Assembly (NCBI RefSeq): GCF_029664245.1 | Contig: NZ_JANAIE010000003.1 | Location: 310,001 to 374,000, forward strand | DNA length: 64,000 nt | Origin: Profundicola chukchiensis | GTDB lineage: Bacteria > Bacteroidota > Bacteroidia > Flavobacteriales > Weeksellaceae | Direction of reading: 5' to 3' | Notes under the pieces: model-generated | Database searches by the model: none | Seen by the model: the letters and a program-made list of their open reading frames with translations, nothing else | Told to the model about the DNA's origin: nothing | Position numbers and translations under genes: made by a program | Shown here: positions 1 through 64,000 of the stretch, in pieces | Numbering within the stretch: position 1 is the stretch's first letter | How the letters are laid out: the number at the start of each line of letters is the position of its first letter

Positions 1-76
1 AAAAAAGTTCAAATTCTGATATAACTTATTATTTTCAAGTTTATATCATACCTTTAACTTCTTATTTAAAGTATCT

Positions 77-994
77 ATGAAGATAGCGATTTTATCTCGT
101 TCTAGTTATATCTATTCTACCTCTAGATTGATAGAGGAAGCCAAAAACAGAGGTCACAAAGTAGTTGTTGTCGACCCACTTAAGTGCAATTTGGTCATGG
201 AAAAAAACGAACCCAATATTCATGTTGTTAAACATAAATTGGAGCGTGTAGATGCTATAATTCCTAGAATTGGATCATCTATTACACATTATGGCTCAGC
301 TGTTATTCGTCAATTTGAGATGATGAATGTTTTTACAGCTTTAAATTCAAACGCACTTTTACGTTCCCGCGATAAACTTCGCTCAATGCAGCTATTATCA
401 CGTGAATCCATTGATTTTCCAAAGACTTTTTATACCAATATGAACTCTTCGTTAGAAGCCGAAGAAATTCTTGAATTTGTAGGAGGTGCTCCGATTGTGG
501 TAAAAGTTTTAGAAGGGACACAGGGTGTAGGCGTGATGTTGCTAGAAACCAAAATGGCTGCTATTTCTGTGATTCAAGCGATGCATTCTTTACACGCAAA
601 AATCATGGTACAGGAATACATAAAAGAAGCTGGCGGAAAAGATTTACGCGTTCTTATTGTCAACAATAAAGTTGTTGGAGCAATGGTAAGAGAAGGAAAA
701 GACGGCGATTTCAGGTCTAATCTTCATCGTGGAGGTACAGCTACCCAAGCCAAACTTTCTAAGGAAGAAAGATTTGTTGCTTTACAAGCATGTAAAGCTA
801 TGGGGCTTCAAGTGGCAGGTGTAGATTTAATCCGATCTGATAGAGGTCCATTGGTGTTAGAGGTCAATTCATCACCAGGATTAGAAGGAATAGAAGCGGC
901 TACTGGAGTAAATATTGCCGAATCGATCATTAAATTTGTGGAACACGGAGCTAAAAATCAATCCAAAACCAAAATCAATAGAATTAACGGATAA
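77..994 (+). CDS. rimK: RimK-type ATP-grasp ligase (S6-glutamate ligase family)
   Basis: An ATP-grasp ligase that, by family, adds glutamate residues to the C-terminus of ribosomal protein S6 or makes a related glutamyl product in the cytoplasm. The 305 residues match the usual RimK length of about 300. Visible ATP-grasp features are the glycine-rich loop PIVVKVLEGTQGVGVML (about 138-155), the GGKDLRVLIV strand (about 186-195) and the metal-binding end VLEVNSSPGLEG (about 258-270). The ATG starts a clean N-terminal Rossmann-like segment (MKIAILSRS). The stop is 2 bases before the aspartoacylase-family gene, so they form an operon, a pairing common in Bacteroidetes. Substrate specificity is inferred from the family. 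Confidence 0.93.
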   Translation: MKIAILSRSSYIYSTSRLIEEAKNRGHKVVVVDPLKCNLVMEKNEPNIHVVKHKLERVDAIIPRIGSSITHYGSAVIRQFEMMNVFTALNSNALLRSRDKLRSMQLLSRESIDFPKTFYTNMNSSLEAEEILEFVGGAPIVVKVLEGTQGVGVMLLETKMAAISVIQAMHSLHAKIMVQEYIKEAGGKDLRVLIVNNKVVGAMVREGKDGDFRSNLHRGGTATQAKLSKEERFVALQACKAMGLQVAGVDLIRSDRGPLVLEVNSSPGLEGIEAATGVNIAESIIKFVEHGAKNQSKTKINRING

Positions 995-996
995 AC

Positions 997-1962
997 ATGG
1001 AGGAAATTAGAATATTAGATACACCTATTTTACCAGGAAAGGAAACGATCATATACTTGAATGTCGCACACTTACCCACACGAACGGTTATCGATATTCC
1101 CCTATATGTTTACAGAGCTGAAGAACCAGGCCCAAGTATTTTGTTTTCAGCGGGAATGCACGGAGATGAGATTAATGGGGTAGAAATTGTAAGAAGAATC
1201 CTTGATTCAGACTTAAACCATGTATCTAGAGGAATGGTTTTATGCGTTCCGATTATCAATGTGTATGGATTTATTCATTTCTCTCGTTATGTTCCCGATG
1301 GAAAAGATGTAAATCGCTCATTCCCAGGTTATGAAAACGGCTCATTGGCTTCTAAAGTTGCCTATACAGTAATGCAACATATCGTCCCATACATCGATTA
1401 TGGTATTGATTTTCATACTGGAGGTTCACAAAGAACCAATTATCCTCAAATTCGTGGAGATTTTTCTGATCCAGAGATTAGAAAATTGTCCGAAAGTACA
1501 CATGCACCTTTTATCATTGAATCGGGCATGATTCCAGGAACTTTTAGAATGGCAGCTTATGAAAAAGGTAAGAAGATTTTGGTTTATGAAGGTGGCGAAA
1601 GCCTTAGATTTGATCGATATGCCGTAAACGAAGGGGTAAATTGTGCTCATCGATTTTTACACAATTTTGGTATGTCTCAAAAAATACCAGAACCATGTTT
1701 ATCGAGCGTGTTTATTACCGATAAAACTTGGTATCGCTGTCCAGATTCTGGAATGTGGATACATGCGGTTCAAAATGGATCATTTGTAGAAGAAAATCAG
1801 CTTTTAGGATATATTACAAGTCCTTATGGCGATTTTAGATCTGAAATTCGTGCTGAAAAAGCAGGATATGTGGTAGCTATAAATAATCAAGCTGTTGTAA
1901 ACAAAGGAGATGCTTTACTACATTTAGGTTTTGTAGATAGCTTAATAGGTTGTAATAAATAG
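997..1962 (+). CDS. Succinylglutamate desuccinylase/aspartoacylase family zinc hydrolase
   Basis: A M14-like zinc hydrolase of the AstE/AspA family, 321 residues. The zinc motif MHGDEINGVE is near residue 54, PDGKDVNRSFPG near 102 and the second histidine motif DFHTGGSQ near 139. The C-terminal quarter is the beta-rich domain typical of the family (GYVVAINNQAVVNKGDALLHLG). It starts 2 bases after rimK, so translation is probably coupled. The pairing suggests it removes an acyl or glutamyl group added or handled by the RimK ligase. That pathway link is inference; the enzyme family is clear. Confidence 0.88.
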   Translation: MEEIRILDTPILPGKETIIYLNVAHLPTRTVIDIPLYVYRAEEPGPSILFSAGMHGDEINGVEIVRRILDSDLNHVSRGMVLCVPIINVYGFIHFSRYVPDGKDVNRSFPGYENGSLASKVAYTVMQHIVPYIDYGIDFHTGGSQRTNYPQIRGDFSDPEIRKLSESTHAPFIIESGMIPGTFRMAAYEKGKKILVYEGGESLRFDRYAVNEGVNCAHRFLHNFGMSQKIPEPCLSSVFITDKTWYRCPDSGMWIHAVQNGSFVEENQLLGYITSPYGDFRSEIRAEKAGYVVAINNQAVVNKGDALLHLGFVDSLIGCNK

Positions 1963-1991
1963 ATCTTAAGTTTTAAAAACTAAATTCAAAC

Positions 1992-3698
1992 TCAGTCTTT
2001 AAACCTGATATCTTTAATATTCAATTGAAGATGAGATTTTCCTTGCCAAATATTTTCTTCAATAGTAAAAACCATATCAAATGGTTCGTTTTTAACTCTT
2101 TTAAATAAGTCACCAAAACCAAAGCCTATCGCTGTAAATACCTGTCTAACTCCAGGTTGGAATACATTAAGTTTTAAATGTTCTTTTTCGCGTCCCATTT
2201 GTCGTTCATGACCTCCTGATTTAACATCGCGCGTAATAAATTGTGGTGTCATATTACCTGGTCCAAAAGGCTGAAATTGCTTTAAAATTCTAACAAATTT
2301 TGGTGTAATTTCTGAGAAACTCAGTTCTGTATCAATTTCAACGGTTGGCGTACGCTGTGTTTGTAAAATATTTCGTTTTACAATTTGCTCAAATTTTCTT
2401 TTAAAATTAGGAAGATTCACCTCGTTCATGGTTAAACCTGCTGCATACATATGCCCACCAAAACGATCTAATAAATCTGAACACTCAGACAAAGCTTCAT
2501 GTACGTCAAATTCTCGAACAGAACGTGCAGAAGCAACCAAATAACCATCTTCTCCCTTGGTAAAAACAACTGTTGGACGATAATAAACTTCAGTTAAACG
2601 AGAAGCCACAATTCCAATTACTCCTTTGTGCCAATTTGGATTATAAACCACCGTAGAGTATTTATCCTCTTCATTGTTTTCAATAATCTGATTTAAGGCT
2701 GAATCTGTAATTTCTGCATCTAAATCTTTTCTTTGGGTATTGAGAGAATTGATTTCACTCATATAAGCTCTTGCAGTTAGTTCGTTTTCTGCCATTAAAA
2801 GCTTAACCGCATCTGTAGCATGTTTAATTCTACCAGCTGCATTAATTTTAGGAGCCACTGAGAAAACAATCCTAGAAATATTGATATAACCAGCAATTTC
2901 ATTAGGTATAAGCATCTTTAAACCCAATCTAGGCTTAGTATTTATGATTTCTAAACCATAATGAGCCAAAATTCTATTTTCTCCGTTAATAGGAACAATA
3001 TCCGCTGCAATACTCACAGCAACCAAATCTAAATAAGTAAATAATTCTTGGTCTGAAATATCGAATTCCTTGGCTAAAGCCTGAATTAATTTAAAACCAA
3101 CCCCACAACCACTCAATCCTTTATACGGATACTCGCAGTCCTTTCTTTTTGGATCTAAAACTGCCACAGCTTTAGGTAATGTATCTCCTGGTAAATGGTG
3201 ATCACAAATAACGAAATCTACATTGAGTTCATTAGCATAATCTACTTTTTCAACCGCTTTTACACCACAGTCTAAAGCAACAATCAAATTAATCCCATTG
3301 TCTGCAGCGTAATCTATTCCTGTTTTACTAATTCCATAACCTTCTAAATATCTATCTGGAATATAATAAGTTACGTTAGAATAAATAGATTTAATGAAAC
3401 CATACATTAACGCCACAGAAGTCGTACCATCTACATCATAGTCACCATAAACCATGATATTCTCTTGATTTTCGATAGCAGTTTTAATACGCTGAACAGC
3501 TTTGTCCATATCTTTCATGAGATACGGATCGTGTAATTCAGAAAGTTGAGGTCTGAAGAATTTCTTAGCACTCTCGAAATCAGTAATGTCGCGTTGCACA
3601 AGAATTTGAGCCAATGCCTTTGGGGCATTGATTTCATCCTGAAGTTTTTTTACAATATCTTCATCAGGCACAGGTTTTATTAACCAACGACTCGACAT
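1992..3698 (-). CDS. recJ: Single-stranded-DNA-specific exonuclease RecJ
   Basis: A DHH-family 5'-3' single-strand DNA exonuclease acting in recombination and mismatch repair. The 568 residues match RecJ. DHH motif I is VYGDYDVDGTTSVAL (about 82-96), motif III is VICDHHLPG (about 162-170), and the DHHA1 region holds SARSVREFDVHEAL and FGGHMYAAGL (about 393-430). The C-terminal OB-like domain is present (PFGPGNMTPQF onwards). The ATG at 3698 gives a normal N-terminus. It converges with the preceding operon, with 29 bases between the stop codons. Confidence 0.95.
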   Translation of the reverse strand: MSSRWLIKPVPDEDIVKKLQDEINAPKALAQILVQRDITDFESAKKFFRPQLSELHDPYLMKDMDKAVQRIKTAIENQENIMVYGDYDVDGTTSVALMYGFIKSIYSNVTYYIPDRYLEGYGISKTGIDYAADNGINLIVALDCGVKAVEKVDYANELNVDFVICDHHLPGDTLPKAVAVLDPKRKDCEYPYKGLSGCGVGFKLIQALAKEFDISDQELFTYLDLVAVSIAADIVPINGENRILAHYGLEIINTKPRLGLKMLIPNEIAGYINISRIVFSVAPKINAAGRIKHATDAVKLLMAENELTARAYMSEINSLNTQRKDLDAEITDSALNQIIENNEEDKYSTVVYNPNWHKGVIGIVASRLTEVYYRPTVVFTKGEDGYLVASARSVREFDVHEALSECSDLLDRFGGHMYAAGLTMNEVNLPNFKRKFEQIVKRNILQTQRTPTVEIDTELSFSEITPKFVRILKQFQPFGPGNMTPQFITRDVKSGGHERQMGREKEHLKLNVFQPGVRQVFTAIGFGFGDLFKRVKNEPFDMVFTIEENIWQGKSHLQLNIKDIRFKD

Positions 3699-3841
3699 TT
3701 TTTAGCTAGATTTAGTTTTGATTGAGTTTGTGAAATTACAAAATTATCTTCATTATTGAGGAGTACTACAGTTTTAATTTTAACATAGCTCATCCGTGGA
3801 TAGCCCTAATTTTCTATAATCTGAGTTTATATCGAAAATCC

Positions 3842-3849
3842 TATCTTTG
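3842..3849 (+). promoter_or_regulatory. Bacteroidetes -7 promoter element
   Basis: TATCTTTG is an exact match to the Bacteroidetes -7 consensus TAnnTTTG. It lies 87 bases before the ATG of the alpha/beta hydrolase and is divergent from recJ. I see no clear TTTG at -33, so this rests on the -7 motif alone. Confidence 0.4.
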
Positions 3850-3936
3850 TTAGGATGATATTTTCTAAAGGATTTTATCAATTAAAGTCCGATTATTTAT
3901 CATAAAACTTTCTTCTATTTATCTTTTATAAACAAC

Positions 3937-4872
3937 ATGGATATCCTCGAAAATTATACAAGTACCCAAATTCAATTAGAACCGGATTATGAAGGTGAAG
4001 TTGTTGCTACTCTGATTAGTTCTGATTTAAATCAAGACAACAGAAAGGCGGTACTCTATATCCATGGCTACGTTGATTATTTTTTTCAAGCTCATTTGGG
4101 AAAAGCATTTAATGAGCAAGATTATGACTTTTATGCGCTAGATTTAAGAAAATATGGAAGATCTCTTTTAGAACATCAACACCCGAATTACTGCAAAAGT
4201 TTAAGTGAATATTACGAGGAAATAAGTCTCGCTCTTCGTCAGATTTATGAGAAAAGTAATCACGATGTATATCTGATGGGACATTCTACGGGTGGTTTGA
4301 TAACGAGTAATTATATGATCGAAGGCGAAGAAAAAGGTTTAGTGAAAGGACTTATTCTTAATTCACCTTTTTTTGACTTTAATTATGGCGATTTTCAAAA
4401 ATCATTGATTGTTTTCGCAGCAAAAGTAATGGCTGCTCCATTTGATTATGCAAAAGTAAGTGGTGCTCTTTCTCCAGCTTATGCCGAGAGTATCCACAAA
4501 GATTATTATGGCGAATGGGACTTTAGCCTAGATTGGAAGCCTATTGAAGGTTTTCCTACTTATTTTGCTTGGATATTGGCTATAAACGAAGCACAACAAA
4601 AGCTCTTGGAAGCTAGCATAGATATTCCTGTTTTGGTGATGTATTCTAATGGTTCGGCTAAATATTCTAAATACACCGAAGAGGCAAAAAACAAGGATAC
4701 TGTTTTGAATGTAGAAGATATTAAAAGAGTAGGTGCAGAGCTTGGTCCACATGTCAGTTTAATGGAAATAGAAAATGCAGTGCATGATATATTTCTATCT
4801 AGCAAGAAAGTAAGAGAAAGTGCCTTAAAACAAATGTTTGACTGGCTAAATACTACTTTCAAAAACACTTAA
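3937..4872 (+). CDS. Alpha/beta hydrolase, lysophospholipase/serine-aminopeptidase (S33) type
   Basis: An alpha/beta-hydrolase of 311 residues. YIHGYVDYFFQ near residue 42 is the oxyanion-hole strand of monoglyceride-lipase-like enzymes, the nucleophile elbow is GHSTGG (about 115-120), and a late histidine lies in ENAVHDIFLS (about 284-293). There is no signal peptide, so it is probably cytoplasmic. It stands alone between divergent recJ and the next gene. The substrate is unknown; a short acyl ester or lysolipid is typical of the family. Confidence 0.8.
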   Translation: MDILENYTSTQIQLEPDYEGEVVATLISSDLNQDNRKAVLYIHGYVDYFFQAHLGKAFNEQDYDFYALDLRKYGRSLLEHQHPNYCKSLSEYYEEISLALRQIYEKSNHDVYLMGHSTGGLITSNYMIEGEEKGLVKGLILNSPFFDFNYGDFQKSLIVFAAKVMAAPFDYAKVSGALSPAYAESIHKDYYGEWDFSLDWKPIEGFPTYFAWILAINEAQQKLLEASIDIPVLVMYSNGSAKYSKYTEEAKNKDTVLNVEDIKRVGAELGPHVSLMEIENAVHDIFLSSKKVRESALKQMFDWLNTTFKNT

Positions 4873-4976
4873 ATTTAGCTTTTAAGTTTTATTTATAATA
4901 TAATTTTTATTGATTTTATTTAATTAAAACATATAATTATGCTTTAAAAAATCGTAATTTGGTTGAAAAGACCAAC

Positions 4977-6314
4977 ATGAAGAGCATTTTATATATTTTT
5001 ATTTTATTATTCTGTAGTATTTCCTGTTCCCAAGAGGTAGAGCTCGAGCTTTTAGCTTCTGGGCTATCTTTTCCTGTTAATATAACTCATGCGGGTGATG
5101 AGAGATTATTTATATGCGAACAAGCGGGGAAGATTAAGATTTATAATGCTGATGGTCAGATGGAAAGTCAAGTGTTTTTAGATATTAGTTCGCTAACTCA
5201 AGCCCAAGGTGAACGTGGTTTATTAGGTCTTGCTTTTTCTCCGAATTATAACGAAAATGGTCAATTTTATGTGAATTATACCAATTTACAAGGAAATACG
5301 ACCATAGCTCGCTATACGGTGAGTGATAATCCAAATATGGCCAACCCAACTGGGGAGGTTATTTTAAACATCGATCAGCCTTATTCTAATCATAATGGAG
5401 GGAATATGCATTTTAGTCCAGATGGTTATCTATACATAGCAACAGGTGATGGCGGAAGTGGTGGAGATCCACAGAATAATGCTCAAAATAAAAACTCTTT
5501 ATTAGGAAAAATACTAAGAATAGATGTGAATGCAGCTATTTATACTATCCCAGAGGATAATCCATTTGTAGGTGAGGAAGGTCTTGATGAAATTTGGGCT
5601 TATGGCGTGAGAAATCCTTGGAAATTCTCTTTTGACAGCACAACTAACGAAATATGGATTGCAGATGTAGGACAATATGAAATTGAAGAAATCAACCGTC
5701 AAGCTTCGGATGCTGCAGGGTTAAATTACGGATGGAGATGCTATGAAGGAAACAATGTTTATAACTCATCTCAGTGTGCTTCGGCCGATAGCATGATATT
5801 TCCTGTGGCGACCTATTCTCATTCTAATGGAAGATGCTCTATTACGGGCGGCCACGTTTATAGAGGCGAAGATTATCCTGCTTTGCAAGGGAAATATTTC
5901 TTTGCTGATTATTGTTCGCAGGAGATTGGGGTGATAAATCAAGACAACACTTTAGAATGGCTTACTGGAACGGCTTCAGCTAATTTTACAGCATTTGGTG
6001 AAGATGCTAACAAAGAATTATATGCCGTAGGAAGTGGTAAATTATATAGAATTAAAGGAAGTAATTTAAACATTTTTGAACCTAAACAGAAAAACCTAAA
6101 AATCACACCAAATCCGGCTTCCGATTTTGTTCAAATAGATGGATTTGAGCATATTAAGAAAGTATCCATTTATGATGCTCAAGGACGATTTCTAAAATCT
6201 ATCCAGCGCTTTAACGATAATAAAATCAATATAAAAGACTTATTAACAGGTGTTTATTTAATTCAAATTGAAGCTGATAAATTGTCTTATTCCTTTAAGA
6301 TGATTAAAAAATAA
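4977..6314 (+). CDS. PQQ-dependent sugar (glucose/sorbosone) dehydrogenase-like protein with T9SS sorting domain
   Basis: A secreted six-bladed beta-propeller of the glucose/sorbosone dehydrogenase family (soluble PQQ glucose dehydrogenase type). Family motifs include RGLLGLAFSP, HNGGNMHFSPDGYLYIATGDGG, GKILRIDV, WAYGVRNPWKFSFD and the late GGHVYRG. The last 75 or so residues (TPNPASDFVQIDG to the end) are a type A T9SS C-terminal sorting domain, so it is probably exported through type IX secretion. I start at the ATG at 4977, directly before the signal peptide MKSILYIFILLF. The TTG at 4959 lies in a stretch that looks like a promoter (TAATTTG). An SISC lipobox-like site overlaps the signal peptide, but a lipoprotein is less likely given the sorting domain. 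Confidence 0.87.
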   Translation: MKSILYIFILLFCSISCSQEVELELLASGLSFPVNITHAGDERLFICEQAGKIKIYNADGQMESQVFLDISSLTQAQGERGLLGLAFSPNYNENGQFYVNYTNLQGNTTIARYTVSDNPNMANPTGEVILNIDQPYSNHNGGNMHFSPDGYLYIATGDGGSGGDPQNNAQNKNSLLGKILRIDVNAAIYTIPEDNPFVGEEGLDEIWAYGVRNPWKFSFDSTTNEIWIADVGQYEIEEINRQASDAAGLNYGWRCYEGNNVYNSSQCASADSMIFPVATYSHSNGRCSITGGHVYRGEDYPALQGKYFFADYCSQEIGVINQDNTLEWLTGTASANFTAFGEDANKELYAVGSGKLYRIKGSNLNIFEPKQKNLKITPNPASDFVQIDGFEHIKKVSIYDAQGRFLKSIQRFNDNKINIKDLLTGVYLIQIEADKLSYSFKMIKK

Positions 6315-6403
6315 GATGCTCAAAATTATGAAGTAAACACGCCTGCCTGGTATAATAAGTTTTAAACCAGCCCCAACACTTCGTCCTAGAATATTAAAAG
6401 AAT

Positions 6404-7333
6404 TTAGCTTCCTTTCTTAAATAATTCTGGTAAGCGATTTAATAAAACATATTTCTTATAAGCTGCTTTACCTTCTTCGGCAGGAGATCCCATATATAGT
6501 TTTCCGCCTTCTAATGATTTAGAAACACCCGATTTAGCGCTAATTACAGCCTTTTTACCGATAGTTACACCACTAGTGACACCTACTTGTCCCCAAAGCG
6601 TTACTTCGTCTTCTATGATGCAACAACCAGCTACACCCACTTGAGAAGCGATTAAACACATTTTACCAATGATAGTGTCGTGTCCAATTTGAATTTGGTT
6701 GTCCATTTTGGTTCCTTCGCCAATGATAGTAGAAGCAGTAACACCTCTGTCAATCGTACAGTTTGCGCCTATTTCAACATTATCTTCAATGATAATATCT
6801 CCAACAGATTTTAACTTATCAAAACCAGTTTCGCGTTTTTTGTAATAAAATGCATCACCACCCAATACGGTTCCCGAGTGAATAATTACATTATTTCCAA
6901 TTTGCGTTCTTTCGCCAATCACCACATTGGGGTGAATGTAGCAATTATCACCAATCACAACCTCAGCACCGATATTTACATTAGGTGAAATATGGGTTCC
7001 TTCGCCAATTTTAGCATCAGCAGCAACTAATTCTGTAGTTGGTGTGGATGGCATAAAATGCTGACCAATTTTCACGAAATCTCTAAATGGATCGTCACTT
7101 ATCAACAATGCTTTATTTTCTGGACAAGGCACATCTTTATTAATTAAAACAATAGTTGCAGCACTCTCCAAAGCTTTGTCATAATATTTTGGATGGTCAA
7201 CAAAGACAATATCACCGGCTTCAACACGATGAATTTCGTTGATTCCCAAAACAGGAAAATCTTCATTTCCAATATAATCCGCTTGGATTAAGTCCGCGAT
7301 TTGTTTTAATGTTTGTGGTCGAGAAAAACGCAT
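6404..7333 (-). CDS. lpxD: UDP-3-O-(3-hydroxyacyl)glucosamine N-acyltransferase (LpxD family)
   Basis: A left-handed beta-helix acyltransferase of lipid A synthesis. The N-terminal 100 residues form the LpxD uridine-binding domain and are followed by hexapeptide repeats (IGAEVVIGDNCYIHPNVVIG and onwards). The catalytic histidine lies in NQIQIGHDTIIG (about 218-229), and GANCTIDRG precedes it as in LpxD. At 309 residues it is a little short because the C-terminal helix is brief. Bacteroidetes often carry more than one LpxD-like protein, so this may be a second copy rather than the main lipid A enzyme. No other lpx gene is adjacent. Confidence 0.85.
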   Translation of the reverse strand: MRFSRPQTLKQIADLIQADYIGNEDFPVLGINEIHRVEAGDIVFVDHPKYYDKALESAATIVLINKDVPCPENKALLISDDPFRDFVKIGQHFMPSTPTTELVAADAKIGEGTHISPNVNIGAEVVIGDNCYIHPNVVIGERTQIGNNVIIHSGTVLGGDAFYYKKRETGFDKLKSVGDIIIEDNVEIGANCTIDRGVTASTIIGEGTKMDNQIQIGHDTIIGKMCLIASQVGVAGCCIIEDEVTLWGQVGVTSGVTIGKKAVISAKSGVSKSLEGGKLYMGSPAEEGKAAYKKYVLLNRLPELFKKGS

Positions 7334-7379
7334 ATTTGATAAAATTAATGGGCGCTAAAGATACAAGTTTTTGAAATAT

Positions 7380-8585
7380 CTATTTGTAACCTAAGTTTTT
7401 TCTTGAAAGTAAAATAAAGGATCCTAGCATCACCAAAATACCCAAAAGCATAATTGCAGAAAACAGCCATAAAATAGAAGAAGTTGCATTTAAACCTGCA
7501 ATTCTAAATCCTTGTAATACTAAAATGATTTCTGTGATATAAAATCCTGTTGCAAAAGTGATTATTCCAACCTTAAATAACTTATCTAATTTCCAGCTAA
7601 ATAAACTTAGAGCATTCCAAATTAAACCTAAACTCACCACTCCAATCAAGATTAAATGCATATAAGCGATAACTAATTCGCGGTTAAATCTTAATGCTTC
7701 TGTAAAATCATAATTTAAATTAATAAGATGACCTATTAATTTTCCTACTAGACCAAGCATGATGCAAGATAAAATCCAAGCATTTTTAGGCTTAGAATTC
7801 TTTACAAATTTTCTAATACTTTGAATAACAGGAATAAAACCAATAAATAAACATATAATACTTATTAGGTTGATAAGATAGAAAAAAAGGTTGTTTGAAA
7901 CCCAAAATGCAATAAGTGCCGTACCTAATAAGAGTCCTGTATCTAAGAAATGTGTTGCCCAATCTTTGGGATGATATTCTTTAGGAATTTGTTTGAAAAT
8001 TAAACCTAAAGCAGCATATAACAAGAATCCATTGATTTGAAAATGAAGAAAAAATTGAATTCCCGCATCATAAAGCCAGTGTGATTTTCCTAATATGGCT
8101 GAGGTGGGACCTAAAAGCCAAATTCCGACCGTGGAGAAGTAAAAATAAATGATTCCACGTCTTAAAAACGTATTATCAAAGCCTTCTTTAGGAATTTCAT
8201 TCAATAATTTCTTTAATAAAATATAGGCTAATAATACAAACATGGTTGAAAATGTGATACTTATCGCTCCATAAGATTGGTAAAGAAAGGATATGAACAT
8301 GCCTATGATAGAAATACTAAAAGCAATTTTTATAGCTTTCAAAGCTTTCCATTTTAATGGAAAATAATTTAGAATTCCTGTTATTACCATCACAAATGCC
8401 CAGCCTAATAGAGCTGTGTGAGAATGTGCATGTAAAATGTTTTTGAATGGAAGTGGCAGCATTATCCATTCGGAGCTTCGCATTAATAAACCTAAAATTC
8501 CAACAAGAAATAAGTAAAAAAACGCTGAAGAAAAGCCAAAAAATAAATCTTTTTTATTTCCAGAATTCATCCTCTGATCTTTCAC
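7380..8585 (-). CDS. Polytopic, histidine-bearing membrane protein of the NO-response cluster
   Basis: A protein of 401 residues with about 12 predicted membrane helices. Histidines sit within helices in HAHSHTALLGW (about 52-62), FFLHFQINGF and YMHLILIGVVSLG, a pattern that recalls haem-copper oxidase/nitric-oxide reductase subunit I or NnrS-type haem proteins. Its start overlaps the end of the HHE gene: ATG at 8585 (32-base overlap) or ATG at 8570 (17-base overlap). That coupling puts it in the nitrosative-stress operon. I infer an NO-handling or NO-sensing role and do not assign an exact family. Confidence 0.65.
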   Translation of the reverse strand: MKDQRMNSGNKKDLFFGFSSAFFYLFLVGILGLLMRSSEWIMLPLPFKNILHAHSHTALLGWAFVMVITGILNYFPLKWKALKAIKIAFSISIIGMFISFLYQSYGAISITFSTMFVLLAYILLKKLLNEIPKEGFDNTFLRRGIIYFYFSTVGIWLLGPTSAILGKSHWLYDAGIQFFLHFQINGFLLYAALGLIFKQIPKEYHPKDWATHFLDTGLLLGTALIAFWVSNNLFFYLINLISIICLFIGFIPVIQSIRKFVKNSKPKNAWILSCIMLGLVGKLIGHLINLNYDFTEALRFNRELVIAYMHLILIGVVSLGLIWNALSLFSWKLDKLFKVGIITFATGFYITEIILVLQGFRIAGLNATSSILWLFSAIMLLGILVMLGSFILLSRKNLGYK

Positions 8586-9009
8586 AAAATTCTTCCTCTT
8601 TATGATGCTCTTGAATGAGTTTTAATTCCTCGTCGGTAGCTAATTTCTGAACCTCTTGGAACAATTCCCTCTCCTCAAATCGCACATGCTCTTTTAATTC
8701 ATCAGAAAATATTTGTAAATCATGGTGATCACTTGCATTTAACGACAAATCCATTAATCTTTTATGTTCTTGTAAAGCGCGCTTTATCATAACATGATTC
8801 TCTCCTAGAACCGGGAAAATCCATTTTTCTTCAATTTCAAAGTGTGGTTTTAGATGTTCCTCTCTAAACCAATGCACATATTTTTGAATACGCTCTGGAT
8901 CTACATCTTTTTTAATTCCTTGATTTATTTTCCAAGAAAGTAACAAGGCGTGATGATGTTCTCTACTCACGCCTTGTAATTCTTCAAATCTTTTGATTGG
9001 TTTTGCCAT
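8554..9009 (-). CDS. Hemerythrin HHE-domain protein
   Basis: A 151-residue four-helix hemerythrin-like protein expected to bind a di-iron centre. Ligand-like positions are visible: EHHHALLL near residue 17, HFEIEEKWIFP near 56, EHKRLMDLS near 80, HVRFEERELF near 108 and EHHKEEEFCE near the C-terminus. It lies between ric (54 bases upstream on the minus strand) and the membrane protein it overlaps. The context suggests a role in NO or oxygen binding or in repair of damaged iron centres. Confidence 0.83.
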   Translation of the reverse strand: MAKPIKRFEELQGVSREHHHALLLSWKINQGIKKDVDPERIQKYVHWFREEHLKPHFEIEEKWIFPVLGENHVMIKRALQEHKRLMDLSLNASDHHDLQIFSDELKEHVRFEERELFQEVQKLATDEELKLIQEHHKEEEFCERSEDEFWK

Positions 9010-9063
9010 AGGATAAAGATATAAACTCAGGTTTGAATTAAAAATTCCTACTCAATTTTGAGT

Positions 9064-9792
9064 TTAATTCTTAGCTAACACTTTTTCTAATTCAATAGAT
9101 TTTGGAAACAAAATATTGTTTTCTAAATGAATGTGCTTATGCAAATCTTGCTCGAACTCGTCTAGCATGGCAAAAGTAACGCGATAGGTATTACAAGCAT
9201 CTGCTGGCGGTTGATATTCATTGGCCAATTCAGCTAATCTGCGCAATTTATCGCCCTCTTCTGTATGTTCGTGCTCCATCATGTCGATAGGATTTTCTAC
9301 CGATCCAAAATGCGCTTGTGGAAGCTTTTCATTACTCATTTGAGCTTTCACCATTTTTCTAATGAACGGGAACAAAATCAATTCTTCTTTTTTCATGTGA
9401 GCCGCTAAGCCTTGAGCCACAGAATTAAAAATCTGATGGATTTCGAATAATTCCGGATGATTTCCTCCATGCACCTTAACCAATTTGGATAAAAACTGTT
9501 GAATAATAACAGATTTTTCTTCCACGTATCTATGGTGCGTCTTTTCAACATAATCCGCTAACAAATCCAATGGCCAAGTGTTGAAATCTATAGAATTATT
9601 GGTATTCGATTGAATAGATGCTTCTAATTCTTTAGAAATCAATTCATAATCAATTCCTTCTTTTTCACAAACTTCTTCTAACGAACGATTTCCTCTACAG
9701 CAAAAGTCAATTTTATTCTTTTTGAAAACCGCGGCTGTTCTAAAATCTTCAGCCACATATTCACCGATGGTTTTTTTATTTAATGTTTCCAT
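9064..9792 (-). CDS. ric: Iron-sulfur cluster repair di-iron protein (Ric/ScdA/YtfE)
   Basis: A di-iron protein that restores iron-sulfur clusters damaged by nitric oxide or peroxide. The N-terminal DUF542 domain (about 1-60) has the expected paired cysteines in KIDFCCRG. The C-terminal hemerythrin domain carries HHRYVEEKS (about 91-), KVHGGNHPELFE, HMKKEELILFPF, MMEHEHTEEGDKL and HKHIHLENNILFPK. The 242 residues match ScdA/Ric. A palindromic operator shared with the neighbouring haemoglobin and regulator genes lies 19 bases upstream of the start, so NO-dependent expression through the Rrf2 protein is likely. Confidence 0.94.
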   Translation of the reverse strand: METLNKKTIGEYVAEDFRTAAVFKKNKIDFCCRGNRSLEEVCEKEGIDYELISKELEASIQSNTNNSIDFNTWPLDLLADYVEKTHHRYVEEKSVIIQQFLSKLVKVHGGNHPELFEIHQIFNSVAQGLAAHMKKEELILFPFIRKMVKAQMSNEKLPQAHFGSVENPIDMMEHEHTEEGDKLRRLAELANEYQPPADACNTYRVTFAMLDEFEQDLHKHIHLENNILFPKSIELEKVLAKN

Positions 9793-9810
9793 AATAGGTA
9801 ATTTTTATTT

Positions 9811-9826
9811 AAGACAATTTTATCTT
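9811..9826 (-). promoter_or_regulatory. Putative Rrf2/NsrR-type operator of ric
   Basis: The 16-base sequence AAGACAATTTTATCTT is a near-perfect inverted repeat just upstream of ric. Two very similar sites precede the haemoglobin gene and the Rrf2 gene. The AAGAT/ATCTT arms resemble half-sites of the NO regulator NsrR. Binding by the local Rrf2 protein is inferred from the shared sequence and position. Confidence 0.6.
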
Positions 9827-9864
9827 ATTTATATTTAAATTTTTTTTTTTCTTCTTTTTAAGTT

Positions 9865-10209
9865 TTAATCTTCTGTCACTTTCTCAACTCGAGTCAATTG
9901 ATCATTCTTACATAATGTTAATCGAACGATACTATCCTCAGTTGCCTTTAAATCATGAGGAACTTTTGCTCCCAATGTTATTAAATCACCTTTTTTAAGT
10001 TTTAAAACTTCGCCTTCAACACCGAAATCAATATTACCTTCAAAGATTTCAACCACAATAGGCAAAGGTGCGGTATGTTCTTTCATGATGTGATCTTTCT
10101 TGAAAGCTATTCTAATCTCTTTTGTGAATTCTGTGTCCAAAAGTAACTTAATCGTCGGCTTATCTTCCTTATATTCTAGGCTATCAACCAGTGATGCAAT
10201 GATACTCAT
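9865..10209 (-). CDS. Small cupin-domain protein
   Basis: A single-domain cupin of 114 residues. The conserved cupin_2 barrel shows in EHTAPLPIVVEIFEGNIDFGVEG and KLKKGDLITLGAKVPHDLKA (about 45-90), with a histidine in each half. It has no signal peptide. The gene begins 18 bases after the truncated-haemoglobin stop, so both are probably transcribed from the operator-bearing promoter upstream of the haemoglobin. Small cupins often accompany NO/oxygen regulons of this group; the ligand is unknown. Confidence 0.78.
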   Translation of the reverse strand: MSIIASLVDSLEYKEDKPTIKLLLDTEFTKEIRIAFKKDHIMKEHTAPLPIVVEIFEGNIDFGVEGEVLKLKKGDLITLGAKVPHDLKATEDSIVRLTLCKNDQLTRVEKVTED

Positions 10210-10227
10210 ATATTTAATTTTAAATTT

Positions 10228-10605
10228 TTAAAAAAGATTATTCTCGCGGATATAATTAATCTTGTAATTGAACATATTAGCCATTTTTTCTGCTCTCCAA
10301 TAAGCTTCCTCAGCTTTTTCGCCTGTAAAATGTTCGTCTAGATTTTTCATAAATAGCTCTAGCCAACGTTCAAAATGCTCTTTATCAACAGGCAATTTAG
10401 CATGTGGTGGAAATGGACTTCCAAAATAGGTGTGTTTTCTTAATAACACAGTTTCCCAAAATGTGTACATTTTTTCTAAATGCTCTGGCCAACGATCTTG
10501 GATTTTCTCGTCGAAAATAGGCCCGATTAAATCGTCTTGTCGAACTTTTGCGTAGAAAGAATCTACCATCAACTTAATATCTTCTATGTTTTGAATCTCT
10601 CTCAT
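10228..10605 (-). CDS. Group III truncated haemoglobin
   Basis: A 125-residue truncated globin. The sequence starts with the short A/B helices typical of group III (VDSFYAKVRQDDLIGPIFDE), has the tryptophan/tyrosine region MYTFWETVLL, the proximal-histidine stretch HFERWLELF near residue 77 and a C-terminal MFNYKINYIRENNLF. The family binds oxygen and NO. It is first in a two-gene unit with the cupin, and a palindromic operator lies 3-18 bases upstream of the ATG, where a bound repressor would block transcription. Confidence 0.87.
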   Translation of the reverse strand: MREIQNIEDIKLMVDSFYAKVRQDDLIGPIFDEKIQDRWPEHLEKMYTFWETVLLRKHTYFGSPFPPHAKLPVDKEHFERWLELFMKNLDEHFTGEKAEEAYWRAEKMANMFNYKINYIRENNLF

Positions 10606-10607
10606 TT

Positions 10608-10623
10608 AAGACAAATTTATCTT
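10608..10623 (-). promoter_or_regulatory. Putative Rrf2/NsrR-type operator of the haemoglobin-cupin unit
   Basis: AAGACAAATTTATCTT is a 16-base inverted repeat (arms AAGACAAA and TTTATCTT). It differs at a single position from the site upstream of ric and is only 3 bases from the haemoglobin start codon. The same arms recur upstream of the Rrf2 gene. Confidence 0.6.
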
Positions 10624-10662
10624 TTTATATTTTAATATTAAAATTAAACCATAAGATATATA

Positions 10663-11103
10663 TCATTTAAAGGTTTTAAGATAGGCTGATCCGTCTTCAA
10701 CTTGTTCTGCTAAACGAGCTAAACTGGTTTCGCTCAACATCTTACCTAAACCATTTCTAATTTTAGCAAATTTATTATGAATCGGACAAGGCTTTTCGGC
10801 ATTACATTTTTTAAGACCTAATCCACAACCTGTAAATATTTGATTTCCATCTATGGCTACCACAATATCTTTTAGTTTAATGCTTTCTAATTTACCTGGA
10901 TCAATTTCGAAACCACCTTTGGGTCCTTTAATAGAATTAACAATACCACATCGTGCCAAATCTTGCATTATTTTGGCCGTAAATGCTTCTGGTGTTTCTA
11001 TTTCTTGAGCAACATCGCGCAAACGAACTCTCTCTGAATTCATTGATTTGGTCGCAATAAATATACTTGCGCGTATTCCGTATTCACAGGCTTTTGAAAA
11101 CAT
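10663..11103 (-). CDS. Rrf2-family transcriptional regulator, probably NO-responsive (NsrR-like)
   Basis: A winged-helix Rrf2 regulator of 146 residues. The N-terminus MFSKACEYGIRASIFIA and the DNA-reading segment VAQEIETPEAFTAKIMQDLARCGIVNSIKGPKGG in two stretches (about 31-65) are typical. Three cysteines in TGCGLGLKKCNAEKPCPIH (about 91-109) are placed to bind an iron-sulfur cluster, as in NsrR and IscR. The neighbours (haemoglobin, Ric, HHE protein) point to NO sensing. A palindrome upstream of its own start suggests autoregulation. An IscR-like role cannot be excluded from sequence alone. Confidence 0.88.
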   Translation of the reverse strand: MFSKACEYGIRASIFIATKSMNSERVRLRDVAQEIETPEAFTAKIMQDLARCGIVNSIKGPKGGFEIDPGKLESIKLKDIVVAIDGNQIFTGCGLGLKKCNAEKPCPIHNKFAKIRNGLGKMLSETSLARLAEQVEDGSAYLKTFK

Positions 11104-11124
11104 GTTGCAAAGATAATTTAAATA

Positions 11125-11140
11125 AAGATAATTCTATCTT
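11125..11140 (-). promoter_or_regulatory. Putative autoregulatory operator of the Rrf2 gene
   Basis: AAGATAATTCTATCTT is a 16-base inverted repeat with AAGATA/TATCTT arms, 22 bases upstream of the Rrf2 start codon. A further AAGATAA half-site lies next to it at 11110-11116. It matches the two operator candidates at 9811 and 10608 in arm sequence and length. Confidence 0.55.
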
Positions 11141-11279
11141 AAATAGACTGATTTTTGTTGGATTTTGTACATATGAGTCCTTAAAGGTAGAATATCTATA
11201 AATTAAATCTGTATCTCTGAACTATACTTAGTGTATTTAAATAAAGCTTTAGCTACATTTTCAGCCTTAAGCTTGTAAT

Positions 11280-11537
11280 TTATTTTGTAGTTGAATCTGG
11301 GGGATAGTTTATATAAATATTTTGAGGTTTTACGTCACTAGACAGAGCCCATACTAAAGAAATAATCCAACCTACGACAGACCAACCTACCAAGGTGTTT
11401 AAAGCAAAAATAGCCAACTTATTATGCTTATTTTTATAAAAACCAATGATAGCCGGTAGGAAATACATAAAAATGGCAATTCCAATAAGTAAGAAGGCTA
11501 ACATCAATGAAAAAACATTTGAATCTATAAGCTCCAT
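11280..11537 (-). CDS. Superinfection-immunity-family small membrane protein
   Basis: An 85-residue protein with two hydrophobic helices (about 8-32 and 42-68). The second carries the family signature LNTLVGWSVVGWIISLVWAL, as in the Imm_superinfect family named after the phage T4 Imm protein. In bacteria such proteins are widespread, and a protective role against phage DNA entry is not shown. The gene stands alone between the Rrf2 gene and rnr, with no phage genes nearby. The family call is firm; the function is open. Confidence 0.78.
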   Translation of the reverse strand: MELIDSNVFSLMLAFLLIGIAIFMYFLPAIIGFYKNKHNKLAIFALNTLVGWSVVGWIISLVWALSSDVKPQNIYINYPPDSTTK

Positions 11538-11685
11538 GATTATAAGGTTTTGAATTCCATTACAATATATTAAATTATCTTAAATATTGAAGTTAAATTT
11601 TTAGAGTCAAGCTATAATAAATGGATTAAAACAAAAAAAGCGCTCAACATGGTTGAACGCTTATAAATTTTATAATTTTCTAATA

Positions 11686-13836
11686 TTAACCGATTAATTC
11701 AAAATCTAACTGTTTTTTCATTAAATCAGCATTTACTAACTTAACCTTAACAGCATCTCCTAATCGATATTCTTTCTTGGTTCTTTGCCCAACAATAGAG
11801 TAATTAGTATGATCAAAGACGTAATGATCGTCTCTAATATTTCTTAATTTCACCAAACCTTCTGCTCTAGAATCTGGCAACTCTATGTAGATTCCCCACT
11901 CGGTTACACCAGAAATCAAACCATGGAATTCTTCGCCAACTTGATCTTCTAGATATTTTACCTGCATAAATTTGATGCTATCTCGTTCTGCATCTGCCGC
12001 CAAACGCTCACGTTGTGAACTATATTCACAATCTTCTTCGTACGGCTCTGGATTCGGTGATTTCCCGCCATCTAGATAATGCTGAAGTAATCTGTGTGCC
12101 ATAATATCAGGATAACGACGAATAGGCGACGTAAAGTGACTATAGTAATCGAAAGCAAGTCCATAATGCCCAATATTCTCTGTTGAATAAATCGCTTTAG
12201 ACATGGTTCTCATCGCAAGCGTTTCTACCATGTTTTCTTCGCCTTTACCTTTTACTTCTTTCAACAAGTTGTTAATAGAATCAGTGGTTTCCTTTCTATC
12301 ACCTAGATTTAATCCATAACCAAACTGCTTAATAAATTGTTTAAGACTTAATAATTTATCTGGATTTGGATCATCGTGAATCCTATATATAAAGGTTCGA
12401 TCTGTTTCTTTTCCTTTTTTGTTTAAACTTACAAATTCAGAAACCTTCTTATTGGCTAGTAACATGAATTCCTCAATCAAATGATTGGCTTCCTTACTTT
12501 CTTTAAAGTAAACTCCTAAAGGATTTCCTTTATCATCTAATTTGAATTTCACCTCAACTTTATCAAAGCTAATAGCACCATTCTCTAATCTGCACTGACG
12601 TAAAATTTTGGCTAATCTATTTAAGGTTAAAACCTCATCTTTCATGTCGCCGTCCTTACCTTCTATAATGTCTTGCGCATCTTCGTAGGCCATTCTCTTA
12701 TCTGAATACGTAACTGTGCGACCAAACCAGTTATTAACAATATTAGCATTATCATCCATTTCAAAAACAGCTGAGAATGTGTATTTCTCTTCGTTAGGTC
12801 TTAATGAACAAGCTTCATTACTCAAAATTTCTGGTAACATCGGAACCACTCTATCTACTAAATAAACAGAGGTTGCGCGCTCATGCGCTTCTTGGTCGAT
12901 TAATGAACCTGGCTGAACATAATGTGCCACATCGGCAATATGAACACCAATTTCCCAATTTCCATTTTCTAATTTTTGTATAGAAAGTGCATCATCAAAA
13001 TCCTTTGCATCTGCAGGATCAATGGTTAGTGTAGGAACATCGCGCATATCACGACGACGTTTAATTTCTTCTGGTTTAATGCTGGTATCTAGTTGTGCTG
13101 CTTCTGCTTCCACTTCCTCTGGGAATTTAGAAGGCAAACCATATTCGGCTAGAATCGCATGAATCTCTACTTCGTGATCTCCTGGCGTACCCAAAACATC
13201 GATAATCTTTCCAAAAGGTGAATCTGCATCTTCTGGCCAATCGATTACTTCGGCTACTACTTTGTCGCCATTTTGCGCTCCCGCAAGATTTTTAGAACTT
13301 ACATAGATATCAACATGCAATGAGGTCTGATCTACATTAACAAAACCATAATGTCCATCTTTAGATAATTCTAAAATACCTACATATTGAGTTCTATTGC
13401 GCTGAATTACCTCTAGAATGCTTCCTTCTTTCTTTTTTCCCGAATTATCGTGAATAATTAACTGAACTAAATCATTCTGAAGTGCATTTTTTGACTGACC
13501 TTTAGGTATGTAAATATCTTGATCGAATCCTTCTACATTCACGTAGGCTGCGCCCGAGGTGGTAAAATCGATTACACCCACTACAGAGTTTTTTTCAACA
13601 TTTAATTTAAATTTACCTGGACTTACCTCAATCAACTGATTTTTAGAGGCTAGTTTTGATAAAACTTTGATTAAATGATCTTTCTGTTTAGAATTTCTGA
13701 ATTGTAAACCAGAAGCCAATTGCTTATGATTTAATTGTTTGCTAGGATACTTAAGCATATAACGCAAAATTTTGTGCGCTGTTTGTTTATATCCTTGCTC
13801 GTTTGGAGTTTTTATAAACTTTTTCTTCTTTGACAT
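11686..13836 (-). CDS. rnr: Ribonuclease R
   Basis: A processive 3'-5' exoribonuclease of the RNB family, 716 residues. Order: N-terminal helix-turn-helix-like segment (about 1-75), cold-shock domains (about 75-230), the RNB catalytic domain with RRDMRDVPTLTIDPADAKDFDDALS split around residue 265 (the clustered aspartates bind magnesium), HYGLAFDYYSHFTSPIRRYPD (about 561-581), and a C-terminal S1 domain (about 635-716). The N-terminus MSKKKKF is basic. rpiB lies upstream on the same strand with a 374-base gap that contains a terminator, so they are probably separate units. Confidence 0.95.
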   Translation of the reverse strand: MSKKKKFIKTPNEQGYKQTAHKILRYMLKYPSKQLNHKQLASGLQFRNSKQKDHLIKVLSKLASKNQLIEVSPGKFKLNVEKNSVVGVIDFTTSGAAYVNVEGFDQDIYIPKGQSKNALQNDLVQLIIHDNSGKKKEGSILEVIQRNRTQYVGILELSKDGHYGFVNVDQTSLHVDIYVSSKNLAGAQNGDKVVAEVIDWPEDADSPFGKIIDVLGTPGDHEVEIHAILAEYGLPSKFPEEVEAEAAQLDTSIKPEEIKRRRDMRDVPTLTIDPADAKDFDDALSIQKLENGNWEIGVHIADVAHYVQPGSLIDQEAHERATSVYLVDRVVPMLPEILSNEACSLRPNEEKYTFSAVFEMDDNANIVNNWFGRTVTYSDKRMAYEDAQDIIEGKDGDMKDEVLTLNRLAKILRQCRLENGAISFDKVEVKFKLDDKGNPLGVYFKESKEANHLIEEFMLLANKKVSEFVSLNKKGKETDRTFIYRIHDDPNPDKLLSLKQFIKQFGYGLNLGDRKETTDSINNLLKEVKGKGEENMVETLAMRTMSKAIYSTENIGHYGLAFDYYSHFTSPIRRYPDIMAHRLLQHYLDGGKSPNPEPYEEDCEYSSQRERLAADAERDSIKFMQVKYLEDQVGEEFHGLISGVTEWGIYIELPDSRAEGLVKLRNIRDDHYVFDHTNYSIVGQRTKKEYRLGDAVKVKLVNADLMKKQLDFELIG

Positions 13837-14197
13837 GTGTATTATTTCTCTGTGGTTTAGCAGTAAAAGTTAATAACTTCTTAGTTTTAAAATATTGAAT
13901 TTAAGTAAATTACGTACTTATTAACAATATTAATAACAAATTCTATTCGATGAAAGAATTCCTGACAACCTTGTATTTTTTATATTATATAATACAGTTT
14001 TTAACCACTGTATTGTATTAATTTTCTCTTCCAAAAGGCATATTTTTAATACCTATATATAGGATAGCAGAAAATTATTCCTTTAATAGCCTTTAAAACC
14101 ATACCAATTTTAACATTTATGCAGATGATTTTAATATTAGACTATAATTTAAACTCAATTTAGCTAACACCAAATATGTTCAAAGAGAAATTTTTAA
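13837..14197. other. Intergenic region between rnr and rpiB
   Basis: This AT-rich spacer must contain the rnr promoter. I see no open reading frame with coding character and no clear TAnnTTTG match in the correct orientation. The rpiB terminator hairpin occupies its far end. Confidence 0.5.
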
Positions 14198-14230
14198 ATA
14201 AAATAGCTCGTTATGAACAAGCTATTTTAT
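14192..14230 (-). terminator. Intrinsic terminator at the 3' end of rpiB
   Basis: An 11-base stem, ATAAAATAGCT (14198-14208) against AGCTATTTTAT (14220-14230), overlaps the last codons and stop of rpiB. On the minus strand it is followed by a T-rich tract. Confidence 0.65.
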
Positions 14231-14642
14231 CTACTCTTCTTTGGTGTCTACCACCTTCAAATTCTGTATTTAAATAGGCTTCAACGATATTTAAACCTAA
14301 TTCTTCTGAAATAAATCGCGCCGGAAGCACCAAAATATTAGCATTGTTATGTTGGCGAGCCAATTCTGCTAATTCTGTAGTCCAGCAAATAGCTGCACGA
14401 ATGTTTTGATGTTTATTTGCCGCCATAGCAATTCCATTTCCGCTTCCGCATAATAAAATACCAAGGTCAGCATCTTTGTTTTCAACAGCATTTGCCGTTG
14501 GATGTGCGTAATCTGGATAATCAACACTCTCTGTTGAATGTGTCCCAAAATCCTTAACCTCAATACTTTTTGATGTTAATAACTGTTTAATTTTCTCTTT
14601 TAATTCAAATCCTGCGTGATCTGCTCCAATTGCTATTTTCAT
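14211..14642 (-). CDS. rpiB: Ribose-5-phosphate isomerase B
   Basis: A RpiB/LacAB-family sugar-phosphate isomerase interconverting ribose 5-phosphate and ribulose 5-phosphate. I use the ATG at 14642, which gives the canonical start MKIAIGADHAGFELK; an in-frame ATG 21 bases upstream adds seven unsupported residues. Visible motifs are DYPDYAHPTA (about 41-50), the active-site loop GILLCGSGNGIAMAANK (about 61-77) with its cysteine, and the C-terminal GGRHQRRVDKI. The resulting 143 residues match the family. It is the last minus-strand gene before the direction switch near 15 kb. Confidence 0.94.
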   Translation of the reverse strand: MKIAIGADHAGFELKEKIKQLLTSKSIEVKDFGTHSTESVDYPDYAHPTANAVENKDADLGILLCGSGNGIAMAANKHQNIRAAICWTTELAELARQHNNANILVLPARFISEELGLNIVEAYLNTEFEGGRHQRRVDKIACS

Positions 14643-15143
14643 GTTTTTTATAGTTTTCAACAAGCTTAAATGCTAAATTTATGTATTCATCTGAACATCA
14701 AGGGAATTCTTATGTAAACAAATTGTTAATAGAAATTGAATAAGTGTTCATAGCTTTTAAAAGCTTTTCCTTGATTAATCCAGAAATAATATTAATGTCA
14801 AAATTAAGTAATTCAAAGCAAATTTTCTTATTGATTTCTATTGGGAAGATATCAACGACTTTTACAGAGAAATTCAGAATTTACTTATTCAGCTTTCAAC
14901 AAAATTCACCGTTTTGTTAATTTCTTAATAACTTTGTAAATGTATGATTTATAAAGAACTATTTTTTGATAAACTGTGGATAAAGTTGCAACAAAATTAA
15001 AAGCCATTTAGTTTTCAACATATTCACAAAGCATTATCATTATCATTAGTTTTTTTAAATCTTTTTTTAAACTTAAAATATAATATATAAATATGAAGAG
15101 CTAATAGTTGAAACTTCTCTTCGACTTAATTTGATGCTTTGTG
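14643..15143. other. Candidate chromosomal replication origin (oriC-like intergenic region)
   Basis: This region of about 500 bases lies between divergent rpiB and pgk. It contains an exact DnaA box, TGTGGATAA (14975-14983); a near box, ATATTCACA (15020-15028); three TTTCAACA motifs near 14652, 14894 and 15012; an ATCATT-type repeat (15031-15048); and a very AT-rich stretch of about 45 bases (15049-15095). Genes from 6.4 to 14.6 kb run leftwards and nearly all genes from 15.2 to 42 kb run rightwards, as expected at an origin. Two parS-like sites occur about 43 kb away. No dnaA gene is in the window, so this stays a candidate. Confidence 0.5.
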
Positions 15144-15151
15144 TATATTTG
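15144..15151 (+). promoter_or_regulatory. pgk -7 promoter element
   Basis: TATATTTG exactly fits the Bacteroidetes -7 consensus TAnnTTTG and ends 18 bases before the pgk ATG. That implies a very short leader. Confidence 0.5.
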
Positions 15152-15169
15152 TAATCTCAAGCGAAAACT

Positions 15170-16363
15170 ATGAAACATTTAGACAGTTTTAATTTCAAGA
15201 ATAAAAAAGTATTGATTCGTGTAGATTTTAATGTTCCTCTAGACAAGGAGATGAACATAACCGATAAAACGAGAATACTTGCAGCTAAGCCAACTATTTT
15301 AAAGGTATTAAAAGATGGTGGAGCTGTTATTCTAATGACGCACTTAGGTAGACCTAAAGGAGAAAAAGTGGATAGCTTATCTTTAGAGCGTATTGCTGGA
15401 CCTCTTTCGGATGCTTTGGGTATTGTAGTACAATGTTCTACCGATGTGGTTGGAGAAGACGCGCAAACTAAGGCTAAAAATTTAGCTATGGGGAATGTGC
15501 TTATGCTTCAAAATCTAAGATTTAGAGAAGAAGAGGAAAAAGGAGATGTAGATTTTGCTGAGCAATTAGCTTCTTTAGGTGATTTTTATATCAATGATGC
15601 TTTTGGAACAGCACACAGAAACCATGCTTCTACTGCTGTAATTGCTCAATTCTTTGATAAAGACCACAAAGCTTTTGGATATTTAATGGATAAAGAGTTA
15701 AAAGCGATTGATACTGTGTTAAATACTGGAGAAAAACCTGTTTTAGCCATTTTAGGTGGATCTAAGGTTTCTTCTAAAATTACGATTATTGATAATATCT
15801 TACCGGCTATTGATAAATTGATTATTGGTGGAGGTATGATGTTTACTTTTATTAAAGCTCAAGGTGGACAAATCGGTGGATCTATTGTAGAAGATGATAA
15901 ACTAGATTTGGCTTTAGAGATTTTAGAACAAGCTAAAAAACATAATGTTGAGGTTCATTTACCAGTAGATGTATTAGCAGCAGATGATTTCAACAATGGT
16001 GCTAAAACTCAGATAGTTGATGTTGATAAGATTCCTGACGGTTGGCAAGGACTTGATATTGGACCTGAAAGTATCGAGAAATTTAAAGAAGTAATTCTTT
16101 CGTCTAAAACTATTTTATGGAACGGACCTGTAGGTGTGTTTGAGTTTGAGAATTTTGCCAAAGGAACCAAAGAATTAGGCGTTGCCATAGACGAGGCTAC
16201 AAGAGCTGGAGCTTTCTCTTTAGTGGGAGGAGGTGATTCTGTAGCAGCCGTTAAACAGTTCGGTTTTGAACATAAAATGAGTTATGTTTCTACGGGAGGT
16301 GGTGCTATGTTAGAAAGTTTAGAAGGCGTTAAACTACCAGGAGTTGCGGCTATGGAAGCATAA
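15170..16363 (+). CDS. pgk: Phosphoglycerate kinase
   Basis: The glycolytic kinase that transfers phosphate from 1,3-bisphosphoglycerate to ADP. The 397 residues match the family. The N-terminal domain shows VLIRVDFNVPLD (about 14-25), MTHLGRPKG (about 60-68) and NDAFGTAHRNHAST (about 142-155). The C-terminal nucleotide domain has LGGSKVSSKI (about 195-204), the GPVGVFEFENFAKGT stretch and the glycine-rich STGGGAMLE (about 376-384). It is monocistronic, with a TATATTTG promoter element just upstream and an intrinsic terminator 22 bases after the stop. Confidence 0.97.
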   Translation: MKHLDSFNFKNKKVLIRVDFNVPLDKEMNITDKTRILAAKPTILKVLKDGGAVILMTHLGRPKGEKVDSLSLERIAGPLSDALGIVVQCSTDVVGEDAQTKAKNLAMGNVLMLQNLRFREEEEKGDVDFAEQLASLGDFYINDAFGTAHRNHASTAVIAQFFDKDHKAFGYLMDKELKAIDTVLNTGEKPVLAILGGSKVSSKITIIDNILPAIDKLIIGGGMMFTFIKAQGGQIGGSIVEDDKLDLALEILEQAKKHNVEVHLPVDVLAADDFNNGAKTQIVDVDKIPDGWQGLDIGPESIEKFKEVILSSKTILWNGPVGVFEFENFAKGTKELGVAIDEATRAGAFSLVGGGDSVAAVKQFGFEHKMSYVSTGGGAMLESLEGVKLPGVAAMEA

Positions 16364-16384
16364 TCAGTTTTGAAAATAAAATAT

Positions 16385-16417
16385 AAAAAAAGTGTCATAT
16401 TTCTATGACACTTTTTT
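16385..16417 (+). terminator. Intrinsic terminator after pgk
   Basis: A stem of AAAAAAGTGTCATA against TATGACACTTTTTT with a short loop, followed by T residues. The hairpin is nearly symmetrical and could also serve the convergent small lipoprotein gene. Confidence 0.85.
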
Positions 16418-16519
16418 GTTTTTGATACTAAATGTTAGAAGTTATAAAAAAGTAAAAAGAGTAAACTTACTTTAAAACCTAAGATTCTAATTACTAAATA
16501 CAATCTACCAACTACTACA

Positions 16520-16768
16520 TTACATACACTCAGCAAAGAAATTTTCAACTTCTTGTTCGCTCATGTTTCTAATAGCTTCTTCGGCTTCTTCCATAGAACT
16601 ATAATTTTCCATAGCCTTTTTTAGGCCGCATTCACAGATTTCCTTTTGATCTTCAGAAAATTGCATACAATCATTCATATACATTTCCTGATCTGCTACA
16701 GACCATTCTTTTGAACAAGAAATTAACCCAAATAATATAAATGAATATATAAAGATTGACTTTTTCAT
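16520..16768 (-). CDS. Small cysteine-containing lipoprotein of unknown function
   Basis: An 82-residue protein. A hydrophobic signal (MKKSIFIYSFILFGLISC) ends in an LISC lipobox, so the mature lipoprotein begins at Cys18. The mature part is acidic and helical with four further cysteines (in NDCMQF, ICECG and AECM) that could form two disulfides. I do not recognise a named family. It converges with pgk and stands alone. Confidence 0.75.
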   Translation of the reverse strand: MKKSIFIYSFILFGLISCSKEWSVADQEMYMNDCMQFSEDQKEICECGLKKAMENYSSMEEAEEAIRNMSEQEVENFFAECM

Positions 16769-16963
16769 ATAGATTTTATTTAAAACAAAACTATGAAAAT
16801 TATAAGATACATAATCAACATGATTTCTGATTTGAAAGATTAAAAAATAATCTTTCCGTTGCCTTATTTATATAGAATCAAGTTTATGGTTATTAATGAT
16901 TCTTTTGCTAAAATATACTTAAAGAATTAACTTGCAGACTCACAAAAAACAAATAATTTAAAA

Positions 16964-18394
16964 ATGAAAAAGCTTTTACTTATGCTTTTATTTCCTGTGC
17001 TATCTTTAGCGCAAGAAAATCAAAAAGTTCCTAACTTTTTTCCACAACAAACTTCTTATCATTCAACTCCAGAAAATCTAGACATGCCTACTACGCAATG
17101 GTCTGATTTGGCAGATGTAAGTTGGTATAATGATACTGATCTTAATTTTGAGATTAGTACTGCCGAAGAATTTGCTGGTTTAGCACAACTGGTAATTGGT
17201 GGAGAAAGTTTTGCAGACAAAACCTTAAACTTAACGGCTAACTTAGATTTAGCGGGTCATTTATGGACGCCTATCGGAACGGGTGTTGACACGCCATTCT
17301 CTGGAACATTTGATGGAAATAATTATACCATTTCTAATTTGAGTATTAATCTACCAGATGATTCGTTCGTAGGTATGTTTGGTCATGTAGTGAGTGGATC
17401 AATTAGAAATATCAATTTAGAAACGGCTGAAGTTTATGGTTTAGATGCAGTAGGTTCTATTGTAGCTAATGTATTCTCTAGTACAGCTTATAACTTACAT
17501 GCCAACAATGTAACTGTAGTTGGTACAGATTTTAATATTGGAGGATTGAGTGGTGCAATTTTAACAGGAAGTACTATGGAAAACTGTTCAGCTACCAACG
17601 TAAATGTTTCTGGTGAAAGCCAAATCGGAGGTTTACTTGGATCTGTGTGGGATAGATCTCACTTAAAAAATAGTTATAGTACAGGTGTAGCAAGCGGTAA
17701 CTATTTAATCGGTGGATTAGTAGGGTTTACAACATTTGCCTTTACACCAGATATCAATTCAGTTTCTTATTGCTATAGTAGAGTAAATGTTACAGGTAAT
17801 TTAGGAAGAGTTGGTGGGTTATATGGAGGTGCTCAAGGTGCTCTTTTAATTGAAAACTCATATGCTACCGGCACAGCTACGGCTAATGAGTTCGCAGGAG
17901 GTTTTATTGGAGCTGCTGGAAACATTCAAGTTATCAACAGTTATTTTGATTATGAAACTTCTGAACATCTAGATGGTATTGGTGGATGGGAAGGTCCAGT
18001 TTTAGAGGTTGGTTTAGAAGCTAGAACTAGTGAATCTATGAAAACCGAAGCATTTGTGGCTGAATTAAATCAAAATGCAGAAGAAGGTGCGATTTGGTTC
18101 ATGGGTGATGAAACAAATGACTTCTACCCTATTTTTAACGAAACTTTATCTGTGGATAATGTGGTAGTTAACAAAGCTTTGGTTCAATTATATCCAAATC
18201 CAGTAGTGAATGAATTACATGTGAAGTTAAATCAGGATATTCAATCTATTGAGCTTTACAATGCCAATGGACAAATGTTGAAAACATTGAAATCAGTTAA
18301 CAAAATTTCTGTTTCAGATTTTCCAAAAGGTGTTTATTTCTTGAAAATTAGAACCAATGAAACAACACAATTCGAAAAGTTCATAAAGAAGTAA
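16964..18394 (+). CDS. Secreted GLUG-repeat protein with T9SS sorting domain
   Basis: A 476-residue secreted protein. The signal peptide MKKLLLMLLFPVLSLAQ is followed by a linker and several GLUG-type repeats between about residues 110 and 330 (GGLSGAIL, IGGLLGSVWD, IGGLVGFTT, VGGLYGGAQ, AGGFIGAAG, each with intervening NSYSTG-like strands), which form a beta-solenoid. The C-terminal 75 residues (LYPNPVVNELHVK to KFIKK) are a type A T9SS sorting domain, so it is probably released or attached to the surface by type IX secretion. GLUG repeats occur in adhesins and surface proteins; an adhesive role is inference. Confidence 0.87.
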   Translation: MKKLLLMLLFPVLSLAQENQKVPNFFPQQTSYHSTPENLDMPTTQWSDLADVSWYNDTDLNFEISTAEEFAGLAQLVIGGESFADKTLNLTANLDLAGHLWTPIGTGVDTPFSGTFDGNNYTISNLSINLPDDSFVGMFGHVVSGSIRNINLETAEVYGLDAVGSIVANVFSSTAYNLHANNVTVVGTDFNIGGLSGAILTGSTMENCSATNVNVSGESQIGGLLGSVWDRSHLKNSYSTGVASGNYLIGGLVGFTTFAFTPDINSVSYCYSRVNVTGNLGRVGGLYGGAQGALLIENSYATGTATANEFAGGFIGAAGNIQVINSYFDYETSEHLDGIGGWEGPVLEVGLEARTSESMKTEAFVAELNQNAEEGAIWFMGDETNDFYPIFNETLSVDNVVVNKALVQLYPNPVVNELHVKLNQDIQSIELYNANGQMLKTLKSVNKISVSDFPKGVYFLKIRTNETTQFEKFIKK

Positions 18395-18424
18395 TCTTCA
18401 TTAGATTTAATTAGAATTAATTAC

Positions 18425-18459
18425 AAAGACCCATTTCTTCATTGAGATGGGTCTTTTTT
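18425..18459 (+). terminator. Intrinsic terminator after the GLUG-repeat gene
   Basis: AAAGACCCAT pairs with ATGGGTCTTT around a 12-base loop and is followed by a T run (18454-18459). Confidence 0.88.
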
Positions 18460-18460
18460 C

Positions 18461-18620
18461 GATGTAGTTCAAAAGTGATTTAATAAACGTTTAAAGTTGT
18501 TTAACCAAAAAAGTTCAACTCGAAACGTCATTACGCACTTGATGCGGAATCTGTCGCATTGAAGGTGGTTTAAAAGTGGCTTTAAAATAGTTCAAAAGTA
18601 GTTTAATGGTAGTTTAAAAA
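18461..18620. repeat. Cassette-1 spacer: GTTTAA-rich repeats with CCGCA palindrome copy
   Basis: Degenerate 11-base units of the type GTTTAAAAGTA/GTTTAATGGTA surround one copy (18521-18560) of a short palindromic element built on ATTMCGCACTTGATGCGGAAT. In this copy the left arm reads ATTACGCA, so the stem has a mismatch. Related blocks precede the other four cassettes. Confidence 0.75.
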
Positions 18621-18788
18621 GGCTTTATTAATACTTTTAAACATATTGTAAATTTATAATTTTGAATTGCTTTAGTTGATGATTCAAGTGAAAATGAGAG
18701 TAGTTGTTAATAACTTTACTTGTTCTTATCAAAATAAATTTGGTTTTAGATTTTTGTTGTATTAATAACAATTTAAAATTTTATTTTT
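18621..18788 (+). promoter_or_regulatory. Conserved cassette leader 1
   Basis: This is the first of five closely similar leaders, each starting near a g-c/tctTTATTAATAC block and ending at the small-peptide ATG. It holds TAATTTTG at 18657-18664 and TAAATTTG at 18735-18742, both exact matches to the Bacteroidetes -7 element. The second is conserved in all five leaders. One ttttaga heptamer follows it, then the invariant AATAACAATTTAAAATTTTA before the start codon. Confidence 0.7.
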
Positions 18789-19034
18789 ATGAAAAATCTT
18801 TTATTTGGAGCAGCAATGCTCATGGGAACATTTGCTTTTGGCAATTATGAATTTATTGAATCTAAATTAATTGACTTAGAAGAAGATTTTATTTTAAAGG
18901 GATGTCCACTTGTTAGAATAGACTATACTTGTTGTTATGAATATGTAGAAATGTGTGGCGAACATCCATCTGGAGAATTACTAATGTTTATGGAAGAAAT
19001 ATATTGTGGTGACGATGCCAGTAATAATAACTAA
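18789..19034 (+). CDS. Small secreted cysteine-rich protein, cassette 1
   Basis: An 81-residue protein. The signal peptide MKNLLFGAAMLMGTFAFG is almost identical, at DNA level too, to those of the other cassettes, while the mature part is unrelated apart from its cysteines. It holds six (KGCPLV, YTCCYEY, EMCGE, IYCGDD), so disulfides or cysteine-based modification are possible. No named family is recognised. It sits under the conserved leader and 37 bases before a GLPGLI gene. Unlike cassettes 2-4, no hairpin lies between the two genes. Confidence 0.72.
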   Translation: MKNLLFGAAMLMGTFAFGNYEFIESKLIDLEEDFILKGCPLVRIDYTCCYEYVEMCGEHPSGELLMFMEEIYCGDDASNNN

Positions 19035-19071
19035 ATAATAATCTACTATCATTCTTTACTAATCTTATAAT

Positions 19072-19857
19072 ATGCAATGTAAAAAGACAGCAATAACATA
19101 CTTATTATTAATAGTTTCATCAATAATGTTTTCACAAACATTTACCTATGAATATACATATAAATTGGATTCTACAGATTTGAATCGTATTAGTCAAGAT
19201 GTGTTAAATTTAGAAATAAATAACTCATATTCTTTATTTTATAGCATAAATAGATTAAAAAGAAATAATTATGCAAAAGCTTTAGAAACCGAAATAGAAA
19301 ATAACACACTTAACTTAAAGAGTGCTCCAAATCCTGGAGTTCATTGGAGTATTAAAAATGACTCTTCTCGGGAATCAATAATGGTATATGAGGATTATTC
19401 TATCTATAAGTATAAATATTCCGATCATATTAATTTGGATTGGAAACTTCAAGATTCTACTAAATTTTATGATCATTTAAAACTTCATAAAGCTACTACC
19501 AGTTTCAGAGGTAGAGATTATATTGCGTGGTATACATTAGAAATTCCTTTGTCCTATGGCCCTTATAAGTTTTATGGCTTGCCTGGTTTGATAGTTGAAA
19601 TTTATGATGAGAATAAAAACCATCATTTCAAAATGGTTGAAACATCAAAAATAAAATTAGATGAAAATTATTTTTCAGAATTCAAATTAATTTCTAAAGA
19701 TGATTTCAAAGAATTTTTTGACAAATATGAGTTAAATCCTATGTCATTAATTCCAGAAACAGAGGGTATTAGAATCCCAGAAAATCAAAAGAAAATTCAT
19801 AAGGAAAGAATGGAAGCTAGAAAAGCTAGAAGAAATAATTTTATAGAGTTAAGGTAA
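19072..19857 (+). CDS. GLPGLI-family secreted protein, cassette 1
   Basis: A 261-residue GLPGLI-family protein (first noted as a paralogous set in Porphyromonas). It has a signal peptide (ITYLLLIVSSIMFSQ) and the family core: KATTSFRGRDYIAWYT (about 141-156), then the ending FYGLPGLIVEIYDENKN (about 168-184). The C-terminus is basic and ends NNFIELR. The family is secreted or periplasmic with no proven function. It follows the small secreted protein of cassette 1 and is probably co-transcribed with it. Confidence 0.85.
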   Translation: MQCKKTAITYLLLIVSSIMFSQTFTYEYTYKLDSTDLNRISQDVLNLEINNSYSLFYSINRLKRNNYAKALETEIENNTLNLKSAPNPGVHWSIKNDSSRESIMVYEDYSIYKYKYSDHINLDWKLQDSTKFYDHLKLHKATTSFRGRDYIAWYTLEIPLSYGPYKFYGLPGLIVEIYDENKNHHFKMVETSKIKLDENYFSEFKLISKDDFKEFFDKYELNPMSLIPETEGIRIPENQKKIHKERMEARKARRNNFIELR

Positions 19858-20000
19858 TTTGTATTTAATGGTTTAATAATAGTTTAAAGTTGTTTAACCA
19901 AAAAAGTTCAATTCGAAGTGTCATTCCGCACTTGATGCGGAATCTAATTTATCAAGTGGCTTAAAAATAGTTTAAAGATGGTTTAATGGTAGTTTAAACA
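19858..20000. repeat. Cassette-2 spacer repeats
   Basis: GTTTAA-type repeats with one palindromic element at 19914-19944 (perfect 8-base arms ATTCCGCA/TGCGGAAT). The arrangement and much of the sequence match the spacer before cassette 1. Confidence 0.75.
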
Positions 20001-20189
20001 GACTTTATTAATACTTTTAATCATATTATAAATTCATAATTTTACATTGCTTTAGTTGATAATTCAAGTGAAAATAAGCAGAATTGTTAATAACTTTTCT
20101 TGTTTTAAAGAAAATAAATTTGGTTTTAGATTTTAGATTTTAGATTTTAGATTTTTGTTTTCATAATAACAATTTAAAATTTTATTTTT
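20001..20189 (+). promoter_or_regulatory. Conserved cassette leader 2 with four ttttaga heptamers
   Basis: It is closely similar to leader 1 along its length. TAAATTTG is at 20115-20122 and is followed by four tandem ttttaga heptamers (20124-20151), then the invariant A/T-rich ribosome-binding stretch up to the ATG. Heptamer number is the main length difference between leaders. Confidence 0.7.
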
Positions 20190-20447
20190 ATGAAAAATCT
20201 TTTATTTGGAGCTTTATGTATGCTCTTGGGGACTTTTGCTTTTGCTAATACTAATGAGGTAAAAGAAATTAATACCATTCAGACTAATCTTAAATTTGAA
20301 ACTGTTCAAGAATATAATGGCTGGTGTGAAATTAGGATTTATCGTGGAAATGAACTTATTTATTATTCGTATGCACCAGCAGAAAGTGAAGCAGCTTGTG
20401 AATTAAGGTACAAATTGAAGTATTTTGAATATGCATATGGAGGTTAA
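20190..20447 (+). CDS. Small secreted WCEI-type protein, cassette 2
   Basis: An 85-residue protein with the shared signal peptide (MKNLLFGALCMLLGTFAFA, cleavage predicted after AFA). The mature part contains NGWCEIRIYRGNEL and a second cysteine in AACELRYK about 28 residues later. It is recognisably related to the cassette-3 protein (same WCEI, SY and AC/R spacing) but not to those of cassettes 1, 4 and 5. One intramolecular disulfide is plausible. The family is not known to me. A strong hairpin lies directly behind it. Confidence 0.72.
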   Translation: MKNLLFGALCMLLGTFAFANTNEVKEINTIQTNLKFETVQEYNGWCEIRIYRGNELIYYSYAPAESEAACELRYKLKYFEYAYGG

Positions 20448-20460
20448 AAAATGTTTTTTT

Positions 20461-20488
20461 AAACATAAGGCTTAAAAGCCTTATGTTT
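20461..20488 (+). terminator. Hairpin between small gene and GLPGLI genes, cassette 2
   Basis: A 28-base near-perfect palindrome with arms AAACATAAGGCTT and AAGCCTTATGTTT. It is not followed by a long T run, so it may act as a 3'-end stabiliser or partial attenuator for the small-gene transcript rather than a full terminator. Confidence 0.7.
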
Positions 20489-20507
20489 AAATCTAAAATT
20501 AATACTT

Positions 20508-21182
20508 ATGAAATTAAAAATTATTCTTTTAAGTTTTGTCTTGTTTTTGGTAAGTAATGAACTACATGCTCAACTAACATTTCATGCTTATTATAAATTC
20601 ACAGAAGTAATACCAAATGCAAATGAACCAAGACAATACAATGCTTCTATTCTAAAAAATAAGGAATATGTACTCTATACGCATAAGGTTGCGCCAAGCC
20701 AGATGGAAAAAGAAAACTTATCAAATTCAAAAAGGTTGGTTGATGATTCTGACTTCGAGTATAAAATATTCATGACCCAAGACAAGGTCCATATACATGA
20801 TTTGCTTCAGGGCAAAGACTATTACTTTGAAGAAGAAGCTCCTGAAATTACCTATGAATTCATAGACGAAACCAAAGAATTTTGGAATAAAACTGCTCAT
20901 AAAGCAACTACACATTTCCGTGGAAGAGATTATGTGATATGGTACGAGAAAAACGATGTGCACATAAGTCCATGGAAATTTCAGGGAATACCTGGAGTTG
21001 TGCTAGAAGCTTATTCAACGGATAATATTTTTCGCTGGAGTTTAGAAAGAATAGATACGGAAATGAAAAAAATAAAATCTCCATTTGCTGAAAATCTAGA
21101 ATTTTTATCTTGTAAGGAATATTCTCGTCTAACAGCAAAAGATAAAAATCAACTAGAAATTAATTTTGAATGCAAAGATTAA
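20508..21182 (+). CDS. GLPGLI-like secreted protein with divergent motif, cassette 2
   Basis: A 224-residue relative of the GLPGLI family with signal peptide MKLKIILLSFVLFLVSNELHAQ. The family core reads KATTHFRGRDYVIWYE (about 133-148). The naming motif has changed to GIPGVVLEAYSTD (about 162-174). The same divergence occurs in the matching gene of cassette 3, so the short form is a distinct subtype. The next GLPGLI gene starts 2 bases after its stop. Function unknown. Confidence 0.8.
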   Translation: MKLKIILLSFVLFLVSNELHAQLTFHAYYKFTEVIPNANEPRQYNASILKNKEYVLYTHKVAPSQMEKENLSNSKRLVDDSDFEYKIFMTQDKVHIHDLLQGKDYYFEEEAPEITYEFIDETKEFWNKTAHKATTHFRGRDYVIWYEKNDVHISPWKFQGIPGVVLEAYSTDNIFRWSLERIDTEMKKIKSPFAENLEFLSCKEYSRLTAKDKNQLEINFECKD

Positions 21183-21184
21183 TT

Positions 21185-22039
21185 ATGAGGAGATTAAGTT
21201 GTATTTTTATTTTCTTACTGTTTTTCACCAATTTGAAAGCACAACAATATGAGGTGATTTATGAGCTTTATATTCAGGCGAGTACAGAGAAAGATAGTTT
21301 GATTACTGAAGAAACAAGTTTAGTGATTTTTCCTGAACAACAAATTTCGTTTTTCTCGAATCTTGGCGAACAAAAGAGAAAAGATTTTTTTAAACAAATT
21401 AGAGAAGAAGCTAAAATTAATCCTGATATCAGTCATGTTGATTATAGTGCAGTTCCTGAATATGTTTTCGCCTACAGTGTTTTAAAGAATTTAAAAACAA
21501 ATGAACATAGCTTTTATGAAGAGGTTTTGGGCGATACATATAATTATGGGTTTGATCTCAACTTAAATTGGAATATTACGGGCGATAAAAAACAAATCCT
21601 AGATTATGCCTGTCAAAAGGCGACTCTGCATTTCGGTGGAAGACAATGGACAGCTTACTTTACGCAAGAAATTCCATTTTCTGATGGACCTTATAAATTT
21701 CATGGATTGCCAGGTTTAATTTTGGAAATTTATTCAGAAGACGGAGATTATTCATTTTCGGCAAAAGGAATTCAGACCTTAAAAACAGAGTTTATAGCGC
21801 CTAAATCCTTAAAAATGCGAAAAGCTAGTTTAGATAAGTACAAAGAAAAATTAGCTGAAAAACCTTCGATTGCCTTTGTAAATAAGATGCAAAGCTCTGG
21901 TTTGACTGGTAGTGTTAGTTATAACGGAAAACCAATAAGTAACAGTCAAGTTGCTAACACCTATGATAAAGAAGTAAAGGAATGGATGAAAAATCATAAT
22001 AATCCTATCGAAAAAGATATGATTTGGTTGGATAAGTGA
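21185..22039 (+). CDS. GLPGLI-family protein, long form, cassette 2
   Basis: I start at the ATG at 21185, which gives the signal peptide MRRLSCIFIFLLFFTNLKAQ; an ATG at 21170 lies inside the preceding gene. The protein has 284 residues. The core is KATLHFGGRQWTAYFTQEIP and the motif is HGLPGLILEIYSEDGD. The last 25 residues are identical to those of the cassette-3 long form, and the DNA identity continues past the stop codon. It is probably translationally coupled to the short form 2 bases upstream. Confidence 0.85.
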   Translation: MRRLSCIFIFLLFFTNLKAQQYEVIYELYIQASTEKDSLITEETSLVIFPEQQISFFSNLGEQKRKDFFKQIREEAKINPDISHVDYSAVPEYVFAYSVLKNLKTNEHSFYEEVLGDTYNYGFDLNLNWNITGDKKQILDYACQKATLHFGGRQWTAYFTQEIPFSDGPYKFHGLPGLILEIYSEDGDYSFSAKGIQTLKTEFIAPKSLKMRKASLDKYKEKLAEKPSIAFVNKMQSSGLTGSVSYNGKPISNSQVANTYDKEVKEWMKNHNNPIEKDMIWLDK

Positions 22040-22291
22040 TTATGAAGCAGCTTATCGGTTGTTTAAAGGTAGTTTAAATAAAATATTGGGCACGAAGCGT
22101 CATTCCGCACTCGATGCGGAATCTAATTTATGAAGTGGTTTAATGGAAGTTTAAAGTAGTTTAAAAGTAGTTCAAAAGTGGTTTAAACGAAAATACTGGG
22201 CCCGAAGCGTCATTCCGCACTGGATGCGGAATCTAGCGCATTGAAGGTGGCTTAAAAATAGTTTAAAGATGGTTTAATGGTAATTTAAACA
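22040..22291. repeat. Cassette-3 spacer repeats with two palindromic elements
   Basis: GTTTAA-type repeats with two copies of the palindromic element, at 22091-22123 and 22201-22233, each with perfect ATTCCGCA/TGCGGAAT arms. The first 40 bases continue the duplication shared with the region after 24464. Confidence 0.8.
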
Positions 22292-22480
22292 GACTTTATT
22301 AATACTTTTAATCATATTATAAATTCATGATTTTGGATTACTTTAGTTGATTATTCAAACAAAAATAAGCAGAATTGTTAATAACTTTTCTTGTTTTAAA
22401 GAAAATAAATTTGGTTTTAGATTTTAGATTTTAGATTTTAGATTTTTGTTGACATAATAACAATTTAAAATTTTATTTTT
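22292..22480 (+). promoter_or_regulatory. Conserved cassette leader 3 with four ttttaga heptamers
   Basis: TAAATTTG is at 22406-22413, followed by four ttttaga heptamers (22415-22442) and the invariant stretch before the ATG. It is nearly identical to leader 2. Confidence 0.7.
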
Positions 22481-22750
22481 ATGAAAAATCTTTTATTTGG
22501 AGCTGTAATGCTCTTGGGAACATTTGCTTTTGCTTCAACTATTGAAACACATGGCGACGATATGAACACGCAAAATTACGAATTTCAATTTATGGAGGAC
22601 ATAGTTGTAGGCGGTTGGTGCGAAATATTTATTTACAACTCGAACGGTGAAGTTGTCGATTATTCATATACTTGGGAAATTTCAGAATATGCTTGTAAAA
22701 AACGAGCAAAGGATATGCTTGATGATTTTGTTATAGCACCCGTAGATTAA
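22481..22750 (+). CDS. Small secreted WCEI-type protein, cassette 3
   Basis: An 89-residue paralogue of the cassette-2 small protein. The shared signal peptide MKNLLFGAVMLLGTFAFA is followed by a mature part with GGWCEIFIYNSNGE, a SYTWE segment and a second cysteine in YACKKRAKD. The spacing of W-C-E-I and the second cysteine matches cassette 2, while other residues differ freely. It is followed by a 16-base-pair hairpin and a short-form then a long-form GLPGLI gene, so cassettes 2 and 3 are duplicates in gene order. Confidence 0.72.
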   Translation: MKNLLFGAVMLLGTFAFASTIETHGDDMNTQNYEFQFMEDIVVGGWCEIFIYNSNGEVVDYSYTWEISEYACKKRAKDMLDDFVIAPVD

Positions 22751-22760
22751 TTGAACTTTA

Positions 22761-22799
22761 AAAGAATTTATCTAAAATATTAATTTAGATAAATTCTTT
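22761..22799 (+). terminator. Hairpin between small gene and GLPGLI genes, cassette 3
   Basis: A perfect 16-base-pair stem (AAAGAATTTATCTAAA with its complement at 22784-22799) and a 7-base loop. The sequence differs completely from the hairpin in cassette 2, but the position is the same: directly after the small gene. Confidence 0.72.
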
Positions 22800-22814
22800 A
22801 TTATTACTATTATT

Positions 22815-23549
22815 ATGTATAAATTATTATATTCTATTTTCTTTGGTTGTTTTTTGTTGACCGTAGGTCTTACACAAGAAGCCATAGTTGCAAATTATAA
22901 ATTCTATGACAAATTACCCATTTTTAATGAACCCAAAATTTATGATGCACAACTCATTGTAATAAATGATGATGAGTCATATTATACCACAATCTTGAAT
23001 ACGACGGATAATTTGAATGCGAATTTTAATGATCAGATTGTTTTTGAAAATCAGGATTTTGTGTATCAACTTTTAAAACAAAATAAAAAATTTTATACAC
23101 ATGATTTATTGCAAAGGAAAAAATACTTTTTTGAGGAAAACATACCAGAAATAGTATATAAGTATATGGATGATACAAAACTATTAAATAATATTATCCT
23201 TCATAAAGCCTTTACTACATTTAGAGGTAGAGAATACATTTTGTGGTTTGAAAAAGGAGATATCAATATAAGCCCTTGGAAGTTTTCTGGAATTAACGGT
23301 ATTGTGCATGAGGCTTACTCCACGGATGGTAAAGCCAGATGGGAATTAGTAGATATAGCACAAACTAAAGAAAAATTTAAAAATCCTTTCCCAAAAGAAG
23401 CATTGTTTTTGCCTTATGAACTTTATCCTGAAAAAGCTTATGCAATACCAGAAGCATTGAAAAGAAAATTAGCTAAGAATCCTAATAATAGGTTAACTGA
23501 ACAAGAAAGAAATCAATTGGAAATTGAATTTGATTTTGAGAAAAAATAG
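22815..23549 (+). CDS. GLPGLI-like secreted protein with divergent motif, cassette 3
   Basis: A 244-residue paralogue of the short form in cassette 2, with signal peptide LLYSIFFGCFLLTVGLTQ. The core is KAFTTFRGREYILWFEKGD and the motif has become GINGIVHEAYSTDG, so the GLP of the family motif is lost. Both short forms share NISPWKF or HISPWKF before this site. The C-terminus is charged. A small hairpin (ACCAATAAATTGGT, 23569-23582) lies between it and the long form. Function unknown. Confidence 0.78.
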   Translation: MYKLLYSIFFGCFLLTVGLTQEAIVANYKFYDKLPIFNEPKIYDAQLIVINDDESYYTTILNTTDNLNANFNDQIVFENQDFVYQLLKQNKKFYTHDLLQRKKYFFEENIPEIVYKYMDDTKLLNNIILHKAFTTFRGREYILWFEKGDINISPWKFSGINGIVHEAYSTDGKARWELVDIAQTKEKFKNPFPKEALFLPYELYPEKAYAIPEALKRKLAKNPNNRLTEQERNQLEIEFDFEKK

Positions 23550-23597
23550 TTATTATAGCAACCTTAAACCAATAAATTGGTCTATTAATAAATTTAA

Positions 23598-24464
23598 ATG
23601 ATAAAATTCATTCTTACAAAATATATTTTTGTTCTAAATACATTGATTCTATCTTCAGTTTTATCTGCGCAGACTTACGAGGTAGTTTATGATCTAAAGT
23701 ATCAACCGAATATTGATGAAGATAGTTTAGTGGTGGAAGAAATGAGTTTGTTATTCAATGTTGCTCAGCAAAAATCTATATTTGAGAATTTAGGTAAACA
23801 GAAAATTAAAGAATTTTATAACAATCTTCGACAGAGTGCACAATTAGGCAATAGTATTCATTATGACAATTCTTTGATGCCGACTTATAATTTTGCCTTT
23901 AGTGTTTCAAAAGATTTTGAAAAACAAAAATATACCTTTTACGAGCCTGTGTTGGGTGAAACCTATACTTATGATTTTAAAGAACCCATTCATTGGGAGG
24001 TTTTAAAATCAACTAAAGAGGTGATGGGTTACCAATGTCAAGAAGCACAACTTAATTTTGGAGGAAGAACATGGCTTGCCTATTTCTCTCATGAAATTCC
24101 ATTTTCTGATGGACCTTATAAATTTTATGGATTACCAGGATTAATACTTGAAATTCAATCCACAGATGGTGATTATTCTTTTGAAGCAACCTCAATTTAT
24201 ACGTTAAATAAAGATATTATTCAACCTGATGCTATTGGGTTCAAAAAGGATAAATTAGATCAATATAAAGAGAGATTAGCAGAAAAACCATCTATTGCGC
24301 TAAAAAATAAATTAGAAAGCAATAACATTTCGGTAAGCGTTAAATTTGACGGTAAAGATGTTAGTGGAAAATCTTTTGAAGACACGTATGATAAAGAAGT
24401 AAAGGAATGGATGAAAAATCATAATAATCCTATCGAAAAAGATATGATTTGGTTGGATAAGTGA
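23598..24464 (+). CDS. GLPGLI-family protein, long form, cassette 3
   Basis: A 288-residue paralogue of the long form in cassette 2. The signal peptide region is IFVLNTLILSSVLSAQ. The core QLNFGGRTWLAYFSHEIPFSDG and the motif YGLPGLILEIQSTDGD are intact. The final 25 residues and about 40 bases beyond the stop are identical or nearly identical to the end of cassette 2, which points to recent duplication or gene conversion. Confidence 0.85.
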   Translation: MIKFILTKYIFVLNTLILSSVLSAQTYEVVYDLKYQPNIDEDSLVVEEMSLLFNVAQQKSIFENLGKQKIKEFYNNLRQSAQLGNSIHYDNSLMPTYNFAFSVSKDFEKQKYTFYEPVLGETYTYDFKEPIHWEVLKSTKEVMGYQCQEAQLNFGGRTWLAYFSHEIPFSDGPYKFYGLPGLILEIQSTDGDYSFEATSIYTLNKDIIQPDAIGFKKDKLDQYKERLAEKPSIALKNKLESNNISVSVKFDGKDVSGKSFEDTYDKEVKEWMKNHNNPIEKDMIWLDK

Positions 24465-24715
24465 TTATGAAGCGGCTTATCGGTTGTTTAAAGGTAGTTT
24501 AAATGTGGTTTAATGGTAGTTTAAAATTGTTTAAATAAAATATTGGGCACGAAGCGTCATTCCGCACTCGATGCGGAATCTAATTTATGAAGTAGCTTAA
24601 AAGTAGTTTAGTTATAGTTAAAATTTGTTTAACCAAAAATGTTCATCTCGAAACGTCATTACGCACTTGATGCGGAAGCTAGCGTATTAGAGTTGTTTTA
24701 AAGGATGTTTAAAAA
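24465..24715. repeat. Cassette-4 spacer repeats with two palindromic elements
   Basis: GTTTAA-type repeats with palindromic elements at 24549-24580 (perfect arms) and 24648-24680 (left arm ATTACGCA, as in the cassette-1 copy). Bases 24465-24503 belong to the duplication shared with 22040-22078. Confidence 0.8.
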
Positions 24716-24890
24716 GTCTTTATTAATACGATCATAAGGCTTATAAATTCATAATTTTGCATTATTTTAGTTGATGATTCAAACGAAAATAGATGTGATT
24801 GTTAATAACTTTTATTGTTTTAATCAAAATAAATTTGGTTTTAGATTTTAGATTTTTGTTGACATAATAACAATTTAAAATTTTATTTTT
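24716..24890 (+). promoter_or_regulatory. Conserved cassette leader 4 with two ttttaga heptamers
   Basis: TAATTTTG lies near 24757-24764 and TAAATTTG at 24830-24837, followed by two ttttaga heptamers (24839-24852) and the invariant stretch before the ATG. Confidence 0.7.
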
Positions 24891-25316
24891 ATGAAAAATT
24901 TATTATTTGGAGTATTAGTATTGCTCATGGGAACTTTTGCATTTGCAAACAGTATGGAAACTATCAATTTAATTAACAAAGAACCTTTAGTTGAAATATA
25001 TTCAACAGGATCCGAAACAATTTTTTATCATGAATCAAAACTGGAAGTTTTTGATAAGGATGTAACTTTTATCGTTGGCTTTGATATCAATGACATGGTT
25101 TCATCATTAAGTATATCGGATGAGCTTTCTAAAGATGAGCTATCCCAAGTAACAAATATCTTACTTACATCTAACTGTCTAACTACATGTACAAGAGCAA
25201 ATGGATGTTCAGATAAAAGCACAAGTGTTGGTAGTTTAATTTGTGTTGGTGAATGCGTAGTTGATTGCACACAAGCATTATTGGAAGAAATGACGGAAGA
25301 TACGAATCCACAATAA
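24891..25316 (+). CDS. Secreted cysteine-rich protein, cassette 4
   Basis: A 141-residue protein, the longest of the set. The shared signal peptide (MKNLLFGVLVLLMGTFAFA) is followed by an acidic middle part of about 75 residues and a C-terminal cysteine cluster: SNCLTTCTRANGCSD, then LICVGECVVDCTQ, six cysteines in about 33 residues. This looks like a propeptide followed by a compact cysteine-rich core. An intrinsic terminator follows, and the next genes encode an ABC ATPase and a membrane protein, so a transport or immunity link is plausible but unproven. Family unknown. Confidence 0.72.
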   Translation: MKNLLFGVLVLLMGTFAFANSMETINLINKEPLVEIYSTGSETIFYHESKLEVFDKDVTFIVGFDINDMVSSLSISDELSKDELSQVTNILLTSNCLTTCTRANGCSDKSTSVGSLICVGECVVDCTQALLEEMTEDTNPQ

Positions 25317-25337
25317 TGTAAAAATTTTAAAACCTAA

Positions 25338-25369
25338 AAGCGTGTCTTTAGATACGCTTAATTTTTTTT
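25338..25369 (+). terminator. Terminator-like hairpin between small gene and ABC genes, cassette 4
   Basis: AAGCGTGTC pairs with GATACGCTT (one G-T pair) around a TTTA loop and is followed by AATTTTTTTT. The T run ends at the ATG of the ABC ATPase. It is the best intrinsic-terminator match among the three cassette hairpins. Confidence 0.8.
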
Positions 25370-25957
25370 ATGGATTCATTAGTAGTTATTAAGAAGTTTG
25401 GATATGAAAGTGCTTTATTTGAAAATTTAGAGTTATCCTTCGATAATAGTAGTAAAATTGGTATTGTAGGGAATAATGGCGTGGGCAAAACCACATTGTT
25501 AAAATTAATAAGCCAGCAAATAACAGCAAGTGGCGTGAGCGTAGTTGCAAATCCTGATATAGGATATTTTGATATTAATTATACATTAAATAAAGAATAT
25601 TCTTTCCATGATAACTGTAAATTATATTCAAGGTATTTACAAAAGGATTTGATAGAAGAATATGTTCAGAAATTTGCATTTAATAAACATAAGAATCTTA
25701 AAATCAATAAACTATCAAAAGGAAATTTAGTTAAAGCTCACTTAATATTTTTACTGTCTCTAGAAAAATCTTTTTACTTTTGGGATGAGCCTTTTAGTAA
25801 TTTAGATGAAAAATCAAAAACTGTTTTTAAACTAATTCTACAGGAAGCAAGTTTTGGTTTTTTATTAATTTCACATGATTTTCAAATGATTACATCATGT
25901 TGTAATAAAATATATGAAATAAAAAATAAAACCCTTATCCCAGTAAATAATTTTTAG
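25370..25957 (+). CDS. ABC transporter ATP-binding protein
   Basis: A 195-residue ABC ATPase, on the short side. Walker A is GIVGNNGVGKTTLL (about 31-44), the signature LSKGNLVKAHL (about 118-128), Walker B YFWDEPFSNLD (about 138-148) and the H-loop LLISHDF (about 165-171). The Q-loop region is weak. It pairs with the membrane protein whose ATG follows its stop directly. The layout (secreted cysteine-rich protein, ATPase, membrane protein) resembles peptide-export or self-protection transporters; this is inference. Confidence 0.88.
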   Translation: MDSLVVIKKFGYESALFENLELSFDNSSKIGIVGNNGVGKTTLLKLISQQITASGVSVVANPDIGYFDINYTLNKEYSFHDNCKLYSRYLQKDLIEEYVQKFAFNKHKNLKINKLSKGNLVKAHLIFLLSLEKSFYFWDEPFSNLDEKSKTVFKLILQEASFGFLLISHDFQMITSCCNKIYEIKNKTLIPVNNF

Positions 25958-26617
25958 ATGACAACAGAGTTCACTTTATTTCTAAAAAGCAAATACAACC
26001 TATTCACTATAATTATAGTGCAAATTTTGATGCTAAGTGTCTATTATAGCTACTTTATGATGATGGAAGTTCCAGAAACTACTAATTTATTTGATTCTGG
26101 TATTGTAATATTTTTTTCATTTCTTTTCTATCTATTGATTTATAGGAAAATATTTATTCAACAACACATAAAATTTATTTCATTAAATATAGACCGATAC
26201 AAGTCTATACTCCTGAAGAAAATAGGGGTTTCCATAATTTATTTTGTTATTAGTTCAATTCTTGTATTGATAGCACTTAGTTTTATTTTTGAAAAACCAT
26301 CTTGGTTGTCTGGTCTATTTCAAATCAAATATATTTTATTTTTTTTGTTATTGAATCTCATGTGTTCCTTAATTTCTTTTGCTATTACCTCTTTTAATAC
26401 ATCAATTTGGATGGTTTTAATTATTTTAAGCTTGGTTTTATTTGAAGATAATATTCGTCTTATGATAGAAAATGCAACGATTACGAATTTATTTTTTAAA
26501 ACTAATTACAAAAATCTTTTTAGCGAAGCTTCTATTTATGCTGTAATAACTACAGTTATCTATATATTAATTCCATTTTTTATTATCTTGAAGAAAAACT
26601 ATAAACATGAAAACTAA
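25958..26617 (+). CDS. Hydrophobic membrane protein, probable ABC permease partner
   Basis: A 219-residue protein with about six predicted membrane helices (first IIIVQILMLSVYYSYF, last YAVITTVIYILIPFFIIL) and no recognisable catalytic domain. It begins directly after the ABC ATPase stop and its end overlaps the next GLPGLI gene by 11 bases, so it is firmly in the operon. Position and topology make it the likely transmembrane half of an ABC-2-like transporter. No sequence family is recognised. Confidence 0.75.
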   Translation: MTTEFTLFLKSKYNLFTIIIVQILMLSVYYSYFMMMEVPETTNLFDSGIVIFFSFLFYLLIYRKIFIQQHIKFISLNIDRYKSILLKKIGVSIIYFVISSILVLIALSFIFEKPSWLSGLFQIKYILFFLLLNLMCSLISFAITSFNTSIWMVLIILSLVLFEDNIRLMIENATITNLFFKTNYKNLFSEASIYAVITTVIYILIPFFIILKKNYKHEN

Positions 26618-27398
26618 AATCACAATATGTATTCTACTATTTGGTGTATTTGTGAATGCCCAAATTCGAGTACAATATGAATTAAATTATATAATGGATT
26701 CTACAACTAACTACGTAGAACAAGAAGTATTTAACCTTGATATAGAACAAAACAAATCCTTATTTTATCCTACAGCTTTGGCGAGCATGGACTCTTTAGT
26801 AAACGCCGATAATTATTTATATAACAATAATGTAGTAGAACCAAAACTTGATTATATGATCGAAAAAAACAATGATGAATTGTTTTTTGACGAAGCAATA
26901 GCTTTAAATATATTTCATATTAAAGAACCAAGAATATTAAAATGGGAAATTATTCCTAATTCCATCGATAGCATCGAACAGTTTAAAGTTCAAAAAGCAG
27001 AAACTCGATTCGGAGGTAGGAAATGGATTGCTTATTATACCAGCGAAATTCCCTATTCAGAGGGTCCTTATAAATTTAAAGGCCTACCAGGTTTAATTCT
27101 AAAAGTGCATGACCAAAATAAAGATTATATATTCGATCTTATTGCAATTAAACAAATTAAAGAAATCTTTGAATTTACCTTCCACGAAAAAATTGGTGTA
27201 AGAAAAGTCGATATGGATTTTTTGGAGTATAAAAAATTTCTCTCTGAAATTGAAACCAACCCAAAAGTTATAGCTTATCTAATGACAGGAAACTATAATG
27301 TAGAACTCCCAACTGAACTTAGCCAACAATTTGTAGAACGATATAAAAAAGAGAAAATAAAAAAAAATAACCCTATTGAGTTAAGTCTCGATGAATAA
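26607..27398 (+). CDS. GLPGLI-family protein, cassette 4
   Basis: A 263-residue GLPGLI protein with signal peptide MKTKITICILLFGVFVNAQ. The core AETRFGGRKWIAYYTSEIPYSEGPYKF is split around residue 130-155 and is followed by KGLPGLILKVHDQNKDY. The C-terminus ends NNPIELSLDE. It overlaps the membrane-protein gene by 11 bases and is followed, after a broken GLPGLI remnant, by the outer-membrane protein gene. Confidence 0.86.
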   Translation: MKTKITICILLFGVFVNAQIRVQYELNYIMDSTTNYVEQEVFNLDIEQNKSLFYPTALASMDSLVNADNYLYNNNVVEPKLDYMIEKNNDELFFDEAIALNIFHIKEPRILKWEIIPNSIDSIEQFKVQKAETRFGGRKWIAYYTSEIPYSEGPYKFKGLPGLILKVHDQNKDYIFDLIAIKQIKEIFEFTFHEKIGVRKVDMDFLEYKKFLSEIETNPKVIAYLMTGNYNVELPTELSQQFVERYKKEKIKKNNPIELSLDE

Positions 27399-27466
27399 AT
27401 AGCAGTTTTTCTTTCCTTTTCTTATTCCTAGTATCGAAATCTAAAAATAGCGATACATTTCAACAA

Positions 27467-27610
27467 ATGAAGACAAACTATAATGCATCAATGATTGAGA
27501 GACTAGAGTAAATGAGAATATATTGGATGATGAAAAAAAAAATCAAAAATTAGAAGAAGACAGAATCAAAATCCATCGAATAATCCCATAGAGTTATTAC
27601 ATATTTAATT
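27467..27610 (+). pseudogene. Frameshifted C-terminal remnant of a GLPGLI gene
   Basis: Between the cassette-4 GLPGLI gene and the outer-membrane protein gene, the + strand reads ENILDDEKKNQKLEED then RIKIHR in one frame. After a one-base shift near 27581 it reads NNPIELLHI and a stop. The NNPIEL ending matches the C-termini of neighbouring GLPGLI proteins. No GLPGLI core remains, so this is a 3' fragment of a lost paralogue. Confidence 0.5.
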
Positions 27611-27616
27611 TTTTAA

Positions 27617-30250
27617 ATGAAAAACCATCTTTGCTTTTTATTCATTGTTCTTTTTTCAGCAGTACCAGCTCAAAGCCTTATTCAAGGAAAGCTTTTAAAT
27701 TCTGAACAACAACCTATTTCTGGCGTAAGTGTTAGCCTATCTCCAGAAGACTCGGATGATATTTTAGCCTATGCCATTTCTGATAAGAATGGAGGTTTTA
27801 GTATAGAAGTTAATTCAGAAATTTCGACCTTAAAAATCAGCATTAGATCCATGGATTATGCCATGGTTTCTGAGGTTATTGAAAATAAAAATCAAACCTT
27901 AAACTTCTATTTAACCGAACAAGCTATCGAACTTAAAGATGTGGTCGTAAAGGCGAGTCCTATTCGACAACGTGGAGATACCTTAAACTACTCTGTAAAC
28001 ACTTTTGCCAAGGAACACGATAGAAGTATTGCCGACGTTATTGCGCGTATGCCGGGAATAGAAATTCAGAGCAATGGACAAATTCTCTATCAAGGCAAAC
28101 CTATCAACAAATACTATATCGACAATCTAGACATGTTAGAAGGTAGGTATAATCTTGCTAACAAGAATCTAGCACATAAGGAAGTGGCAAGTGTTCAGGT
28201 ATATGAAAACCATCAGCCGATCAAAATATTAGACAGTTTGGTTTATTCAGATCGAGCGGCTTTGAATATTCAACTTAAAAATAGTTTTACTTTTACAGGA
28301 CAAGCAGAACTAGGTTTGGGCGCTTCTCCTCTACTTTGGGATGCAAATATTACACCTATGCTATTTGCAAGAAATAAGCAGATGCTCACCACCTACCAAA
28401 CCAATAATACAGGAAATAATGTAGCAGAACAGTTTACTAATTTTAGCTTATCTTCTTTGTTAAATCCAGTGCGAATCAATTTAGAAAAAAAAGATTGGGT
28501 TGGTATTCAAAGTTTGTCAACACCCAATTTTCCAGACAAACGTTGGTTAGATAATAATATCCATGCAACTTCTACCAATTTCCTATATAAATTGAAGAAG
28601 GATTATGAAGTAAAATTTAATATTTCTTATCTCAATGATTATCAAAAATTAAAAGGGGCAACAACCACACGATTTTATACTGCCAACGATACCATTCAAC
28701 TCAACGAAACTCAATTCAACCAATTGTATTTTAATTCGTTAGATGCCAATCTTATTCTACATAAAAATACCAAAAAGAATTATTTAAAAAATACCTTAGA
28801 ATTGCAAGGATTTTGGGATGGAGAGCGTGGCGGCATCTTAAATAATAACGAAAATATCGGTCAGCAAGTAGAAAATCATTACTTTAAACTAGCTAACACC
28901 TTAACCAGCATTATTCCTATAGGAAAACAGCTGATGAACCTTAATTCGTATGTAGGTATTGACAAAACGCCTCAGAATTTGCGCATTGATCCAGGACAGT
29001 TTATTAATTTACTCAACCAAAATATGACGTATGATCTAACTACCCAAAATGTAGCACATCAACAATTTGTCACCACCAACTCACTTGGATTTAATAAAGG
29101 CATAAAACATTTTACTTTTTCACCCAGCATTGGTTTTCAGTTGATGAAACAAAGCTTGAATTCTTCTATATTTGTGGATGAAACCGAACTTACAGAATCT
29201 GTATTTAATAACGATTTAGATTGGACACAGACCAAAGCTTTTGCGCAACTCCTTACAGAATATAAAAAGAAAAAATGGCGTTTGAGTTTAATGACACCTG
29301 TTATTTACTCGAACTATAACATATCAGATGATCGCAATGAACTAGGTCAAAACATTAATCAACTAAGCTTTCAGCCAAGCTTTAATGTTTATTATGAACC
29401 AAGCGCTTTCTGGAAATTTAATATCGGAAGCAATTACAGCGAAAGTTTAGGCGATATTCACCAATTGCATTATGCTTATTTGATGAATAATTATAGAAAT
29501 ATTCAAAAAATTTCAGCACCTCTTCCAGAAAGTCAAATCATGAGTTATAGAGTGGGTATGGACTATAAAAACCCGATTAAATCCTTATTTTGGAATATAC
29601 AATACAGTCATTCCAATTTAAATAACAATCTATTGTATGCTACCCAAATTCAAGATAATGGTGCAACAGAAATAACTGCTATACAAGAAGATAATAAACA
29701 ATTAAGCCATCAAGTTTCTTCTCGCATTAGTAAATATTTTGGTAGATTAGGTGCCAACCTAAGCTTAAAAGGAAGTTTAGGTTATAATTTCTCTGAACAA
29801 GTTATCAATCAAATTCTAACTGATGTTAAATCTCAAAACATGGGATTCAACGCCAAAATAGAAAAGGATATTTCGGAAGCATTAAATGTAGAAATCAACT
29901 CGAATTGGACATTTTTTAAGAATAGCTTACAAAATCAATCCAATGCGTGGATTACTCGACAAGAACATCAATTTAAATTAAATGCGTATCCAAAAGAAAA
30001 TCAATTCGTTGGACTGACCACAGAATGGTCTAGAAACGATGTTTTAAAGTCAAATAAGGATTATTTTTTTGCTGACTTACTATATCGCTACACTTGGAAA
30101 AAAGCGAAGTTGGATTTTGAACTTGAGTGGAACAACATCTTCAACAGCAAAGATTATAGTATTTTGAGTATAGACACTTACTCGTATGTAGAAACCAATT
30201 TTAGATTAAGACCCTCGCAGGTTTTGTTGAAGGTGAGATTTTCGCTATAA
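27617..30250 (+). CDS. TonB-receptor-like outer-membrane beta-barrel with carboxypeptidase-like regulatory domain
   Basis: An 877-residue outer-membrane protein. A signal peptide (HLCFLFIVLFSAVPAQS) is followed by a CarboxypepD_reg-like domain (about 22-110, from IQGKLLNSEQQPISGVSVSL), a plug-like region (SIADVIARMPGIEI to NHQPIKIL, about 138-205) and a long barrel ending in a C-terminal phenylalanine-containing strand (VLLKVRFSL). No clear TonB box is visible. Proteins of this type are regular neighbours of GLPGLI genes in Bacteroidetes, so the two probably work together at the outer membrane. The substrate is unknown. Confidence 0.83.
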   Translation: MKNHLCFLFIVLFSAVPAQSLIQGKLLNSEQQPISGVSVSLSPEDSDDILAYAISDKNGGFSIEVNSEISTLKISIRSMDYAMVSEVIENKNQTLNFYLTEQAIELKDVVVKASPIRQRGDTLNYSVNTFAKEHDRSIADVIARMPGIEIQSNGQILYQGKPINKYYIDNLDMLEGRYNLANKNLAHKEVASVQVYENHQPIKILDSLVYSDRAALNIQLKNSFTFTGQAELGLGASPLLWDANITPMLFARNKQMLTTYQTNNTGNNVAEQFTNFSLSSLLNPVRINLEKKDWVGIQSLSTPNFPDKRWLDNNIHATSTNFLYKLKKDYEVKFNISYLNDYQKLKGATTTRFYTANDTIQLNETQFNQLYFNSLDANLILHKNTKKNYLKNTLELQGFWDGERGGILNNNENIGQQVENHYFKLANTLTSIIPIGKQLMNLNSYVGIDKTPQNLRIDPGQFINLLNQNMTYDLTTQNVAHQQFVTTNSLGFNKGIKHFTFSPSIGFQLMKQSLNSSIFVDETELTESVFNNDLDWTQTKAFAQLLTEYKKKKWRLSLMTPVIYSNYNISDDRNELGQNINQLSFQPSFNVYYEPSAFWKFNIGSNYSESLGDIHQLHYAYLMNNYRNIQKISAPLPESQIMSYRVGMDYKNPIKSLFWNIQYSHSNLNNNLLYATQIQDNGATEITAIQEDNKQLSHQVSSRISKYFGRLGANLSLKGSLGYNFSEQVINQILTDVKSQNMGFNAKIEKDISEALNVEINSNWTFFKNSLQNQSNAWITRQEHQFKLNAYPKENQFVGLTTEWSRNDVLKSNKDYFFADLLYRYTWKKAKLDFELEWNNIFNSKDYSILSIDTYSYVETNFRLRPSQVLLKVRFSL

Positions 30251-30383
30251 AGTAGGTTAATGGGGTTTAATGGTGGTTTAATAGTTGCTTAATGTAGTTT
30301 AACCAAAAAAGTTCATCTCGAAGCGTCATTCCGCACTTGATGCGGAATCTAATTTATGAAGTGGTTTAAAAGTAGTTTAAAAA
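30251..30383. repeat. Cassette-5 spacer repeats
   Basis: GTTTAA-type repeats with one palindromic element at 30318-30350 (perfect arms). This is the last copy in the window. Confidence 0.75.
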
Positions 30384-30558
30384 GGCTTTATTAATACGAT
30401 TAAGCATATTATAAATTCATAATTTTATATTGTTTTAGTTGATGATTCAAGTGAAAATGAGAGTAGTTTTTAATAGCTTTACTTGTTTTTAACAAAATAA
30501 ATTTGGTTTTAGATTTTAGATTTTTGTTGTATTAATAACAATTTAAAATTTTATTTTT
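30384..30558 (+). promoter_or_regulatory. Conserved cassette leader 5 with two ttttaga heptamers
   Basis: TAAATTTG is at 30498-30505, followed by two ttttaga heptamers (30507-30520) and the invariant stretch. It ends at ATC in place of the usual ATG. Confidence 0.68.
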
Positions 30559-30696
30559 ATCAAAAATCTTTTATTTGGAGCTTTGGTATTGCTCACGGGG
30601 ACTTTTGCTTTTGCAATTAATGATTCTGAAGATTATATCTTTCCAGAAGATCCTATTGAAATTTATAATCTGAATGAGAAAATAATTTTACCTTGA
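30559..30696 (+). pseudogene. Fifth small secreted-protein gene with ATG changed to ATC
   Basis: The reading frame is open for 45 codons and encodes the shared signal (KNLLFGALVLLTGTFAFA) followed by a short acidic tail ending KIILP, with no cysteine. The first codon is ATC (30559-30561) where the other four cassettes have ATG in the same context. The frame stops at 30694-30696, and the TTG start of the next gene overlaps it by 4 bases (TTGA). Either the gene is dead, or it is translated weakly from the non-standard codon and coupled to the GLPGLI gene. The short cysteine-less tail favours decay. Confidence 0.65.
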
Positions 30697-31370
30697 AGAA
30701 GTTTATATTTTTATTAATAAGTATTTGTTTTTATAATACTTATGCCCAGAATTATGAGGTCACTTACGAAAAAATTGAGTTTGCTACAGTTTCCAAAAAA
30801 GTTAAACAGCATCCAATACTCAATAAAGTGTTTGGCTCAGATATAATTTCATCTTTTGTTATAAACCTTGATCAAGATCAGTCTTATCAATATTTTGAAC
30901 CAATATTATCAAATAATTATAAAGTTTTAGATAATTCAGCAAGAATTTACAAAAATATCTCTGAAAATATTGTTTATATTGAAACTCTAATTCCCAATAC
31001 AATTGTAAGAGATACATTAAATAAATATGATTGGGAATTGATTGAAGATGAAGAATTAAATTTTGAAAATTATAAGTTATTAAAAGCAAAATTTACAAAA
31101 AACTTCATGGAATCGGAGTTAACAGTTTTTGCATGGTATACCAATGATATACCCATTTCTAATGGACCAGAAGAATATAATGGGCTTCCTGGGTTGATTT
31201 TACGAGTTGAAGTATATTTAGAAAATCAATTAAAAACTTCTATCAATGCGAAAAAAGTAAAACTAAAAAAAACTTCCATTGCTAATCCTTTTCTAAATGA
31301 AAAATATAAAATTGTCACCAGAGATGAGAGTGAAAAGTTATTAAGGAATAATTTTAGCGAATTTAAATAA
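30693..31370 (+). CDS. GLPGLI-family protein, cassette 5 (TTG start)
   Basis: A 225-residue GLPGLI protein. The start is TTG within TTGA, overlapping the stop of the broken small gene. It gives a good signal peptide MKKFIFLLISICFYNTYAQ and no ATG lies nearby. The core is degraded (KLLKAKFTKNF then ELTVFAWYTNDIPISNGP), but the motif YNGLPGLILRVEVYLENQ is intact (about 165-182). If the gene depends on coupling to the small reading frame upstream, the ATC change there would also lower its expression. Confidence 0.8.
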   Translation: MKKFIFLLISICFYNTYAQNYEVTYEKIEFATVSKKVKQHPILNKVFGSDIISSFVINLDQDQSYQYFEPILSNNYKVLDNSARIYKNISENIVYIETLIPNTIVRDTLNKYDWELIEDEELNFENYKLLKAKFTKNFMESELTVFAWYTNDIPISNGPEEYNGLPGLILRVEVYLENQLKTSINAKKVKLKKTSIANPFLNEKYKIVTRDESEKLLRNNFSEFK

Positions 31371-31378
31371 AAAACATT

Positions 31379-31570
31379 ATGACAGATTACATATTGATAT
31401 TAACAATTTTTGGAGTTGTAATACTTAATGCAGTATTCACTTATAGAATTTTGACTAAGAAGGAAATGAATAAACCCTTAAAAAATTCATTTTTTTTATA
31501 TACTTATTATCTTCCTTTCATAGGATCGATAATACTATTATTAACTTTAAATGATAAGAAGAAGGTTTAA
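31379..31570 (+). CDS. Small two-helix membrane protein
   Basis: A 63-residue protein with two hydrophobic helices (about 4-22 and 38-56), a pattern like PLD-nuclease N-terminal (PLDc_N) membrane modules. The start is 8 bases after the cassette-5 GLPGLI stop, which supports a real gene in the same operon. No catalytic residues are present. Function unknown. Confidence 0.55.
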   Translation: MTDYILILTIFGVVILNAVFTYRILTKKEMNKPLKNSFFLYTYYLPFIGSIILLLTLNDKKKV

Positions 31571-31590
31571 TCTTCAGAATAATTCATGAT

Positions 31591-31719
31591 TTCAAGGCAG
31601 TAAGATTCAATTATATAGAAAAGAAGGTTATCCAATTTTGTGAAGATAATCTACAAAATAGAAATTCTAATCAGGATTTTGAAGTATTATTGGCTAAAAA
31701 ATCAGCAAATTGCAATTAA
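31591..31719 (+). pseudogene. Short unrecognised reading-frame remnant
   Basis: An open frame without a plausible start codon reads IHDFKAVRFNYIEKKVIQF followed by CEDNLQNRNSNQDFEVLLAK and ends KSANCN with a stop at 31717-31719. Its composition looks like real protein, so it is probably the 3' end of a deleted gene. I do not recognise it. Confidence 0.35.
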
Positions 31720-31791
31720 AATATATAAAAAGTTGAATGTAATTGATAAACTTAAATTAAGTGATTGTGATATTTAAAATTAAATCTTAAA

Positions 31792-32568
31792 ATGCATAGT
31801 AAATTCTGCTGGATCGGATTGTTGTTTTTGATGAGTTTTGTTTACTCACAGGATAAAACGTATCAAATAACTTATGAGAACTTTTTTGAATTATCTGAAG
31901 ATGGCTTAGCTTATGAATTTGAGGATAAGGAAACAAGAGATTTTTATCGCGAATTATGGAATAGAAAGAAAGTTTATCATCTTTTAACGGATAAACAAAA
32001 AGGATATTTCAGCCAAGAACATCATTTAGAAGATCAGAAAGTTCTTAATTCATCTGACGGTAGCGTTGTTTCATATGACAATCATGCACCTGATCTTTAT
32101 CTTAACTATACAGAAAAGACTTGGTCTCAACTTACGGATACTAAAAACTTAATAATACAGAACGAATTAGCAAAACCAGCATGGAATATCGACAGAAATG
32201 CGTCTAATGTTCCTCAGTTTTTTAGTTTTAAAACGATGAAAGCTGAAATTAATGATGGTAGCGGAATGATTATTACAGCCTACTATACACCAGAAATTCC
32301 CATATCTGCAGGACCAGAAAAATATTATGGTTTACCTGGTTTAATTCTTTATTTAGAAATGCGACTAGAAGAGGATGACCCAGAGTCAGCCGTTATAGCT
32401 AATATTTGGCAAGCAAAACTTGTAGAGGAAGTAAAACAAAGTATTCCATCTTTAAAAATAAAAAGAAAAACTACGTTTATGACTGAGATGGATTATCAAA
32501 ATTTATTAGAAGCTAATATGCAAAAACAACAAGAATATAATTCATCTGGCGTTGAGAAGATTGATTAA
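31792..32568 (+). CDS. GLPGLI-family protein, last of the array
   Basis: A 258-residue GLPGLI protein with signal peptide KFCWIGLLFLMSFVYSQ. The core is diverged (MKAEINDGSGMIITAYYTPEIPISAGP split near residue 150-175), with the motif YYGLPGLILYLEMRLEED (about 181-198). It lacks the conserved leader and small gene in front, so it may be expressed from the cassette-5 promoter or from a weak local one. An intrinsic terminator follows it. Confidence 0.83.
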   Translation: MHSKFCWIGLLFLMSFVYSQDKTYQITYENFFELSEDGLAYEFEDKETRDFYRELWNRKKVYHLLTDKQKGYFSQEHHLEDQKVLNSSDGSVVSYDNHAPDLYLNYTEKTWSQLTDTKNLIIQNELAKPAWNIDRNASNVPQFFSFKTMKAEINDGSGMIITAYYTPEIPISAGPEKYYGLPGLILYLEMRLEEDDPESAVIANIWQAKLVEEVKQSIPSLKIKRKTTFMTEMDYQNLLEANMQKQQEYNSSGVEKID

Positions 32569-32612
32569 AGTTATGATTGATCTTATTTAATTCACAAAAT
32601 ATTTTAATATCA

Positions 32613-32655
32613 ATAAAAGTCTACTTTTTTAGAAATGTGGGCTTTTATTTTTTCT
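32613..32655 (+). terminator. Intrinsic terminator closing the GLPGLI array
   Basis: AATAAAAGTCTAC against GTGGGCTTTTATT, about 11 pairs with two G-T or mismatched positions, followed by TTTTTCT. Confidence 0.7.
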
Positions 32656-32783
32656 ATAAAGTTGGCAAAGGCTTGGTATTATGATTAATATACATGACTT
32701 AACACCCTTTAACAGCATTAATGGAACATAATTTGTTAAATTAGAAGAATTATTCACGAAATTTGAATTCTTAATTTAAGCCT

Positions 32784-33782
32784 ATGTCATTATCCGCAAT
32801 CAACTTGCAGGAACTCAATGAAACCATTAACAACGAAAGTCAAATCATGCATCGCTTGTCCGATGAGATGAAAAAAGTCATCTTCGGTCAGGATAAGATG
32901 GTAGAAAGCCTTTTGATTGGTTTGTTAAGTAATGGTCATATTCTGTTGGAAGGTGTACCAGGACTTGCTAAAACTTTAGCCATTAAAACTTTGGCAGAAG
33001 CAGTACATGGTCATTTTTCGCGTATTCAGTTTACGCCTGATTTGTTACCCGCTGATGTGGTAGGAACCATGATTTATAACGTAAAGGAAAATGATTTTAC
33101 GATTAAAAAGGGTCCTATTTTCGCCAATTTTGTGTTAGCAGATGAGATCAACCGTTCGCCAGCTAAGGTGCAGTCAGCTCTGTTAGAAGCCATGCAAGAA
33201 AAGCAAGTTACGATTGGTGACGAAACATTTTTCTTAGAAGAACCATTTTTGGTCATGGCTACGCAAAACCCCGTAGAACAAGAAGGAACTTATCCTTTGC
33301 CCGAAGCTCAGGTGGATAGGTTTATGTTGAAAACTGTGATTACTTACCCAGATTATGAATCTGAGAGACAAATTATGCGTCATAATATCAATCAAACTTT
33401 TCCTAAGATTGAACCCGTAATGCATATTCACGAAATTTTAAAAGCGAGAGAAGTTGTGAAAAAAGTCTATATGGACGAAAAAATTGAACAATATATTCTC
33501 GATATTTCTGCTGCAACAAGATATCCTCAGGATTTTCAATTACCCGATCTACAATCCTATTTGAGGTTTGGAACTTCACCACGAGGTAGCATTAATTTAG
33601 CAAAAGCAGCTCGTGTGCATGCTTTCTTAAGAAAGAGAGCCTTTGTGATACCAGAAGATATTAGAGCCATTGTACACGACGTAATGCGCCACAGAATCGG
33701 TATTACCTATGAAGCAGAAGCCGATAATGTAACCTCAGACCAAATACTGGATAGGATTGTGAATAAAATACCTGTACCTTAG
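32784..33782 (+). CDS. MoxR-family AAA+ ATPase
   Basis: A 332-residue MoxR ATPase, thought to act as a chaperone with von Willebrand A-domain proteins. Walker A is LLEGVPGLAKTLAIKTLA (about 56-73), Walker B VLADEINRSPAKVQSALLEAM (about 113-133), sensor 1 MATQNPVEQEGTYPLPEAQ and the C-terminal lid SPRGSINLAKAARVHAF (about 267-283). It is the first gene of the Bat operon (DUF58, BatA, BatB, BatD follow), although a separate four-helix-bundle gene and repeat-rich DNA split it from the rest. Confidence 0.93.
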   Translation: MSLSAINLQELNETINNESQIMHRLSDEMKKVIFGQDKMVESLLIGLLSNGHILLEGVPGLAKTLAIKTLAEAVHGHFSRIQFTPDLLPADVVGTMIYNVKENDFTIKKGPIFANFVLADEINRSPAKVQSALLEAMQEKQVTIGDETFFLEEPFLVMATQNPVEQEGTYPLPEAQVDRFMLKTVITYPDYESERQIMRHNINQTFPKIEPVMHIHEILKAREVVKKVYMDEKIEQYILDISAATRYPQDFQLPDLQSYLRFGTSPRGSINLAKAARVHAFLRKRAFVIPEDIRAIVHDVMRHRIGITYEAEADNVTSDQILDRIVNKIPVP

Positions 33783-34021
33783 AGGAGAGTGTAGAGTTTA
33801 TAGTTGAGGGTGTAGAGTTTGGTTGGTTTAGAGTGTAAAGATTAGGACTAGTTTAAAGTTGAAAATTGTTTAAAAATTCTGTATTTATTCGTATAAATGT
33901 TTAAATACTAATAAAATGAAGATTAAATTAAATATAATATCAGAGAATTTAATAACATGTATGAAGTGCAAATTTATATCAATCCCTACACCCTCAACCC
34001 CACATTTTAAACTAATAACGT
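33783..34021. repeat. Repeat-rich spacer left of the four-helix-bundle gene
   Basis: It contains the direct repeat gtgtagagtt twice (33789, 33811) and a perfect 13-base inverted repeat, GTTGAGGGTGTAG at 33803-33815 and CTACACCCTCAAC at 33986-33998. Related tracts (CTACACCCTAAAC and CCCTACACC) recur right of the gene at 34399-34426. These mark the edges of an inserted module. Confidence 0.6.
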
Positions 34022-34372
34022 ATGTTTAATTTTGAGAAATTAGAGGTTTGGAAATTGAGTAAAGAACTTTGTAAGGTTATTTTTAATTTCACGAAGGATT
34101 TCCCTAATAATGAAAAATATGTCTTAATAGACCAGATGAGAAGGGCTTCCCTATCAGTGCCATCTAATATAGCAGAAGGTTCTTCAAGAATGACAGTTAA
34201 GGATAAACAACATTTTTATACTATGGCATATAGTAGCCTAATGGAATTAGTAAATCACTCAATTATATCTAATGAATTAAATTATATTGATGATGAGCAG
34301 TTAAACTTCATAAAGTCAGAGTCATTAATAATTGCTAAAATGATAAGTAAATTAAGAAAAAATACTTTTTAA
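34022..34372 (+). CDS. Four-helix bundle protein (S23/IVP family)
   Basis: A 116-residue helical protein of the family first found in 23S rRNA intervening sequences (TIGR02436 type). Signature residues are visible in FEKLEVWKLSKELCKVIF (about 4-21), DQMRRASLSVPSNIAEGSSR (about 38-57) and the tyrosine-rich FYTMAYSSLMEL (about 67-78). Relatives in diversity-generating retroelements (Avd) are nucleic-acid-binding accessories, but no reverse transcriptase is present here. It sits inside the MoxR-Bat operon, flanked by inverted repeats, and looks like a small inserted module. Confidence 0.87.
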   Translation: MFNFEKLEVWKLSKELCKVIFNFTKDFPNNEKYVLIDQMRRASLSVPSNIAEGSSRMTVKDKQHFYTMAYSSLMELVNHSIISNELNYIDDEQLNFIKSESLIIAKMISKLRKNTF

Positions 34373-34429
34373 AATACTAAAAACCATAAACTAACAACAC
34401 TACACCCTAAACCATATACCCTACACCAT

Positions 34430-35296
34430 ATGAAGGATTTGCTTAAAAAAGTGAGACAGATTGAAATCAAGACCAAACGCTTGACGAATAATCTCTTTAT
34501 GGGTGAATACCAGAGTTCATTCAAGGGAAGAGGTATGGTTTTTTCTGAGGTTAGGCCTTATCAATATGGCGATGATGTTAGGAATATTGATTGGAACAAA
34601 ACGGCTCATTTCTCTGAACCTTATGTAAAAGTATTTGAAGAAGAAAGAGAACTGACTTTGATGCTTTTGGTAGATGTAAGTGCTTCTCAAAACTTTGGTA
34701 CACGCAAACAATTAAAGAAACAAACCGTAGCCGAAATCTGTGCTACCTTGGCATTTTCTGCTATGGCTAATAACGACAAAGTAGGGCTCCTACTCTATTC
34801 AGACCAAGTGGAATTATATCTTCCGCCAAGTAAAGGTAAATTTCAAGCTTTAAGAATTATTAGAGAATTAGTAGAATACGAACCTAAAAATGCTAAAACC
34901 GATTTAAATGCTGCGCTAGATTTTTTATTAAGTACCCAAAAAAGGAAAAGCATTTGTTTTATTTTATCTGATTTTACGGATATTAATTACGAGAAGTCTC
35001 TCAGAATTGCTGCACGTAAACATGAATTAACCGGAATTAGAGTGTATGACGAAAAAGAAGAATTTCTTCCTAATATAGGCTTAGCGAATATCATTGATAA
35101 TGAAACTGGTGAAATGAGAATGATTAACACATCTTCGGCAAGCGTTCGCAGAAATTATGAACAATTCTACCGAAGAGTAAGGGATCAATTTCTAAATATT
35201 TTCTCTAAATCAGGTGCAGGAACTATAGAAATTAGAACCGATCAGGACTATATAAAAGCTCTTTTAGCGTACTTTAAAAGTAACCATGCTGCATGA
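34430..35296 (+). CDS. DUF58 domain protein of the Bat operon
   Basis: A 288-residue DUF58 protein. The signature EVRPYQYGDDVRNIDWNKTA (about 39-58) is followed by a von Willebrand A-like domain with the degenerate metal site LLVDVSASQNFG (about 83-94) and FILSDFTDI (about 181-189). Such proteins partner MoxR ATPases in envelope-related complexes. It has no signal peptide. Its stop overlaps the next start as ATGA, so translation is coupled. Confidence 0.9.
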   Translation: MKDLLKKVRQIEIKTKRLTNNLFMGEYQSSFKGRGMVFSEVRPYQYGDDVRNIDWNKTAHFSEPYVKVFEEERELTLMLLVDVSASQNFGTRKQLKKQTVAEICATLAFSAMANNDKVGLLLYSDQVELYLPPSKGKFQALRIIRELVEYEPKNAKTDLNAALDFLLSTQKRKSICFILSDFTDINYEKSLRIAARKHELTGIRVYDEKEEFLPNIGLANIIDNETGEMRMINTSSASVRRNYEQFYRRVRDQFLNIFSKSGAGTIEIRTDQDYIKALLAYFKSNHAA

Positions 35297-36324
35297 TGGG
35301 AAGTGAAATTTTTTCAAAGGATTTTTATAATATTTTACACTTAAAAGGCTTGAGTATAGCACAAGTATTGTTTATTTTTATTTGCTCACTCCTACCCTAC
35401 TCTGTTCATTCACAGGTACAAACAGAATTAAATCCAGATATAATTTTAATTGGTGATACCGCATCGCTTAAAATTACAGTTACCTACGATGCTCGCCAAA
35501 AAGTTATATTACCACAGATTGGGGATTCACTTAATTCTTTTTTAGAAGTATCTAACGTGAAGATAGACTCCATGAAAGTTGGTAATAATGCTAATTATAT
35601 ACAGACCATCACTTTAACCAGTTTTGATATAGGTGATTTCTTAGTGAATTCATTACCGGTTGTAATAGATGGAGATACACTTCTTACGAGTTCTAAACGA
35701 TTAGAAGTAAAAGATCTAGAAGTGGATGCAGATTTAGATAAAATGTATCCCATTAAACCTATCATTCCTCAAGAAATAACTTGGTGGGAAAAGAATAAAA
35801 AATATTTAGCCTATTGGGTTGTGGGAATCTTATTGGCAATCATAATTATAGTGTTGATTTATTTGTATTTAAAAGCAGCCAAGAAGAATAAATATGTGAG
35901 TAAACCACTTCTTCCACCTTATGAAGAAGCCTTGGAGAATCTTAAGAAACTAGATAAAGAAAACTATTTAAATCAGCAGAATTATAATCAGTTTTATACA
36001 GATTTAAGTTTTATTGTAAGAAGATATTTTAGCAGGAGATTTGATTTCCCAGCAATGGCTTTATTAAGTGGTGATTTGCCTCCTTACATGAAAAATAAGG
36101 AATTACTTACCGAAATCGAAGCAGAACAATTATCAGCTTTTTTAAAGGATTCAGACTTAGCTAAATTTGGAAGAACGATTCCAGCTGAAGAAAAACATAA
36201 ATATTATAGAAATTGGATTGAGGAAATTATTCAGAAAACTAGACCGATTTTAGAAGAAGATATTCCGCAGCATATGCAGGATGAAGTAGAACAAGAAAAA
36301 CTCAGAAAATTAGATAATCGATAA
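35293..36324 (+). CDS. Membrane-anchored protein of the Bat operon
   Basis: A 343-residue protein with an N-terminal hydrophobic signal (AQVLFIFICSLLPYSVHSQ), a periplasmic beta-rich domain (about 40-150, starting VQTELNPDIILIGDTASLKI as in BatD-like domains), a membrane helix (YWVVGILLAIIIIVLIYLYL, about 177-196) and a cytoplasmic helical part with DLSFIVRRYFSRRFDFPA. This is the DUF4381/BatD-like position between DUF58 and BatA. It overlaps DUF58 by 4 bases and BatA by 1 base. Exact function unknown. Confidence 0.78.
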   Translation: MMGSEIFSKDFYNILHLKGLSIAQVLFIFICSLLPYSVHSQVQTELNPDIILIGDTASLKITVTYDARQKVILPQIGDSLNSFLEVSNVKIDSMKVGNNANYIQTITLTSFDIGDFLVNSLPVVIDGDTLLTSSKRLEVKDLEVDADLDKMYPIKPIIPQEITWWEKNKKYLAYWVVGILLAIIIIVLIYLYLKAAKKNKYVSKPLLPPYEEALENLKKLDKENYLNQQNYNQFYTDLSFIVRRYFSRRFDFPAMALLSGDLPPYMKNKELLTEIEAEQLSAFLKDSDLAKFGRTIPAEEKHKYYRNWIEEIIQKTRPILEEDIPQHMQDEVEQEKLRKLDNR

Positions 36325-37328
36325 TGGGAAATTTTGAGTTTTCGAATCCGTGGTTTTTATTACTTCTGTTGCTCATACCGCTTTTAATTTTAGGGCGATT
36401 GGCATTCAGGAATCAGGTATCTGAACCCATGAAAATGCCTTCTATCAAAGCATTTGGTAAAACAGAAACTTGGTATAGCTATATTCCTACTTTGCTCTAT
36501 ATGTTACGAATTACCGCATTGGTATTCTTGATTATTGCTATGGCTAGACCTAGAAAAGTAGATGTAAGTACCAAAGTTCGTTCAGATGAAGGAATCGATA
36601 TTATGATGGTAGTCGATATTTCGCTAAGTATGTTGGCAAGAGACTTAAAACCGACTAGATTGGATGCTTTACAGGATGTTGCAGAGGAATTTGTTAGCAA
36701 AAGGCCAGCAGATAGAATTGGAATGGTGGTTTATTCAGGAGAAGCAGTTTCTAAAGTGCCATTGACTTCTGATAGAGCGATTATGATCGACGAAATTAGA
36801 AATCTAAATTTAGATGAATTAGAACCCGGAACAGCCATTGGTATTGGTTTAGCAACAGCTGTAAATCATTTAGAGCATAGCAAAGCCAAGAGTAAGGTAA
36901 TTATTCTCATGTCAGACGGGGGAGAAAGCCCGGTAGATTATAGCAACAACAAAGTCTATATTAGTCCAGAAGATGCGGCACAAATAGCTGCCGATAGAAA
37001 CATTAAGGTGTATACCATAGGAATCGGAACCAATGGATTTATTCCTTTACCAAGAGGTTATGAACATTATCCACAACGAGCTTTTCAATTAGACGAGCCT
37101 TTGTTACAATATATTGCTAATACGGCTAATGGTCTATATTTCCGTGCTACGGATAACCAAAAATTAGATGAGATTTATGCTGAAATCAATGAGTTAGAAA
37201 AGAGTGAAGTCAACGAAATTAAATACTATAATTACACTGAATATTATAGAACATTTCTTTTCTATGCCTTATTCTTTATATTATTAGATACCGTTTTAAG
37301 AACCTTGATATTTAGACAGATAGCATGA
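36324..37328 (+). CDS. batA: BatA, von Willebrand factor A domain membrane protein
   Basis: A 334-residue protein with membrane helices at the N-terminus (two) and near the C-terminus (FLFYALFFILLDTVL) framing a VWA domain. The metal-ion site is complete: DISLSM (DxSxS, about 94-99), the threonine in PLTSDRA and DGGESP (about 198-203). It probably acts with BatB, BatD and the MoxR ATPase in the inner membrane. Overlaps on both sides (1 base before, 4 after) show tight coupling. Bat proteins have been linked to oxidative-stress tolerance in Bacteroides. Confidence 0.9.
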   Translation: MGNFEFSNPWFLLLLLLIPLLILGRLAFRNQVSEPMKMPSIKAFGKTETWYSYIPTLLYMLRITALVFLIIAMARPRKVDVSTKVRSDEGIDIMMVVDISLSMLARDLKPTRLDALQDVAEEFVSKRPADRIGMVVYSGEAVSKVPLTSDRAIMIDEIRNLNLDELEPGTAIGIGLATAVNHLEHSKAKSKVIILMSDGGESPVDYSNNKVYISPEDAAQIAADRNIKVYTIGIGTNGFIPLPRGYEHYPQRAFQLDEPLLQYIANTANGLYFRATDNQKLDEIYAEINELEKSEVNEIKYYNYTEYYRTFLFYALFFILLDTVLRTLIFRQIA

Positions 37329-38341
37329 TAAGTAGTCATTGGGATAAACCAAATTATATTATTTTTATGCTGGCGGTATTTATCGTCATGTTCTTGCTAT
37401 ATCGTTTACATAAGTGGCGTGTTCAGGTGAGAGAGATGTATGCTGATACAAGTTTACAAGAGGCTGTATTCAGTCAAAAAAGTGTTTCTTGGTTAAATCT
37501 TAAGAATATTTTCTTACTACTTTCATTGGTATTTTTGGTGATTGCTTTAATGGGACCACTTTGGGGAGAAGAAGAACAAACCCTTAAACGAGAAGGAATT
37601 GATATAGTTTTTGCCTTGGATTTATCGAATTCTATGAATGCAGAAGATATTGCACCTAGTAGATTAGAAAAAGCCAAAAAATTCATTATTGATTATGTTG
37701 AGACATTAGGAGGAGATAGAGTAGGATTAGTCATTTTTGCAGGAGAGGCTTATGCAGTATCACCTTTAACAACCGATTATATGGCCATTAATTCCTTTGT
37801 GGCAGGTTTAGATACTAATCTCTTATGGAATCAAGGAACGAATATTTCAGCTTCAATTAGAACCAGTTTAGAGGTTCTTGGGACAGGACAAGATACAAGC
37901 AAGGCTATAATTCTTATTTCAGATGGAGAAGACCACGAAGAGGGAATTAAAGATCAGATTGCAAATGCTAAGAAAAATAGAACAGAAATTTTTGCTTTAG
38001 GGATTGGTGAATCGGTTCCAGTTCCTATTCCTATGCGAACGGCGGACGGTTTTGACGCAGGATATAAAGAAGATGATAATGGATCTACGGTTTTAACTTC
38101 ATTTCATGGCGAGAATTTGAGGAATATCGCCGAACTTTCTGGTGGAAGTTACATCAAGGTAGAAAGTCTTGAATCCACGATTAAAAAGTTACAAAACGGT
38201 ATTAATAGTTTAGAAAAGAAGTCTCAACAAGAAGTACTTACATTTAATAAAAAGCACCAATATCAGTGGTTTTTGGGAATTTCAATTTTATTTTTCTTTA
38301 TCTATACTTTAACACCAGATAAAAGAATTCTTAACACTTAA
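37325..38341 (+). CDS. batB: BatB, von Willebrand factor A domain membrane protein
   Basis: A 338-residue paralogue of BatA with an intact metal site: FALDLSNSMNAED (about 98-110), PLTTDYMA and SDGEDHEEG (about 199-207). It has N-terminal helices (IIFMLAVFIVMFLLY, IFLLLSLVFLVIALMGPLW) and a C-terminal helix (WFLGISILFFFIYTL). The start overlaps BatA by 4 bases. Two VWA proteins in tandem are the normal BatA-BatB arrangement. Confidence 0.9.
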   Translation: MISSHWDKPNYIIFMLAVFIVMFLLYRLHKWRVQVREMYADTSLQEAVFSQKSVSWLNLKNIFLLLSLVFLVIALMGPLWGEEEQTLKREGIDIVFALDLSNSMNAEDIAPSRLEKAKKFIIDYVETLGGDRVGLVIFAGEAYAVSPLTTDYMAINSFVAGLDTNLLWNQGTNISASIRTSLEVLGTGQDTSKAIILISDGEDHEEGIKDQIANAKKNRTEIFALGIGESVPVPIPMRTADGFDAGYKEDDNGSTVLTSFHGENLRNIAELSGGSYIKVESLESTIKKLQNGINSLEKKSQQEVLTFNKKHQYQWFLGISILFFFIYTLTPDKRILNT

Positions 38342-38362
38342 AGCCTTATTTTTGTGGGGAAT

Positions 38363-39034
38363 ATGAAACTCTGCTTTAGTCAATCTTTGATATTGCTGTG
38401 TGTTACCCTCTTTTTTGGAGGTAGCCAGGAAAGTTATGCCCAAACATTAGAAGAGAAAGAGTGGATTGCTGAGGGTAATAAGTATTACTTGCAAAAGGAA
38501 TTTGACAAGGCTAGAGTAGAGTACAGCAAGGTTTTAGCTACTTCTCCTGCATCTTATAAGGCAAATTTTAATTTAGGAAATGCTTATTTTGAATTAAAGA
38601 ATTATAAGAATGCTGTAACTCATTTTGAAAAGGCAACTAAGGCAAGTCCAGATAAGCTAGAAAAAGCTAATGCATTTCATAACTTGGGAAATAGCTTATT
38701 ACAGCAGCATGAATACAAAAAAGCCATTGAGTCTTATAAGGATGCTTTAAGAAATAATCCTAAGGACAACGAAACCAGGTATAACTTGGTATTGGCAAAG
38801 AAATTGCTTAATAATCAGGATAAACAACAAAATCCACCGGATTTACCCAAACCTTCTGAATACGCAAAGCAAATGAAATCTAAGGCAGATTTCGAGGCTG
38901 AACAGGGTAAATTCGAAGCAGCTAGAAATCTGATGCTAGAAGCTATGCAAAAGGATTCAACGGTAATGCATTATCAATCCTATATTGACAAATTAACCGA
39001 AATTGTTGTGCTAGATACGATTAAACTAAAATGA
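38363..39034 (+). CDS. Tetratricopeptide-repeat protein of the Bat operon
   Basis: I start at the ATG at 38363, which gives the signal peptide MKLCFSQSLILLCVTLFFGG; a GTG 9 bases upstream is an unneeded extension. The remaining protein (about 220 residues) holds TPR units: AEGNKYYLQKEFDKARVEYSKVL, YKANFNLGNAYFELKNYKNAV and AFHNLGNSLLQQHEYKKAI, each in its own stretch between about 36 and 130. In Bat operons this position is BatC or BatE. It is probably a periplasmic scaffold. The next gene overlaps its stop. Confidence 0.83.
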   Translation: MKLCFSQSLILLCVTLFFGGSQESYAQTLEEKEWIAEGNKYYLQKEFDKARVEYSKVLATSPASYKANFNLGNAYFELKNYKNAVTHFEKATKASPDKLEKANAFHNLGNSLLQQHEYKKAIESYKDALRNNPKDNETRYNLVLAKKLLNNQDKQQNPPDLPKPSEYAKQMKSKADFEAEQGKFEAARNLMLEAMQKDSTVMHYQSYIDKLTEIVVLDTIKLK

Positions 39035-39567
39035 GAACCTTAATTATTTTGTTGATGATTTTTTCTTCTATGGCTGTTTATGGACAGAACGTAGATGATT
39101 TTTTTGTGCCTTCAGCAAATTATTATCTACAAGATAAAACCGAAGATGCTCTAGATAAGGTGAATCAAGGATTAGAAGCGCATCCTAATAACAAAAAGCT
39201 TTTAGAGCTTAAGAAAAAGATAGAGGAGCAAAAAGAACGCGACAAGGAAAGAGGCAAAAACAACGAGGGAAAGGAGCAAGATGACAATGCTAAACAAAAC
39301 CCAGAAGAAAATAATAGCCAACAAGATTCTCCACAAGATGATGGTAGAAATAGGGGAGAAGATGGAACAGGAAGTAGTCAAGAAGACCCTATGAATGCAG
39401 ATGGAGAAGAGCCCTCAGAGAATATAAAAGATCAAGGTGAACGCTTACAGAAAGAGCGTTATGATAATATTTTGAAAGCGCTAGAAAATCAAGAACAAGA
39501 TACCCAAAGGCGTTTGATGATGGGAAACTCAAAGTCTAAATTGGGTCGTAAACAAAAGGATTGGTAA
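39031..39567 (+). CDS. BatC-like charged periplasmic protein
   Basis: A 178-residue protein with signal peptide LIILLMIFSSMAVYGQ, one TPR-like unit (SANYYLQDKTEDALDKVNQG, about 27-46) and a long low-complexity tail rich in Glu, Asn, Lys and Asp (about 68-140). The basic C-terminus is RRLMMGNSKSKLGRKQKDW. It overlaps the TPR gene by 4 bases and is 3 bases before batD. The tail is probably disordered. Confidence 0.75.
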   Translation: MRTLIILLMIFSSMAVYGQNVDDFFVPSANYYLQDKTEDALDKVNQGLEAHPNNKKLLELKKKIEEQKERDKERGKNNEGKEQDDNAKQNPEENNSQQDSPQDDGRNRGEDGTGSSQEDPMNADGEEPSENIKDQGERLQKERYDNILKALENQEQDTQRRLMMGNSKSKLGRKQKDW

Positions 39568-39570
39568 TAC

Positions 39571-41337
39571 ATGCAATTAAATAAAAGTATATTTTTATTG
39601 ATTTTGTTGGCGGGGACCTTTGTCTCGGCTCAGATTTCCTTTAAAGCTGTTCCTGATAAGACTTCTGCTAGGATAGGAGAGAGAATACAGCTTAGTTTTA
39701 TTATTACTACAAGTCAAGATTTAGACTTCGAACAAGTCACTTTCCCAAGTTTTGCTGGTTTTCAAATGATTGGACGTAATGTTGGTCAAAACTTTAGCTA
39801 TACCAATGGTAGAATGACCAAGCAATACATGGAAACTGTGATTTTAGTACCACAAAAGAAAGGTAAAATCACGATTAGTGGGGGTTACGTCATGGTAGAT
39901 GGTAAAAAATATCAATCTAACTCGGTTACTTTTAATATTTCAGAAGCTGCTCCCAAAACAAAAGTACAGGATAGTCAACTCGTTTTTATGGAAGTAATTC
40001 TAGATAAAAACAAGGTTTATCCAAATGAGAATATTAATGCAGAGATTAAGTTATATGCTAAATCTTTTGATGCATTAAGACGTAGATCTGATTTGGAAGT
40101 TCCAGGAATGTCTGATTTTCAAGTAAGGGAAGTTTCCAAGAATAAGGATCGTGATTTTGAGCAGGAAATGATTAATAATCAGGTTTATATCTCGGAGAGT
40201 ATTGCCGAATATCAATTAACACCTAAAAGTACAGGTGAATTAGTTATTCCCGCTTTTGCACTTCGAGTAGCTATCCCAATTGATATGTTCGATGAGCGAG
40301 TGGTACAAGTTAGGACCAATCATAGATCGATTCATGTGGTAGATTTTCCAGCCAATGCACCATCTATTTTTAAAGGAGCTGTGGGTGATTTTAGATTACT
40401 TACTCATTTAGATAAAAATGATGTGAATACCAAAGAATCAGTTAATTATGAGATTGAATTAATTGGTGAAGGTAATTTTTCAAGTATAATTCTACCAAAA
40501 ATTGATGTACCTAAAGATTTAGAGGTTTATCCATCTAAAACAAGAAATTCTTTTCAAACCACCTCCTCTGGAGAAAAAGGAAAGATTGTAGATCGCTATG
40601 TAATGGTTCCTCAGTATGGAGGAAGTTTTAAAATTCCTGAAATCGAGTTTTGTTATTTTAATCCAAAAACGGAAAAATACATCACTATTACTTCAGATGC
40701 TCAAGAGTTAAATGTAAAAGGTGAAACTAAACAAGAAACTCAAACCAAAACAGAAATAGCCAAGGCAGATTCGATTAAACAAGATTCAGCAAAGTCGATG
40801 AAGAGCATATTACCAGAGATTCCTTCGGAGATTACCAATATTTTTAAAAAGCCTAAGAATGATTTAAGCGTCGATAAGCAAGAATCTTCTAGTAATAGTA
40901 GTTGGTGGTATGCAGGTCTAGGACTTCCCTTAATCGCGGGATTAGTTTGGTTCTTTGTGTTTAGAAAGCCTAAAGAGGATAACGAAGATGAATTAGACAT
41001 GGCAGAATTTAATGCTTCTGCTTTAAAATCTAAGCTTAAATCGGATTTAAAAGATTTAAAATTGGCTCAACAAAGTCATGATAAGGATTCATTCTTGAGA
41101 AAAGCCAATGAAATTTTAAATGATATTGTAGTTAAAAAGGCTGGTGAACATAAATTGTATGATGTAATCGAGGCTAAGAATATACTTTCAAATCAAGTCT
41201 CGAACGACTATGCCTCTCGCTGGGAGAAATTTTATAATGATATTCAATCCATGTCCTATGGAATGGCAACAAATGGTCTTGATTTAGAAGGAAAATACGT
41301 TGTGATAGAGGATTTGGTTAAGGAATCATTAAAATAA
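39571..41337 (+). CDS. batD: BatD, oxygen-tolerance family membrane protein
   Basis: A 588-residue BatD protein. A signal peptide (MQLNKSIFLLILLAGTFVSAQ) is followed by several immunoglobulin-like beta domains (ISFKAVPDKTSARIGERIQL start, about 22-370), a membrane helix (WWYAGLGLPLIAGLVWFFVF, about 447-466) and a cytoplasmic helical tail of 115 residues. The large periplasmic part probably assembles with BatA and BatB. It is the last gene of the cluster; marC has its own promoter element. Confidence 0.88.
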   Translation: MQLNKSIFLLILLAGTFVSAQISFKAVPDKTSARIGERIQLSFIITTSQDLDFEQVTFPSFAGFQMIGRNVGQNFSYTNGRMTKQYMETVILVPQKKGKITISGGYVMVDGKKYQSNSVTFNISEAAPKTKVQDSQLVFMEVILDKNKVYPNENINAEIKLYAKSFDALRRRSDLEVPGMSDFQVREVSKNKDRDFEQEMINNQVYISESIAEYQLTPKSTGELVIPAFALRVAIPIDMFDERVVQVRTNHRSIHVVDFPANAPSIFKGAVGDFRLLTHLDKNDVNTKESVNYEIELIGEGNFSSIILPKIDVPKDLEVYPSKTRNSFQTTSSGEKGKIVDRYVMVPQYGGSFKIPEIEFCYFNPKTEKYITITSDAQELNVKGETKQETQTKTEIAKADSIKQDSAKSMKSILPEIPSEITNIFKKPKNDLSVDKQESSSNSSWWYAGLGLPLIAGLVWFFVFRKPKEDNEDELDMAEFNASALKSKLKSDLKDLKLAQQSHDKDSFLRKANEILNDIVVKKAGEHKLYDVIEAKNILSNQVSNDYASRWEKFYNDIQSMSYGMATNGLDLEGKYVVIEDLVKESLK

Positions 41338-41370
41338 TAAAGTTTGTGTGGTTTAAGATTTAATTATTCT

Positions 41371-41378
41371 TAATTTTG
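41371..41378 (+). promoter_or_regulatory. marC -7 promoter element
   Basis: TAATTTTG matches TAnnTTTG exactly and lies 30 bases before the marC ATG. Confidence 0.45.
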
Positions 41379-41407
41379 CGCGCCTTAATTGAGAAAAAAT
41401 AAACTTT

Positions 41408-42043
41408 ATGAATCTATTTAATATGCTTCCATTGGTTTCGCCTGTCGCTGGTAGTTGGACTCCCAACTTCGATTTCGAGCAAATTTTATCTGCCTTTTTG
41501 GTATTATTTGCTGTTATTGATATTGTAGGTAGTATTCCATTGATTGTAAGTTTGCGTCATAGAGCTGGAACGATTCAATCAGAAAAAGCTTCATTGGTTG
41601 CTGGGGCCTTATTAATTGCCTTTTTATTCGTTGGAGAGCGTATGCTTAGCTTATTAGGAATAGATGTTTATTCGTTCGCTGTGGCAGGTGCTTTGGTTTT
41701 ATTTTTCTTAGCAATTGAAATGATTTTAGGCATTGAGATTCATAAAATAGAAGAACCAAAAACGGTATCAATTGTTCCGATTGCTTTTCCATTAGTGGCA
41801 GGAGCAGGATCATTAACTACCGTTCTATCGATTAGAGCTGAGTTTAGGGTAGAAAATATCATTATAGCCATCATATTGAATATGATTGTGGTTTACTTGG
41901 TATTGAAGTTTGCCGACAAATTAGAGAAAATACTATCTCCGGGCGTTTTAAACGTACTTAAAAAAGTATTTGGTATCATCTTGTTAGCCATCGCTATTAA
42001 GTTATTCTCAGCCAACTTAAATCTTTTAATTAACATTTTGTAG
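41408..42043 (+). CDS. MarC-family integral membrane protein
   Basis: A 211-residue protein of the MarC/NAAT family with six predicted helices. Family features are LVLFAVIDIVGSIPLIVSL (about 31-49), LVAGALLIAFLFVGERML and the half-repeat PIAFPLVAGAGSLTTVLSIR (about 125-144), with the PxxxGP-like glycines slightly changed. MarC proteins have been proposed as amino-acid or drug exporters, but the substrate is unknown. Confidence 0.88.
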   Translation: MNLFNMLPLVSPVAGSWTPNFDFEQILSAFLVLFAVIDIVGSIPLIVSLRHRAGTIQSEKASLVAGALLIAFLFVGERMLSLLGIDVYSFAVAGALVLFFLAIEMILGIEIHKIEEPKTVSIVPIAFPLVAGAGSLTTVLSIRAEFRVENIIIAIILNMIVVYLVLKFADKLEKILSPGVLNVLKKVFGIILLAIAIKLFSANLNLLINIL

Positions 42044-42065
42044 AATAAAGTTTCAGTCAAATAAT

Positions 42066-42073
42066 TATCTTTG
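42066..42073 (+). promoter_or_regulatory. -7 element directly before the 67-residue membrane-protein gene
   Basis: TATCTTTG matches TAnnTTTG exactly and ends 4 bases before the ATG at 42078. Transcription would begin at or next to the start codon, giving an almost leaderless mRNA. Confidence 0.4.
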
Positions 42074-42077
42074 AATC

Positions 42078-42281
42078 ATGAAAGGTTTATTTTATATATT
42101 AATATTAGTATTTGTAGTCGCTAGCGCCGTTAGCGTGTATAACTTAGATTTCCAAGAGCCATTGTGGTCAGAAGTGAATAACTACCAATGGATGACAATT
42201 GCAGCATCAGTCTGTGGATTGTTATTGAGCGCAATCTTCCTTAGATATCAAGCGCTAAAAGAAAATTTAGACAACAAATAG
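42078..42281 (+). CDS. Small two-helix membrane protein
   Basis: A 67-residue protein with two hydrophobic helices (about 3-20 and 38-56) and a charged C-terminus (ALKENLDNK). The gene is 34 bases after marC, is preceded by its own TATCTTTG element and is followed by a terminator, so it is likely real. No family recognised. Confidence 0.62.
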   Translation: MKGLFYILILVFVVASAVSVYNLDFQEPLWSEVNNYQWMTIAASVCGLLLSAIFLRYQALKENLDNK

Positions 42282-42290
42282 AATTAGAAT

Positions 42291-42336
42291 TAAAGCACCG
42301 GATTTCTTTTTAAACAAGAGATTCGGTGTTTTTATA
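42291..42336 (+). terminator. Intrinsic terminator after the marC region
   Basis: GCACCGGATTTCTT pairs with AAGAGATTCGGTGT across a 7-base loop, with a single mismatch in the middle, followed by TTTTTAT. Confidence 0.72.
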
Positions 42337-43239
42337 TGCTAGAGAGTTAAATAGTTACTTATAGATACTCTTGATTAAAAATGATCAGTCAAGGTTACAT
42401 CGATTATTACCTCTTAATTTCGAATTGATTTGTATCTTTATAATATAAATTAATTCAAAGAAAAGGACACAAGAGACTTGTACATAAGGGGCAATAAGGT
42501 TTTTATTAAAAGAAACGATTGGATATAAATCTAGCTTTATTAATCTTGAGTTTTTATTTAGTCGAGGCAAGCTAGCTAAAAGATCAACAGAAATTAAAGT
42601 TCATCCATTTAACCTTGATTTTGAAATATATAGTGGAAGGATACGAAGAAAGTTTAGATATAAATGCGCGCAAGATGAATCAAAATGATATCATCTACTT
42701 TGAAAGAACAGAGGGTGTATAATTAATTAAAACTAGAAAATGCAAGTGGGAACTAGTTTCTAGTTATATAGCGAGACGTAGCTTTTTTATAAATAAGATT
42801 CTTAGCGGTGTTATGATCGCGACATTCTGCATTTAAATGGTTACAAAACAGCGAAAGAGTTTTCTAAATATATTCGTATTTGAAGTTTGGAACGAGCAAA
42901 ATTATTAGTTGATACTGACAATTTCAAAAAGGCATTTAATTAATTTGGATGATTAATTTAAATTTTAATACCGGTTTTGTATTACTTACTCCAATTTGAT
43001 ATAATTGAACACATTATACAATTCCATTATTTTAGAATATTGATTATGAATTACATACCTCAAAGTATTTAAAAAAATTTACGAGCACATTCACTAGCAT
43101 TATAAATTGAAATATGAATTTTTATAATTAAATATTATATCAGATGAGAATGGACTTGTTATTATTTACTAGTTGGATGAGTAAAAGGTTTATTCTATTA
43201 ATAAAATAAACGATATCAGCGACCATTATTCAAATGAAA
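42337..43239. other. Non-coding, degraded region
   Basis: About 900 bases without an intact gene. A 59-codon open stretch on the + strand (42509-42688) reads like protein (SSFINLEFLFSRGKLAKRS and onwards) but has no start and an upstream frame change. A minus-strand stretch (42752-42860) reads ECRDHNTAKNLIYKKAT, which recalls the DRDxNAAxNI end of TnpB-type proteins. Both are too short for a firm name. The remainder (42861-43239) shows nothing I can support. Confidence 0.35.
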
Positions 43240-43647
43240 TTAATAAATGGGTAAACCATCTATTTTCATTAAAGGAATTAAATATGGACAATATCTATCC
43301 CATGTTTTTTTATCAACTCTTTTATAAATGGAATTATATAATTCAAACCATTTATCATGTTTATAGGTACGGGAATAATAATCACCATCGATAGAGAATT
43401 GTCTTAAAGTGGTCTCATCGGTGAAAAGCATTAAGATTTTCTCTAGATTTTGATGTTTTAATTCCTGGGTCTTTGGCTCAAATCCAACTTTATGAATAAT
43501 TCTAACTATTTCTTCACCAGAGTAGTTTTTGCTAATCCCTGAAGGGTTATTATTATAATAATTATCCCAAGTTGGATCAATATCTGGAAATTGACCTAGG
43601 ACAAAGTTAGAACTTAATAGAAGTAATAGATATAAATAGATTCTCAT
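43240..43647 (-). CDS. Secreted protein of unknown function
   Basis: A 135-residue protein with signal peptide MRIYLYLLLLLSSNFVLGQ. The mature part is rich in aromatic and charged residues (DPTWDNYYNNN, YYSRTYKHDKWFELY, CPYLIPLMKI). I recognise no family. It stands alone in a degraded region; the well-formed signal peptide and unbroken frame support a real gene. Confidence 0.55.
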   Translation of the reverse strand: MRIYLYLLLLLSSNFVLGQFPDIDPTWDNYYNNNPSGISKNYSGEEIVRIIHKVGFEPKTQELKHQNLEKILMLFTDETTLRQFSIDGDYYSRTYKHDKWFELYNSIYKRVDKKTWDRYCPYLIPLMKIDGLPIY

Positions 43648-43891
43648 AACTTTCGAGTTTTATATGTTTAAACATTTTTATTTTCAATTGGAATTTAATG
43701 TTTAATTAAAGATAAGCCATATACAAAAATAGAACATTTAGAGCATATTTGTGTCTGACAAAAATTAAACTTATCCACAATTTGACCTGTGTATGTTGAT
43801 TTTATTAATCAATAAATTTAACAAAATCTTATCAATTTTATTGAAAATAATATTTATTGTCTTAACTTTATGTGGAAAATAATTGATTTTT

Positions 43892-44296
43892 ATGGGTAAG
43901 TTTTTATTTATTTTGTTGCTCACATTGTTTTCTACAATAATTGAAGCTCAAACTTTTAAATTAAAAGCTTTAGAATACTCCTCTAGAGATTTTGATAATG
44001 GTATTTGGTCTGATTGGTCAAAAGAAATAAAACTCAATTTTCTGGTCACAATAAATTTTGATGACCATAAAATAAAAGTATTTAATAGATACAATCCCGA
44101 GGAATTTGATATTGTGAGATATTATGAAATAGTAAAGGTAGAGGGACATGATGTTTTAGAACTTGAAGTTGTGGATAGCAAAGGTTATGATTGTGGTATT
44201 AAATTAATTTTCTCCAAAAAAACGGATGAGGCTTGGGTAACCATGTATGTGATGTATGGAAATTTTGATTATATGTTATATATGGAACCTAGTTAA
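43892..44296 (+). CDS. Small secreted protein, first of a tandem pair
   Basis: I start at the ATG at 43892 (signal peptide MGKFLFILLLTLFSTIIEAQ); a TTG 9 bases upstream is less likely. The mature part is beta-rich and alternates charged and aromatic residues. It shares a pattern with the next gene: SRDFDNGIWSDWSKE, then FDIVRYYE and a C-terminal YGNFDYMLY. The pair arose by duplication. Function unknown. A DnaA-box-like TTATCCACA lies upstream at 43771-43779. Confidence 0.65.
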   Translation: MGKFLFILLLTLFSTIIEAQTFKLKALEYSSRDFDNGIWSDWSKEIKLNFLVTINFDDHKIKVFNRYNPEEFDIVRYYEIVKVEGHDVLELEVVDSKGYDCGIKLIFSKKTDEAWVTMYVMYGNFDYMLYMEPS

Positions 44297-44394
44297 CTAC
44301 TATAGAGTTTTAGAATTCAATATTATAAATTAAATTTAAAATACTGTTAAACAATTTAATATTCATCAAATCAATCTTTTTAAAATCAATTAAA

Positions 44395-44802
44395 ATGTAT
44401 AAGAAAATATTAATATATGTTTTATTATTTGCTTCAATTTTAACTTCTGCTCAAGTTGTTAAATTTAGAGCAAAATTATCTTCTACAAGAGATTATAATT
44501 CGGGTTCTTGGGGAGAGTTTACGGAAGAAAGGATATCGAACGATCTTATAGTATTAGACTTTGATAAAGCCAAAGTAACGATTTATATGAGAGAGAATAT
44601 TGAGGATTTTGATATTATCAAAGAATATAAAACAGAAATATCGTCGGATGGAACGCATATTAATACTTATAAGGCTGTGGATAAAGAGGGATTGAAATGT
44701 ACAATTTTATTTGCCTATTACCCAGATAATGTTAAACTTGGAATGGGATTGTTTGTCCGATATGGAAACTTTGAATATAGTTATTATGGAGACTATAATT
44801 GA
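44395..44802 (+). CDS. Small secreted protein, second of a tandem pair
   Basis: A 135-residue paralogue of the preceding gene, with signal peptide ILIYVLLFASILTSAQ. Matching elements are TRDYNSGSWGEFTEE, FDIIKEYK and YGNFEYSYYGDYN, in the same order and spacing. A 98-base gap separates the two genes. No family recognised; sequence divergence is high, so the duplication is not recent. Confidence 0.65.
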   Translation: MYKKILIYVLLFASILTSAQVVKFRAKLSSTRDYNSGSWGEFTEERISNDLIVLDFDKAKVTIYMRENIEDFDIIKEYKTEISSDGTHINTYKAVDKEGLKCTILFAYYPDNVKLGMGLFVRYGNFEYSYYGDYN

Positions 44803-44970
44803 ATAAAGATTATTGTTGTTAAAACCAATTTGCGTTCAAAAAATTGAGATTAATTAGAAGTATCGTGTTTTAATTTATATTTACCTATAAGTCAGCTTTT
44901 TATGTCAACAATCTATATATATAATTTTTGTATTAATATAACTGTCTATTCTTCATTATAAAACTTAATC

Positions 44971-45060
44971 TTACTTATTTATTAAGATAGTTCGATATTC
45001 TTTGAGTTCGTGAATTTCTTGTTGTTTGATTTCAATAATATTGTTAGCTTTTTGATACAC
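44971..45060 (-). pseudogene. hsdS C-terminal remnant (type I restriction specificity subunit)
   Basis: The minus strand encodes NNIIEIKQQEIHELKEYRT followed by ILINK and a stop. The pattern IxxKQQEIxxLKEYRTxLI is the conserved coiled-coil end of HsdS subunits. The usual following sequence (VVTGK) is lost. An hsdM N-terminus lies further upstream on the same strand, in the right order for a type I operon. Confidence 0.55.
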
Positions 45061-45182
45061 AGTTTAAATAAAACTATTTATTATTCCTTGATCAGTTGTA
45101 TTATGTATTATAATACTCCCCTAAATTCGGAACATGAGTTAAGGATTAAAAAAAGTATTAATTATAGCTAAAAAGAAATAGA

Positions 45183-45443
45183 GCGGAAAAGAAGAAAATT
45201 CACCGTAGCTTTTAAGACAAAAGTAGTGATTGAAGCATTAAAAGAGTGAGAGACGCTCCAGGAGTTATCAATACGATTTTGAACTTCAACCTAATCAAAT
45301 TTCTCAGTGGAAACGTGCATTTTTAAACAATGCAGATAAAGCTTTTGATAAGAAACAACCAGATGAGGAGCATGTTGACATAAACAAGTTATACCAAAAA
45401 ATTGGAGAACTTGAAGTGGAACGAGACTTTTTAATAAAATAGC
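45183..45443 (+). pseudogene. IS3-family orfA remnant
   Basis: The translation reads RRKFTVAFKTKVVIEALKE, then after a stop and a frame change QPNQISQWKRAFLNNA, then ELEVERDFLIK. This is the helix-turn-helix and leucine-zipper plan of IS3-family OrfA. A TGA near 45249, a frameshift and a TAG near 45441 break the frame. Confidence 0.7.
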
Positions 45444-45831
45444 TTTCGGAAAACAGGACTGTGAAAGAACGTGAATATCTTATCGAAAAGGATACTACGT
45501 ACTTGAGTGTTCGAAAGCAAAGTGAACTCTTGGAAGTTAATTGAAGTAATTACTAGTCAACATTGGATAGAAACTTTGTAAGAAAAACAAATCAAAATCA
45601 GTATGGATGGTGGTCTAGCCCCTTAAACAATCGGTCAGGATTATAAATCAAAATTACTTTTACTTAAACCCTGCGGAAAATGGATTGGATTTATACCAAG
45701 GAATTCAACTATATATCAACACATATTATCACAGAAGACACCAAGGAATAGCCAGACAAAAACCAATAGAAAAATACCAACAAGCAGGATGGCTCGCGTT
45801 TCCAACATTTCAACACTATATGAAAAAACCC
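45444..45831 (+). pseudogene. IS3-family orfB remnants
   Basis: The 5' part reads IEKDTTYLSVRKQSELLEVN, as at the start of OrfB. The C-terminal part (about 45655-45831) reads LYINTYYHRRHQGIARQKPIEKY, the end of the DDE integrase domain. The region between is deleted or frameshifted, and the catalytic core is missing. Confidence 0.65.
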
Positions 45832-45954
45832 TTAGGGGGGCGTATATTGAAATAATGAAAACTCTCTCTTTTGTAAACAAAAAAATTTCTATCCTTATAA
45901 CACTATTGGTCTGACATATGGGAATTACTATCATGTAAAGGAACTTGAAAGCCT

Positions 45955-46146
45955 TTGAGTCCTTTGAAATTTAACCTCTTCAAGAACTGTTTCCTTATTT
46001 GGTTTTAATAAAGCACCAAATCTACTTAATACCAAGATCGGTAAGATGGGTTCTCGATAATTACCTCTTACATAGACATCACTCAGAACATCATATGCAA
46101 TTCCCTAAATAAAAGAAATAAGTTTGAAATGTACAGCGTGATTCAT
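45955..46146 (-). pseudogene. hsdM N-terminal remnant (type I restriction methyltransferase)
   Basis: From an ATG at 46146 the minus strand reads MNHAVHFKLISFI, a TAG in place of the conserved tryptophan codon, then GIAYDVLSDVYVRGNYREPI and LVLSRFGALLKPNKETVLEE. This matches the N-terminus of HsdM subunits (FIWxIAD, RGxYRxxILPxxVLxRxDxxLxPTK). The rest of the gene is gone and the IS3 remnant lies just downstream. Confidence 0.7.
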
Positions 46147-46333
46147 AATTTAAATAACTTATTCACTTTGAAGATATATAATTCTATATAATAAAAACAT
46201 TGTAATTATATGTTCACAATAAATTATCTGTTATAGCCAATTCTAAAATCCTTAAAGGAATATTAATAATAAGTTAAAATAATTATGATAACACAAGTAA
46301 TATTTATAGTTTTATCATAAAAGTTTTTGAGTT

Positions 46334-47227
46334 ATGGAATCTATGGTAGTCGTATTGATAGTAGCATCAATAGTATTTTTTTTAATGGCCGAATTTTTCG
46401 GGAGAGCGAAGCATATTGGTAGGTGGTGGTCATTTTTCCTTCTATTGTCTGGATTTTTTCCAGGATTAATTGCACTTATAGCAAGTCCATCTGCCAAAAA
46501 TCAACCAACAAAGGGTGGAAATGGTTATAAAGTTTGGGGCATAATACTGTTAATATTTGGAGGATTAAACTTTTTTATGCTTATTGGTTCAGAAGGTCAA
46601 ATGGGACAAGCATTTGTTGCATTTTTGATGACAGGTTTTTATCTGATTCAGTTGTCACAAGGTAAAGTTGTTAATTATGATCCTAAATTCTACTTTGAAT
46701 CTACTTCTAAAAGTATAGAATCAAGATCGCAATATAATACTTCTACCTCGCCTCCTCCATTTCTAGGTGAAAATAATGTTTTAAATGGTGGAGAATCAAT
46801 TTCTAGTTCTTATAAAGATTTAGAATTATTATTTAATAAAGGCGTTATAACCAAATATGAATACGAACAGAAAATTAAATCTTTAAAGGAGTCAAATCTT
46901 ATGGATGAAGTTCAAAAAACTAATGAATTCAAAAGCTTAACAAGATTATATAACAATAAACTGCTTGAAGATTATGAATACCAGAATAAACTAGAAGTAC
47001 TTAAAAATAAGATGAGAGCAAATAACATAGAGTCAAAAAGTACCATTCATAAAAAGTATAAGATAGACGGAGATGAATACGAGATTAAAGACATTTTAAA
47101 CAAATTCAGAATAGGAAATTACTTTTTGTCTAAAAGTGATTATATAGAAATTGATAATACAAGAAAACAATTGAGAGATATTCCTGAATTAATGGAAGCG
47201 CTAAAAGAATATTTACCCCCAAATTAA
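46334..47227 (+). CDS. Membrane protein with two SHOCT-like helical hairpins
   Basis: A 297-residue protein. Three to four hydrophobic helices occupy the first 110 residues (MVVVLIVASIVFFLMAEFF, WSFFLLLSGFFPGLIALIA, VWGIILLIFGGLNFFMLIG). The cytoplasmic part has two SHOCT-like segments: LELLFNKGVITKYEYEQKIK (about 158-177) and LTRLYNNKLLEDYEYQNKLE (about 197-216). The start is the ATG at the N-terminal helix. The GYF_2 gene follows 5 bases after the stop, so they form an operon. Confidence 0.7.
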   Translation: MESMVVVLIVASIVFFLMAEFFGRAKHIGRWWSFFLLLSGFFPGLIALIASPSAKNQPTKGGNGYKVWGIILLIFGGLNFFMLIGSEGQMGQAFVAFLMTGFYLIQLSQGKVVNYDPKFYFESTSKSIESRSQYNTSTSPPPFLGENNVLNGGESISSSYKDLELLFNKGVITKYEYEQKIKSLKESNLMDEVQKTNEFKSLTRLYNNKLLEDYEYQNKLEVLKNKMRANNIESKSTIHKKYKIDGDEYEIKDILNKFRIGNYFLSKSDYIEIDNTRKQLRDIPELMEALKEYLPPN

Positions 47228-47232
47228 ATTAA

Positions 47233-48072
47233 ATGAAATATTTTTTAAGAAATAATGAAAAGGAGTTTCTATCTATTTCATTGCAAGAACTTAAACAGCT
47301 TACTAAAAATAAAGATTTAAATGATTTATACTATTGGCATCAAGGAATGGCAGATTGGGAAAAATTCGACGGTTCTAATTTGCAAACCAAAATAGCTAAA
47401 GATCGGAGATCTACAACTTTATTAACATTTATTACAAGTGTTGTAATATTTGCTATCATTGGTGTGATCATGGTTTCAATTAATTATAATAATGATGATT
47501 CGAGTTATACCTCAACTTCTGAAGAGGTTGTAGTCGAGACAGATGAGGATATAATTTTAGAAGATTATGAGAGTCAAAGTAAAAATATAAACGAGTCAAG
47601 CATTAATTCGAATAGTATAAATGAAATTAATAATGATAAAGAAAGTCAGGGTTTAAAGGATGTTTTTGCAGGGAAAAATAATTATAATTACGATGATATT
47701 AACTATGAACCCGTAAAAAACTTTAAGTATGTTTATATTGTATTCGACGTAAGCATTCCAAAAGAACTTGGATATAATGAAGGGATGTATGACTCTTCAT
47801 TAGGTATTAATATAAAAGGAACCTATTATCCAATCTATGAAGACTCTCAGCTTATATCGGATGTATTAGAAATAGAAGATTACTCAGAGGACTTAAAACA
47901 CAGATTATTTGATAGTTTTGAAAGTCAGAATATAGAGCCATCTGGATTCCCATCATTAAGGGCTTCAAACTCACAAGGAATATTTGAATATAGAGCTAAG
48001 GTGTTACAAAGAAACATATATGTTTTCGATTCTTATTCAGAAGCGAGTAAACATAGACGTAAGAAACTATAA
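47233..48072 (+). CDS. GYF_2-domain membrane protein
   Basis: A 279-residue protein. The N-terminal 55 residues form a GYF_2 (DUF4339) domain: MKYFLRNNEKEFLSISLQEL with the conserved tryptophans in YYWHQGMADWEKF. A membrane helix follows (LLTFITSVVIFAIIGVIMVS, about 60-79), then a Ser/Asn/Asp-rich linker and a C-terminal domain (about 160-279) without a recognised family. It follows the SHOCT-like gene. Another GYF_2 protein is encoded at 48964-49587 on the other strand. Confidence 0.72.
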   Translation: MKYFLRNNEKEFLSISLQELKQLTKNKDLNDLYYWHQGMADWEKFDGSNLQTKIAKDRRSTTLLTFITSVVIFAIIGVIMVSINYNNDDSSYTSTSEEVVVETDEDIILEDYESQSKNINESSINSNSINEINNDKESQGLKDVFAGKNNYNYDDINYEPVKNFKYVYIVFDVSIPKELGYNEGMYDSSLGINIKGTYYPIYEDSQLISDVLEIEDYSEDLKHRLFDSFESQNIEPSGFPSLRASNSQGIFEYRAKVLQRNIYVFDSYSEASKHRRKKL

Positions 48073-48126
48073 TCTTTAAATAAAGTTATATCTAAGTAAA
48101 CTTCTATTATCCTTTTAAACTATATC

Positions 48127-48995
48127 GTGATTCTAATAGTATTTTCAATCTTTCTGCTAGTAATCATTTCAAAGCAACTAGGGAATTATTCTAGTGAAAA
48201 AGAACCCAATATCTCTAGAGGGTAGTTCTAGTGTAACAGAGTCAAAGAAAAAGCCCTCAAATTAAATTGTTTGGGAACATAAACCATTGAAGATAGAGGA
48301 GAATACTCCAAAATGAAATAAAGAAGCTTCTAACGTTTCTTCAAAGTTAGAAGTCTTAGCAATTGAACCTTTAAAATTAATAGAACCCTTATCTGAAAAG
48401 AATGTAAAATAGATAGATCAATTATTTGAAGATTGGGAGCAAATCCTTAAACATCAAAGTGCTTTTGACTACGTTACTAATATTGAATGTGAAGAACAAG
48501 ATAGGATGTATGATTTATATACACAAGAGCTTTATCCTATGACGACAAGTTCTAAATCTATTATTGATTTTAACTTCAATAATTACAGAATCAAGGATTA
48601 TCTAGTAAATTATAAATTAACTAACTGCCTGCAAGGTAGTGGTTATTCTTATGATTTTATTTTTATAACATCTTCAAACGGTTAATTAAAAATTAATTCA
48701 CAACGTACAAATAAATTAAAACAGCATTTCTTTAACTATGTTAAAAATAATTTCGGTGAAGATGTATACTATATACAAGAAAAAAGGTTATATCGTCACC
48801 AAATCCTTTAAAATAAACTCAATAGATAATAATGGTTTCTGTAGTGGTGGATTCTATTTATCTCAGGAGGGTGCAAATTGTTGCTCTCAATATAGATTAG
48901 ATTTTACTTATGACATAAAAACTGATAATTTGGAAGTCTTTAATGTAAAGAATAATCCTATTCTCAAGTTTTATTGTTGTAAAACAGAAATATAA
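48127..48995 (+). pseudogene. Decayed single-pass membrane protein gene
   Basis: One reading frame is recognisable with several in-frame stops. It starts with a hydrophobic anchor (VILIVFSIFLLVIISKQLG), continues through SSKLEVLAIEPLKLIEPLSE and IDQLFEDWEQILKHQSAFDY, then a stop at 48684-48686 and FFNYVKNNFGEDVYYIQEK. A frameshift near 48785 leads to KSFKINSIDNNGFCSGGFYL and a stop at 48993-48995. The 85-residue open stretch from 48738 is only its 3' end. The original protein resembled the neighbouring anchored proteins in layout. No family recognised. Confidence 0.6.
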
Positions 48996-49587
48996 AAGGT
49001 AAAAGAAATATATTAGATAGTAAAGAAGCTAAAATAAAGTTTTTTGAAATTTCAAATCCATCCTTACGCTCTTTTGAAGAAAGATAAGCGTTGCTGAAAA
49101 TAGCTTTATAAGGTCTAAATAACACGGTGTGATTATTTCTATAATTAATATTTTCATTATTGTCAGCGGATGTTGAATGCATATAAGTCTTCCATCTTGA
49201 AACCCATTTACCAGAACTACTTCTAACATGAGAATCTGATAAAGGTCGAACCCCCCCATATCCTTTAGGAGTAGTGAGTTGAGATTTATACGATTCATAT
49301 TGATATAACTCTAACTGTGAACTGAATATACCTAAAGCAAAACTAAATATTAAATAGACAATTAGAGTTTTGCTAATGAGCGCAAGTGAGCTACTTTTTT
49401 TATTTTGTTTTAAATTCTTAGATTTTTTAAATATAAACTGTAATTCATGCAAAGTTTTAGCTTGAACCCAATCATCTAAACCTGCACGCCAAACATAATC
49501 TTCAGGCTTTAAGTTTTTCATTCTTAGTCCTTCTAAGGTAAATGGACCCTCTTCAATGCCATTAATTATTATGTAATATTTTTTCAT
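48964..49587 (-). CDS. GYF_2-domain protein with two membrane helices
   Basis: A 207-residue protein. The GYF_2 domain is clear: MKKYYIIINGIEEGPFTLEG, then EDYVWRAGLDDWVQAKTLHE (about 33-52). A first helix (ALISKTLIVYLIFSFALGIF) and a second near the C-terminus (FILASLLSNIFLLPFIFLFY) flank a soluble loop. The 3' end overlaps the end of the decayed gene on the other strand by 32 bases. GYF_2 domains are protein-interaction modules of Bacteroidetes membrane proteins; the partner is unknown. Confidence 0.72.
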   Translation of the reverse strand: MKKYYIIINGIEEGPFTLEGLRMKNLKPEDYVWRAGLDDWVQAKTLHELQFIFKKSKNLKQNKKSSSLALISKTLIVYLIFSFALGIFSSQLELYQYESYKSQLTTPKGYGGVRPLSDSHVRSSSGKWVSRWKTYMHSTSADNNENINYRNNHTVLFRPYKAIFSNAYLSSKERKDGFEISKNFILASLLSNIFLLPFIFLFYNNKT

Positions 49588-50047
49588 GGTCAGTATAATT
49601 TTAGCAAGTAAATTCGAAAATACTTAAAATTTTTAACTTAAATATTAAATAGCTAGTTAGTAGTTTAAGTCCTTATTAATAAGATATAAATTAAATAATG
49701 TATTTAAATATTATTAAGTACGTTTATCTTATTCATTTTTATGAATTAAATTTAAAGATAAAAAAATAAGAAGGTATACAATTTACCATATACATCCATC
49801 GAGATAGTATGCTAGTTTTTAAATATGCGCCCTACTAAATTATAGACTAAATCAGCAACAAATGATCTGGCATTTATTGAGTGGATGTAGGAATAATTTT
49901 AAACTAAAAAGGTGTTAACAAAATATTCAATACTTATCTTTGTTGACTATGTAAGCAAAGATTTTTAGAACTATCACAATAATTTTTGTGAGCTTTATGC
50001 AACAATTTATAGAAATAAAATTCATGTTACACTCTGATAGAAAAAAT
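49588..50047. other. AT-rich intergenic region left of tRNA-Phe
   Basis: About 460 bases with no supported gene, repeat or promoter. It lies between the GYF_2 gene and the terminator behind tRNA-Phe. Confidence 0.5.
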
Positions 50048-50089
50048 AAAACCTTAAAATGCTGTGTTACAAGCAAATTAAGGTTTTTT
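50048..50089 (-). terminator. Intrinsic terminator after tRNA-Phe
   Basis: AAACCTTAA (50049-50057) pairs with TTAAGGTTT (50078-50086) across a 20-base loop. On the minus strand the stem is followed by TATTTTTTC, directly downstream of the tRNA. Confidence 0.65.
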
Positions 50090-50093
50090 GTAG

Positions 50094-50166
50094 TGGTACC
50101 TCCAGGAATCGAACCAGGGACACAAGGATTTTCAGTCCTTTGCTCTACCAACTGAGCTAAGGTACC
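50094..50166 (-). tRNA. tRNA-Phe (anticodon GAA)
   Basis: A 73-base tRNA on the minus strand. The acceptor stem is GGTACCT with AGGTACC, the D arm GCTC/GAGC, the anticodon arm AAGGA-CTGAAAA-TCCTT with GAA in the loop, and the T loop TTCGATT. The discriminator base is A and CCA is not encoded. The T stem is CCTGG on both sides, so its central pair is a T-T mismatch, unusual for a working tRNA. Its 3' end faces the decayed accessory region. Confidence 0.92.
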
Positions 50167-50229
50167 GCTCTAAAATTGGAATGCAAATATAACACTTATT
50201 TTATATCAACAAAACAAAAATCAAAAAAA

Positions 50230-50586
50230 ATGCAAAAAATTATAATTGAGAACATCCAAATTTACACCAATCATGGTTGTATGGACGAGGAAGGAAAGAT
50301 TGGTTCGGAGTATAGTGTGAGTTTAGAAATTCATGCAGATCTAATGAAATCAGCTGATACAGACGATTTAGATGATACTGTAGACTATGTTCACTTGAAT
50401 CAAATCGTACATAAGGAAATGAATATTCGTGCGAAACTTTTAGAAACCGTAGCTGTTAAAATTTTAAATAGAATAGGAGAGGAGATACCACAAGTTAAGT
50501 TTGCTGAGGTTAAAATCTCTAAAATTAACCCTCCAATGGGCGGAAATGTGGAGAAAGTAAGTGTGATTTTTAATCAAACTTATTAA
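50230..50586 (+). CDS. folB: Dihydroneopterin aldolase
   Basis: A folate-pathway enzyme cleaving dihydroneopterin to 6-hydroxymethyl-dihydropterin. I start at the ATG at 50230 (MQKIIIENIQIYTNHGC). An upstream in-frame ATG at 50176 adds 18 residues that lie next to the tRNA and are not part of the family. The 118 residues match FolB. Motifs are NHGCMDEEGKIGSEY (about 13-27), DLDDTVDYVHLNQ (about 44-56), LLETVAVKI (about 69-77) and the terminal KISKINPPMGG. Confidence 0.92.
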   Translation: MQKIIIENIQIYTNHGCMDEEGKIGSEYSVSLEIHADLMKSADTDDLDDTVDYVHLNQIVHKEMNIRAKLLETVAVKILNRIGEEIPQVKFAEVKISKINPPMGGNVEKVSVIFNQTY

Positions 50587-50607
50587 TTCAATAAGTTATT
50601 TAAAAGT

Positions 50608-50642
50608 AAACAACCCCATCGAAGCGCGATGGGGTTGTAAAT
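50608..50642 (+). terminator. Hairpin after folB
   Basis: ACAACCCCATCG pairs with CGATGGGGTTGT around AAGCG, a very stable stem. The tract behind is TAAATTC rather than a T run, so termination may be partial. Confidence 0.65.
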
Positions 50643-50736
50643 TCTAACACATGAGGACGAATACAATTTAGTGTTTGCATTCGTTTTGAATAATTCAAAC
50701 AGTATGCCAATACTAATTTTCATTAAGTAAATTTCT

Positions 50737-51315
50737 ATGATAAAAGACAAGTTTCAGAACAATCAAATCATACTAGCTTCTAAATCTCCAAGGCGAAAAG
50801 AGCTCTTAGAGCGTCTTGACCTAGATTTTATAACAATTAGCCTAGAGACCGATGAAAGTTATTCAGAGGAGCTTAAAAAGCATGAAATAACTGAGTTTTT
50901 ATGCCATAAAAAGAAACAAGCTTACCACAATTGGCAGGAAAATCAGATTTTAATTACTTCTGACACCATTGTATGGTATAAAAATAAGGCTTTTGAGAAA
51001 CCAAAGAGTCGCGAAGAAGCTATAGAAATGCTGCAAACTTTATCCGGACAAACCCATGAGGTTATTACATCCGTTGGAATCTTTTCAACTCAAAAAGAAT
51101 TGGTTTTAAGTGATATTACCCAAGTCACTTTTGGTGAGCTGGATCAGCAAGAAATAGAATATTATGTTGATACCTACCAGCCATATGATAAAGCCGGTAG
51201 TTATGGGATTCAAGAGTGGATTGGTTATATAGGAATTACCAAAATAGAAGGCTCATATTTTAATGTAATGGGACTTCCTGTACAAAAGTTATATCAAGCC
51301 TTGAAGGATTTTTAA
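50737..51315 (+). CDS. maf: Maf-family nucleotide pyrophosphatase
   Basis: A 192-residue Maf/Ham1-like pyrophosphatase that hydrolyses non-canonical or modified nucleotides and may affect septation. Motifs are ILASKSPRRKELLERL (about 11-26), ITSDTIVWYKNKAFEKPKS (about 71-89), the LSGQTHEVITSV stretch (about 99-110) and the terminal KIEGSYFNVMGLPVQKLY. The stop overlaps the convergent acyltransferase gene by 4 bases. Confidence 0.92.
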   Translation: MIKDKFQNNQIILASKSPRRKELLERLDLDFITISLETDESYSEELKKHEITEFLCHKKKQAYHNWQENQILITSDTIVWYKNKAFEKPKSREEAIEMLQTLSGQTHEVITSVGIFSTQKELVLSDITQVTFGELDQQEIEYYVDTYQPYDKAGSYGIQEWIGYIGITKIEGSYFNVMGLPVQKLYQALKDF

Positions 51316-53114
51316 GACTTAAGTTTTGCTTTAATTTCTTGCTCTAATTCATCCATCACAGGTTTGATCGTACCTTCTGGAATATCACTAATTCTAATGT
51401 ACATCAATCCATCGATAGCATCATTGAATTTAGGATCAACATTGAATCCAATTAATTTTGCATTCTGTTTAATATACTTTTTAATTAAAACAGGCAATCT
51501 TAAAGCATTAGGTTCTAATTCCTCAATCAGCTTATCGAACTTGTTTAAGTCTGCTTTGGCTTCGTCGAAAATAAATTCTTTGTCTAAATCCTTAATTTTA
51601 GGTTTAAATTCCTTTTTCGCACGGATAAACTGAGCCACATACGGATCATAATAGTGAGATCGCATAAACTCAATCATCAAAACCTTACTAAAGTTACTAA
51701 ATTGGTTGCTGATACTAACACCGCCTACAATGTATTTATGTTCTGGATTTCTCAAGGAAACATGAATAATCCCTCGCCATAACAAGAAAAGAGGCCAAGG
51801 CTTTTGTTGATATTCTTTGGTTACAAACGCTCTTCCCATTTCTATACAACGAGAGAAAAAAGGTTGGATTTCTTTTTCGAAAGTGAATAACTCATTGACA
51901 TAAAATCCTTTAATGCCATATTTCTGATAAATCTCCTTTCCTAAGCCCATTCTATACGCACCTGCAAGTTTTTTATTCTTGTGATCCCAAAGCAATAGAT
52001 GACGATAATATTGGTCATATTTATCCGTGTCGGTAGATTTACCTGTTCCTTCTCCCACCGCCCTAAAGGTAATCTCGCGTAGCCTTCCGATTTCGCGCAT
52101 CACATTTGGAATCTTTTTATATGGCGCAAAATAAACCTCATAATCATTGTTCGTAAACAAATGATGATCGGTATCGCGCATATTCTCAATGTCCTTGTCG
52201 ATAAGATTAAGAGGCGTTTCTGTGATGATTTTCCTAGCGCGTTTCATTCGATTTGGAATACTCTTAACAAGGGTTAGCGGAATCGACTTAGGTGAATCAT
52301 ACGTAGCGTCTAATACATAAGTCTTTCTTCTAAGGAACTCTGCTAATTTTTTTGTGTTTTCAAACTCCTTTAAATCCTTTACAGAAATAGGCTTTCCAAT
52401 GCGTAGTTTAATAGGTTTTAACCTTGTTCTCAAGAGTTCTCTAACTAACATAGAAGTCTGTAAATCAGGATGTAATTTACCAATTCTATAAAACCATTCG
52501 CTATTTCTAGCTTTAAAATATATAGGAACTACCGGAACTTCAGCTTTTTGAATCATCTTAAGAATAGGCTCTTGCCATTCTCTGTCGGTAATATAATGTT
52601 CTTGATCTCTTTGAGAAACTTCTCCAGCAGGAAACACACCTAATGGATGTCCATTCTTGACATGTTTGTAGGCGTTTTTCATTCCCAAGAGACTATTTTT
52701 AATTTCTTTTCGGGTTTCGAATGGATTAACAGGAAAAATTCGTGGCTTTAAGGGATCAATTCTATGTAACATAAAATTGGCGATGATTTTAAAGTCAGGT
52801 CGAAGTTCTGAAATAATCTTCAACATGATAATTCCATCTAATCCTCCAAGTGGATGATTGGCCACAATAATAAAAGGTCCAGTTTTGGGAATACGATTTA
52901 AATCATCCTCATTCACATCATATTGAATACCTAAATCCTCTAAGATTTTAGCTTCAAATTCGGGTGATTCATATGATTGATTACGTGCATAGAGAGCATT
53001 TAAGTCATTTAATCCTAATAGATTATGCAAACCATAGCTCATAGCCTTACCTAAAAAACTAAACTTCTTTAAGCCCGTATTTTCAAAAATTTCATTGGGA
53101 CTAATTAAACTCAT
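51312..53114 (-). CDS. Fused PlsC-type acyltransferase and GNAT (hemolysin/OlsB-like) protein
   Basis: A 600-residue two-domain protein. The N-terminal part (about 80-290) is a PlsC-like lysophospholipid acyltransferase with VANHPLGGLDGII (a variant of HxxxxD), LGVFPAGEVSQ and VPVVPIYFKARNS. The C-terminal part (about 315-510) is a GNAT of the hemolysin/OlsB group (REITFRAVGEGTGKSTDTDK, KLAGAYRMGLGKEIYQKYG, EMGRAFVTKEYQ). This matches bifunctional OlsF-type enzymes that make ornithine or related amino-acid lipids; that product is inferred. The start overlaps the aspartate kinase stop as ATGA. Confidence 0.85.
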   Translation of the reverse strand: MSLISPNEIFENTGLKKFSFLGKAMSYGLHNLLGLNDLNALYARNQSYESPEFEAKILEDLGIQYDVNEDDLNRIPKTGPFIIVANHPLGGLDGIIMLKIISELRPDFKIIANFMLHRIDPLKPRIFPVNPFETRKEIKNSLLGMKNAYKHVKNGHPLGVFPAGEVSQRDQEHYITDREWQEPILKMIQKAEVPVVPIYFKARNSEWFYRIGKLHPDLQTSMLVRELLRTRLKPIKLRIGKPISVKDLKEFENTKKLAEFLRRKTYVLDATYDSPKSIPLTLVKSIPNRMKRARKIITETPLNLIDKDIENMRDTDHHLFTNNDYEVYFAPYKKIPNVMREIGRLREITFRAVGEGTGKSTDTDKYDQYYRHLLLWDHKNKKLAGAYRMGLGKEIYQKYGIKGFYVNELFTFEKEIQPFFSRCIEMGRAFVTKEYQQKPWPLFLLWRGIIHVSLRNPEHKYIVGGVSISNQFSNFSKVLMIEFMRSHYYDPYVAQFIRAKKEFKPKIKDLDKEFIFDEAKADLNKFDKLIEELEPNALRLPVLIKKYIKQNAKLIGFNVDPKFNDAIDGLMYIRISDIPEGTIKPVMDELEQEIKAKLKS

Positions 53115-54361
53115 TCATCCTGTTTTATCACTAGTTGCAATGTATTTACGCCAGCCTGCTTAATGATGGTCTTATCTGTATTAGGTATAAAACTCAAACT
53201 ATTTTGATCTGCATGACGAATGGTGTACAAAGAACAACCTTGATACAAAGTTACTTTAAATCTTTTCTTAATCACCTCTATCGCCTTGTCTAAGGTATTA
53301 AATTTGTCTTCTAAGCATAAAGATAAACTAATCGCAGAAATCTGAATTAAGTTCACTTTTAATTGATTTTCTGTCAATGTATCGAAAACATCACGCAGGA
53401 CAGATTCGTCTATAAAAGCAAAATCATGTGTACTTATGGTTAAAGCCGTTTGATTTTTCTTAACAATAAAACATGGAATATAAGGGTCTAAAGCTTGACC
53501 ATTTTTAATTTCTGTCCCCTGTAGTTCTGGATGTTCAAATGACTTTACAAACAATGGAATTTTTTTTCGTTGTAAAGGTTGAAGCGTTTTTGGATGAATT
53601 ACCGATGCACCATAATAAGCCAACTCAATCGCCTCCTCATAGGAAATATGCATCAATTGAGAAGCATTCTCAAAATATCGTGGATCAGCATTTAACACCC
53701 CTGGAACATCCTTCCAGATGGTTAAACTATAGGCATCTAAACAGTAAGCTATAATAGCGCCAGAATAATCAGAACCTTCTCTACCTAAGGTAGTTGTGAA
53801 ATAATTTTCATTAGAACCAATAAAACCTTGGGTTATATAAAGTTGATCTCTTTTTAATTTTTGCAGATTATCACAAGTGGTTTCCCAATCTACTTTTGCC
53901 TCACGATAAGAACTATCGGTTTTAATATAATCTCTTACATCAATCCAATCGTTGGTCAGATTTTCTTGGTTTAAATAAGCGCTTAAAATCTGAGAAGAAA
54001 GTAATTCGCCATAACTTATGATTTGATCGTATACATAATCATAATTGGGAGATTTATTTTTTAATAGAAAATCTTCAATTTGAAAAAAATATTCATCTAT
54101 GGTAGCGAAGACAGGATTATTTTGGTCCAATAAATCTTGAGCAATTTCAGTATGAAAAGCTTTAATTTCTTCGAGCTTTTGAGTCTGTTGTTTATCCTTA
54201 AAATATAGGTTTAAAACCTCTTCAAACGCGTTTGTACTCTTGCCCATAGCAGAAACCACGACCAAGGTTTGTTTTTCTCCAGTTTGTTGCAATACCTTTA
54301 AAACATTCCTTACGCCAGCGGCATCTTTCACAGAAGCTCCACCAAATTTATATACTTTCAT
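53111..54361 (-). CDS. Aspartate kinase
   Basis: A 416-residue aspartokinase, the first step of lysine, threonine and methionine synthesis. The kinase part shows KVYKFGGASVKDA (about 2-14), VVSAMGKSTNAFEE (about 35-48), TTLGREGSDYSGAIIAY (about 190-206) and KDVPGVLNADPRYF (about 217-230). A C-terminal ACT-like region follows about residue 300, possibly for feedback control. Length fits a monofunctional enzyme. It overlaps the carbonic-anhydrase-like gene by 14 bases and the acyltransferase by 4. Confidence 0.92.
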   Translation of the reverse strand: MKVYKFGGASVKDAAGVRNVLKVLQQTGEKQTLVVVSAMGKSTNAFEEVLNLYFKDKQQTQKLEEIKAFHTEIAQDLLDQNNPVFATIDEYFFQIEDFLLKNKSPNYDYVYDQIISYGELLSSQILSAYLNQENLTNDWIDVRDYIKTDSSYREAKVDWETTCDNLQKLKRDQLYITQGFIGSNENYFTTTLGREGSDYSGAIIAYCLDAYSLTIWKDVPGVLNADPRYFENASQLMHISYEEAIELAYYGASVIHPKTLQPLQRKKIPLFVKSFEHPELQGTEIKNGQALDPYIPCFIVKKNQTALTISTHDFAFIDESVLRDVFDTLTENQLKVNLIQISAISLSLCLEDKFNTLDKAIEVIKKRFKVTLYQGCSLYTIRHADQNSLSFIPNTDKTIIKQAGVNTLQLVIKQDE

Positions 54362-54887
54362 CCGCTTGATTTTCGTCTTTATACCAACTACTATATTTTA
54401 CATAATTTTTGGCAATTCTCTCTATTTCCCCTTCACGTAAATGTTGTGGAACATCTTTCACCTTCTTTGCTGGTACACCTGCCCACAATTCTCCTTCTTT
54501 TATGTGCGTTCCTTGTGTTACAACTGCACCCGCAGCTACAAGAGCATAAGATTCAACAACACAATTATCCATTACGATAGCTCCCATTCCAATCAAAACA
54601 TTATCATGAATCGTACAACCATGTACAATAGCATTATGTCCTACAGATACATTATTACCTAGCGTGATTGGATATTTTTCATAAGTACAATGTACCATAG
54701 CATTATCTTGAATATTCACTCGATTTCCCAGCCTTATTCCATTGACATCACCTCGAAGTACCGCATTATACCAAATGCTGCATTCTTCGCCCATTTCTAC
54801 ATTTCCAATTATAACTGCAGTTTCGGCAATAAACGTATCTTTTCCTATAATAGGTTTTTTACCAAGTAGTTCTTTGATCAAAGCCAT
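54348..54887 (-). CDS. Gamma-carbonic anhydrase-family hexapeptide protein
   Basis: I start at the ATG at 54887 (MALIKELLGKKPIIGKDTFI). The longer frame to 54980 runs into the nfu start and promoter. The 179-residue protein is a left-handed beta-helix of the PaaY/YrdA/CaiE group, with GEECSIWYNAVLRGDVNGIR (about 37-56) and the metal-ligand histidines in HCTYEK, VGHNAIVHGC and following repeats. The family contains carbonic anhydrases and other metal enzymes; the activity here is unknown. The gene overlaps aspartate kinase. Confidence 0.86.
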   Translation of the reverse strand: MALIKELLGKKPIIGKDTFIAETAVIIGNVEMGEECSIWYNAVLRGDVNGIRLGNRVNIQDNAMVHCTYEKYPITLGNNVSVGHNAIVHGCTIHDNVLIGMGAIVMDNCVVESYALVAAGAVVTQGTHIKEGELWAGVPAKKVKDVPQHLREGEIERIAKNYVKYSSWYKDENQADESI

Positions 54888-54928
54888 GTTAATTCTGTTT
54901 CTTATTATAAAAGTATGGCAATTTAGAG

Positions 54929-54936
54929 TAAATTTG
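54929..54936 (+). promoter_or_regulatory. nfu -7 promoter element
   Basis: TAAATTTG matches TAnnTTTG exactly, 16 bases before the ATG of the NifU-like gene, in the short divergent spacer. Confidence 0.5.
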
Positions 54937-54952
54937 TAATCTAAATAAAAAT

Positions 54953-55831
54953 ATGCGAGTTTATATAGAGCAAACGTCACAAAAACATATTTTAAAATTT
55001 GTTTGTGATGAGATTATTACCCCTGGAAGTTTTGAATTAACCAAGTCTAGCGATTTAGTAAATTCTAAATTAGCTCAGCAATTGTTTCAATTTCCGTTTG
55101 TAGAGAAAGTTTTTATTACGGCTAATTTTGTAGCTATTCAGAAATCTGATATGGTGGAATGGGAACATGTTGCCCAGTCTCTTAAAGAAATCGTGAATGA
55201 GCATCTAGAAAAAGATAGTATTGTACTTAAGGAGATTAAAAAAGAACCTTATACATTATATGCTGAGATGACTCCTAATCCACGCGTGATGAAGTTTGTT
55301 TCTAATCAAACGATATCTGAAGCAATGGTTGAGGTGAAAAGTAAAGAAGAAGCAGTTAAGGTTCCTTTGGCACTAAGTTTATTTAATCGTTTTGATTTTA
55401 TCGACGAAGTTTTCTTATCAGAGAATTATGTTTCAATTACTAGATCAGAAGAAACCGATTGGCAGTTTTTAGCACTTGAGGTAAGACAATTCATATTAGA
55501 ATACCTACAATCAGGAGAAAGCATTGTTGATGCCGATTATGTACCTGTTGAGACTAGGGTAGAGGAGGAGCAAGAACAAAGATTCTATAATGATACGGAA
55601 AAAGAAATTCAACGTATCTTAAAGGAATATATCCAACCAGCAGTAGCTAAAGACGGTGGTAATATTGCTTTGGTTGAATTTAATGAGCAAACTAAGACGG
55701 CTACCATGTTATTACAAGGAGCTTGTAGTGGATGTCCATCTTCTACAATTACGCTTAAGAATGGCATTGAAACCATCTTAAAAGACATGTTACCAAACGT
55801 GGTAGAACATGTAGAAGCAGTGAATGGATAA
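54953..55831 (+). CDS. NifU-like iron-sulfur scaffold protein with two N-terminal Nfu_N domains
   Basis: A 292-residue protein. Two Nfu_N-like domains occupy about 1-85 (QKHILKFVCDEII) and 100-190 (TPNPRVMKFVSNQTI). The C-terminal NifU domain (about 210-290) carries AVAKDGGNIALVEF and the cluster-binding LLQGACSGCPSSTITL with CxxC. It builds or carries iron-sulfur clusters in the cytoplasm. The doubled N-terminal domain is a recurrent Bacteroidetes arrangement. It is monocistronic, with its own promoter element and a shared bidirectional terminator. Confidence 0.9.
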   Translation: MRVYIEQTSQKHILKFVCDEIITPGSFELTKSSDLVNSKLAQQLFQFPFVEKVFITANFVAIQKSDMVEWEHVAQSLKEIVNEHLEKDSIVLKEIKKEPYTLYAEMTPNPRVMKFVSNQTISEAMVEVKSKEEAVKVPLALSLFNRFDFIDEVFLSENYVSITRSEETDWQFLALEVRQFILEYLQSGESIVDADYVPVETRVEEEQEQRFYNDTEKEIQRILKEYIQPAVAKDGGNIALVEFNEQTKTATMLLQGACSGCPSSTITLKNGIETILKDMLPNVVEHVEAVNG

Positions 55832-55860
55832 TAAGAGATATTTATAATTTATCTTAAATA

Positions 55861-55892
55861 AAAAAAGGAGCTGATATATCAGCTCCTTTTGT
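55861..55892. terminator. Bidirectional terminator between nfu and the OmpA lipoprotein gene
   Basis: A perfect 28-base palindrome, 55863-55890 (AAAAGGAGCTGATA and its complement), with an A run on one side and a T run on the other. It serves the two convergent genes. Confidence 0.9.
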
Positions 55893-55916
55893 GTTTTATA
55901 TAGTTGTTATGAACCA

Positions 55917-56606
55917 TTATTGTGCTTGCTGAGCCTCTTGCTCTGCTTGCTCAATCATTTGCTCATTTGCCGTAATTGCAAACTCTACACGTCTGTTTCC
56001 AGCTCTACCTTCAGCAGTTTCGTTAGAGTATCTAGGCTCTAATTTACCAGCTCCTTCATATACAATTCTATCACTAGAAATACCTCTAGCTGTTAAATAA
56101 TCAGATACTGATTTAGCTCTTTTTAACGAAAGTGGTTGGTTAAATTCTTGAGATCCAACGTTATCTGTATGACCAACAATTAATATGTCAGTTAATGGAT
56201 ACTCATTGAAGATTTCAATCACTCTGTCTAAATTTTCCTTTGCACTTGCAGTTAAGCTTGATTTATTATACTCAAATCTAACTTCAGAGTTCTCATCTAA
56301 AATTACCTGAATACCTTCTTCGCTTCTTACAACTTCTGCGCCTGGCATTACTTCCTCAATCTTTTTCGCTTGATCGTCCATTTTCTTACCGATAATAGCT
56401 CCTGCAGTACCACCTACGGCACCACCAACGATTGCTCCTAATGCTCTGTTATTCTTACCAATTAAAGCACCTAAACCAGCACCCGCAACAGCTCCAATAG
56501 CTGCTCCTCTTTGTGATTTATTAGTGTTTTGTACTGTCTCACAACTGCTTAACATTAAGCCAATTATGATGAAAACTGATAGAATTTTTAAATTTAAATT
56601 TCTCAT
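55917..56606 (-). CDS. OmpA-family lipoprotein with glycine-zipper domain
   Basis: A 229-residue lipoprotein. A signal ends in the lipobox LMLSSC (Cys 22), then a glycine-zipper segment (GAAIGAVAGAGLGALIGKNN and GAIVGGAVGGTAGAIIGKKM, about 34-75) and an OmpA C-terminal peptidoglycan-binding domain with VGHTDNVGSQEFNQPLSLKR (about 143-162) and AGNRRVEFAI. It probably links the outer membrane to peptidoglycan. The Gln/Ala/Glu-rich tail is low complexity. It lies 16 bases after the lipocalin-like gene, in one operon. Confidence 0.92.
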   Translation of the reverse strand: MRNLNLKILSVFIIIGLMLSSCETVQNTNKSQRGAAIGAVAGAGLGALIGKNNRALGAIVGGAVGGTAGAIIGKKMDDQAKKIEEVMPGAEVVRSEEGIQVILDENSEVRFEYNKSSLTASAKENLDRVIEIFNEYPLTDILIVGHTDNVGSQEFNQPLSLKRAKSVSDYLTARGISSDRIVYEGAGKLEPRYSNETAEGRAGNRRVEFAITANEQMIEQAEQEAQQAQ

Positions 56607-56622
56607 ATTATTTTAATTTTTT

Positions 56623-57096
56623 TTATTGTTTGCTAAAGTAATAGTGAATAGACATTTTTCCTCCCTCGAAAGGTACTTCATGCATTAAATGTGCTTGTGA
56701 ATCATCAACTGAAATCACCTTCATTTTATATCCAGAAACTACATCTTTAGCCTTTACGCCTTCGTCAACTCTTTTAAACATAAAATAGGTATCTGCTCCA
56801 TCTTCTTCCATGAACCATTTAAATTCATTCTCATTCGTTGGGCATCCTGTACCATCTAATATGTATGAACCTTTATTGTTGTTCGCTACAAAGTTCCAAG
56901 AACTACCTTCAAAGCATTCAACCGAGCTGTGGTGAAATAAATTAGTGATAACCACACTTTCTCCTTGATCGCTTACGATTTGATCTAATGTCCAATCTCC
57001 TCTGAATGACATTTGAGTTTCTCTTTCTACCTTAGTAGTAGAACAGCTGCTAAACATTAAAGCAATGAACAGCGTTAAAATTCCTATTTTTTTCAT
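56623..57096 (-). CDS. Lipocalin-like lipoprotein
   Basis: A 157-residue lipoprotein with a lipobox at MFSSC (Cys 18). The mature part has lipocalin-like beta-barrel features: RGDWTLDQIVSDQGES (about 32-47), SSWNFVANNNKGSYIL and a C-terminal GGKMSIHYYFSK. It is the first gene of a two-gene unit with the OmpA lipoprotein. The ligand is unknown. Confidence 0.8.
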   Translation of the reverse strand: MKKIGILTLFIALMFSSCSTTKVERETQMSFRGDWTLDQIVSDQGESVVITNLFHHSSVECFEGSSWNFVANNNKGSYILDGTGCPTNENEFKWFMEEDGADTYFMFKRVDEGVKAKDVVSGYKMKVISVDDSQAHLMHEVPFEGGKMSIHYYFSKQ

Positions 57097-57206
57097 AATT
57101 ACTTGTTTAAAATGACCTCTTTATTTTAATTTTAAGCAAATAAAAAGAAATCCCTTAGTATTTCGACGTATTCAAAAATAAAAGCGCTTAAAACGTCTAA
57201 AAACGA

Positions 57207-58055
57207 CTATTTAAGTCTCAATTGATAAATTAACGACGAATATTGACCGTTTTGCATAGCTTTTAAATTAGAAACTAATCCAATACCAAAAGCTTTAAAT
57301 AGTCCTAGTGAACTTCCTTTATATTTCTCTGATAAAAGACTCGCGTAGAACGAATCAAATTTCATGGGATGTATACTTTCTATAACCATGCCAAATTCGT
57401 CGGCGATTTTAGAAAAAGAAGTTTGATTGAAGTGCCATAGGTGGCGAGGTACATCATATGCCGCCCAATATTCTTCATAATATTGAGCATCGAAAGATTC
57501 ATAATTTGGAACGGCAATGAATAGTTTTCCGTTCGGGTTTAAGGCATTTTTAAGTCGAGCTAATTCTTCGAATAAATTGGGAATATGTTCCAAAACATGC
57601 CATAATGTGATGACATCAAATTTTTGATCATCTAAAAATTCAGAGTTGGAGTAGAAGTTATTTTCATCTTTTTCAGATGCAATTTTAAACGCCACTGGGT
57701 TTGGTTCAAACCCAATGGCATTTAAATTTTGTGTGTTCAGGTAGCGAACAAATTCTCCGGTTCCGCATCCATAATCTAAAACTTTTGTTCCTTGAGTAGC
57801 CTTTTTTATGAGCTTATGTTTATGTTTTAAATTATAACTTTTAACCCAATAATAGAGTTGATTAATTAATCCTTTTGAGTTATCAGAATGCGAAATATAA
57901 TCTTCGCTCTCATAATATTTAGAGAGTTGATCGCTCGGAGGAAATGGAAAAGTCTTTAATAAACCAGGGTATTTATCCACTGGTTTTAATTGAAATTTCT
58001 CATTCGAAACGAGATAATCCTCGTAGAATTTATTCACTTGTTTCACGTGGAACAA
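57207..58055 (-). CDS. Class I SAM-dependent methyltransferase
   Basis: A 282-residue methyltransferase. The SAM-binding motif KVLDYGCGTGEFVRYL is near residues 87-102, followed by IGFEPNP (about 111-117) and DVITLWHVLEHIPNL (about 143-157). The start is uncertain: a TTG at 58055 gives MFHVKQVNK, with the first codons inside a parS-like palindrome, while a GTG at 58037 gives MNKFYEDYLVS, which is closer to family N-termini. The gene is 16 bases after mnmG. The substrate is unknown. Confidence 0.85.
   Translation of the reverse strand: MFHVKQVNKFYEDYLVSNEKFQLKPVDKYPGLLKTFPFPPSDQLSKYYESEDYISHSDNSKGLINQLYYWVKSYNLKHKHKLIKKATQGTKVLDYGCGTGEFVRYLNTQNLNAIGFEPNPVAFKIASEKDENNFYSNSEFLDDQKFDVITLWHVLEHIPNLFEELARLKNALNPNGKLFIAVPNYESFDAQYYEEYWAAYDVPRHLWHFNQTSFSKIADEFGMVIESIHPMKFDSFYASLLSEKYKGSSLGLFKAFGIGLVSNLKAMQNGQYSSLIYQLRLK
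58039..58054. promoter_or_regulatory. parS-like palindrome between mnmG and the methyltransferase gene
   Basis: TGTTTCACGTGGAACA differs at one position from the widespread ParB-binding consensus TGTTTCACGTGAAACA. A second site lies at the other end of mnmG. Confidence 0.75.
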
Positions 58056-58071
58056 TAGATTTAAATTTAGA

Positions 58072-59940
58072 TTATCTACCTAAATGAATTAATAAAATGC
58101 TCACATCAGAAGGCGAAACTCCACTAATTCTTGAAGCTTGTGCAATGGTTGCTGGTTGAATTTTTTCTAGTTTTTGCTGAGCTTCTTTTGAGATATTATG
58201 CAGTTGAGAATAGTCAAAATTATCTGGAATTTTCACGTATTCTAATCGGCTTAATTTGTCTGCATTGTTTTTCTCCTTGTTGATATAACCTTCGTATTTA
58301 ATTAAAATTTCTGCTTGTTCAAATGCTTCTTTATCGTCAGCAGTTGATTCTAAATATTCAGAAAATGATGGAACATTTCTTAATTCATCCAATGAAATTT
58401 CTGGACGTTTTACGATGGTATTCATCTTCATTCCTTGAGAAATTGGTTTACCACCTTTCTCTTCAATCACAGAATTTACATCCTCAGGAGAGATAGAATT
58501 ATTAGTAATAAAGTCGATTAAATCATGTGTTCTTTTATGCTTAATATCTAATCGATGCATACGCTCATTTTTAGCTAATCCTATCGCATGGGCAATAGGT
58601 GTTAGTCTTTCGTCGGCATTATCTTGTCTTAAAAGAATTCTGAACTCAGCTCTAGATGTAAACATTCTATAAGGTTCTTCTGTGCCTTTTGTAATTAAAT
58701 CATCAATCAATACTCCTATATAAGCGTCATTTCTTTGAAGAATAAATGGGTCTTTTTCATTGTTCTTAAGATGTGCATTGATACCCGCCATCAATCCTTG
58801 ACAAGCTGCTTCTTCATAACCAGTGGTACCATTAATTTGACCTGCGAAATAAAGGTTCTCTACCAATTTCGTTTCAAGCGTATGCTTTAACTGGGTAGGA
58901 GGGAAGTAGTCGTATTCTATGGCATAACCAGGTCTGAAAATCTTAGCTTTTTCAAATCCAGGAATTGTTCTTAATGCTTTCGCTTGTATGTCTTCTGGTA
59001 AAGAAGTTGAGAATCCATTCACATAAATTTCTACTGTATCCCAACCTTCTGGCTCAACAAATATTTGGTGTCTATCTCGCTCAGCGAAGCGATTAATTTT
59101 ATCTTCAATCGATGGGCAGTATCTTGGCCCAACACTTTTAATTCTACCATTAAACATAGGAGATCTATCAAAACCTTCTCTCAAGATATCGTGTACATCT
59201 TGATTGGTATAGGTCATATGACAATCTCTTTGTTGGGTTAATTTAGGAGTATTTAAATAAGAGAATTTTTCTGGTTTTTCATCTCCTGGTTGAACAATCA
59301 TTTTAGAATAATCTAAGGATCTACCATCTACTCTCGGAGGTGTTCCTGTTTTCATTCTGCCAGATTCGAAACCTAAATTCACAAGTTGTTCGGTAATTCC
59401 TGTAGCTGCTTTTTCGCCCATTCTTCCACCGCCAAGTTGTTTGTCACCGACATGAATTAGTCCGTTTAAAAAGGTGCCATTCGTTAATATTACACTCTTA
59501 CATTTAATCTCCAAACCTAAGCTTGTTTTGACTCCAACCACCTTGTTGTTTTCAACCAAAAGACCGGTAACCATATCTTGATAGAAGTCTACATTTTGAG
59601 TTTCTTCTAACATGGTTCTCCATTTCTCTGAGAATCTCATTCTATCAGATTGTGCTCTTGGACTCCACATTGCTGGACCTTTAGAAAGGTTCAACATTTT
59701 AAATTGAATCATCGTGTGGTCGGTAATAATACCAGAGTAACCACCAAGTGCATCAATCTCTCGAACAATCTGTCCTTTTGCAATTCCACCCATAGCAGGA
59801 TTGCAAGACATTTGTCCCAGTACTTGAAGATTCATTGTAACTAATAAAGTAGAAGATCCAAGATTCGCAGCGGCGGCAGCAGCTTCGCAGCCAGCATGTC
59901 CACCACCTACGACAATAACATCATATTCTTGTAAAAACAT
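58072..59940 (-). CDS. mnmG: tRNA uridine-5-carboxymethylaminomethyl modification enzyme MnmG (GidA)
   Basis: An FAD enzyme that, with MnmE, modifies the wobble uridine of several tRNAs. The 622 residues match the family. The N-terminal FAD motif is [19 protein letters not shown] (about 7-25), followed by [20 protein letters not shown] (about 43-62), [13 protein letters not shown] (about 199-211) and [16 protein letters not shown] (about 374-389). The C-terminal helical part binds tRNA and MnmE. The gene is commonly near oriC. parS-like palindromes lie just outside both ends. Confidence 0.96.
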
Positions 59941-59954
59941 AAATCACATTTAGA

Positions 59955-59970
59955 TGTTCCACGTGGAACA
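59955..59970. promoter_or_regulatory. parS-like palindrome upstream of mnmG
   Basis: TGTTCCACGTGGAACA is a perfect 16-base palindrome of the GTTYCACGTGRAAC type bound by ParB proteins. It lies 15 bases upstream of the mnmG start. Confidence 0.8.
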
Positions 59971-60045
59971 TTGCGCTGCAAAGTTATGATTTTTTGAAGG
60001 AAAATTATCTTAAGAGATGTTAAGGTAGGGATGGAGTAGATCGAA

Positions 60046-60471
60046 TTATTCTTCGCTATCGTGATAAAGGAAATCGATGCTTTCGTCTTCTTTTTGTCTC
60101 ATGATTTTTTGTTCCTCTTCAGTGTGGTCATTATAACCCAATAGATGTAGAAAACCATGAATAATTACTCGAGCTAATTCCTTGTCGAAAGTTGTGTCAT
60201 ATTCAAAAGCATGATCAGAGACTCTATCAATACTTATAAATATGTCACCATTTATTTCGCTCTCATCAGAATAATCAAATGTGATAATATCTGTAAAGTA
60301 ATCATGTTGCAAATGATTTCTGTTGATTTCTAATAGGTATTCATCATCGCAAAAAATTACGTTAACATTCCCTATTTTTGCTTGCTCTTTATCGATGCAT
60401 GCATAGATCCAATCTCGATAAAAATCTTGATCTTGTAGCTCGAATTCAGTCTCTGTAAAAAAGTAAACCAT
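60046..60471 (-). CDS. ybeY: Endoribonuclease YbeY
   Basis: A 141-residue metal-dependent endoribonuclease in 16S rRNA maturation and ribosome quality control. The zinc motif is RVIIHGFLHLLGYNDHTEEE (about 106-125), equivalent to HGxLHLxGYDH with one inserted asparagine. The conserved EYLLEINRNHLQHDYFTDIITF stretch (about 46-67, given in part) is also present. It lies upstream of mnmG on the same strand with a 105-base gap that holds a parS-like site. Confidence 0.93.
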   Translation of the reverse strand: MVYFFTETEFELQDQDFYRDWIYACIDKEQAKIGNVNVIFCDDEYLLEINRNHLQHDYFTDIITFDYSDESEINGDIFISIDRVSDHAFEYDTTFDKELARVIIHGFLHLLGYNDHTEEEQKIMRQKEDESIDFLYHDSEE

Positions 60472-60572
60472 ATGCTTATTTCTTAAGCTAAAATATTAAA
60501 AACATTTTTAGTATTCAAAAGATTGTGATATTTATAAAACTTGATTAATTTTACTCGCAAATATTATAGTAA

Positions 60573-62084
60573 ATGAAAAACGTAACGCGCTTTATTGCCT
60601 TTGTAGTCATTTTATTTGTTGTTTTGATTGCTCTATTGAAGTTTCCAAAGGAAGGTGCAATAGGGATTGTAGCATTATTGGCTTTAGGATTGGTTGGTAT
60701 TGGGATATGGGATTTGACCCAAACTAAGCATACCATCTTAAGAAACTTTCCAGTAATTGGACATATGAGATATCTTTTAGAAGGTATTGGTCCAGAAATT
60801 AGACAGTACTTTATGGAAAGTGATACCGATGGTAAACCTTTAAACCGTAACCAAAGATCTTATATTTATTCTCGTGCAAAATTACAGCACACGAAACATC
60901 CGTTCGGGACTGAGCACGATTTACAAAGAGAACAAATTGAGTGGGCAGCTCACTCTATGTTCCCAGCTAAAGTTTTAAATACACCTCCAAGAGTTAGAGT
61001 AGGTGGTAAAGATTGTTTACAACCATATGAGTCGAGTATTTTTAATATCTCTGCAATGAGTTATGGTTCGTTAAGTAAGAATGCAATTATTGCTTTGAAT
61101 AAAGGTGCGGCTGAAGGAGGTTTTTCTCACAATACAGGTGAGGGTAGTGTTTCTCCTTATCATTTACAAGGTGGTGATTTGGTTTACCAAATTGGTACTG
61201 GTTATTTTGGCTGTAGAGCATTAGACGGAAACTTCGATCCAGAGAAATATAAAGTTACTGCTGCTATTCCAGAAGTTAAGATGATTGAATTAAAATTATC
61301 TCAAGGAGCTAAACCTGGACATGGTGGGATTTTACCAGCAGCTAAAAACAACGAAGAAATTGCTGCGATCCGTGGTGTTATTCCTCATACAGAAATTGAT
61401 TCTCCAAATGCGCATAGAGCGTTTAATACGCCTAAAGGTTTAATTGAATTCATTAAAACCTTAAGAGACTTATCAGGTGGTAAGCCAGTAGGTTTTAAAT
61501 TATGTGTTGGTAGTAAAGATGAGTTTATCGATATCTGTGAAGCAATGGTTGAAACTGGAATTACTCCAGACTTTATTACCGTAGATGGTGCAGAAGGTGG
61601 AACAGGTGCTGCTCCAATTATTTTCTCAGACCACGTAGGTATGCCTTATGAAAATGCATTAATCTTTGTTGTAGATACTTTACGTAAATACAAATTAGAA
61701 GATGAGATTAAAATTATCGCTGCAGGTAAATTAATCGATGGATTCTCTGTTTTCAAAGCATTATGTTTAGGTGCAGATATCGTTAATACGGCTCGCGGAA
61801 TGATGTTAGCTTTAGGATGTATCCAAGCCTTAGAGTGTGATAAAAATACATGTCCTACAGGTGTTGCTACAGACAAACCACACTTAGTAAGAGGTCTAGT
61901 TGTAGAAGATAAATACAAACGAGTTGCTAACTATCATAGAGAAACTGTAAAGGATTTCTTAGAGTTATTTGCAGCTGCTGGATGTACAGATTTAAGTCAA
62001 TTGAACAGATCTTATATCTTCAAACAAATGAATAATCAAGTGGTAGGTTTCCAAGAAAGATACCCTGACGTTTGTGCGATTTAA
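60573..62084 (+). CDS. FMN-binding glutamate synthase-family membrane protein
   Basis: A 503-residue protein. Two N-terminal membrane helices (FIAFVVILFVVLIALLKF and IGIVALLALGLVGIGIWDL) precede a glutamate synthase central/FMN domain (about 80-495). Visible motifs are AMSYGSLSKNAIIALNKGAA (about 165-184), GAKPGHGGILPAAK (about 244-257), FITVDGAEGGTGAAP (about 336-350) and the late cysteines CDKNTCPTGVAT. It lacks the amidotransferase domain, so it is not a complete GltB. Likely a membrane-tethered FMN oxidoreductase; the substrate is unknown. Confidence 0.9.
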   Translation: MKNVTRFIAFVVILFVVLIALLKFPKEGAIGIVALLALGLVGIGIWDLTQTKHTILRNFPVIGHMRYLLEGIGPEIRQYFMESDTDGKPLNRNQRSYIYSRAKLQHTKHPFGTEHDLQREQIEWAAHSMFPAKVLNTPPRVRVGGKDCLQPYESSIFNISAMSYGSLSKNAIIALNKGAAEGGFSHNTGEGSVSPYHLQGGDLVYQIGTGYFGCRALDGNFDPEKYKVTAAIPEVKMIELKLSQGAKPGHGGILPAAKNNEEIAAIRGVIPHTEIDSPNAHRAFNTPKGLIEFIKTLRDLSGGKPVGFKLCVGSKDEFIDICEAMVETGITPDFITVDGAEGGTGAAPIIFSDHVGMPYENALIFVVDTLRKYKLEDEIKIIAAGKLIDGFSVFKALCLGADIVNTARGMMLALGCIQALECDKNTCPTGVATDKPHLVRGLVVEDKYKRVANYHRETVKDFLELFAAAGCTDLSQLNRSYIFKQMNNQVVGFQERYPDVCAI

Positions 62085-62108
62085 GTTAAAAACTAAAATA
62101 AATTTTAT

Positions 62109-62142
62109 TGAAAAAGAACACCGTTAAGGTGTTCTTTTTTTA
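62109..62142 (+). terminator. Intrinsic terminator after the glutamate synthase-family gene
   Basis: AAAAAGAACACC pairs with GGTGTTCTTTTT around GTTAA, followed by a T run. Confidence 0.9.
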
Positions 62143-62222
62143 TGTATTGAAATGAGATAGCTTTTAAATTAAGAATCTTAAAATAAACTTAATATAATTA
62201 CGTTTTAAAAGAAAGCCTTTGA

Positions 62223-62708
62223 ATGAGGAATATCTATTATCTATTTTTATTACTTGTGATTTCTTCATGCGAATTAAAAGAAAATCCTTTTGATTTCGAT
62301 GAAAAGGAAATAGATACTCCTGTGATTGCAATGGACCCTTTTCAGGTGGAACCCGATTTTAATATTAGCTCTTTTGCGACAGTTCCCAACATTGAGGGAA
62401 GACCAACTTGCTACTTTTCCTTAACCAAAAATGCCTTTGTAAATCAACAATATATTTATGCTGGAATCAACTTCAATAAACAAAGTTTTATGCAATTGAA
62501 TGGTGATTGGGTAGAGTTCTCTTGCCAGGTTTCGGAGGTGAAAGATAGTTTACATATTCGCACAACTAATACAAATTTAGAATTGCAAATAGAGGCTAAG
62601 AAAGATTCTGCTACCTTTAATAAAATACAATATAAAGGTGAGATTCTCATTTTAAAAGATGGCAAAGAGCATTTTGCTAGCAGCGTTTATGGTGAATGTG
62701 ATTGCTAA
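62223..62708 (+). CDS. Lipoprotein of unknown function
   Basis: A 161-residue lipoprotein with signal MRNIYYLFLLLVISSC (lipobox ISSC, Cys 16). The mature part starts acidic, then forms predicted beta strands (CYFSLTKNAFVNQQYIYAG, WVEFSCQVSEVKDSLHI) and ends in GECDC. No family recognised. The next lipoprotein gene starts 42 bases downstream, so they may be co-transcribed. Confidence 0.72.
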   Translation: MRNIYYLFLLLVISSCELKENPFDFDEKEIDTPVIAMDPFQVEPDFNISSFATVPNIEGRPTCYFSLTKNAFVNQQYIYAGINFNKQSFMQLNGDWVEFSCQVSEVKDSLHIRTTNTNLELQIEAKKDSATFNKIQYKGEILILKDGKEHFASSVYGECDC

Positions 62709-62750
62709 ATATTGGCATGATATTTCTAACAATAAAACTAAACTAATAAT

Positions 62751-63254
62751 ATGTTAAGTTTAAGATTCCTACTCCCGTTTATTATCTTTTTACAAACTAC
62801 AGACTGTAAAGATTCAGACCAACCTATACAAGATACAATGCCAGAAATAGAACAAAATGAAGTGGAACAAACTTCTCAAGAAAACTTCGAAAGTGTTGTA
62901 ATGGAATATTACGGAGGAATGCGTGGCGAGAGACAAGTAATGATTATCACCAAGGATGATATTTCATATAGTTATAAAGATTTGAATACTGAGAAACCTT
63001 TAATTCATAAGGAGGCTACACCAACAGAAGTTTGGGCAGAATTAAATCAAGGTTTCAATTTAAATGAATTTAGAAACCTCAAAAGTGGTAGTTCTAAAGT
63101 TGTCTTCGATGGAATGGATTACATCTTTACGGTGAAAGGTGGATTTGGTGAATTAAAAGTTACAAATCCTCTAGATCATGATATCGAAATGAAGAATTTC
63201 TTTGAGAATTTAAAAAATATAATGCAAGAATTTCACGCTCAAAAGGAAGAATAA
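62751..63254 (+). CDS. Lipoprotein of unknown function
   Basis: A 167-residue lipoprotein. The signal MLSLRFLLPFIIFLQTTDC ends in a lipobox-like TTDC (Cys 19). A linker rich in Glu and Gln follows, then a compact domain (about 48-155) with YYGGMRGERQVMIITKDDIS and KVVFDGMDYIFTVKGGFGEL. Family not recognised. It converges with trmN6, with 2 bases between the genes. Confidence 0.72.
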   Translation: MLSLRFLLPFIIFLQTTDCKDSDQPIQDTMPEIEQNEVEQTSQENFESVVMEYYGGMRGERQVMIITKDDISYSYKDLNTEKPLIHKEATPTEVWAELNQGFNLNEFRNLKSGSSKVVFDGMDYIFTVKGGFGELKVTNPLDHDIEMKNFFENLKNIMQEFHAQKEE

Positions 63255-63256
63255 AT

Positions 63257-63961
63257 CTAAAACTTTAGATAAAAATCTTTAGTTAGGTTAATATATTCTT
63301 GCGTATAAATATGTCTTTCCACTTCAATGATTAATTCATCTGGAGTGGATTTTTTTTGTTCACGTCCAAATGCAATTAAACTTCTTTTTAATGGTGCGTT
63401 TTCATTTCCTCTCACGCGAGTTATTTTATGAGGGAACAAATTATTTCTTTCTGCTAACTCACAAATATTAATTTCTTCTTTGTAAGGAACGATAACCGAA
63501 AAAATTCCATCGGGTGAAAGTAGGCTATTCACTTTTTCCATTAAATCTGAGAATTCTAGGCTAGATGTGTTGCGAGCTAAATTTCTTTTATTATTCGGCG
63601 CAAAAGTTTTTTCGGTATAGAATGGAGGGTTTGAAACGATTAAATCGAAATACGACGAAAAAAACAGCGTTTTTATATCCGATTTAAGGCATTTTAAACG
63701 ATTAGCCCAGGGGCTATTATCAAAATTAAATTTGCTTTCCTTAAAAGCGTCTAAATCAATTTCGACAGCAGTTATCTGTGCATTTTGAGTTCGCTGTGCA
63801 AGCATTAATGATATCACACCCGTTCCAGCTCCAATATCTAATATTTTTTCTGTCTTATTTTGGATGGGCGTCCACGCACCTAATAAGACGGCATCGGTTC
63901 CAACTTTAGCGGCAGCTTTTTTTTGGGTGACTTGAAATTGTTTAAACTTGAATGTGGACAT
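63257..63961 (-). CDS. trmN6: tRNA1(Val) adenine-37 N6-methyltransferase
   Basis: A 234-residue N6-adenine methyltransferase (YfiC type) that modifies A37 of tRNA-Val. The SAM motif ILDIGAGTGVISLMLAQR (about 40-57) and the catalytic FDLIVSNPPFYTE (about 105-117, NPPF) are clear. The N-terminus MSTFKFKQFQVTQKKAAAKVGTDAVLLGAW (given in part) is diagnostic for the family. The gene is complete; its start is 39 bases from the end of the window. Confidence 0.92.
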   Translation of the reverse strand: MSTFKFKQFQVTQKKAAAKVGTDAVLLGAWTPIQNKTEKILDIGAGTGVISLMLAQRTQNAQITAVEIDLDAFKESKFNFDNSPWANRLKCLKSDIKTLFFSSYFDLIVSNPPFYTEKTFAPNNKRNLARNTSSLEFSDLMEKVNSLLSPDGIFSVIVPYKEEINICELAERNNLFPHKITRVRGNENAPLKRSLIAFGREQKKSTPDELIIEVERHIYTQEYINLTKDFYLKF

Positions 63962-64000
63962 GCTTGCAAATATACGTCGCTTGTTAAATTTAAATATCCA

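What the first reader, a model, noticed from the sequence alone, without database searches (positions are those of the whole stretch)
14643..15143. Candidate replication origin at a gene-direction switch
The region between rpiB and pgk has an exact DnaA box, a near box, TTTCAACA motifs, an AT-rich tract and an ATCATT repeat. To its left nearly all genes from 6.4 kb are on the minus strand; to its right nearly all up to 42 kb are on the plus strand. Two parS-like sites lie 43-45 kb away.
Basis: partly seen in the sequence, partly recalled or inferred. Interest (0 to 1): 0.68.

Follow-up and report, generated by a model that had tools for sequence, protein, structure and literature searches.

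The report
Chromosome replication origin beside pgk
The stretch between the rpiB and pgk genes is very probably the place where this flavobacterium starts copying its chromosome, and the same spot with the same short DNA element recurs across its bacterial family; it is an ordinary kind of origin in a location that the papers I searched do not describe.

Summary
From this genome alone the case is moderate: one exact DnaA box, 76.8% A+T, a GC-skew minimum within the window at 15072; on the 440-kb contig strand-corrected skew only brackets the origin (bootstrap 305-375 kb; gap at 325 kb). Comparison decides it. The rnr-rpiB | gap | pgk order is conserved in much of the family, and the most enriched 8-mers in 18 such gaps are the DnaA box. 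A ~100-bp core near pgk (15008-15107 here) matches in 108 of 120 family genomes. In 8 of 8 complete genomes sampled, the skew switch and the densest DnaA-box window both fall at the core. The only parS sites of this genome flank mnmG, 43-45 kb away; in relatives that block lies 2-43 kb from the core. The published DnaA-trio rule is not met in most relatives, which carry CAACAACA-type repeats instead. No replication experiment was possible; the family is unnamed (Weeksellaceae is a guess).

The parts
14643..15169 (.). predicted oriC: divergent intergenic region between rpiB and pgk
   Evidence: AT-rich, DnaA box, window skew minimum at 15072; gap conserved in relatives
15008..15107 (+). conserved ~100-bp origin core (model R1 match, 23.3 bits, E 1.4e-4; next best in genome 15.9 bits)
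14975..14983 (-). exact DnaA box TTATCCACA
15012..15020 (+). DnaA-box-like site 1 of the core (TTTTCAACA; TTATCCACA-type in relatives)
15021..15028 (+). DnaA-box-like site 2 of the core (TATTCACA), abutting site 1
15033..15047 (+). triplet stretch ATT ATC ATT ATC ATT (opposite strand 3'-TAA TAG TAA TAG TAA-5'), in the place of DnaA-trios
   Evidence: function inferred
15045..15094 (.). 94% A+T stretch with T-tract, likely unwinding element
   Evidence: function inferred
14655..14662 (+). TTTCAACA motif near rpiB, conserved in the genus
14894..14901 (+). TTTCAACA motif, mid gap
15020..15034 (.). left arm of inverted repeat ATATTCACAAAGCAT
15134..15148 (.). right arm of inverted repeat ATGCTTTGTGTATAT (93% complementary)
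14211..14642 (-). rpiB, flanking gene
   Evidence: PF02502
11686..13836 (-). rnr (ribonuclease R), next gene, syntenic in relatives
15170..16363 (+). pgk, flanking gene; the core lies upstream of it in relatives
58072..59940 (-). mnmG (gidA), origin-region marker gene
58039..58054 (.). parS site TGTTTCACGTGGAACA
59955..59970 (.). parS site TGTTCCACGTGGAACA

Best explanation
The gap 14643-15169 is the single chromosomal replication origin (oriC) of this flavobacterial chromosome. DnaA binds the exact box at 14975 and weaker TTTCAACA/TATTCACA sites, and is loaded as a filament from the tandem sites at 15012-15028 onto the adjacent triplet stretch and T-tract (15033-15094), which melts and takes the replicative helicase. 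Forks then leave in both directions, giving leading-strand genes on either side. ParB bound at the two parS sites around mnmG, 43-45 kb away, would mark the origin region for segregation. Shown: conserved location, box clustering, conserved core, skew switch at the core in relatives. Inferred: DnaA binding, melting site, helicase loading, use of parS.
For: Window skew minimum at 15072. rnr-rpiB-gap-pgk synteny in many family genomes. In 18 such gaps GTGGATAA is in 11 against 0.37 expected and TATCCACA in 10 against 0.30, the two most enriched 8-mers. Upstream regions of pgk in 80 more distant flavobacterial loci hold no exact box within 1200 bp, shorter in 2 loci. Core model R1: best hit in this genome is the candidate; 108 of 120 family genomes match at E<=0.01. 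All 30 loci kept from that search have pgk beside the hit; 7 of these genomes were used to build the model, 23 were not. In 8 of 8 complete genomes sampled, mean skew is negative left and positive right of the core, fitted offset within 0.105 of a genome, and the top DnaA-box window of the 20 kb is at the core, above all 3519 background windows of each genome. mnmG and parS lie within 2-43 kb of the core in 11 of 12 genomes, unresolved in 1.
Against: The raw skew minimum of the contig is 28.9 kb to the left. The strand-corrected breakpoint fits best at contig 353 kb (log-likelihood gain 33.6 against 25.9 at 325 kb), and only 25% of bootstraps fall at or below 330 kb. The core score here is modest (23.3 bits). 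A box cluster at 43.6-44.8 kb of the window scores as high, though it is absent from both same-genus genomes. The assembly is a draft of 108 contigs, so the genome-wide skew minimum is unknown.
Confidence: 0.89

Rival explanations
1. The true origin is at the mnmG-parS locus (57-60 kb of the window), the classical origin neighbour, and the rpiB-pgk gap is only a nearby DnaA-box-rich regulatory region.
For: Strand-corrected skew on the contig fits better at 353-369 kb than at 325 kb; in Bizionia and Mariniflexile, papers report Ori-Finder origins at mnmG (passages seen); parS only there.
Against: The DnaA-box score beside parS is 4.0 and 1.0 in this genome against 10.0 at the gap; beside parS in seven relatives' stretches it is 0-9, against 7.5-17.5 at the core in eight genomes (the two sets share six genomes). 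mnmG is only about 2-4 kb from the core in many relatives, so an origin 'at mnmG' there is compatible with the core.
Confidence: 0.05
2. The gap is a DnaA-regulated double promoter of rpiB and pgk or a DnaA-titrating locus (DARS/datA-like), not an origin.
For: Promoter-like TA-TTTG elements flank both genes (motif recalled; seen in the sequence); DnaA boxes alone do not make an origin.
Against: The core coincides with the skew switch in 8 of 8 sampled genomes; pgk genes of more distant flavobacteria lack exact boxes upstream (0 of 80 loci).
Confidence: 0.04
3. The DnaA-box cluster at 43.6-44.8 kb of the window is the origin.
For: Two exact and two 1-mismatch boxes within 0.9 kb, highest box density per intergenic base on the contig, inside the skew bracket.
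Against: No match in either same-genus genome and only short stretches elsewhere; no core-model hit there.
Confidence: 0.02

Closest known systems
DnaA-type bacterial oriC
   Same: DnaA-box cluster, AT-rich stretch, one best site per genome, skew switch (in relatives), parS and mnmG in the neighbourhood
   Different: Far from dnaA (here on another contig); flanked by rpiB and pgk. PMC4755523 (passage seen) says oriC is commonly far from dnaA in Bacteroidetes.
Ori-Finder-predicted oriC of Elizabethkingia meningoseptica (PMC8994065, passages seen)
   Same: A predicted 649-bp oriC with three DnaA boxes, far from dnaA
   Different: The passages give coordinates only, no flanking genes; I could not check that it is the same locus
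Ori-Finder oriC at mnmG in Bizionia and Mariniflexile (PMC12843772, PMC11278836, passages seen)
   Same: Flavobacterial origin region marked by mnmG
   Different: Here mnmG is 43 kb from the core; the core sits beside pgk
Basal unwinding system (BUS) with DnaA-trios (PMC8287927, passages seen)
   Same: Tandem DnaA boxes followed at close range by a triplet stretch and AT-rich DNA
   Different: At least three 3'-NAN-5' trios are found in only 7 of 46 cores, and runs are shorter than in shuffles; most relatives have CAACAACA-type repeats instead

Membership tests
DnaA-type oriC | cluster of DnaA boxes above background | tested here: met
   Window: score exceeded by 24 of 8797 windows. Family: 8 of 8 complete genomes, above all 3519 background windows of each
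DnaA-type oriC | located at the negative-to-positive GC-skew switch | tested here: met
   8 of 8 complete relatives; the own contig only brackets it, 305-375 kb with the candidate at 325 kb
DnaA-type oriC | AT-rich unwinding element | tested here: met
   94% A+T in 50 bp at 15045; melting itself not tested
DnaA-type oriC | one per chromosome, conserved in relatives | tested here: met
   Best model hit in own genome, next one 7 bits lower; 108 of 120 family genomes match
DnaA-type oriC | initiates replication in vivo / supports autonomous replication | not testable with these tools
   needs marker-frequency sequencing or a replication assay
BUS (DnaA-trio) unwinding element | tandem DnaA boxes at most 3 bp apart | tested here: met
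   15012-15020 and 15021-15028, each about 2 mismatches from consensus
BUS (DnaA-trio) unwinding element | at least three 3'-NAN-5' trios within 16 bp of a box | tested here: inconclusive
   The window core has 5, but 27.5% of shuffles reach this; across the family 7 of 46 have three, mean run 1.76 against 2.60 shuffled
parS-marked origin region | parS sites close to the origin | tested here: met
   The only parS matches lie beside mnmG in 12 of 12 genomes searched, 2-43 kb from the core in 11 of 12

The most novel reading that the evidence does not exclude
The family's origins melt at a variant of the DnaA-trio element: after tandem DnaA boxes comes CTACAACAACA or a similar repeat (opposite strand 3'-GAT GTT GTT GT-5'), so at most the first triplet keeps the usual central adenine, followed by a T-tract and A-tract. 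The window's genus has instead kept or regained canonical-looking triplets (ATT ATC ATT ATC ATT). DnaA here would read a different single-strand code.
Probability: 0.22. Interest if true: 0.6.

Novelty: new member of a known kind. Interest (0 to 1): 0.42.

Why it matters
It gives a precise, testable origin for a whole flavobacterial family in which dnaA is not a guide to the origin, so genomes can be oriented and growth rates read from coverage. It also offers a natural set of conserved origin cores in which the published DnaA-trio rule can be tested and apparently fails.

Tried and rejected
Contig-wide skew as the sole locator: raw minimum at contig 296087, strand-corrected minimum at 315045 with a flat floor from about 280 to 370 kb, bootstrap 305-375 kb; too coarse to choose between the gap, the 43.6-kb cluster and mnmG.

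RNA-like consensus structure of the core: none. A dyad with inverted boxes beyond the T-tract looked striking by eye; at most 1 of 60 shuffles reached the inverted-repeat score in 9 of 46 cores, and left and right boxes do not covary across 22 genera (permutation p 0.35). I therefore do not claim a dyad in general.

DnaA-trios as a family feature: rejected. The (CAA)2 motif is in 39 of 46 cores against 4.8% of shuffles, in 16 of 22 genera; some of these overlap box 2, and 28 of the 46 cores were found by the model itself, so the count is biased upwards. CTACAAC itself is in 16 of 46, counted by eye on the listing.

Rows dropped: G016 has the gap but no core could be aligned, so it was left out of model R1 (18 sequences used; one, G027, is from another family of the order, and one, G045, has leucyl-tRNA-synthetase-like coding sequence rather than pgk on the far side, named by eye and not searched). 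G092 and G140 were chosen for the skew test but could not be fetched, leaving 8 of 10. G010 and G022, sampled earlier and unevenly, agree weakly and were not counted. 12 of 120 family genomes had no model match at E<=0.01, and for G002 the only hit in that search lies elsewhere, not at its rpiB-pgk gap. At order level 11 of 99 genomes match at E<=1e-4, 10 of them in the family.

Literature: the searches listed no paper that I could see naming rpiB or pgk as the origin neighbour in this group (titles and abstract starts seen; passages of six papers read). Databases such as DoriC were not searchable, so a prediction there is possible.

Full report
What was checked. The window is contig C43, bases 310001-374000, of a 2.62-Mb draft in 108 contigs. 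All nine ORFs of at least 100 aa between 6404 and 14663 are on the minus strand and all 24 between 15170 and 42043 are on the plus strand. Flanking genes by Pfam are rpiB, pgk and, further left, rnr. dnaA is on another contig.

Evidence inside this genome. Within the window the cumulative G-C count reaches its minimum at 15072. On the complete 440-kb contig the raw minimum is at contig 296087, 28.9 kb to the left of the gap. Using fourfold-degenerate sites and correcting for gene strand, the minimum is at 315045 with a flat floor from about 280 to 370 kb. The best break is at 353 kb, and a gene bootstrap gives 305-375 kb. So skew here places the origin in a 70-kb stretch that includes the gap (325 kb) but does not choose it. 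By a DnaA-box cluster score only 24 of 8797 windows exceed the gap, and among 85 intergenic regions of 200 bp or more it ranks third.

Evidence from relatives. rnr-rpiB | gap | pgk is conserved in many genomes of the family. In 18 such gaps an unsupervised 8-mer count puts GTGGATAA (11 of 18, 0.37 expected) and TATCCACA (10 of 18, 0.30 expected) at the top, with variants of the same box among the next. Exact boxes occur in 10 of the 18. As a contrast, 80 pgk loci from more distant flavobacteria have no exact box in up to 1200 bp upstream.

The core. The pgk-side end of the gaps aligns over about 100 bp: two abutting DnaA-box-like sites, a short repeat stretch, a T-tract and an A-tract. A sequence-only model (R1) has its best match in this genome at the candidate itself, 23.3 bits against 15.9 for the next. 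In a family sample 108 of 120 genomes match at E<=0.01. All 30 loci kept from that search have pgk beside the match; 7 are genomes used for the model, 23 are not. In G003 and G075 rpiB is no longer adjacent but pgk still is.

Independent test. For complete genomes I sampled ten 20-kb stretches spread round the chromosome. Ten genomes were planned and eight could be fetched. In 8 of 8, mean skew is negative on the left half and positive on the right half of the core, and a sine fit puts the switch within 0.105 of a genome of it. In 8 of 8 the densest DnaA-box window of the surrounding 20 kb is at the core and exceeds all 3519 windows from the other nine stretches of the same genome. Six of the eight (G003, G042, G043, G048, G075, G132) are in genera with no member in the model; G066 and G120 share a genus with one member (genus labels).

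mnmG and parS. The two parS sites are the only ones in this genome and flank mnmG (58072-59940). In 12 of 12 genomes searched the only parS matches sit beside mnmG. mnmG begins about 2-3 kb from the core in G003, G048, G093, G132 and G136, about 14-15 kb in G022, G105 and G075, and 21-43 kb in the three members of the window's genus; in G005 the two are on different contigs. For G002 the core position used is that of its gap, because its model hit lies elsewhere.

Mechanism. Shown: conserved place, box cluster, core, skew switch. Inferred: DnaA nucleates on the tandem sites, extends over the triplet stretch and opens the T-tract. The published unwinding element (PMC8287927, passages seen) needs a box or tandem boxes and at least three 3'-NAN-5' triplets. 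The window core has five, but 27.5% of shuffles reach that; across 46 cores only 7 have three or more, and runs are shorter than shuffles give. Most relatives carry CAACAACA-type repeats there (39 of 46 with two CAA units). This is the part that could be new.

What it is. An ordinary DnaA-type origin of a kind long known, at a place not described in the papers I searched. PMC4755523 (passage seen) already states that oriC is commonly far from dnaA in Bacteroidetes; PMC12843772 and PMC11278836 (passages seen) place flavobacterial origins at mnmG; PMC8994065 (passages seen) gives coordinates of a predicted origin in Elizabethkingia without gene names.

Noticed in passing
window 43648-44802: A second DnaA-box cluster (two exact, two 1-mismatch boxes in 0.9 kb) in a low-GC region with three ORFs of 135-137 aa around it without Pfam match; absent from both same-genus genomes.
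   Followed up: partly
window 16364-57206: In several relatives pgk, a second gene and mnmG are neighbours; in this genus core and mnmG are 21-43 kb apart, as if DNA was inserted or rearranged beside the origin.
   Followed up: partly
G132:C1:73-167: A complete relative's record starts almost exactly at the core, so someone has probably already rotated that genome to a predicted origin.
   Followed up: no
window 15020-15034 and 15134-15148: 15-nt inverted repeat spanning core site 2 and the pgk promoter region; similar dyads in some relatives (9 of 46) but no covariation of the flanking boxes.
   Followed up: yes
G193:C7:49249-49344: One genome of another family of the order has a core-model match (E 9.3e-7), so the element may be older than the family.
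   Followed up: no
window 39571-41337: BatD-domain protein at the end of a run of closely packed plus-strand genes from about 34 kb, possibly a Bat operon.
   Followed up: no

What the first reader, a model, noticed from the sequence alone, without database searches (positions are those of the whole stretch)
18789..25316. Invariant signal peptide, hypervariable cysteine-bearing mature part
Four small genes share almost the same first 18-19 codons at DNA level, yet the mature parts fall into three unrelated kinds (six-cysteine, WCEI two-cysteine, six-cysteine cluster at the end). Conserved leader with variable core is typical of toxins, bacteriocins, RiPP precursors and antigenic surface proteins. 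Cysteine patterns suggest disulfide-stabilised secreted peptides.
Basis: partly seen in the sequence, partly recalled or inferred. Interest (0 to 1): 0.75.

Follow-up and report, generated by a model that had tools for sequence, protein, structure and literature searches.

The report
Secreted cysteine peptides paired with GLPGLI proteins
A group of Bacteroidota carries many gene cassettes in which a small secreted, cysteine-bearing protein is followed by its own matching partner of the common but unexplained GLPGLI family, while the cassettes of one genome share a single copied start (promoter plus signal peptide); this gives a first concrete handle on what GLPGLI proteins do.

Summary
In detail: four small genes (18789-25316) share promoter DNA and signal peptide but not the mature part. 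Corrections: p1 has five mature cysteines, not six, and p5 (30559-30696) is a fifth, broken copy. The genome (Weeksellaceae-type Bacteroidota) has further copies.

The larger pattern is a cassette system. Peptides located by peptide sequence alone, in many genera and one other family, were followed by a GLPGLI gene (TIGR01200) in 37 of 37 assessable cases. A tree of those GLPGLI proteins sorts by peptide type, not species (6 label changes, minimum 5, shuffled mean 24.5). AlphaFold and Foldseek give GLPGLI a LolA/VioE/PNGF-II-bowl-like cavity fold; about half the cassettes examined also carry a SusC/TonB-receptor-like barrel.

"Hypervariable" is wrong. Each core type is discrete and conserved between species (R-type orthologues: dN 0.16, dS 2.55). 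What is unusual is that promoter plus leader are homogenised within a genome while core plus GLPGLI stay distinct; seen in three genomes of two genera.

Most likely: Sec-exported disulfide microproteins, each handled in the envelope by a cognate LolA-like GLPGLI partner. Pairing and leader homogenisation are well supported; the role (antagonism with immunity, or outer-membrane delivery) is inferred. I found no published description.

The parts
18618..18788 (+). shared upstream block (promoter/5' UTR) of p1
   Evidence: alignment of six copies; self-BLAST
18789..19034 (+). p1, secreted S-type peptide (five mature Cys)
   Evidence: orthologue G001b in L032; same motif class in L196, L197, L205
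19072..19857 (+). GLPGLI protein paired with p1
   Evidence: Pfam Porph_ging 6.2e-10; TIGR01200 over cut-off; falls in the S-type clade 100/98
20000..20189 (+). shared upstream block of p2
   Evidence: 92% identical to the block of p3
20124..20155 (+). 4.6 copies of heptamer TTTTAGA in the upstream block of p2
20190..20447 (+). p2, secreted W-type (WCEI) peptide
20508..21182 (+). GLPGLI protein 1 of the p2 cassette
   Evidence: TIGR01200 2.1e-21; W-type clade
21170..22039 (+). GLPGLI protein 2 of the p2 cassette; structure modelled
   Evidence: Porph_ging 3.9e-13; AF2 pLDDT 93
22290..22480 (+). shared upstream block of p3
22415..22446 (+). 4.6 copies of heptamer TTTTAGA in the upstream block of p3
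22481..22750 (+). p3, secreted W-type (WCEI) peptide; structure modelled
22815..23549 (+). GLPGLI protein 1 of the p3 cassette
   Evidence: TIGR01200 5.4e-17; W-type clade
23598..24464 (+). GLPGLI protein 2 of the p3 cassette; its last ~90 bp are nearly identical to those of 21170-22039
24700..24890 (+). shared upstream block of p4
24891..25316 (+). p4, secreted peptide with six Cys at the C-terminal end
   Evidence: no core homologue found
25370..25957 (+). ABC transporter ATPase
   Evidence: NCBIfam hits, generic ABC
25958..26617 (+). probable ABC permease (membrane protein)
   Evidence: position and hydrophobic sequence; no family hit
26607..27398 (+). GLPGLI protein of the p4 cassette
   Evidence: TIGR01200 3.9e-40
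27617..30250 (+). outer-membrane barrel with CarboxypepD_reg domain, SusC/TonB-receptor-like
   Evidence: CarbopepD_reg_2 5.8e-08; weak SusC match of the family profile, E 0.0093
30378..30558 (+). shared upstream block of p5
30559..30696 (+). p5, decayed copy: start ATG changed to ATC, leader intact, short core, no Cys
30693..31370 (+). GLPGLI protein after p5
   Evidence: TIGR01200 5.7e-29
31792..32568 (+). GLPGLI protein without a peptide
   Evidence: TIGR01200 2.3e-23

Best explanation
The array is a set of peptide-plus-GLPGLI cassettes. Each cassette makes a ~60-residue (p4: ~120) protein that enters the periplasm through Sec and is probably disulfide-bonded there. Directly behind it is a periplasmic GLPGLI protein (often two) with a LolA-like cavity fold that belongs to a subfamily specific for that peptide type; about half the cassettes examined also carry a SusC/TonB-receptor-like barrel. 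SHOWN: one leader with several core types; constant GLPGLI neighbour; co-inheritance of core type with GLPGLI subfamily; purifying selection on cores; homogenised promoter plus leader within a genome. INFERRED: the peptide physically binds its own GLPGLI, which shields it and delivers it to or across the outer membrane (or neutralises it), and the shared leader block is kept uniform by gene conversion or recombination between copies while core and partner stay linked.
For: 37 of 37 assessable peptide hits found by peptide profile alone have GLPGLI as the next same-strand gene (24/24, 13/13, two of them in another family of the order); double-glycine-leader peptides of the same bacterial family have it in 2 of 29. 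The GLPGLI tree needs 6 label changes for six peptide types (minimum 5; shuffled mean 24.5; 0/200), with S 100/98, R 100/97, Y 99/94, T 100/99 and W 9 of 10 in one clade at 100/100; the first tree with cruder labels gave 9 against 20.6. Leader against core: p2/p3 pS 0.17 against 0.77; G001a/b 0.07 against 0.60; in G037 two different core types share ~195 bp of near-identical upstream DNA plus leader. Fold: AF2 pLDDT 93; Foldseek to PNGF-II-type PNGases 4.2e-09, VioE 3.9e-05, LolA 4.8e-04. Conserved cores.
Against: No binding, secretion or disulfide data. GLPGLI genes also occur widely without a peptide (31792-32568 here; most top hits, seen), so GLPGLI has other roles too. The barrel is absent from many cassettes, including R-type ones. 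In p4 an ABC transporter lies between peptide and GLPGLI. Several copies have lost the start codon (p5 ATC, L025 AAG, G001a/b ATA) or carry stops (L029, L128), so some are dead. Foldseek TM-scores are modest (best about 0.48 by query), and the peptide model has low leader confidence.
Confidence: 0.6

Rival explanations
1. Bacteriocin-like toxin with immunity: the peptide is released to harm related strains and the GLPGLI protein in the producer's periplasm neutralises it.
For: One-to-one cognate pairing and co-inheritance; patchy distribution of each type (W and R profiles each in 13 of about 299 genomes of the family); tandem arrays and gene death; an ABC transporter in the p4 cassette.
Against: No double-glycine leader; mature proteins mostly acidic, median net charge -4; cores conserved between species, with no sign of arms-race change; no PADLOC match except generic ATPases; no obvious route across the outer membrane in cassettes without barrel or ABC genes.
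Confidence: 0.3
2. Nutrient scavenging: the peptide binds a metal or other ligand outside the cell, is taken back through the TonB-type barrel, and GLPGLI receives it in the periplasm.
For: SusC-like barrel next to many cassettes; acidic and cysteine-bearing peptides; LolA-like cavity in GLPGLI.
Against: Barrel missing in about half of the cassettes; no common metal-binding motif across types; cysteines mostly in even numbers, as expected for disulfides.
Confidence: 0.12
3. Ordinary tandem duplicates of unremarkable secreted proteins; the shared leader only reflects recent duplication of 5' segments and the GLPGLI neighbour is a passive operon partner.
For: Block duplication or gene conversion clearly occurs, and a dispersed repeat with 11-bp GTTTAA units and a palindrome lies upstream of the cassettes in the window.
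Against: Does not explain GLPGLI subfamilies tracking peptide type over many genera or 37 of 37 adjacency.
Confidence: 0.12
4. Antigenic variation: copies without a start codon are silent stores and recombination through the shared leader brings new cores under an active start.
For: Copies with intact leader and open frame but lost ATG: p5 ATC, L025 AAG, G001a/b ATA.
Against: p1-p4 each have their own upstream block and ATG; no single expression site; in G001 both copies found lack ATG; core types stay tied to their own GLPGLI.
Confidence: 0.04

Closest known systems
GLPGLI family (TIGR01200 / Pfam Porph_ging PF09697)
   Same: The proteins behind the peptides exceed the TIGR01200 cut-off.
   Different: The family has no known function and I found no description of a peptide partner; here a subset is tied to secreted peptides and splits by peptide type.
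N-terminal bowl-like domain of PNGase F-II type enzymes (PDB 4r4x, 4r4z, 7zgn)
   Same: Same fold and detectable sequence similarity.
   Different: There it is fused to a glycosidase and is described as of unknown function (PMC9522356); here it is a stand-alone protein.
LolA/LolB lipoprotein carriers and VioE
   Same: Similar half-barrel with a cavity by Foldseek.
   Different: Low sequence identity (6-12%) and modest TM-scores; no evidence for lipoprotein cargo.
Chryseobacterium double-glycine 'bacteriocin-like protein' leader (NF047798)
   Same: Invariant leader before varied cysteine-rich cores; occasionally lies before a GLPGLI gene (L085, L165, L167).
   Different: GG leader of the kind used for ABC export, not a Sec signal; GLPGLI neighbour in only 2 of 29.
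SusC/TonB-dependent outer-membrane receptors
   Same: CarboxypepD_reg domain and plug-like region; weak SusC profile match.
   Different: No canonical Pfam plug hit; no SusD partner seen.

Membership tests
GLPGLI (TIGR01200) | score over the curated cut-off | tested here: met
   all eight GLPGLI genes of the window region are over the cut-off
GLPGLI (TIGR01200) | GLPGLI motif | tested here: met
   GLPGLI or close variants (GIPGVV, GINGIV) in all aligned members
RiPP precursor | modifying enzyme encoded nearby | tested here: not met
   neighbours are GLPGLI, barrel, ABC or housekeeping-like genes; not every neighbour was scanned by HMM
RiPP precursor | modified core residues | not testable with these tools
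   needs mass spectrometry
Class II (double-glycine) bacteriocin | GG-type leader | tested here: not met
   leader is a Sec-type signal peptide ending AFA or SAK; no hit to TIGR01847 or NF047798 for p1-p4
Class II (double-glycine) bacteriocin | peptidase-containing ABC exporter nearby | tested here: not met
   the ABC ATPase 25370-25957 is 195 aa, with no peptidase domain among the hits shown
Bacteriocin in the wide sense | acts on related strains; immunity by partner | not testable with these tools
   needs assay
Antigenic variation with silent cassettes | one expression site and promoterless stores | tested here: not met
   p1-p4 each have the upstream block and ATG
SusC/TonB-dependent receptor (27617-30250) | N-terminal CarboxypepD_reg extension | tested here: met
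SusC/TonB-dependent receptor (27617-30250) | plug and barrel domains | tested here: inconclusive
   weak SusC match E 0.0093 and OMP_b-brl_3 in 1 of 8 members
LolA-like carrier | half-barrel fold with cavity | tested here: inconclusive
   Foldseek E 4.8e-04, TM 0.35/0.52

The most novel reading that the evidence does not exclude
GLPGLI is a large family of envelope proteins of which many act as dedicated partners (chaperone, carrier or immunity) of secreted disulfide microproteins, forming a modular peptide-partner system of Flavobacteriales in which a common export/promoter module is kept uniform within each genome by gene conversion while core-partner pairs are exchanged behind it as units.
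Probability: 0.35. Interest if true: 0.85.

Novelty: new variant of a known kind. Interest (0 to 1): 0.7.

Why it matters
GLPGLI proteins occur in 110 of 120 sampled genomes of the family, often more than ten per genome, yet have no known function. A strict, type-specific pairing with small secreted proteins turns an open question into a direct binding test. The leader block, uniform within a genome while cores stay distinct, is also a clear natural case of 5'-segment homogenisation in bacteria. The group includes Chryseobacterium and Riemerella; in R. anatipestifer PhoP directly controls several GLPGLI genes (PMC9603813).

Tried and rejected
Pfam, NCBIfam and PADLOC gave no family for any Sec-leader peptide tested; weak chance hits, such as signal-peptide-only matches at E about 0.1, were discarded. 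Foldseek of the peptide model found nothing significant; PDB sequence search likewise. Rfam found no RNA in the region. The upstream palindrome ATTCCGCACTYGATGCGGAAT and the 11-bp GTTTAA arrays looked cassette-specific but are a dispersed genome-wide repeat. A general link of GLPGLI with double-glycine bacteriocins was tested and is sporadic (2 of 29). Eight literature searches found no description of the pairing. The named-genome scan gave only three loci.
Full report
OBSERVATION. The window is G000:C43:310001-374000 of a 2.6 Mb genome. The four ORFs are real. Their leaders are 81-91% identical in DNA, against 44-69% for GLPGLI signal peptides of the same array. The shared block extends 240-390 bp from upstream into the leader at 78-92% identity and stops at the end of the signal peptide. 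p1 has five mature cysteines, not six. A fifth copy at 30559-30696 has ATC in place of ATG, a short core and no cysteine.

NEIGHBOURS. p1, p2 and p3 are each followed by one or two GLPGLI genes; p4 is followed by an ABC ATPase, a probable permease, a GLPGLI gene and an outer-membrane barrel. The own genome has 21 GLPGLI matches.

ASSOCIATION. A profile of four own-genus peptides found relatives in other genera, and further profiles found more. In all 37 loci where the next gene could be read, it was GLPGLI on the same strand, usually some 45-110 bp away (24/24; 13/13). Three of these are in the window's own genus, one has only a GLPGLI remnant (L124), and two are in another family of the order (L194, L200). 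As contrast, double-glycine-leader peptides had it in 2 of 29. Other genes of the same loci had it in 15 of 99, a figure inflated because the loci were chosen around cassettes.

PEPTIDE TYPES AND PARTNERS. Cores fall into discrete types: W (WCEI-like; p2, p3), S (cysteine pattern like p1), R (CCRT), T (CCTRT), Y (CxYCV) and V (CGV..TYY). hhalign of R against W aligns only the leader. The tree of the first GLPGLI behind each peptide groups by type: 9 changes against a shuffled mean of 20.6 with the first labels, and 6 against 24.5 (minimum 5) with 43 rows. Caveat: some S labels were assigned from the peptide motif after I had seen the first tree, and V was split from W; four new S members (L195, L196, L197, L205) were labelled from the peptide before the second tree. 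Row L073, left unlabelled, falls with R and T, and its peptide has CCTAT.

NOT HYPERVARIABLE. Orthologues of one type are conserved in the mature part: L074/L120 dN 0.16 dS 2.55; L197/L205 dN 0.19 with saturated dS; own/G002 Y-type dN 0.38 dS 1.44.

LEADER HOMOGENISATION. Within a genome the leader has far lower synonymous difference than the mature part: p2/p3 0.17 against 0.77; G001a/b 0.07 against 0.60; G037 W and R types 0.33 against 0.74, with ~195 bp of upstream DNA almost identical. By core, G001a goes with p2/p3 and G001b with p1, yet the two share their own leader, including an ATA start. The p2 and p3 cassettes are also nearly identical in the last ~90 bp of their second GLPGLI gene and beyond, so the variable stretch (core plus GLPGLI) lies between two conserved ends. 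This fits recombination or gene conversion; I did not run a formal recombination test, leaders are only 19 codons long, and alignments of unrelated cores inflate the mature values.

STRUCTURE. GLPGLI 21170-22039: pLDDT 93; matches the PNGase bowl-like domain (4.2e-09), VioE and LolA. The bowl domain is reported as of unknown function (PMC9522356). p3: hairpin plus helix, core pLDDT 78-88, leader low. Mature peptides are mostly acidic, 22 of 29.

MECHANISM. I favour Sec export, disulfide formation in the periplasm and capture by a cognate LolA-like GLPGLI, then delivery to the outer membrane or neutralisation. Pairing is shown genetically; binding, route and role are inference. Bacteriocin with immunity is the main rival.

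NOVELTY. No family model covers the peptides and I found no paper describing the pairing. The open-access library is incomplete, so prior description elsewhere is possible.

Noticed in passing
window 20124-20155, 22415-22446, 24844-24856, 30512-30524: Heptamer TTTTAGA repeats in the upstream block vary from 1 copy (p1) to 4.6 (p2, p3), a possible slippage-prone (phase-variable) promoter element.
   Followed up: partly
L032 (G001) about 10150-10205 and 11407-11461; L025 about 3262; window 30559: Peptide genes with intact open frames but ATA, AAG or ATC in place of the ATG start: dead copies or non-standard initiation.
   Followed up: partly
window intergenic regions 18395-18788, 19858-20189, 22040-22480, 24465-24890, 30251-30560; genome C21:56-63 kb, C65:110-120 kb, C76:143-148 kb: Dispersed repeat made of 11-bp-phased GTTTAA units and the palindrome ATTCCGCACTYGATGCGGAAT, 32 palindrome hits in the genome, often in clusters.
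   Followed up: partly
L085 2288-2470 and L087 2287-2469; L165; L167: Double-glycine bacteriocin-like peptides directly upstream of a GLPGLI gene.
   Followed up: partly
L033 7700-7885: GG-leader class II bacteriocin-like peptide near ABC transporter genes in G001 (Ap0902).
   Followed up: no
window 32784-41337: moxR/Bat-type operon directly downstream of the array; in Riemerella anatipestifer PhoP controls moxR/bat and several GLPGLI genes (PMC9603813).
   Followed up: no
L030 4036-4410: At the same pgk-moxR locus, G002 has a different nine-cysteine peptide plus one GLPGLI gene: the locus looks like a site of exchanged content.
   Followed up: partly

Follow-up and report, generated by a model that had tools for sequence, protein, structure and literature searches.

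Organization of the cassettes

The window analyzed here, a stretch of 64,000 nt from Profundicola chukchiensis, carries five genes for small secreted proteins, each of which stands upstream of one or more partner genes (Table 1). The partners are GLPGLI proteins or, in cassette 4, an ABC-type ATPase. The hydrophobic protein encoded behind this ATPase is perhaps its permease, as judged from its position and hydrophobicity. A repeated block of about 260 bp, which comprises the upstream region, the 5' UTR and the first signal-peptide codons, precedes all five small genes (at 18576, 19956, 22247, 24671, and 30339) and stops short of the hairpins described below, which lie outside the repeat. REP-like palindromic repeats are also present in the region, where they are located 5' of the small genes and not 3'.

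Table 1. Coordinates of genes, hairpins and the repeated block (position 1 is the first nucleotide of the window)
Feature	Position	Strand	Description
Small secreted gene, cassette 1	18789-19034	+	81 aa; no Pfam or NCBIfam family
Gap, cassette 1	19035-19071	+	0 kcal/mol, no hairpin; counter-example
GLPGLI partner, cassette 1	19072-19857	+	TIGR01200, E 2e-42
Repeated block of ~260 bp, reference copy	19956-20216	+	Direct-repeat families D1 and D5
Small secreted gene, cassette 2	20190-20447	+	85 aa, WC...C type
Hairpin, cassette 2	20458-20491	+	15-bp stem, 4-nt loop; core 20461-20488; -18.3 kcal/mol, z -6.4
First GLPGLI partner, cassette 2	20508-21182	+	TIGR01200, E 2e-21
Second GLPGLI partner, cassette 2	21170-22039	+	TIGR01200, E 3e-51; 13-nt overlap with the first
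Small secreted gene, cassette 3	22481-22750	+	89 aa, WC...C type; mature part modeled as beta-hairpin plus helix
Hairpin, cassette 3	22761-22799	+	16-bp stem, 7-nt loop; -14.9 kcal/mol, z -6.1
First GLPGLI partner, cassette 3	22815-23549	+	TIGR01200, E 5e-17; predicted LolA/LolB-like half-barrel
Second GLPGLI partner, cassette 3	23598-24464	+	Preceding 48-nt gap without strong hairpin (-4.2 kcal/mol)
Small secreted gene, cassette 4	24891-25316	+	141 aa
Hairpin with T8, cassette 4	25338-25369	+	9-bp stem 25338-25359, T8 25362-25369; -11.7 kcal/mol, z -3.7
ABC-type ATPase gene, cassette 4	25370-25957	+	PF00005, E 8e-15; starts right after T8
Hydrophobic protein gene, cassette 4	25958-26617	+	219 aa; no family match
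Terminal GLPGLI gene, cassette 4	26607-27398	+	TIGR01200, E 4e-40 at G000:C43:336610-337176
Large outer-membrane-type protein	27617-30250		Carboxypeptidase-regulatory-like domain
Fifth small-gene frame	30559-30696	+	Start ATC, not ATG; stop overlaps TTG start of next GLPGLI frame

The aligned small proteins share, by eye, a lysine-rich start, a hydrophobic run and an end resembling GTFAFA/S or GLMSA, so that their leaders look like Sec-type signal peptides. None of 12 small proteins matched a family above the cut-off (four from the window and eight from relatives, the latter compared with NCBIfam only), and a fold search with the small-protein model gave no significant match. The original prediction had placed the cassettes in the context of RiPP and bacteriocin operons. 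This framing found no support, as no RiPP-type leader, such as a double-glycine leader, was seen in the aligned small proteins and no RiPP maturase or modification enzyme was recognized among the frames of 18789-32568. Family searches in this interval, which also holds a 63-aa frame among the small-gene neighbors, returned GLPGLI, ABC ATPase or carboxypeptidase-regulatory-like domain matches (the last at 27617-30250), or nothing.

The GLPGLI genes of the window are members of TIGR01200 above the curated cut-off. The family (TIGR01200/PF09697) has a fold related to the N-terminal domain of PNGase F-II. A structural model of the first partner in cassette 3 (pLDDT 88) yielded fold matches to PNGF-II and to LolA/LolB/RseB, whose TM-scores, normalized by query length, stayed below 0.5, and a profile match to PNGF-II was obtained at E 2.6e-5. 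A LolA-like fold is therefore predicted for the GLPGLI partner from a weak match. GLPGLI genes are numerous, with 1 to 28 matches per genome in 38 of 59 genomes, and no role was found for them in the few open papers naming the family.

Hairpins behind the small genes

Intergenic gaps on the forward strand were folded one by one as RNA, using 200 dinucleotide shuffles as background. Strong hairpins had been predicted 3' of the small genes in cassettes 2, 3, and 4, and all three were found in place: that of cassette 3 exactly as proposed, that of cassette 2 slightly extended beyond the proposed core, and that of cassette 4 as a stem followed by T8. Each was matched by none of the 200 shuffles. 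The hairpins of cassettes 2 and 3 are situated in gaps of 60 and 64 nt, respectively, between the small gene and the GLPGLI gene, and are followed by only 3 and 4 T, respectively, within 8 nt past the stem. The cassette 4 hairpin is the most terminator-like of the three and ranks first among the terminator-like sites listed. Cassette 5 is gapless and has no hairpin. Among cassettes 1 to 4, three of four gaps carry a hairpin, vs. 7 of 51 control same-strand gaps of 40-90 nt (p = 0.009).

A search of the genomes G000, G001, and G002 with the gaps of cassettes 2 and 3 revealed no good copy besides themselves and their own complement, the next-best match reaching E 5e-4 over 28 bases; consequently, these two hairpins are not dispersed repeats. 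They are likewise not copies of the REP-like repeats of the region. Rfam gave no match at E up to 1 in the interval 15000-33000 of the window.

Recurrence across flavobacterial genomes

The survey covered the best-ranked places and chosen stretches of genomes. Of 69 distinct gaps that separate a small secreted gene from the GLPGLI gene after it, taken from 48 genomes with 15 genus labels, 51 contain a strong hairpin. This rate is close to that at convergent gaps (36 of 55) and compares with 23 of 108 other same-strand gaps, 1 of 24 other gaps preceding GLPGLI genes and none of 17 divergent gaps. At 20 distinct junctions between two GLPGLI genes, nine were overlapping or at most 12 nt apart, and none of the ten listed gaps of 13-150 nt folded more strongly than -4.2 kcal/mol. 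Hairpins occur in 13 of the 15 genus labels, although just 4 of 11 gaps from the window's own genus pass the hairpin test. Three genes of G001, a member of this genus, lack an ATG and were counted in another class; all three are followed by a hairpin. Of the 18 gaps that fail, about six hold, by eye, a hairpin below the z threshold.

These numbers result from several rounds of counting. A first, cruder count gave 7 of 20 gaps vs. 14 of 84 controls, with a class definition that missed many true members and took in some gene fragments. For the recount, a GLPGLI profile was built, loci were added and the threshold was switched from stem length to hairpin energy, resulting in 51 of 74. This became 51 of 69 after the addition of 20 loci, the requirement of a hydrophobic N-terminus and the separation of small genes without a start codon, which form a class of their own with hairpins in 8 of 15 cases. 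No gap was dropped for lacking a hairpin, and the doubtful cases L054, L070 (twice), and L209 remain among the 69. A scan of named genomes with alignment A8 returned eight loci, five of which were already in the set with identical proteins and gaps; the three new ones, all from Flavobacterium, carry a hairpin, while one of the eight (L273) has none in its 30-nt gap. The same named genomes gave no match with one GLPGLI protein as query. With profile A3, 62 of 320 genomes were matched, and with profile A4, 179; many of the weak matches are confined to the signal peptide, for example in a family with no GLPGLI gene behind it, and these were left uncounted.

The hairpin sequences had been described as unrelated, which holds across the survey: the 69 gaps fall into 57 BLAST sequence clusters, 42 of which have a hairpin. 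Their conserved position stands insofar as the hairpin recurs behind small genes; it is, however, to be expected in part, given that the hairpin takes up a large share of a gap of about 60 nt. That selection seems to maintain the structure, as proposed, is supported by the spread over genera together with compensatory changes in the hairpin of one ortholog group. In this group, 94% of cells were paired vs. 54-61% when slid, and 12 cells had changed on both sides, a value reached by none of 500 shuffles. The number of doubly changed pairs was reached by 44 and the number of pair types by 129 of 500 shuffles.

Proposed termination and its alternatives

The features of the hairpins are consistent with a leaky terminator, which would make the upstream mRNA more abundant than that of the downstream gene. 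We consider it likely that each hairpin acts as an internal, leaky intrinsic (Rho-independent) terminator, which would lower transcription of the partner gene. In this model, transcription would start within the repeated block upstream of the small gene, where the promoter is presumed to be located, and most polymerases would halt on reaching the hairpin with its moderately U-rich tail, yielding a stable small-protein mRNA. A minority would read through into the partner gene or genes, that is, into the GLPGLI gene or, in cassette 4, the ABC ATPase gene. The small protein would thereby be made in excess over its partner, which may serve as its binder or carrier. In favor of this model are the recurrence with unrelated sequences, the compensatory changes in one ortholog group, a U-rich tail that is poorer in U than at ordinary gene ends, the closeness of the next start codon and the lack of strong folds at the listed GLPGLI-GLPGLI junctions. 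Against it count the 18 gaps that fail, the low rate in the window's genus and the few T behind the stems of cassettes 2 and 3.

The most substantial alternative assumes that the operon is transcribed as a whole and cut by an RNase at or behind the hairpin, which shields the small-gene mRNA at its 3' end, and that the partner mRNA is degraded. Small-gene mRNA would again be in excess, by a different mechanism. According to PMC9045158, stem stability contributes to the upstream mRNA level; the paper also cites processing of this kind in the cip-cel operon. The stable stems and scant T runs of cassettes 2 and 3 would suit this scenario. The U-tracts are also weaker overall than at ordinary gene ends: in the 51 hairpins, the 8 nt past the last G-C pair contain 4.78 T on average, compared with 5.37 for the hairpins of convergent gaps and other same-strand gaps (p = 0.013), and the longest T run measures 3.90 vs. 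4.63 (p = 0.012), the U-tract difference from convergent gaps alone having p = 0.07. Nevertheless, the T content exceeds the 3.44 expected from the composition of the rest of the gap, and hairpins are about as frequent as at convergent gene ends, as would be expected of terminators. The tests made here do not distinguish termination from 3'-end protection; processing as the main mechanism appears rather unlikely.

It is quite improbable that the hairpins are full terminators, with a separate transcript for the small gene and a separate promoter for the partner gene, even though the complete T8 of cassette 4 and the gene-end-like hairpin frequency would agree with this. The next start codon lies a median of 15 nt past the hairpin end, which leaves hardly any room for a promoter. 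The corresponding median is 41 nt for the 23 hairpins from other same-strand gaps (p = 0.004), while the spacing does not differ significantly (p = 0.16) from that of six hairpins behind small secreted genes that precede a non-GLPGLI gene. In cassette 4, T8 directly abuts the ATG of the ATPase gene. The -7 promoter motif of Bacteroidota, TAnnTTTG, occurs within 200 nt before 6 of 69 GLPGLI genes as a raw count. Of the 69 small genes, 22 have it upstream, vs. about 15 in the shuffled expectation, a signal too weak to be relied on, and a promoter inside the small gene is conceivable. In addition, the order of small gene, hairpin and partner is kept across genera.

The short distance to the start codon could also point to translational control, in which the hairpin would block or assist re-initiation at the partner gene and leave the mRNA level unchanged. 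Such control predicts neither a U-rich tail nor a terminator-like rate and is very improbable. Functionless chance palindromes or REP-like dispersed repeats are hardly credible, since REP-like repeats of the region lie before the small genes, the hairpins of cassettes 2 and 3 have no other good copy, and recurrence and covariation argue against both. Taken together, a hairpin of ever-different sequence probably halts the bulk of transcription, with some read-through, behind small secreted genes in many flavobacteria.

Comparison with known systems

Lantibiotic and bacteriocin operons contain partial terminators between the precursor and modification genes. The flavobacterial cassettes resemble them in having a hairpin behind the gene of a small secreted product with partner genes downstream, and differ in that no modification enzyme was recognized and the leader appears to be a Sec-type signal peptide and not a processed RiPP leader. 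A closer parallel is provided by ABC-importer operons of cellulolytic Clostridia, in which stem-loops behind 5' genes for substrate-binding proteins are leaky terminators with reduced U content, according to PMC9045158. In both systems, a single stem-loop without conserved sequence and with fewer U than canonical terminators follows the 5' gene, and the frequencies are similar (in Clostridia, 87.3% of the long gaps that follow 5' genes, PMC9045158; here, 51 of 69). An excess of the upstream protein is required in the clostridial system and is predicted to be required in the flavobacterial pairs. Here, in contrast, the phylum is Bacteroidota, the pair consists of a small secreted protein and a GLPGLI partner, and termination, which was measured in Clostridia, is predicted from sequence. 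The GLPGLI passages of PMC9603813 do not contain the arrangement of small gene, hairpin and GLPGLI gene.

Implications for flavobacterial secreted peptides

A wider reading is possible, though tentative: the cassettes may represent an undescribed, widespread flavobacterial secreted-peptide system of two-cysteine mini-proteins and LolA-fold GLPGLI partners, with the dose set by a leaky terminator re-invented per locus, and with exchangeable blocks and lost start codons in the window's genus. The mini-proteins of this reading are fast-changing and predicted to form a beta-hairpin plus helix. If the reading is true, the function of the terminator would be inherited and never its sequence; terminators would disappear and arise anew at almost all loci. 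Cassettes of the window's genus would share an exchangeable promoter/signal-peptide block, and the absence of a start codon from several of them would allow silent and expressed cassettes. The recurrent hairpin between a small secreted gene and its GLPGLI partner tells which gene pairs belong together, and the predicted need for an excess of the small protein offers a testable way into the function of the GLPGLI family. The 42 hairpin-bearing clusters also amount to a natural collection of about forty candidate leaky terminators that evolved independently in Bacteroidota.

Hairpins Behind the Small Genes

In cassettes 2, 3 and 4 a strong hairpin had been claimed to follow the small gene, and RNA folding recovered all three. 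In each of these gaps between small gene and partner, none of 200 dinucleotide shuffles reached the native fold energy, and in cassette 4 the stem is followed by T8 leading directly into the next ATG. The 37-nt gap of cassette 1 gave no structure on folding, and the small-gene copy of cassette 5 has no gap 3' of the gene. The gaps of cassettes 2 and 3 showed no second good copy in their own genome or in two same-genus relatives, and no Rfam family was matched by the hairpin region. The direct repeat common to the five cassettes comprises an upstream region of about 260 bp and the first signal-peptide codons; since it ends before the variable part, the hairpins have not spread along with it.

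Hairpins and other features of the cassettes and related loci (G000:C43, contig of the source genome; G001, same-genus relative; L numbers, loci)
Feature	Position	Strand	Description
Hairpin, cassette 2	window 20458-20491	+	single 15-bp stem, -18.3 kcal/mol, z -6.4; gap 20448-20507 folded alone
Hairpin, cassette 3	window 22761-22799	+	single 16-bp stem, -14.9 kcal/mol, z -6.1; gap 22751-22814 folded alone
Hairpin, cassette 4	window 25338-25359	+	single 9-bp stem, -11.7 kcal/mol, z -3.7; gap 25317-25369 folded alone
Small-gene copy, cassette 5	window 30559-30696	+	
Genes in GLPGLI position, cassette 4	window 25370-26617	+	ABC ATPase and hydrophobic 219-aa protein
Second cluster	G000:C43:157000-163500 (L016)	opposite	small secreted genes with GLPGLI partners
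Gap, second cluster	L016 6648-6697		12-bp hairpin, -18.6 kcal/mol
Gap, second cluster	L016 9959-10016		no hairpin
Start-less leader, cassette 5	window 30559-30561		ATC
Start-less leader, G000:C43:401k	L015 1261-1263		AAG
Start-less leaders, three G001 genes	L074 4207-4209, L074 5463-5465, L075 3192-3194		ATA
Fourth G001 frame	L078 near 2270-2290		ATG only out of frame, in A run
ATTTTAG units	window around 18750, 20130-20155, 22415-22445, 24840, 30515		
REP-like repeats	window about 18527, 19923, 22102, 22207, 24559, 24650, 30328		four computed, others by eye
Matching GLPGLI gene ends, cassettes 2 and 3	window 21957-22079 and 24382-24504		98% identity over 123 bases

Recurrence Across Gap Classes

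The genes 3' of the hairpins encode GLPGLI proteins (TIGR01200). For a systematic count, these proteins were recognised by a profile from 116 seeds, genes were called in all collected loci and every distinct gap of 30-130 nt was folded, a hairpin being scored where gap z was <= -2.5 and the best single hairpin <= -7 kcal/mol. Hairpins were present in 51 of the 69 gaps leading from a small secreted gene to a GLPGLI gene, versus 23/108 other same-strand gaps (p = 4e-12, Fisher's exact test). Gaps between another gene and GLPGLI reached 1/24, convergent gaps, where terminators are expected, 36/55, and divergent gaps 0/17. Small secreted genes preceding other genes, cassette 4 included, gave 6/15. 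Small genes without an evident leader before GLPGLI gave 8/15, in a class that mixes start-less leader genes with some unrelated gene ends and includes three G001 genes (hairpin in 3/3). With gaps of 40-90 nt only, the count was 47/58 against 7/51 for other same-strand gaps, 0/18 for other genes before GLPGLI and 27/40 for convergent gaps; an earlier, cruder count had given 7/20 versus 14/84.

The 69 gaps span 48 genomes and 15 genus labels and form 57 BLAST clusters. At least one hairpin occurs in 13 of the 15 labels, and 42 of the 57 clusters carry one; therefore, the structure recurs without the sequence, in agreement with the original prediction of unrelated sequences at the same place. 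Eighteen gaps fail the criterion, about six of which hold a sub-threshold hairpin by eye. Within the window's own genus 4/11 gaps pass, and the clear misses include cassette 1, the 162-kb cassette and one cassette of the relative G002; the 401-kb cassette also has no hairpin but was tallied in the leaderless class.

With small-protein profiles, more members turned up within the same family of genomes (14/296 and 12/296 genomes); wider profiles also picked up plain signal peptides. Eight member loci come from Amniculibacterium aquaticum, two Chryseobacterium MAGs, Halpernia humi (Weeksellaceae), a 'Bacteroidetes bacterium' MAG and three Flavobacterium species (Flavobacteriaceae). Among 31 members examined, 20 had a gap z <= -2.5, and one more was set aside since its fold extended into the following gene. 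All three Flavobacterium loci, which came in addition to the 69 gaps, have a hairpin at the same place (3/3), nearly the same hairpin in two of them. A second cluster lies on the same contig as the cassettes.

Covariation, Tail and Spacing

Covariation in relatives, as called for by the original prediction, supports the stem, with few events behind it, in nine well-aligned orthologous gaps of one genus label. The 16-bp stem comprises 144 cells, 94.4% of them paired versus 54-61% in slid versions, a control that favours the stem because the structure was derived from the same sequences. Four pairs are doubly changed, in 12 cells; this number of cells was reached by 0/500 shuffles, the four pairs by 44/500 and the number of pair types by 129/500. 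RNAalifold predicted this stem as well, in its inner 13 pairs.

Over the 8 bases that follow the last G-C pair, the 51 hairpins average 4.78 T, versus an expectation of 3.44 from the remainder of the gap. The mean is 5.37 in 59 hairpins taken from convergent and other same-strand gaps (p = 0.013), and 5.25 in convergent gaps alone (p = 0.07); the longest T run is 3.90 versus 4.63 in the same 59 (p = 0.012). The hairpin ends a median of 15 nt before the partner start codon, versus 41 nt for 23 hairpins of other same-strand gaps (p = 0.004; p = 0.16 against 6 hairpins between a small secreted gene and a non-GLPGLI gene), which leaves little room for a promoter between them. The TAnnTTTG promoter element precedes 22/69 small genes versus about 15 expected and is uninformative. 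GLPGLI-GLPGLI junctions overlap or lie <=12 nt apart in 9 of 20 distinct cases and have no such hairpin, the strongest fold among 10 listed gaps of 13-150 nt being -4.2 kcal/mol.

Small Proteins and Their Partners

Four small proteins matched no Pfam or NCBIfam family above cut-off, and eight relatives no NCBIfam family. By eye, their N-termini look like Sec signal peptides. The hairpins had also been likened to those of RiPP or bacteriocin operons, as elements that would raise precursor mRNA relative to downstream genes. A RiPP operon is not supported, since no modification enzyme was recognised next to the cassettes (window 18789-32568) and the leaders resemble Sec signals; the small protein may be a secreted antibacterial protein with a partner. 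The alignment holds two invariant cysteines. A cassette-3 model from 15 aligned sequences (mean pLDDT 71.6) is confident only in the mature part, where a helix follows a beta-hairpin (block-mean pLDDT 83 to 94, residues 41-80), and gave no significant Foldseek match.

The GLPGLI model (mean pLDDT 88) matched PNGase F-II (E 6e-6) and, less strongly, the half-barrels of LolA, LolB and RseB (E ~1e-4 to 1e-3), with TM-scores <0.5 by query length throughout; PNGF-II was also found by the GLPGLI profile at sequence level (E 2.6e-5). These fold and profile matches suggest, short of showing, a periplasmic binder or carrier. In cassette 4, the hairpin is followed by an ABC ATPase (PF00005; best NCBIfam matches ABC-F-like, far under cut-off), a hydrophobic protein without family and then the GLPGLI gene, so ordered that the first two occupy the GLPGLI position of other cassettes.

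Start Codons and Repeats

Several leader genes in the window's genus have no ATG at the conserved start, while frames and partners look intact; they may be either silent cassettes or genes with unusual starts. Outside the genus most leaders have an ATG by eye, locus L139 being an exception. The 5'UTR block contains a 7-base unit, ATTTTAG, whose copy number ranges by eye from about one to four among the cassettes. Upstream of its small gene, every cassette also carries one or two REP-like palindromic repeats, GCGTCATTCCGCACTTGATGCGGAATCT or a variant of it. In cassettes 2 and 3, the second GLPGLI genes match over their last 83 bases and 40 bases past the stop. This identity exceeds that of the gene remainder and consequently suggests that gene conversion or duplication has recently occurred between the two cassettes.

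A Candidate Leaky Terminator

Structure, recurrence, covariation, tail and spacing are direct observations, and these features fit internal terminators that would pass part of the polymerases. Transcription would start from a promoter before the small gene and terminate at the hairpin, a fraction of polymerases reading through into the partner gene; a role of the partner protein would belong to this scheme as well. The closest parallel worked out so far comes from ABC-importer operons of Clostridia, in which a stem-loop follows the substrate-binding-protein gene; partial termination was measured there and is predicted here. In that study, 87.3% of the long gaps that follow 5' genes have stem-loops, whose U content is below that of canonical terminators (PMC9045158). 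The main rival is RNase processing, with the hairpin protecting the mRNA 3' end, which predicts the same mRNA ratio as leaky termination and is not separated from it by the sequence.

Among the papers listed for GLPGLI, flavobacterial terminators with GLPGLI, intrinsic terminators and Term-seq in Bacteroidetes, Bacteroidetes bacteriocin operons with hairpins, and small secreted proteins or bacteriocins of Chryseobacterium, with subscription journals mostly outside the scope, none showed in its listing the arrangement of small gene, hairpin and GLPGLI gene, nor do the passages on GLPGLI in one paper (PMC9603813). No Bacteroidota case of internal leaky terminators was found in the literature covered. 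The hairpin is a true and recurrent feature; its mechanism would belong to the already known internal leaky terminators, acting here in an uncharacterised gene pair, and by analogy with the ABC-importer operons, cells would produce more of the small secreted protein than of its partner.
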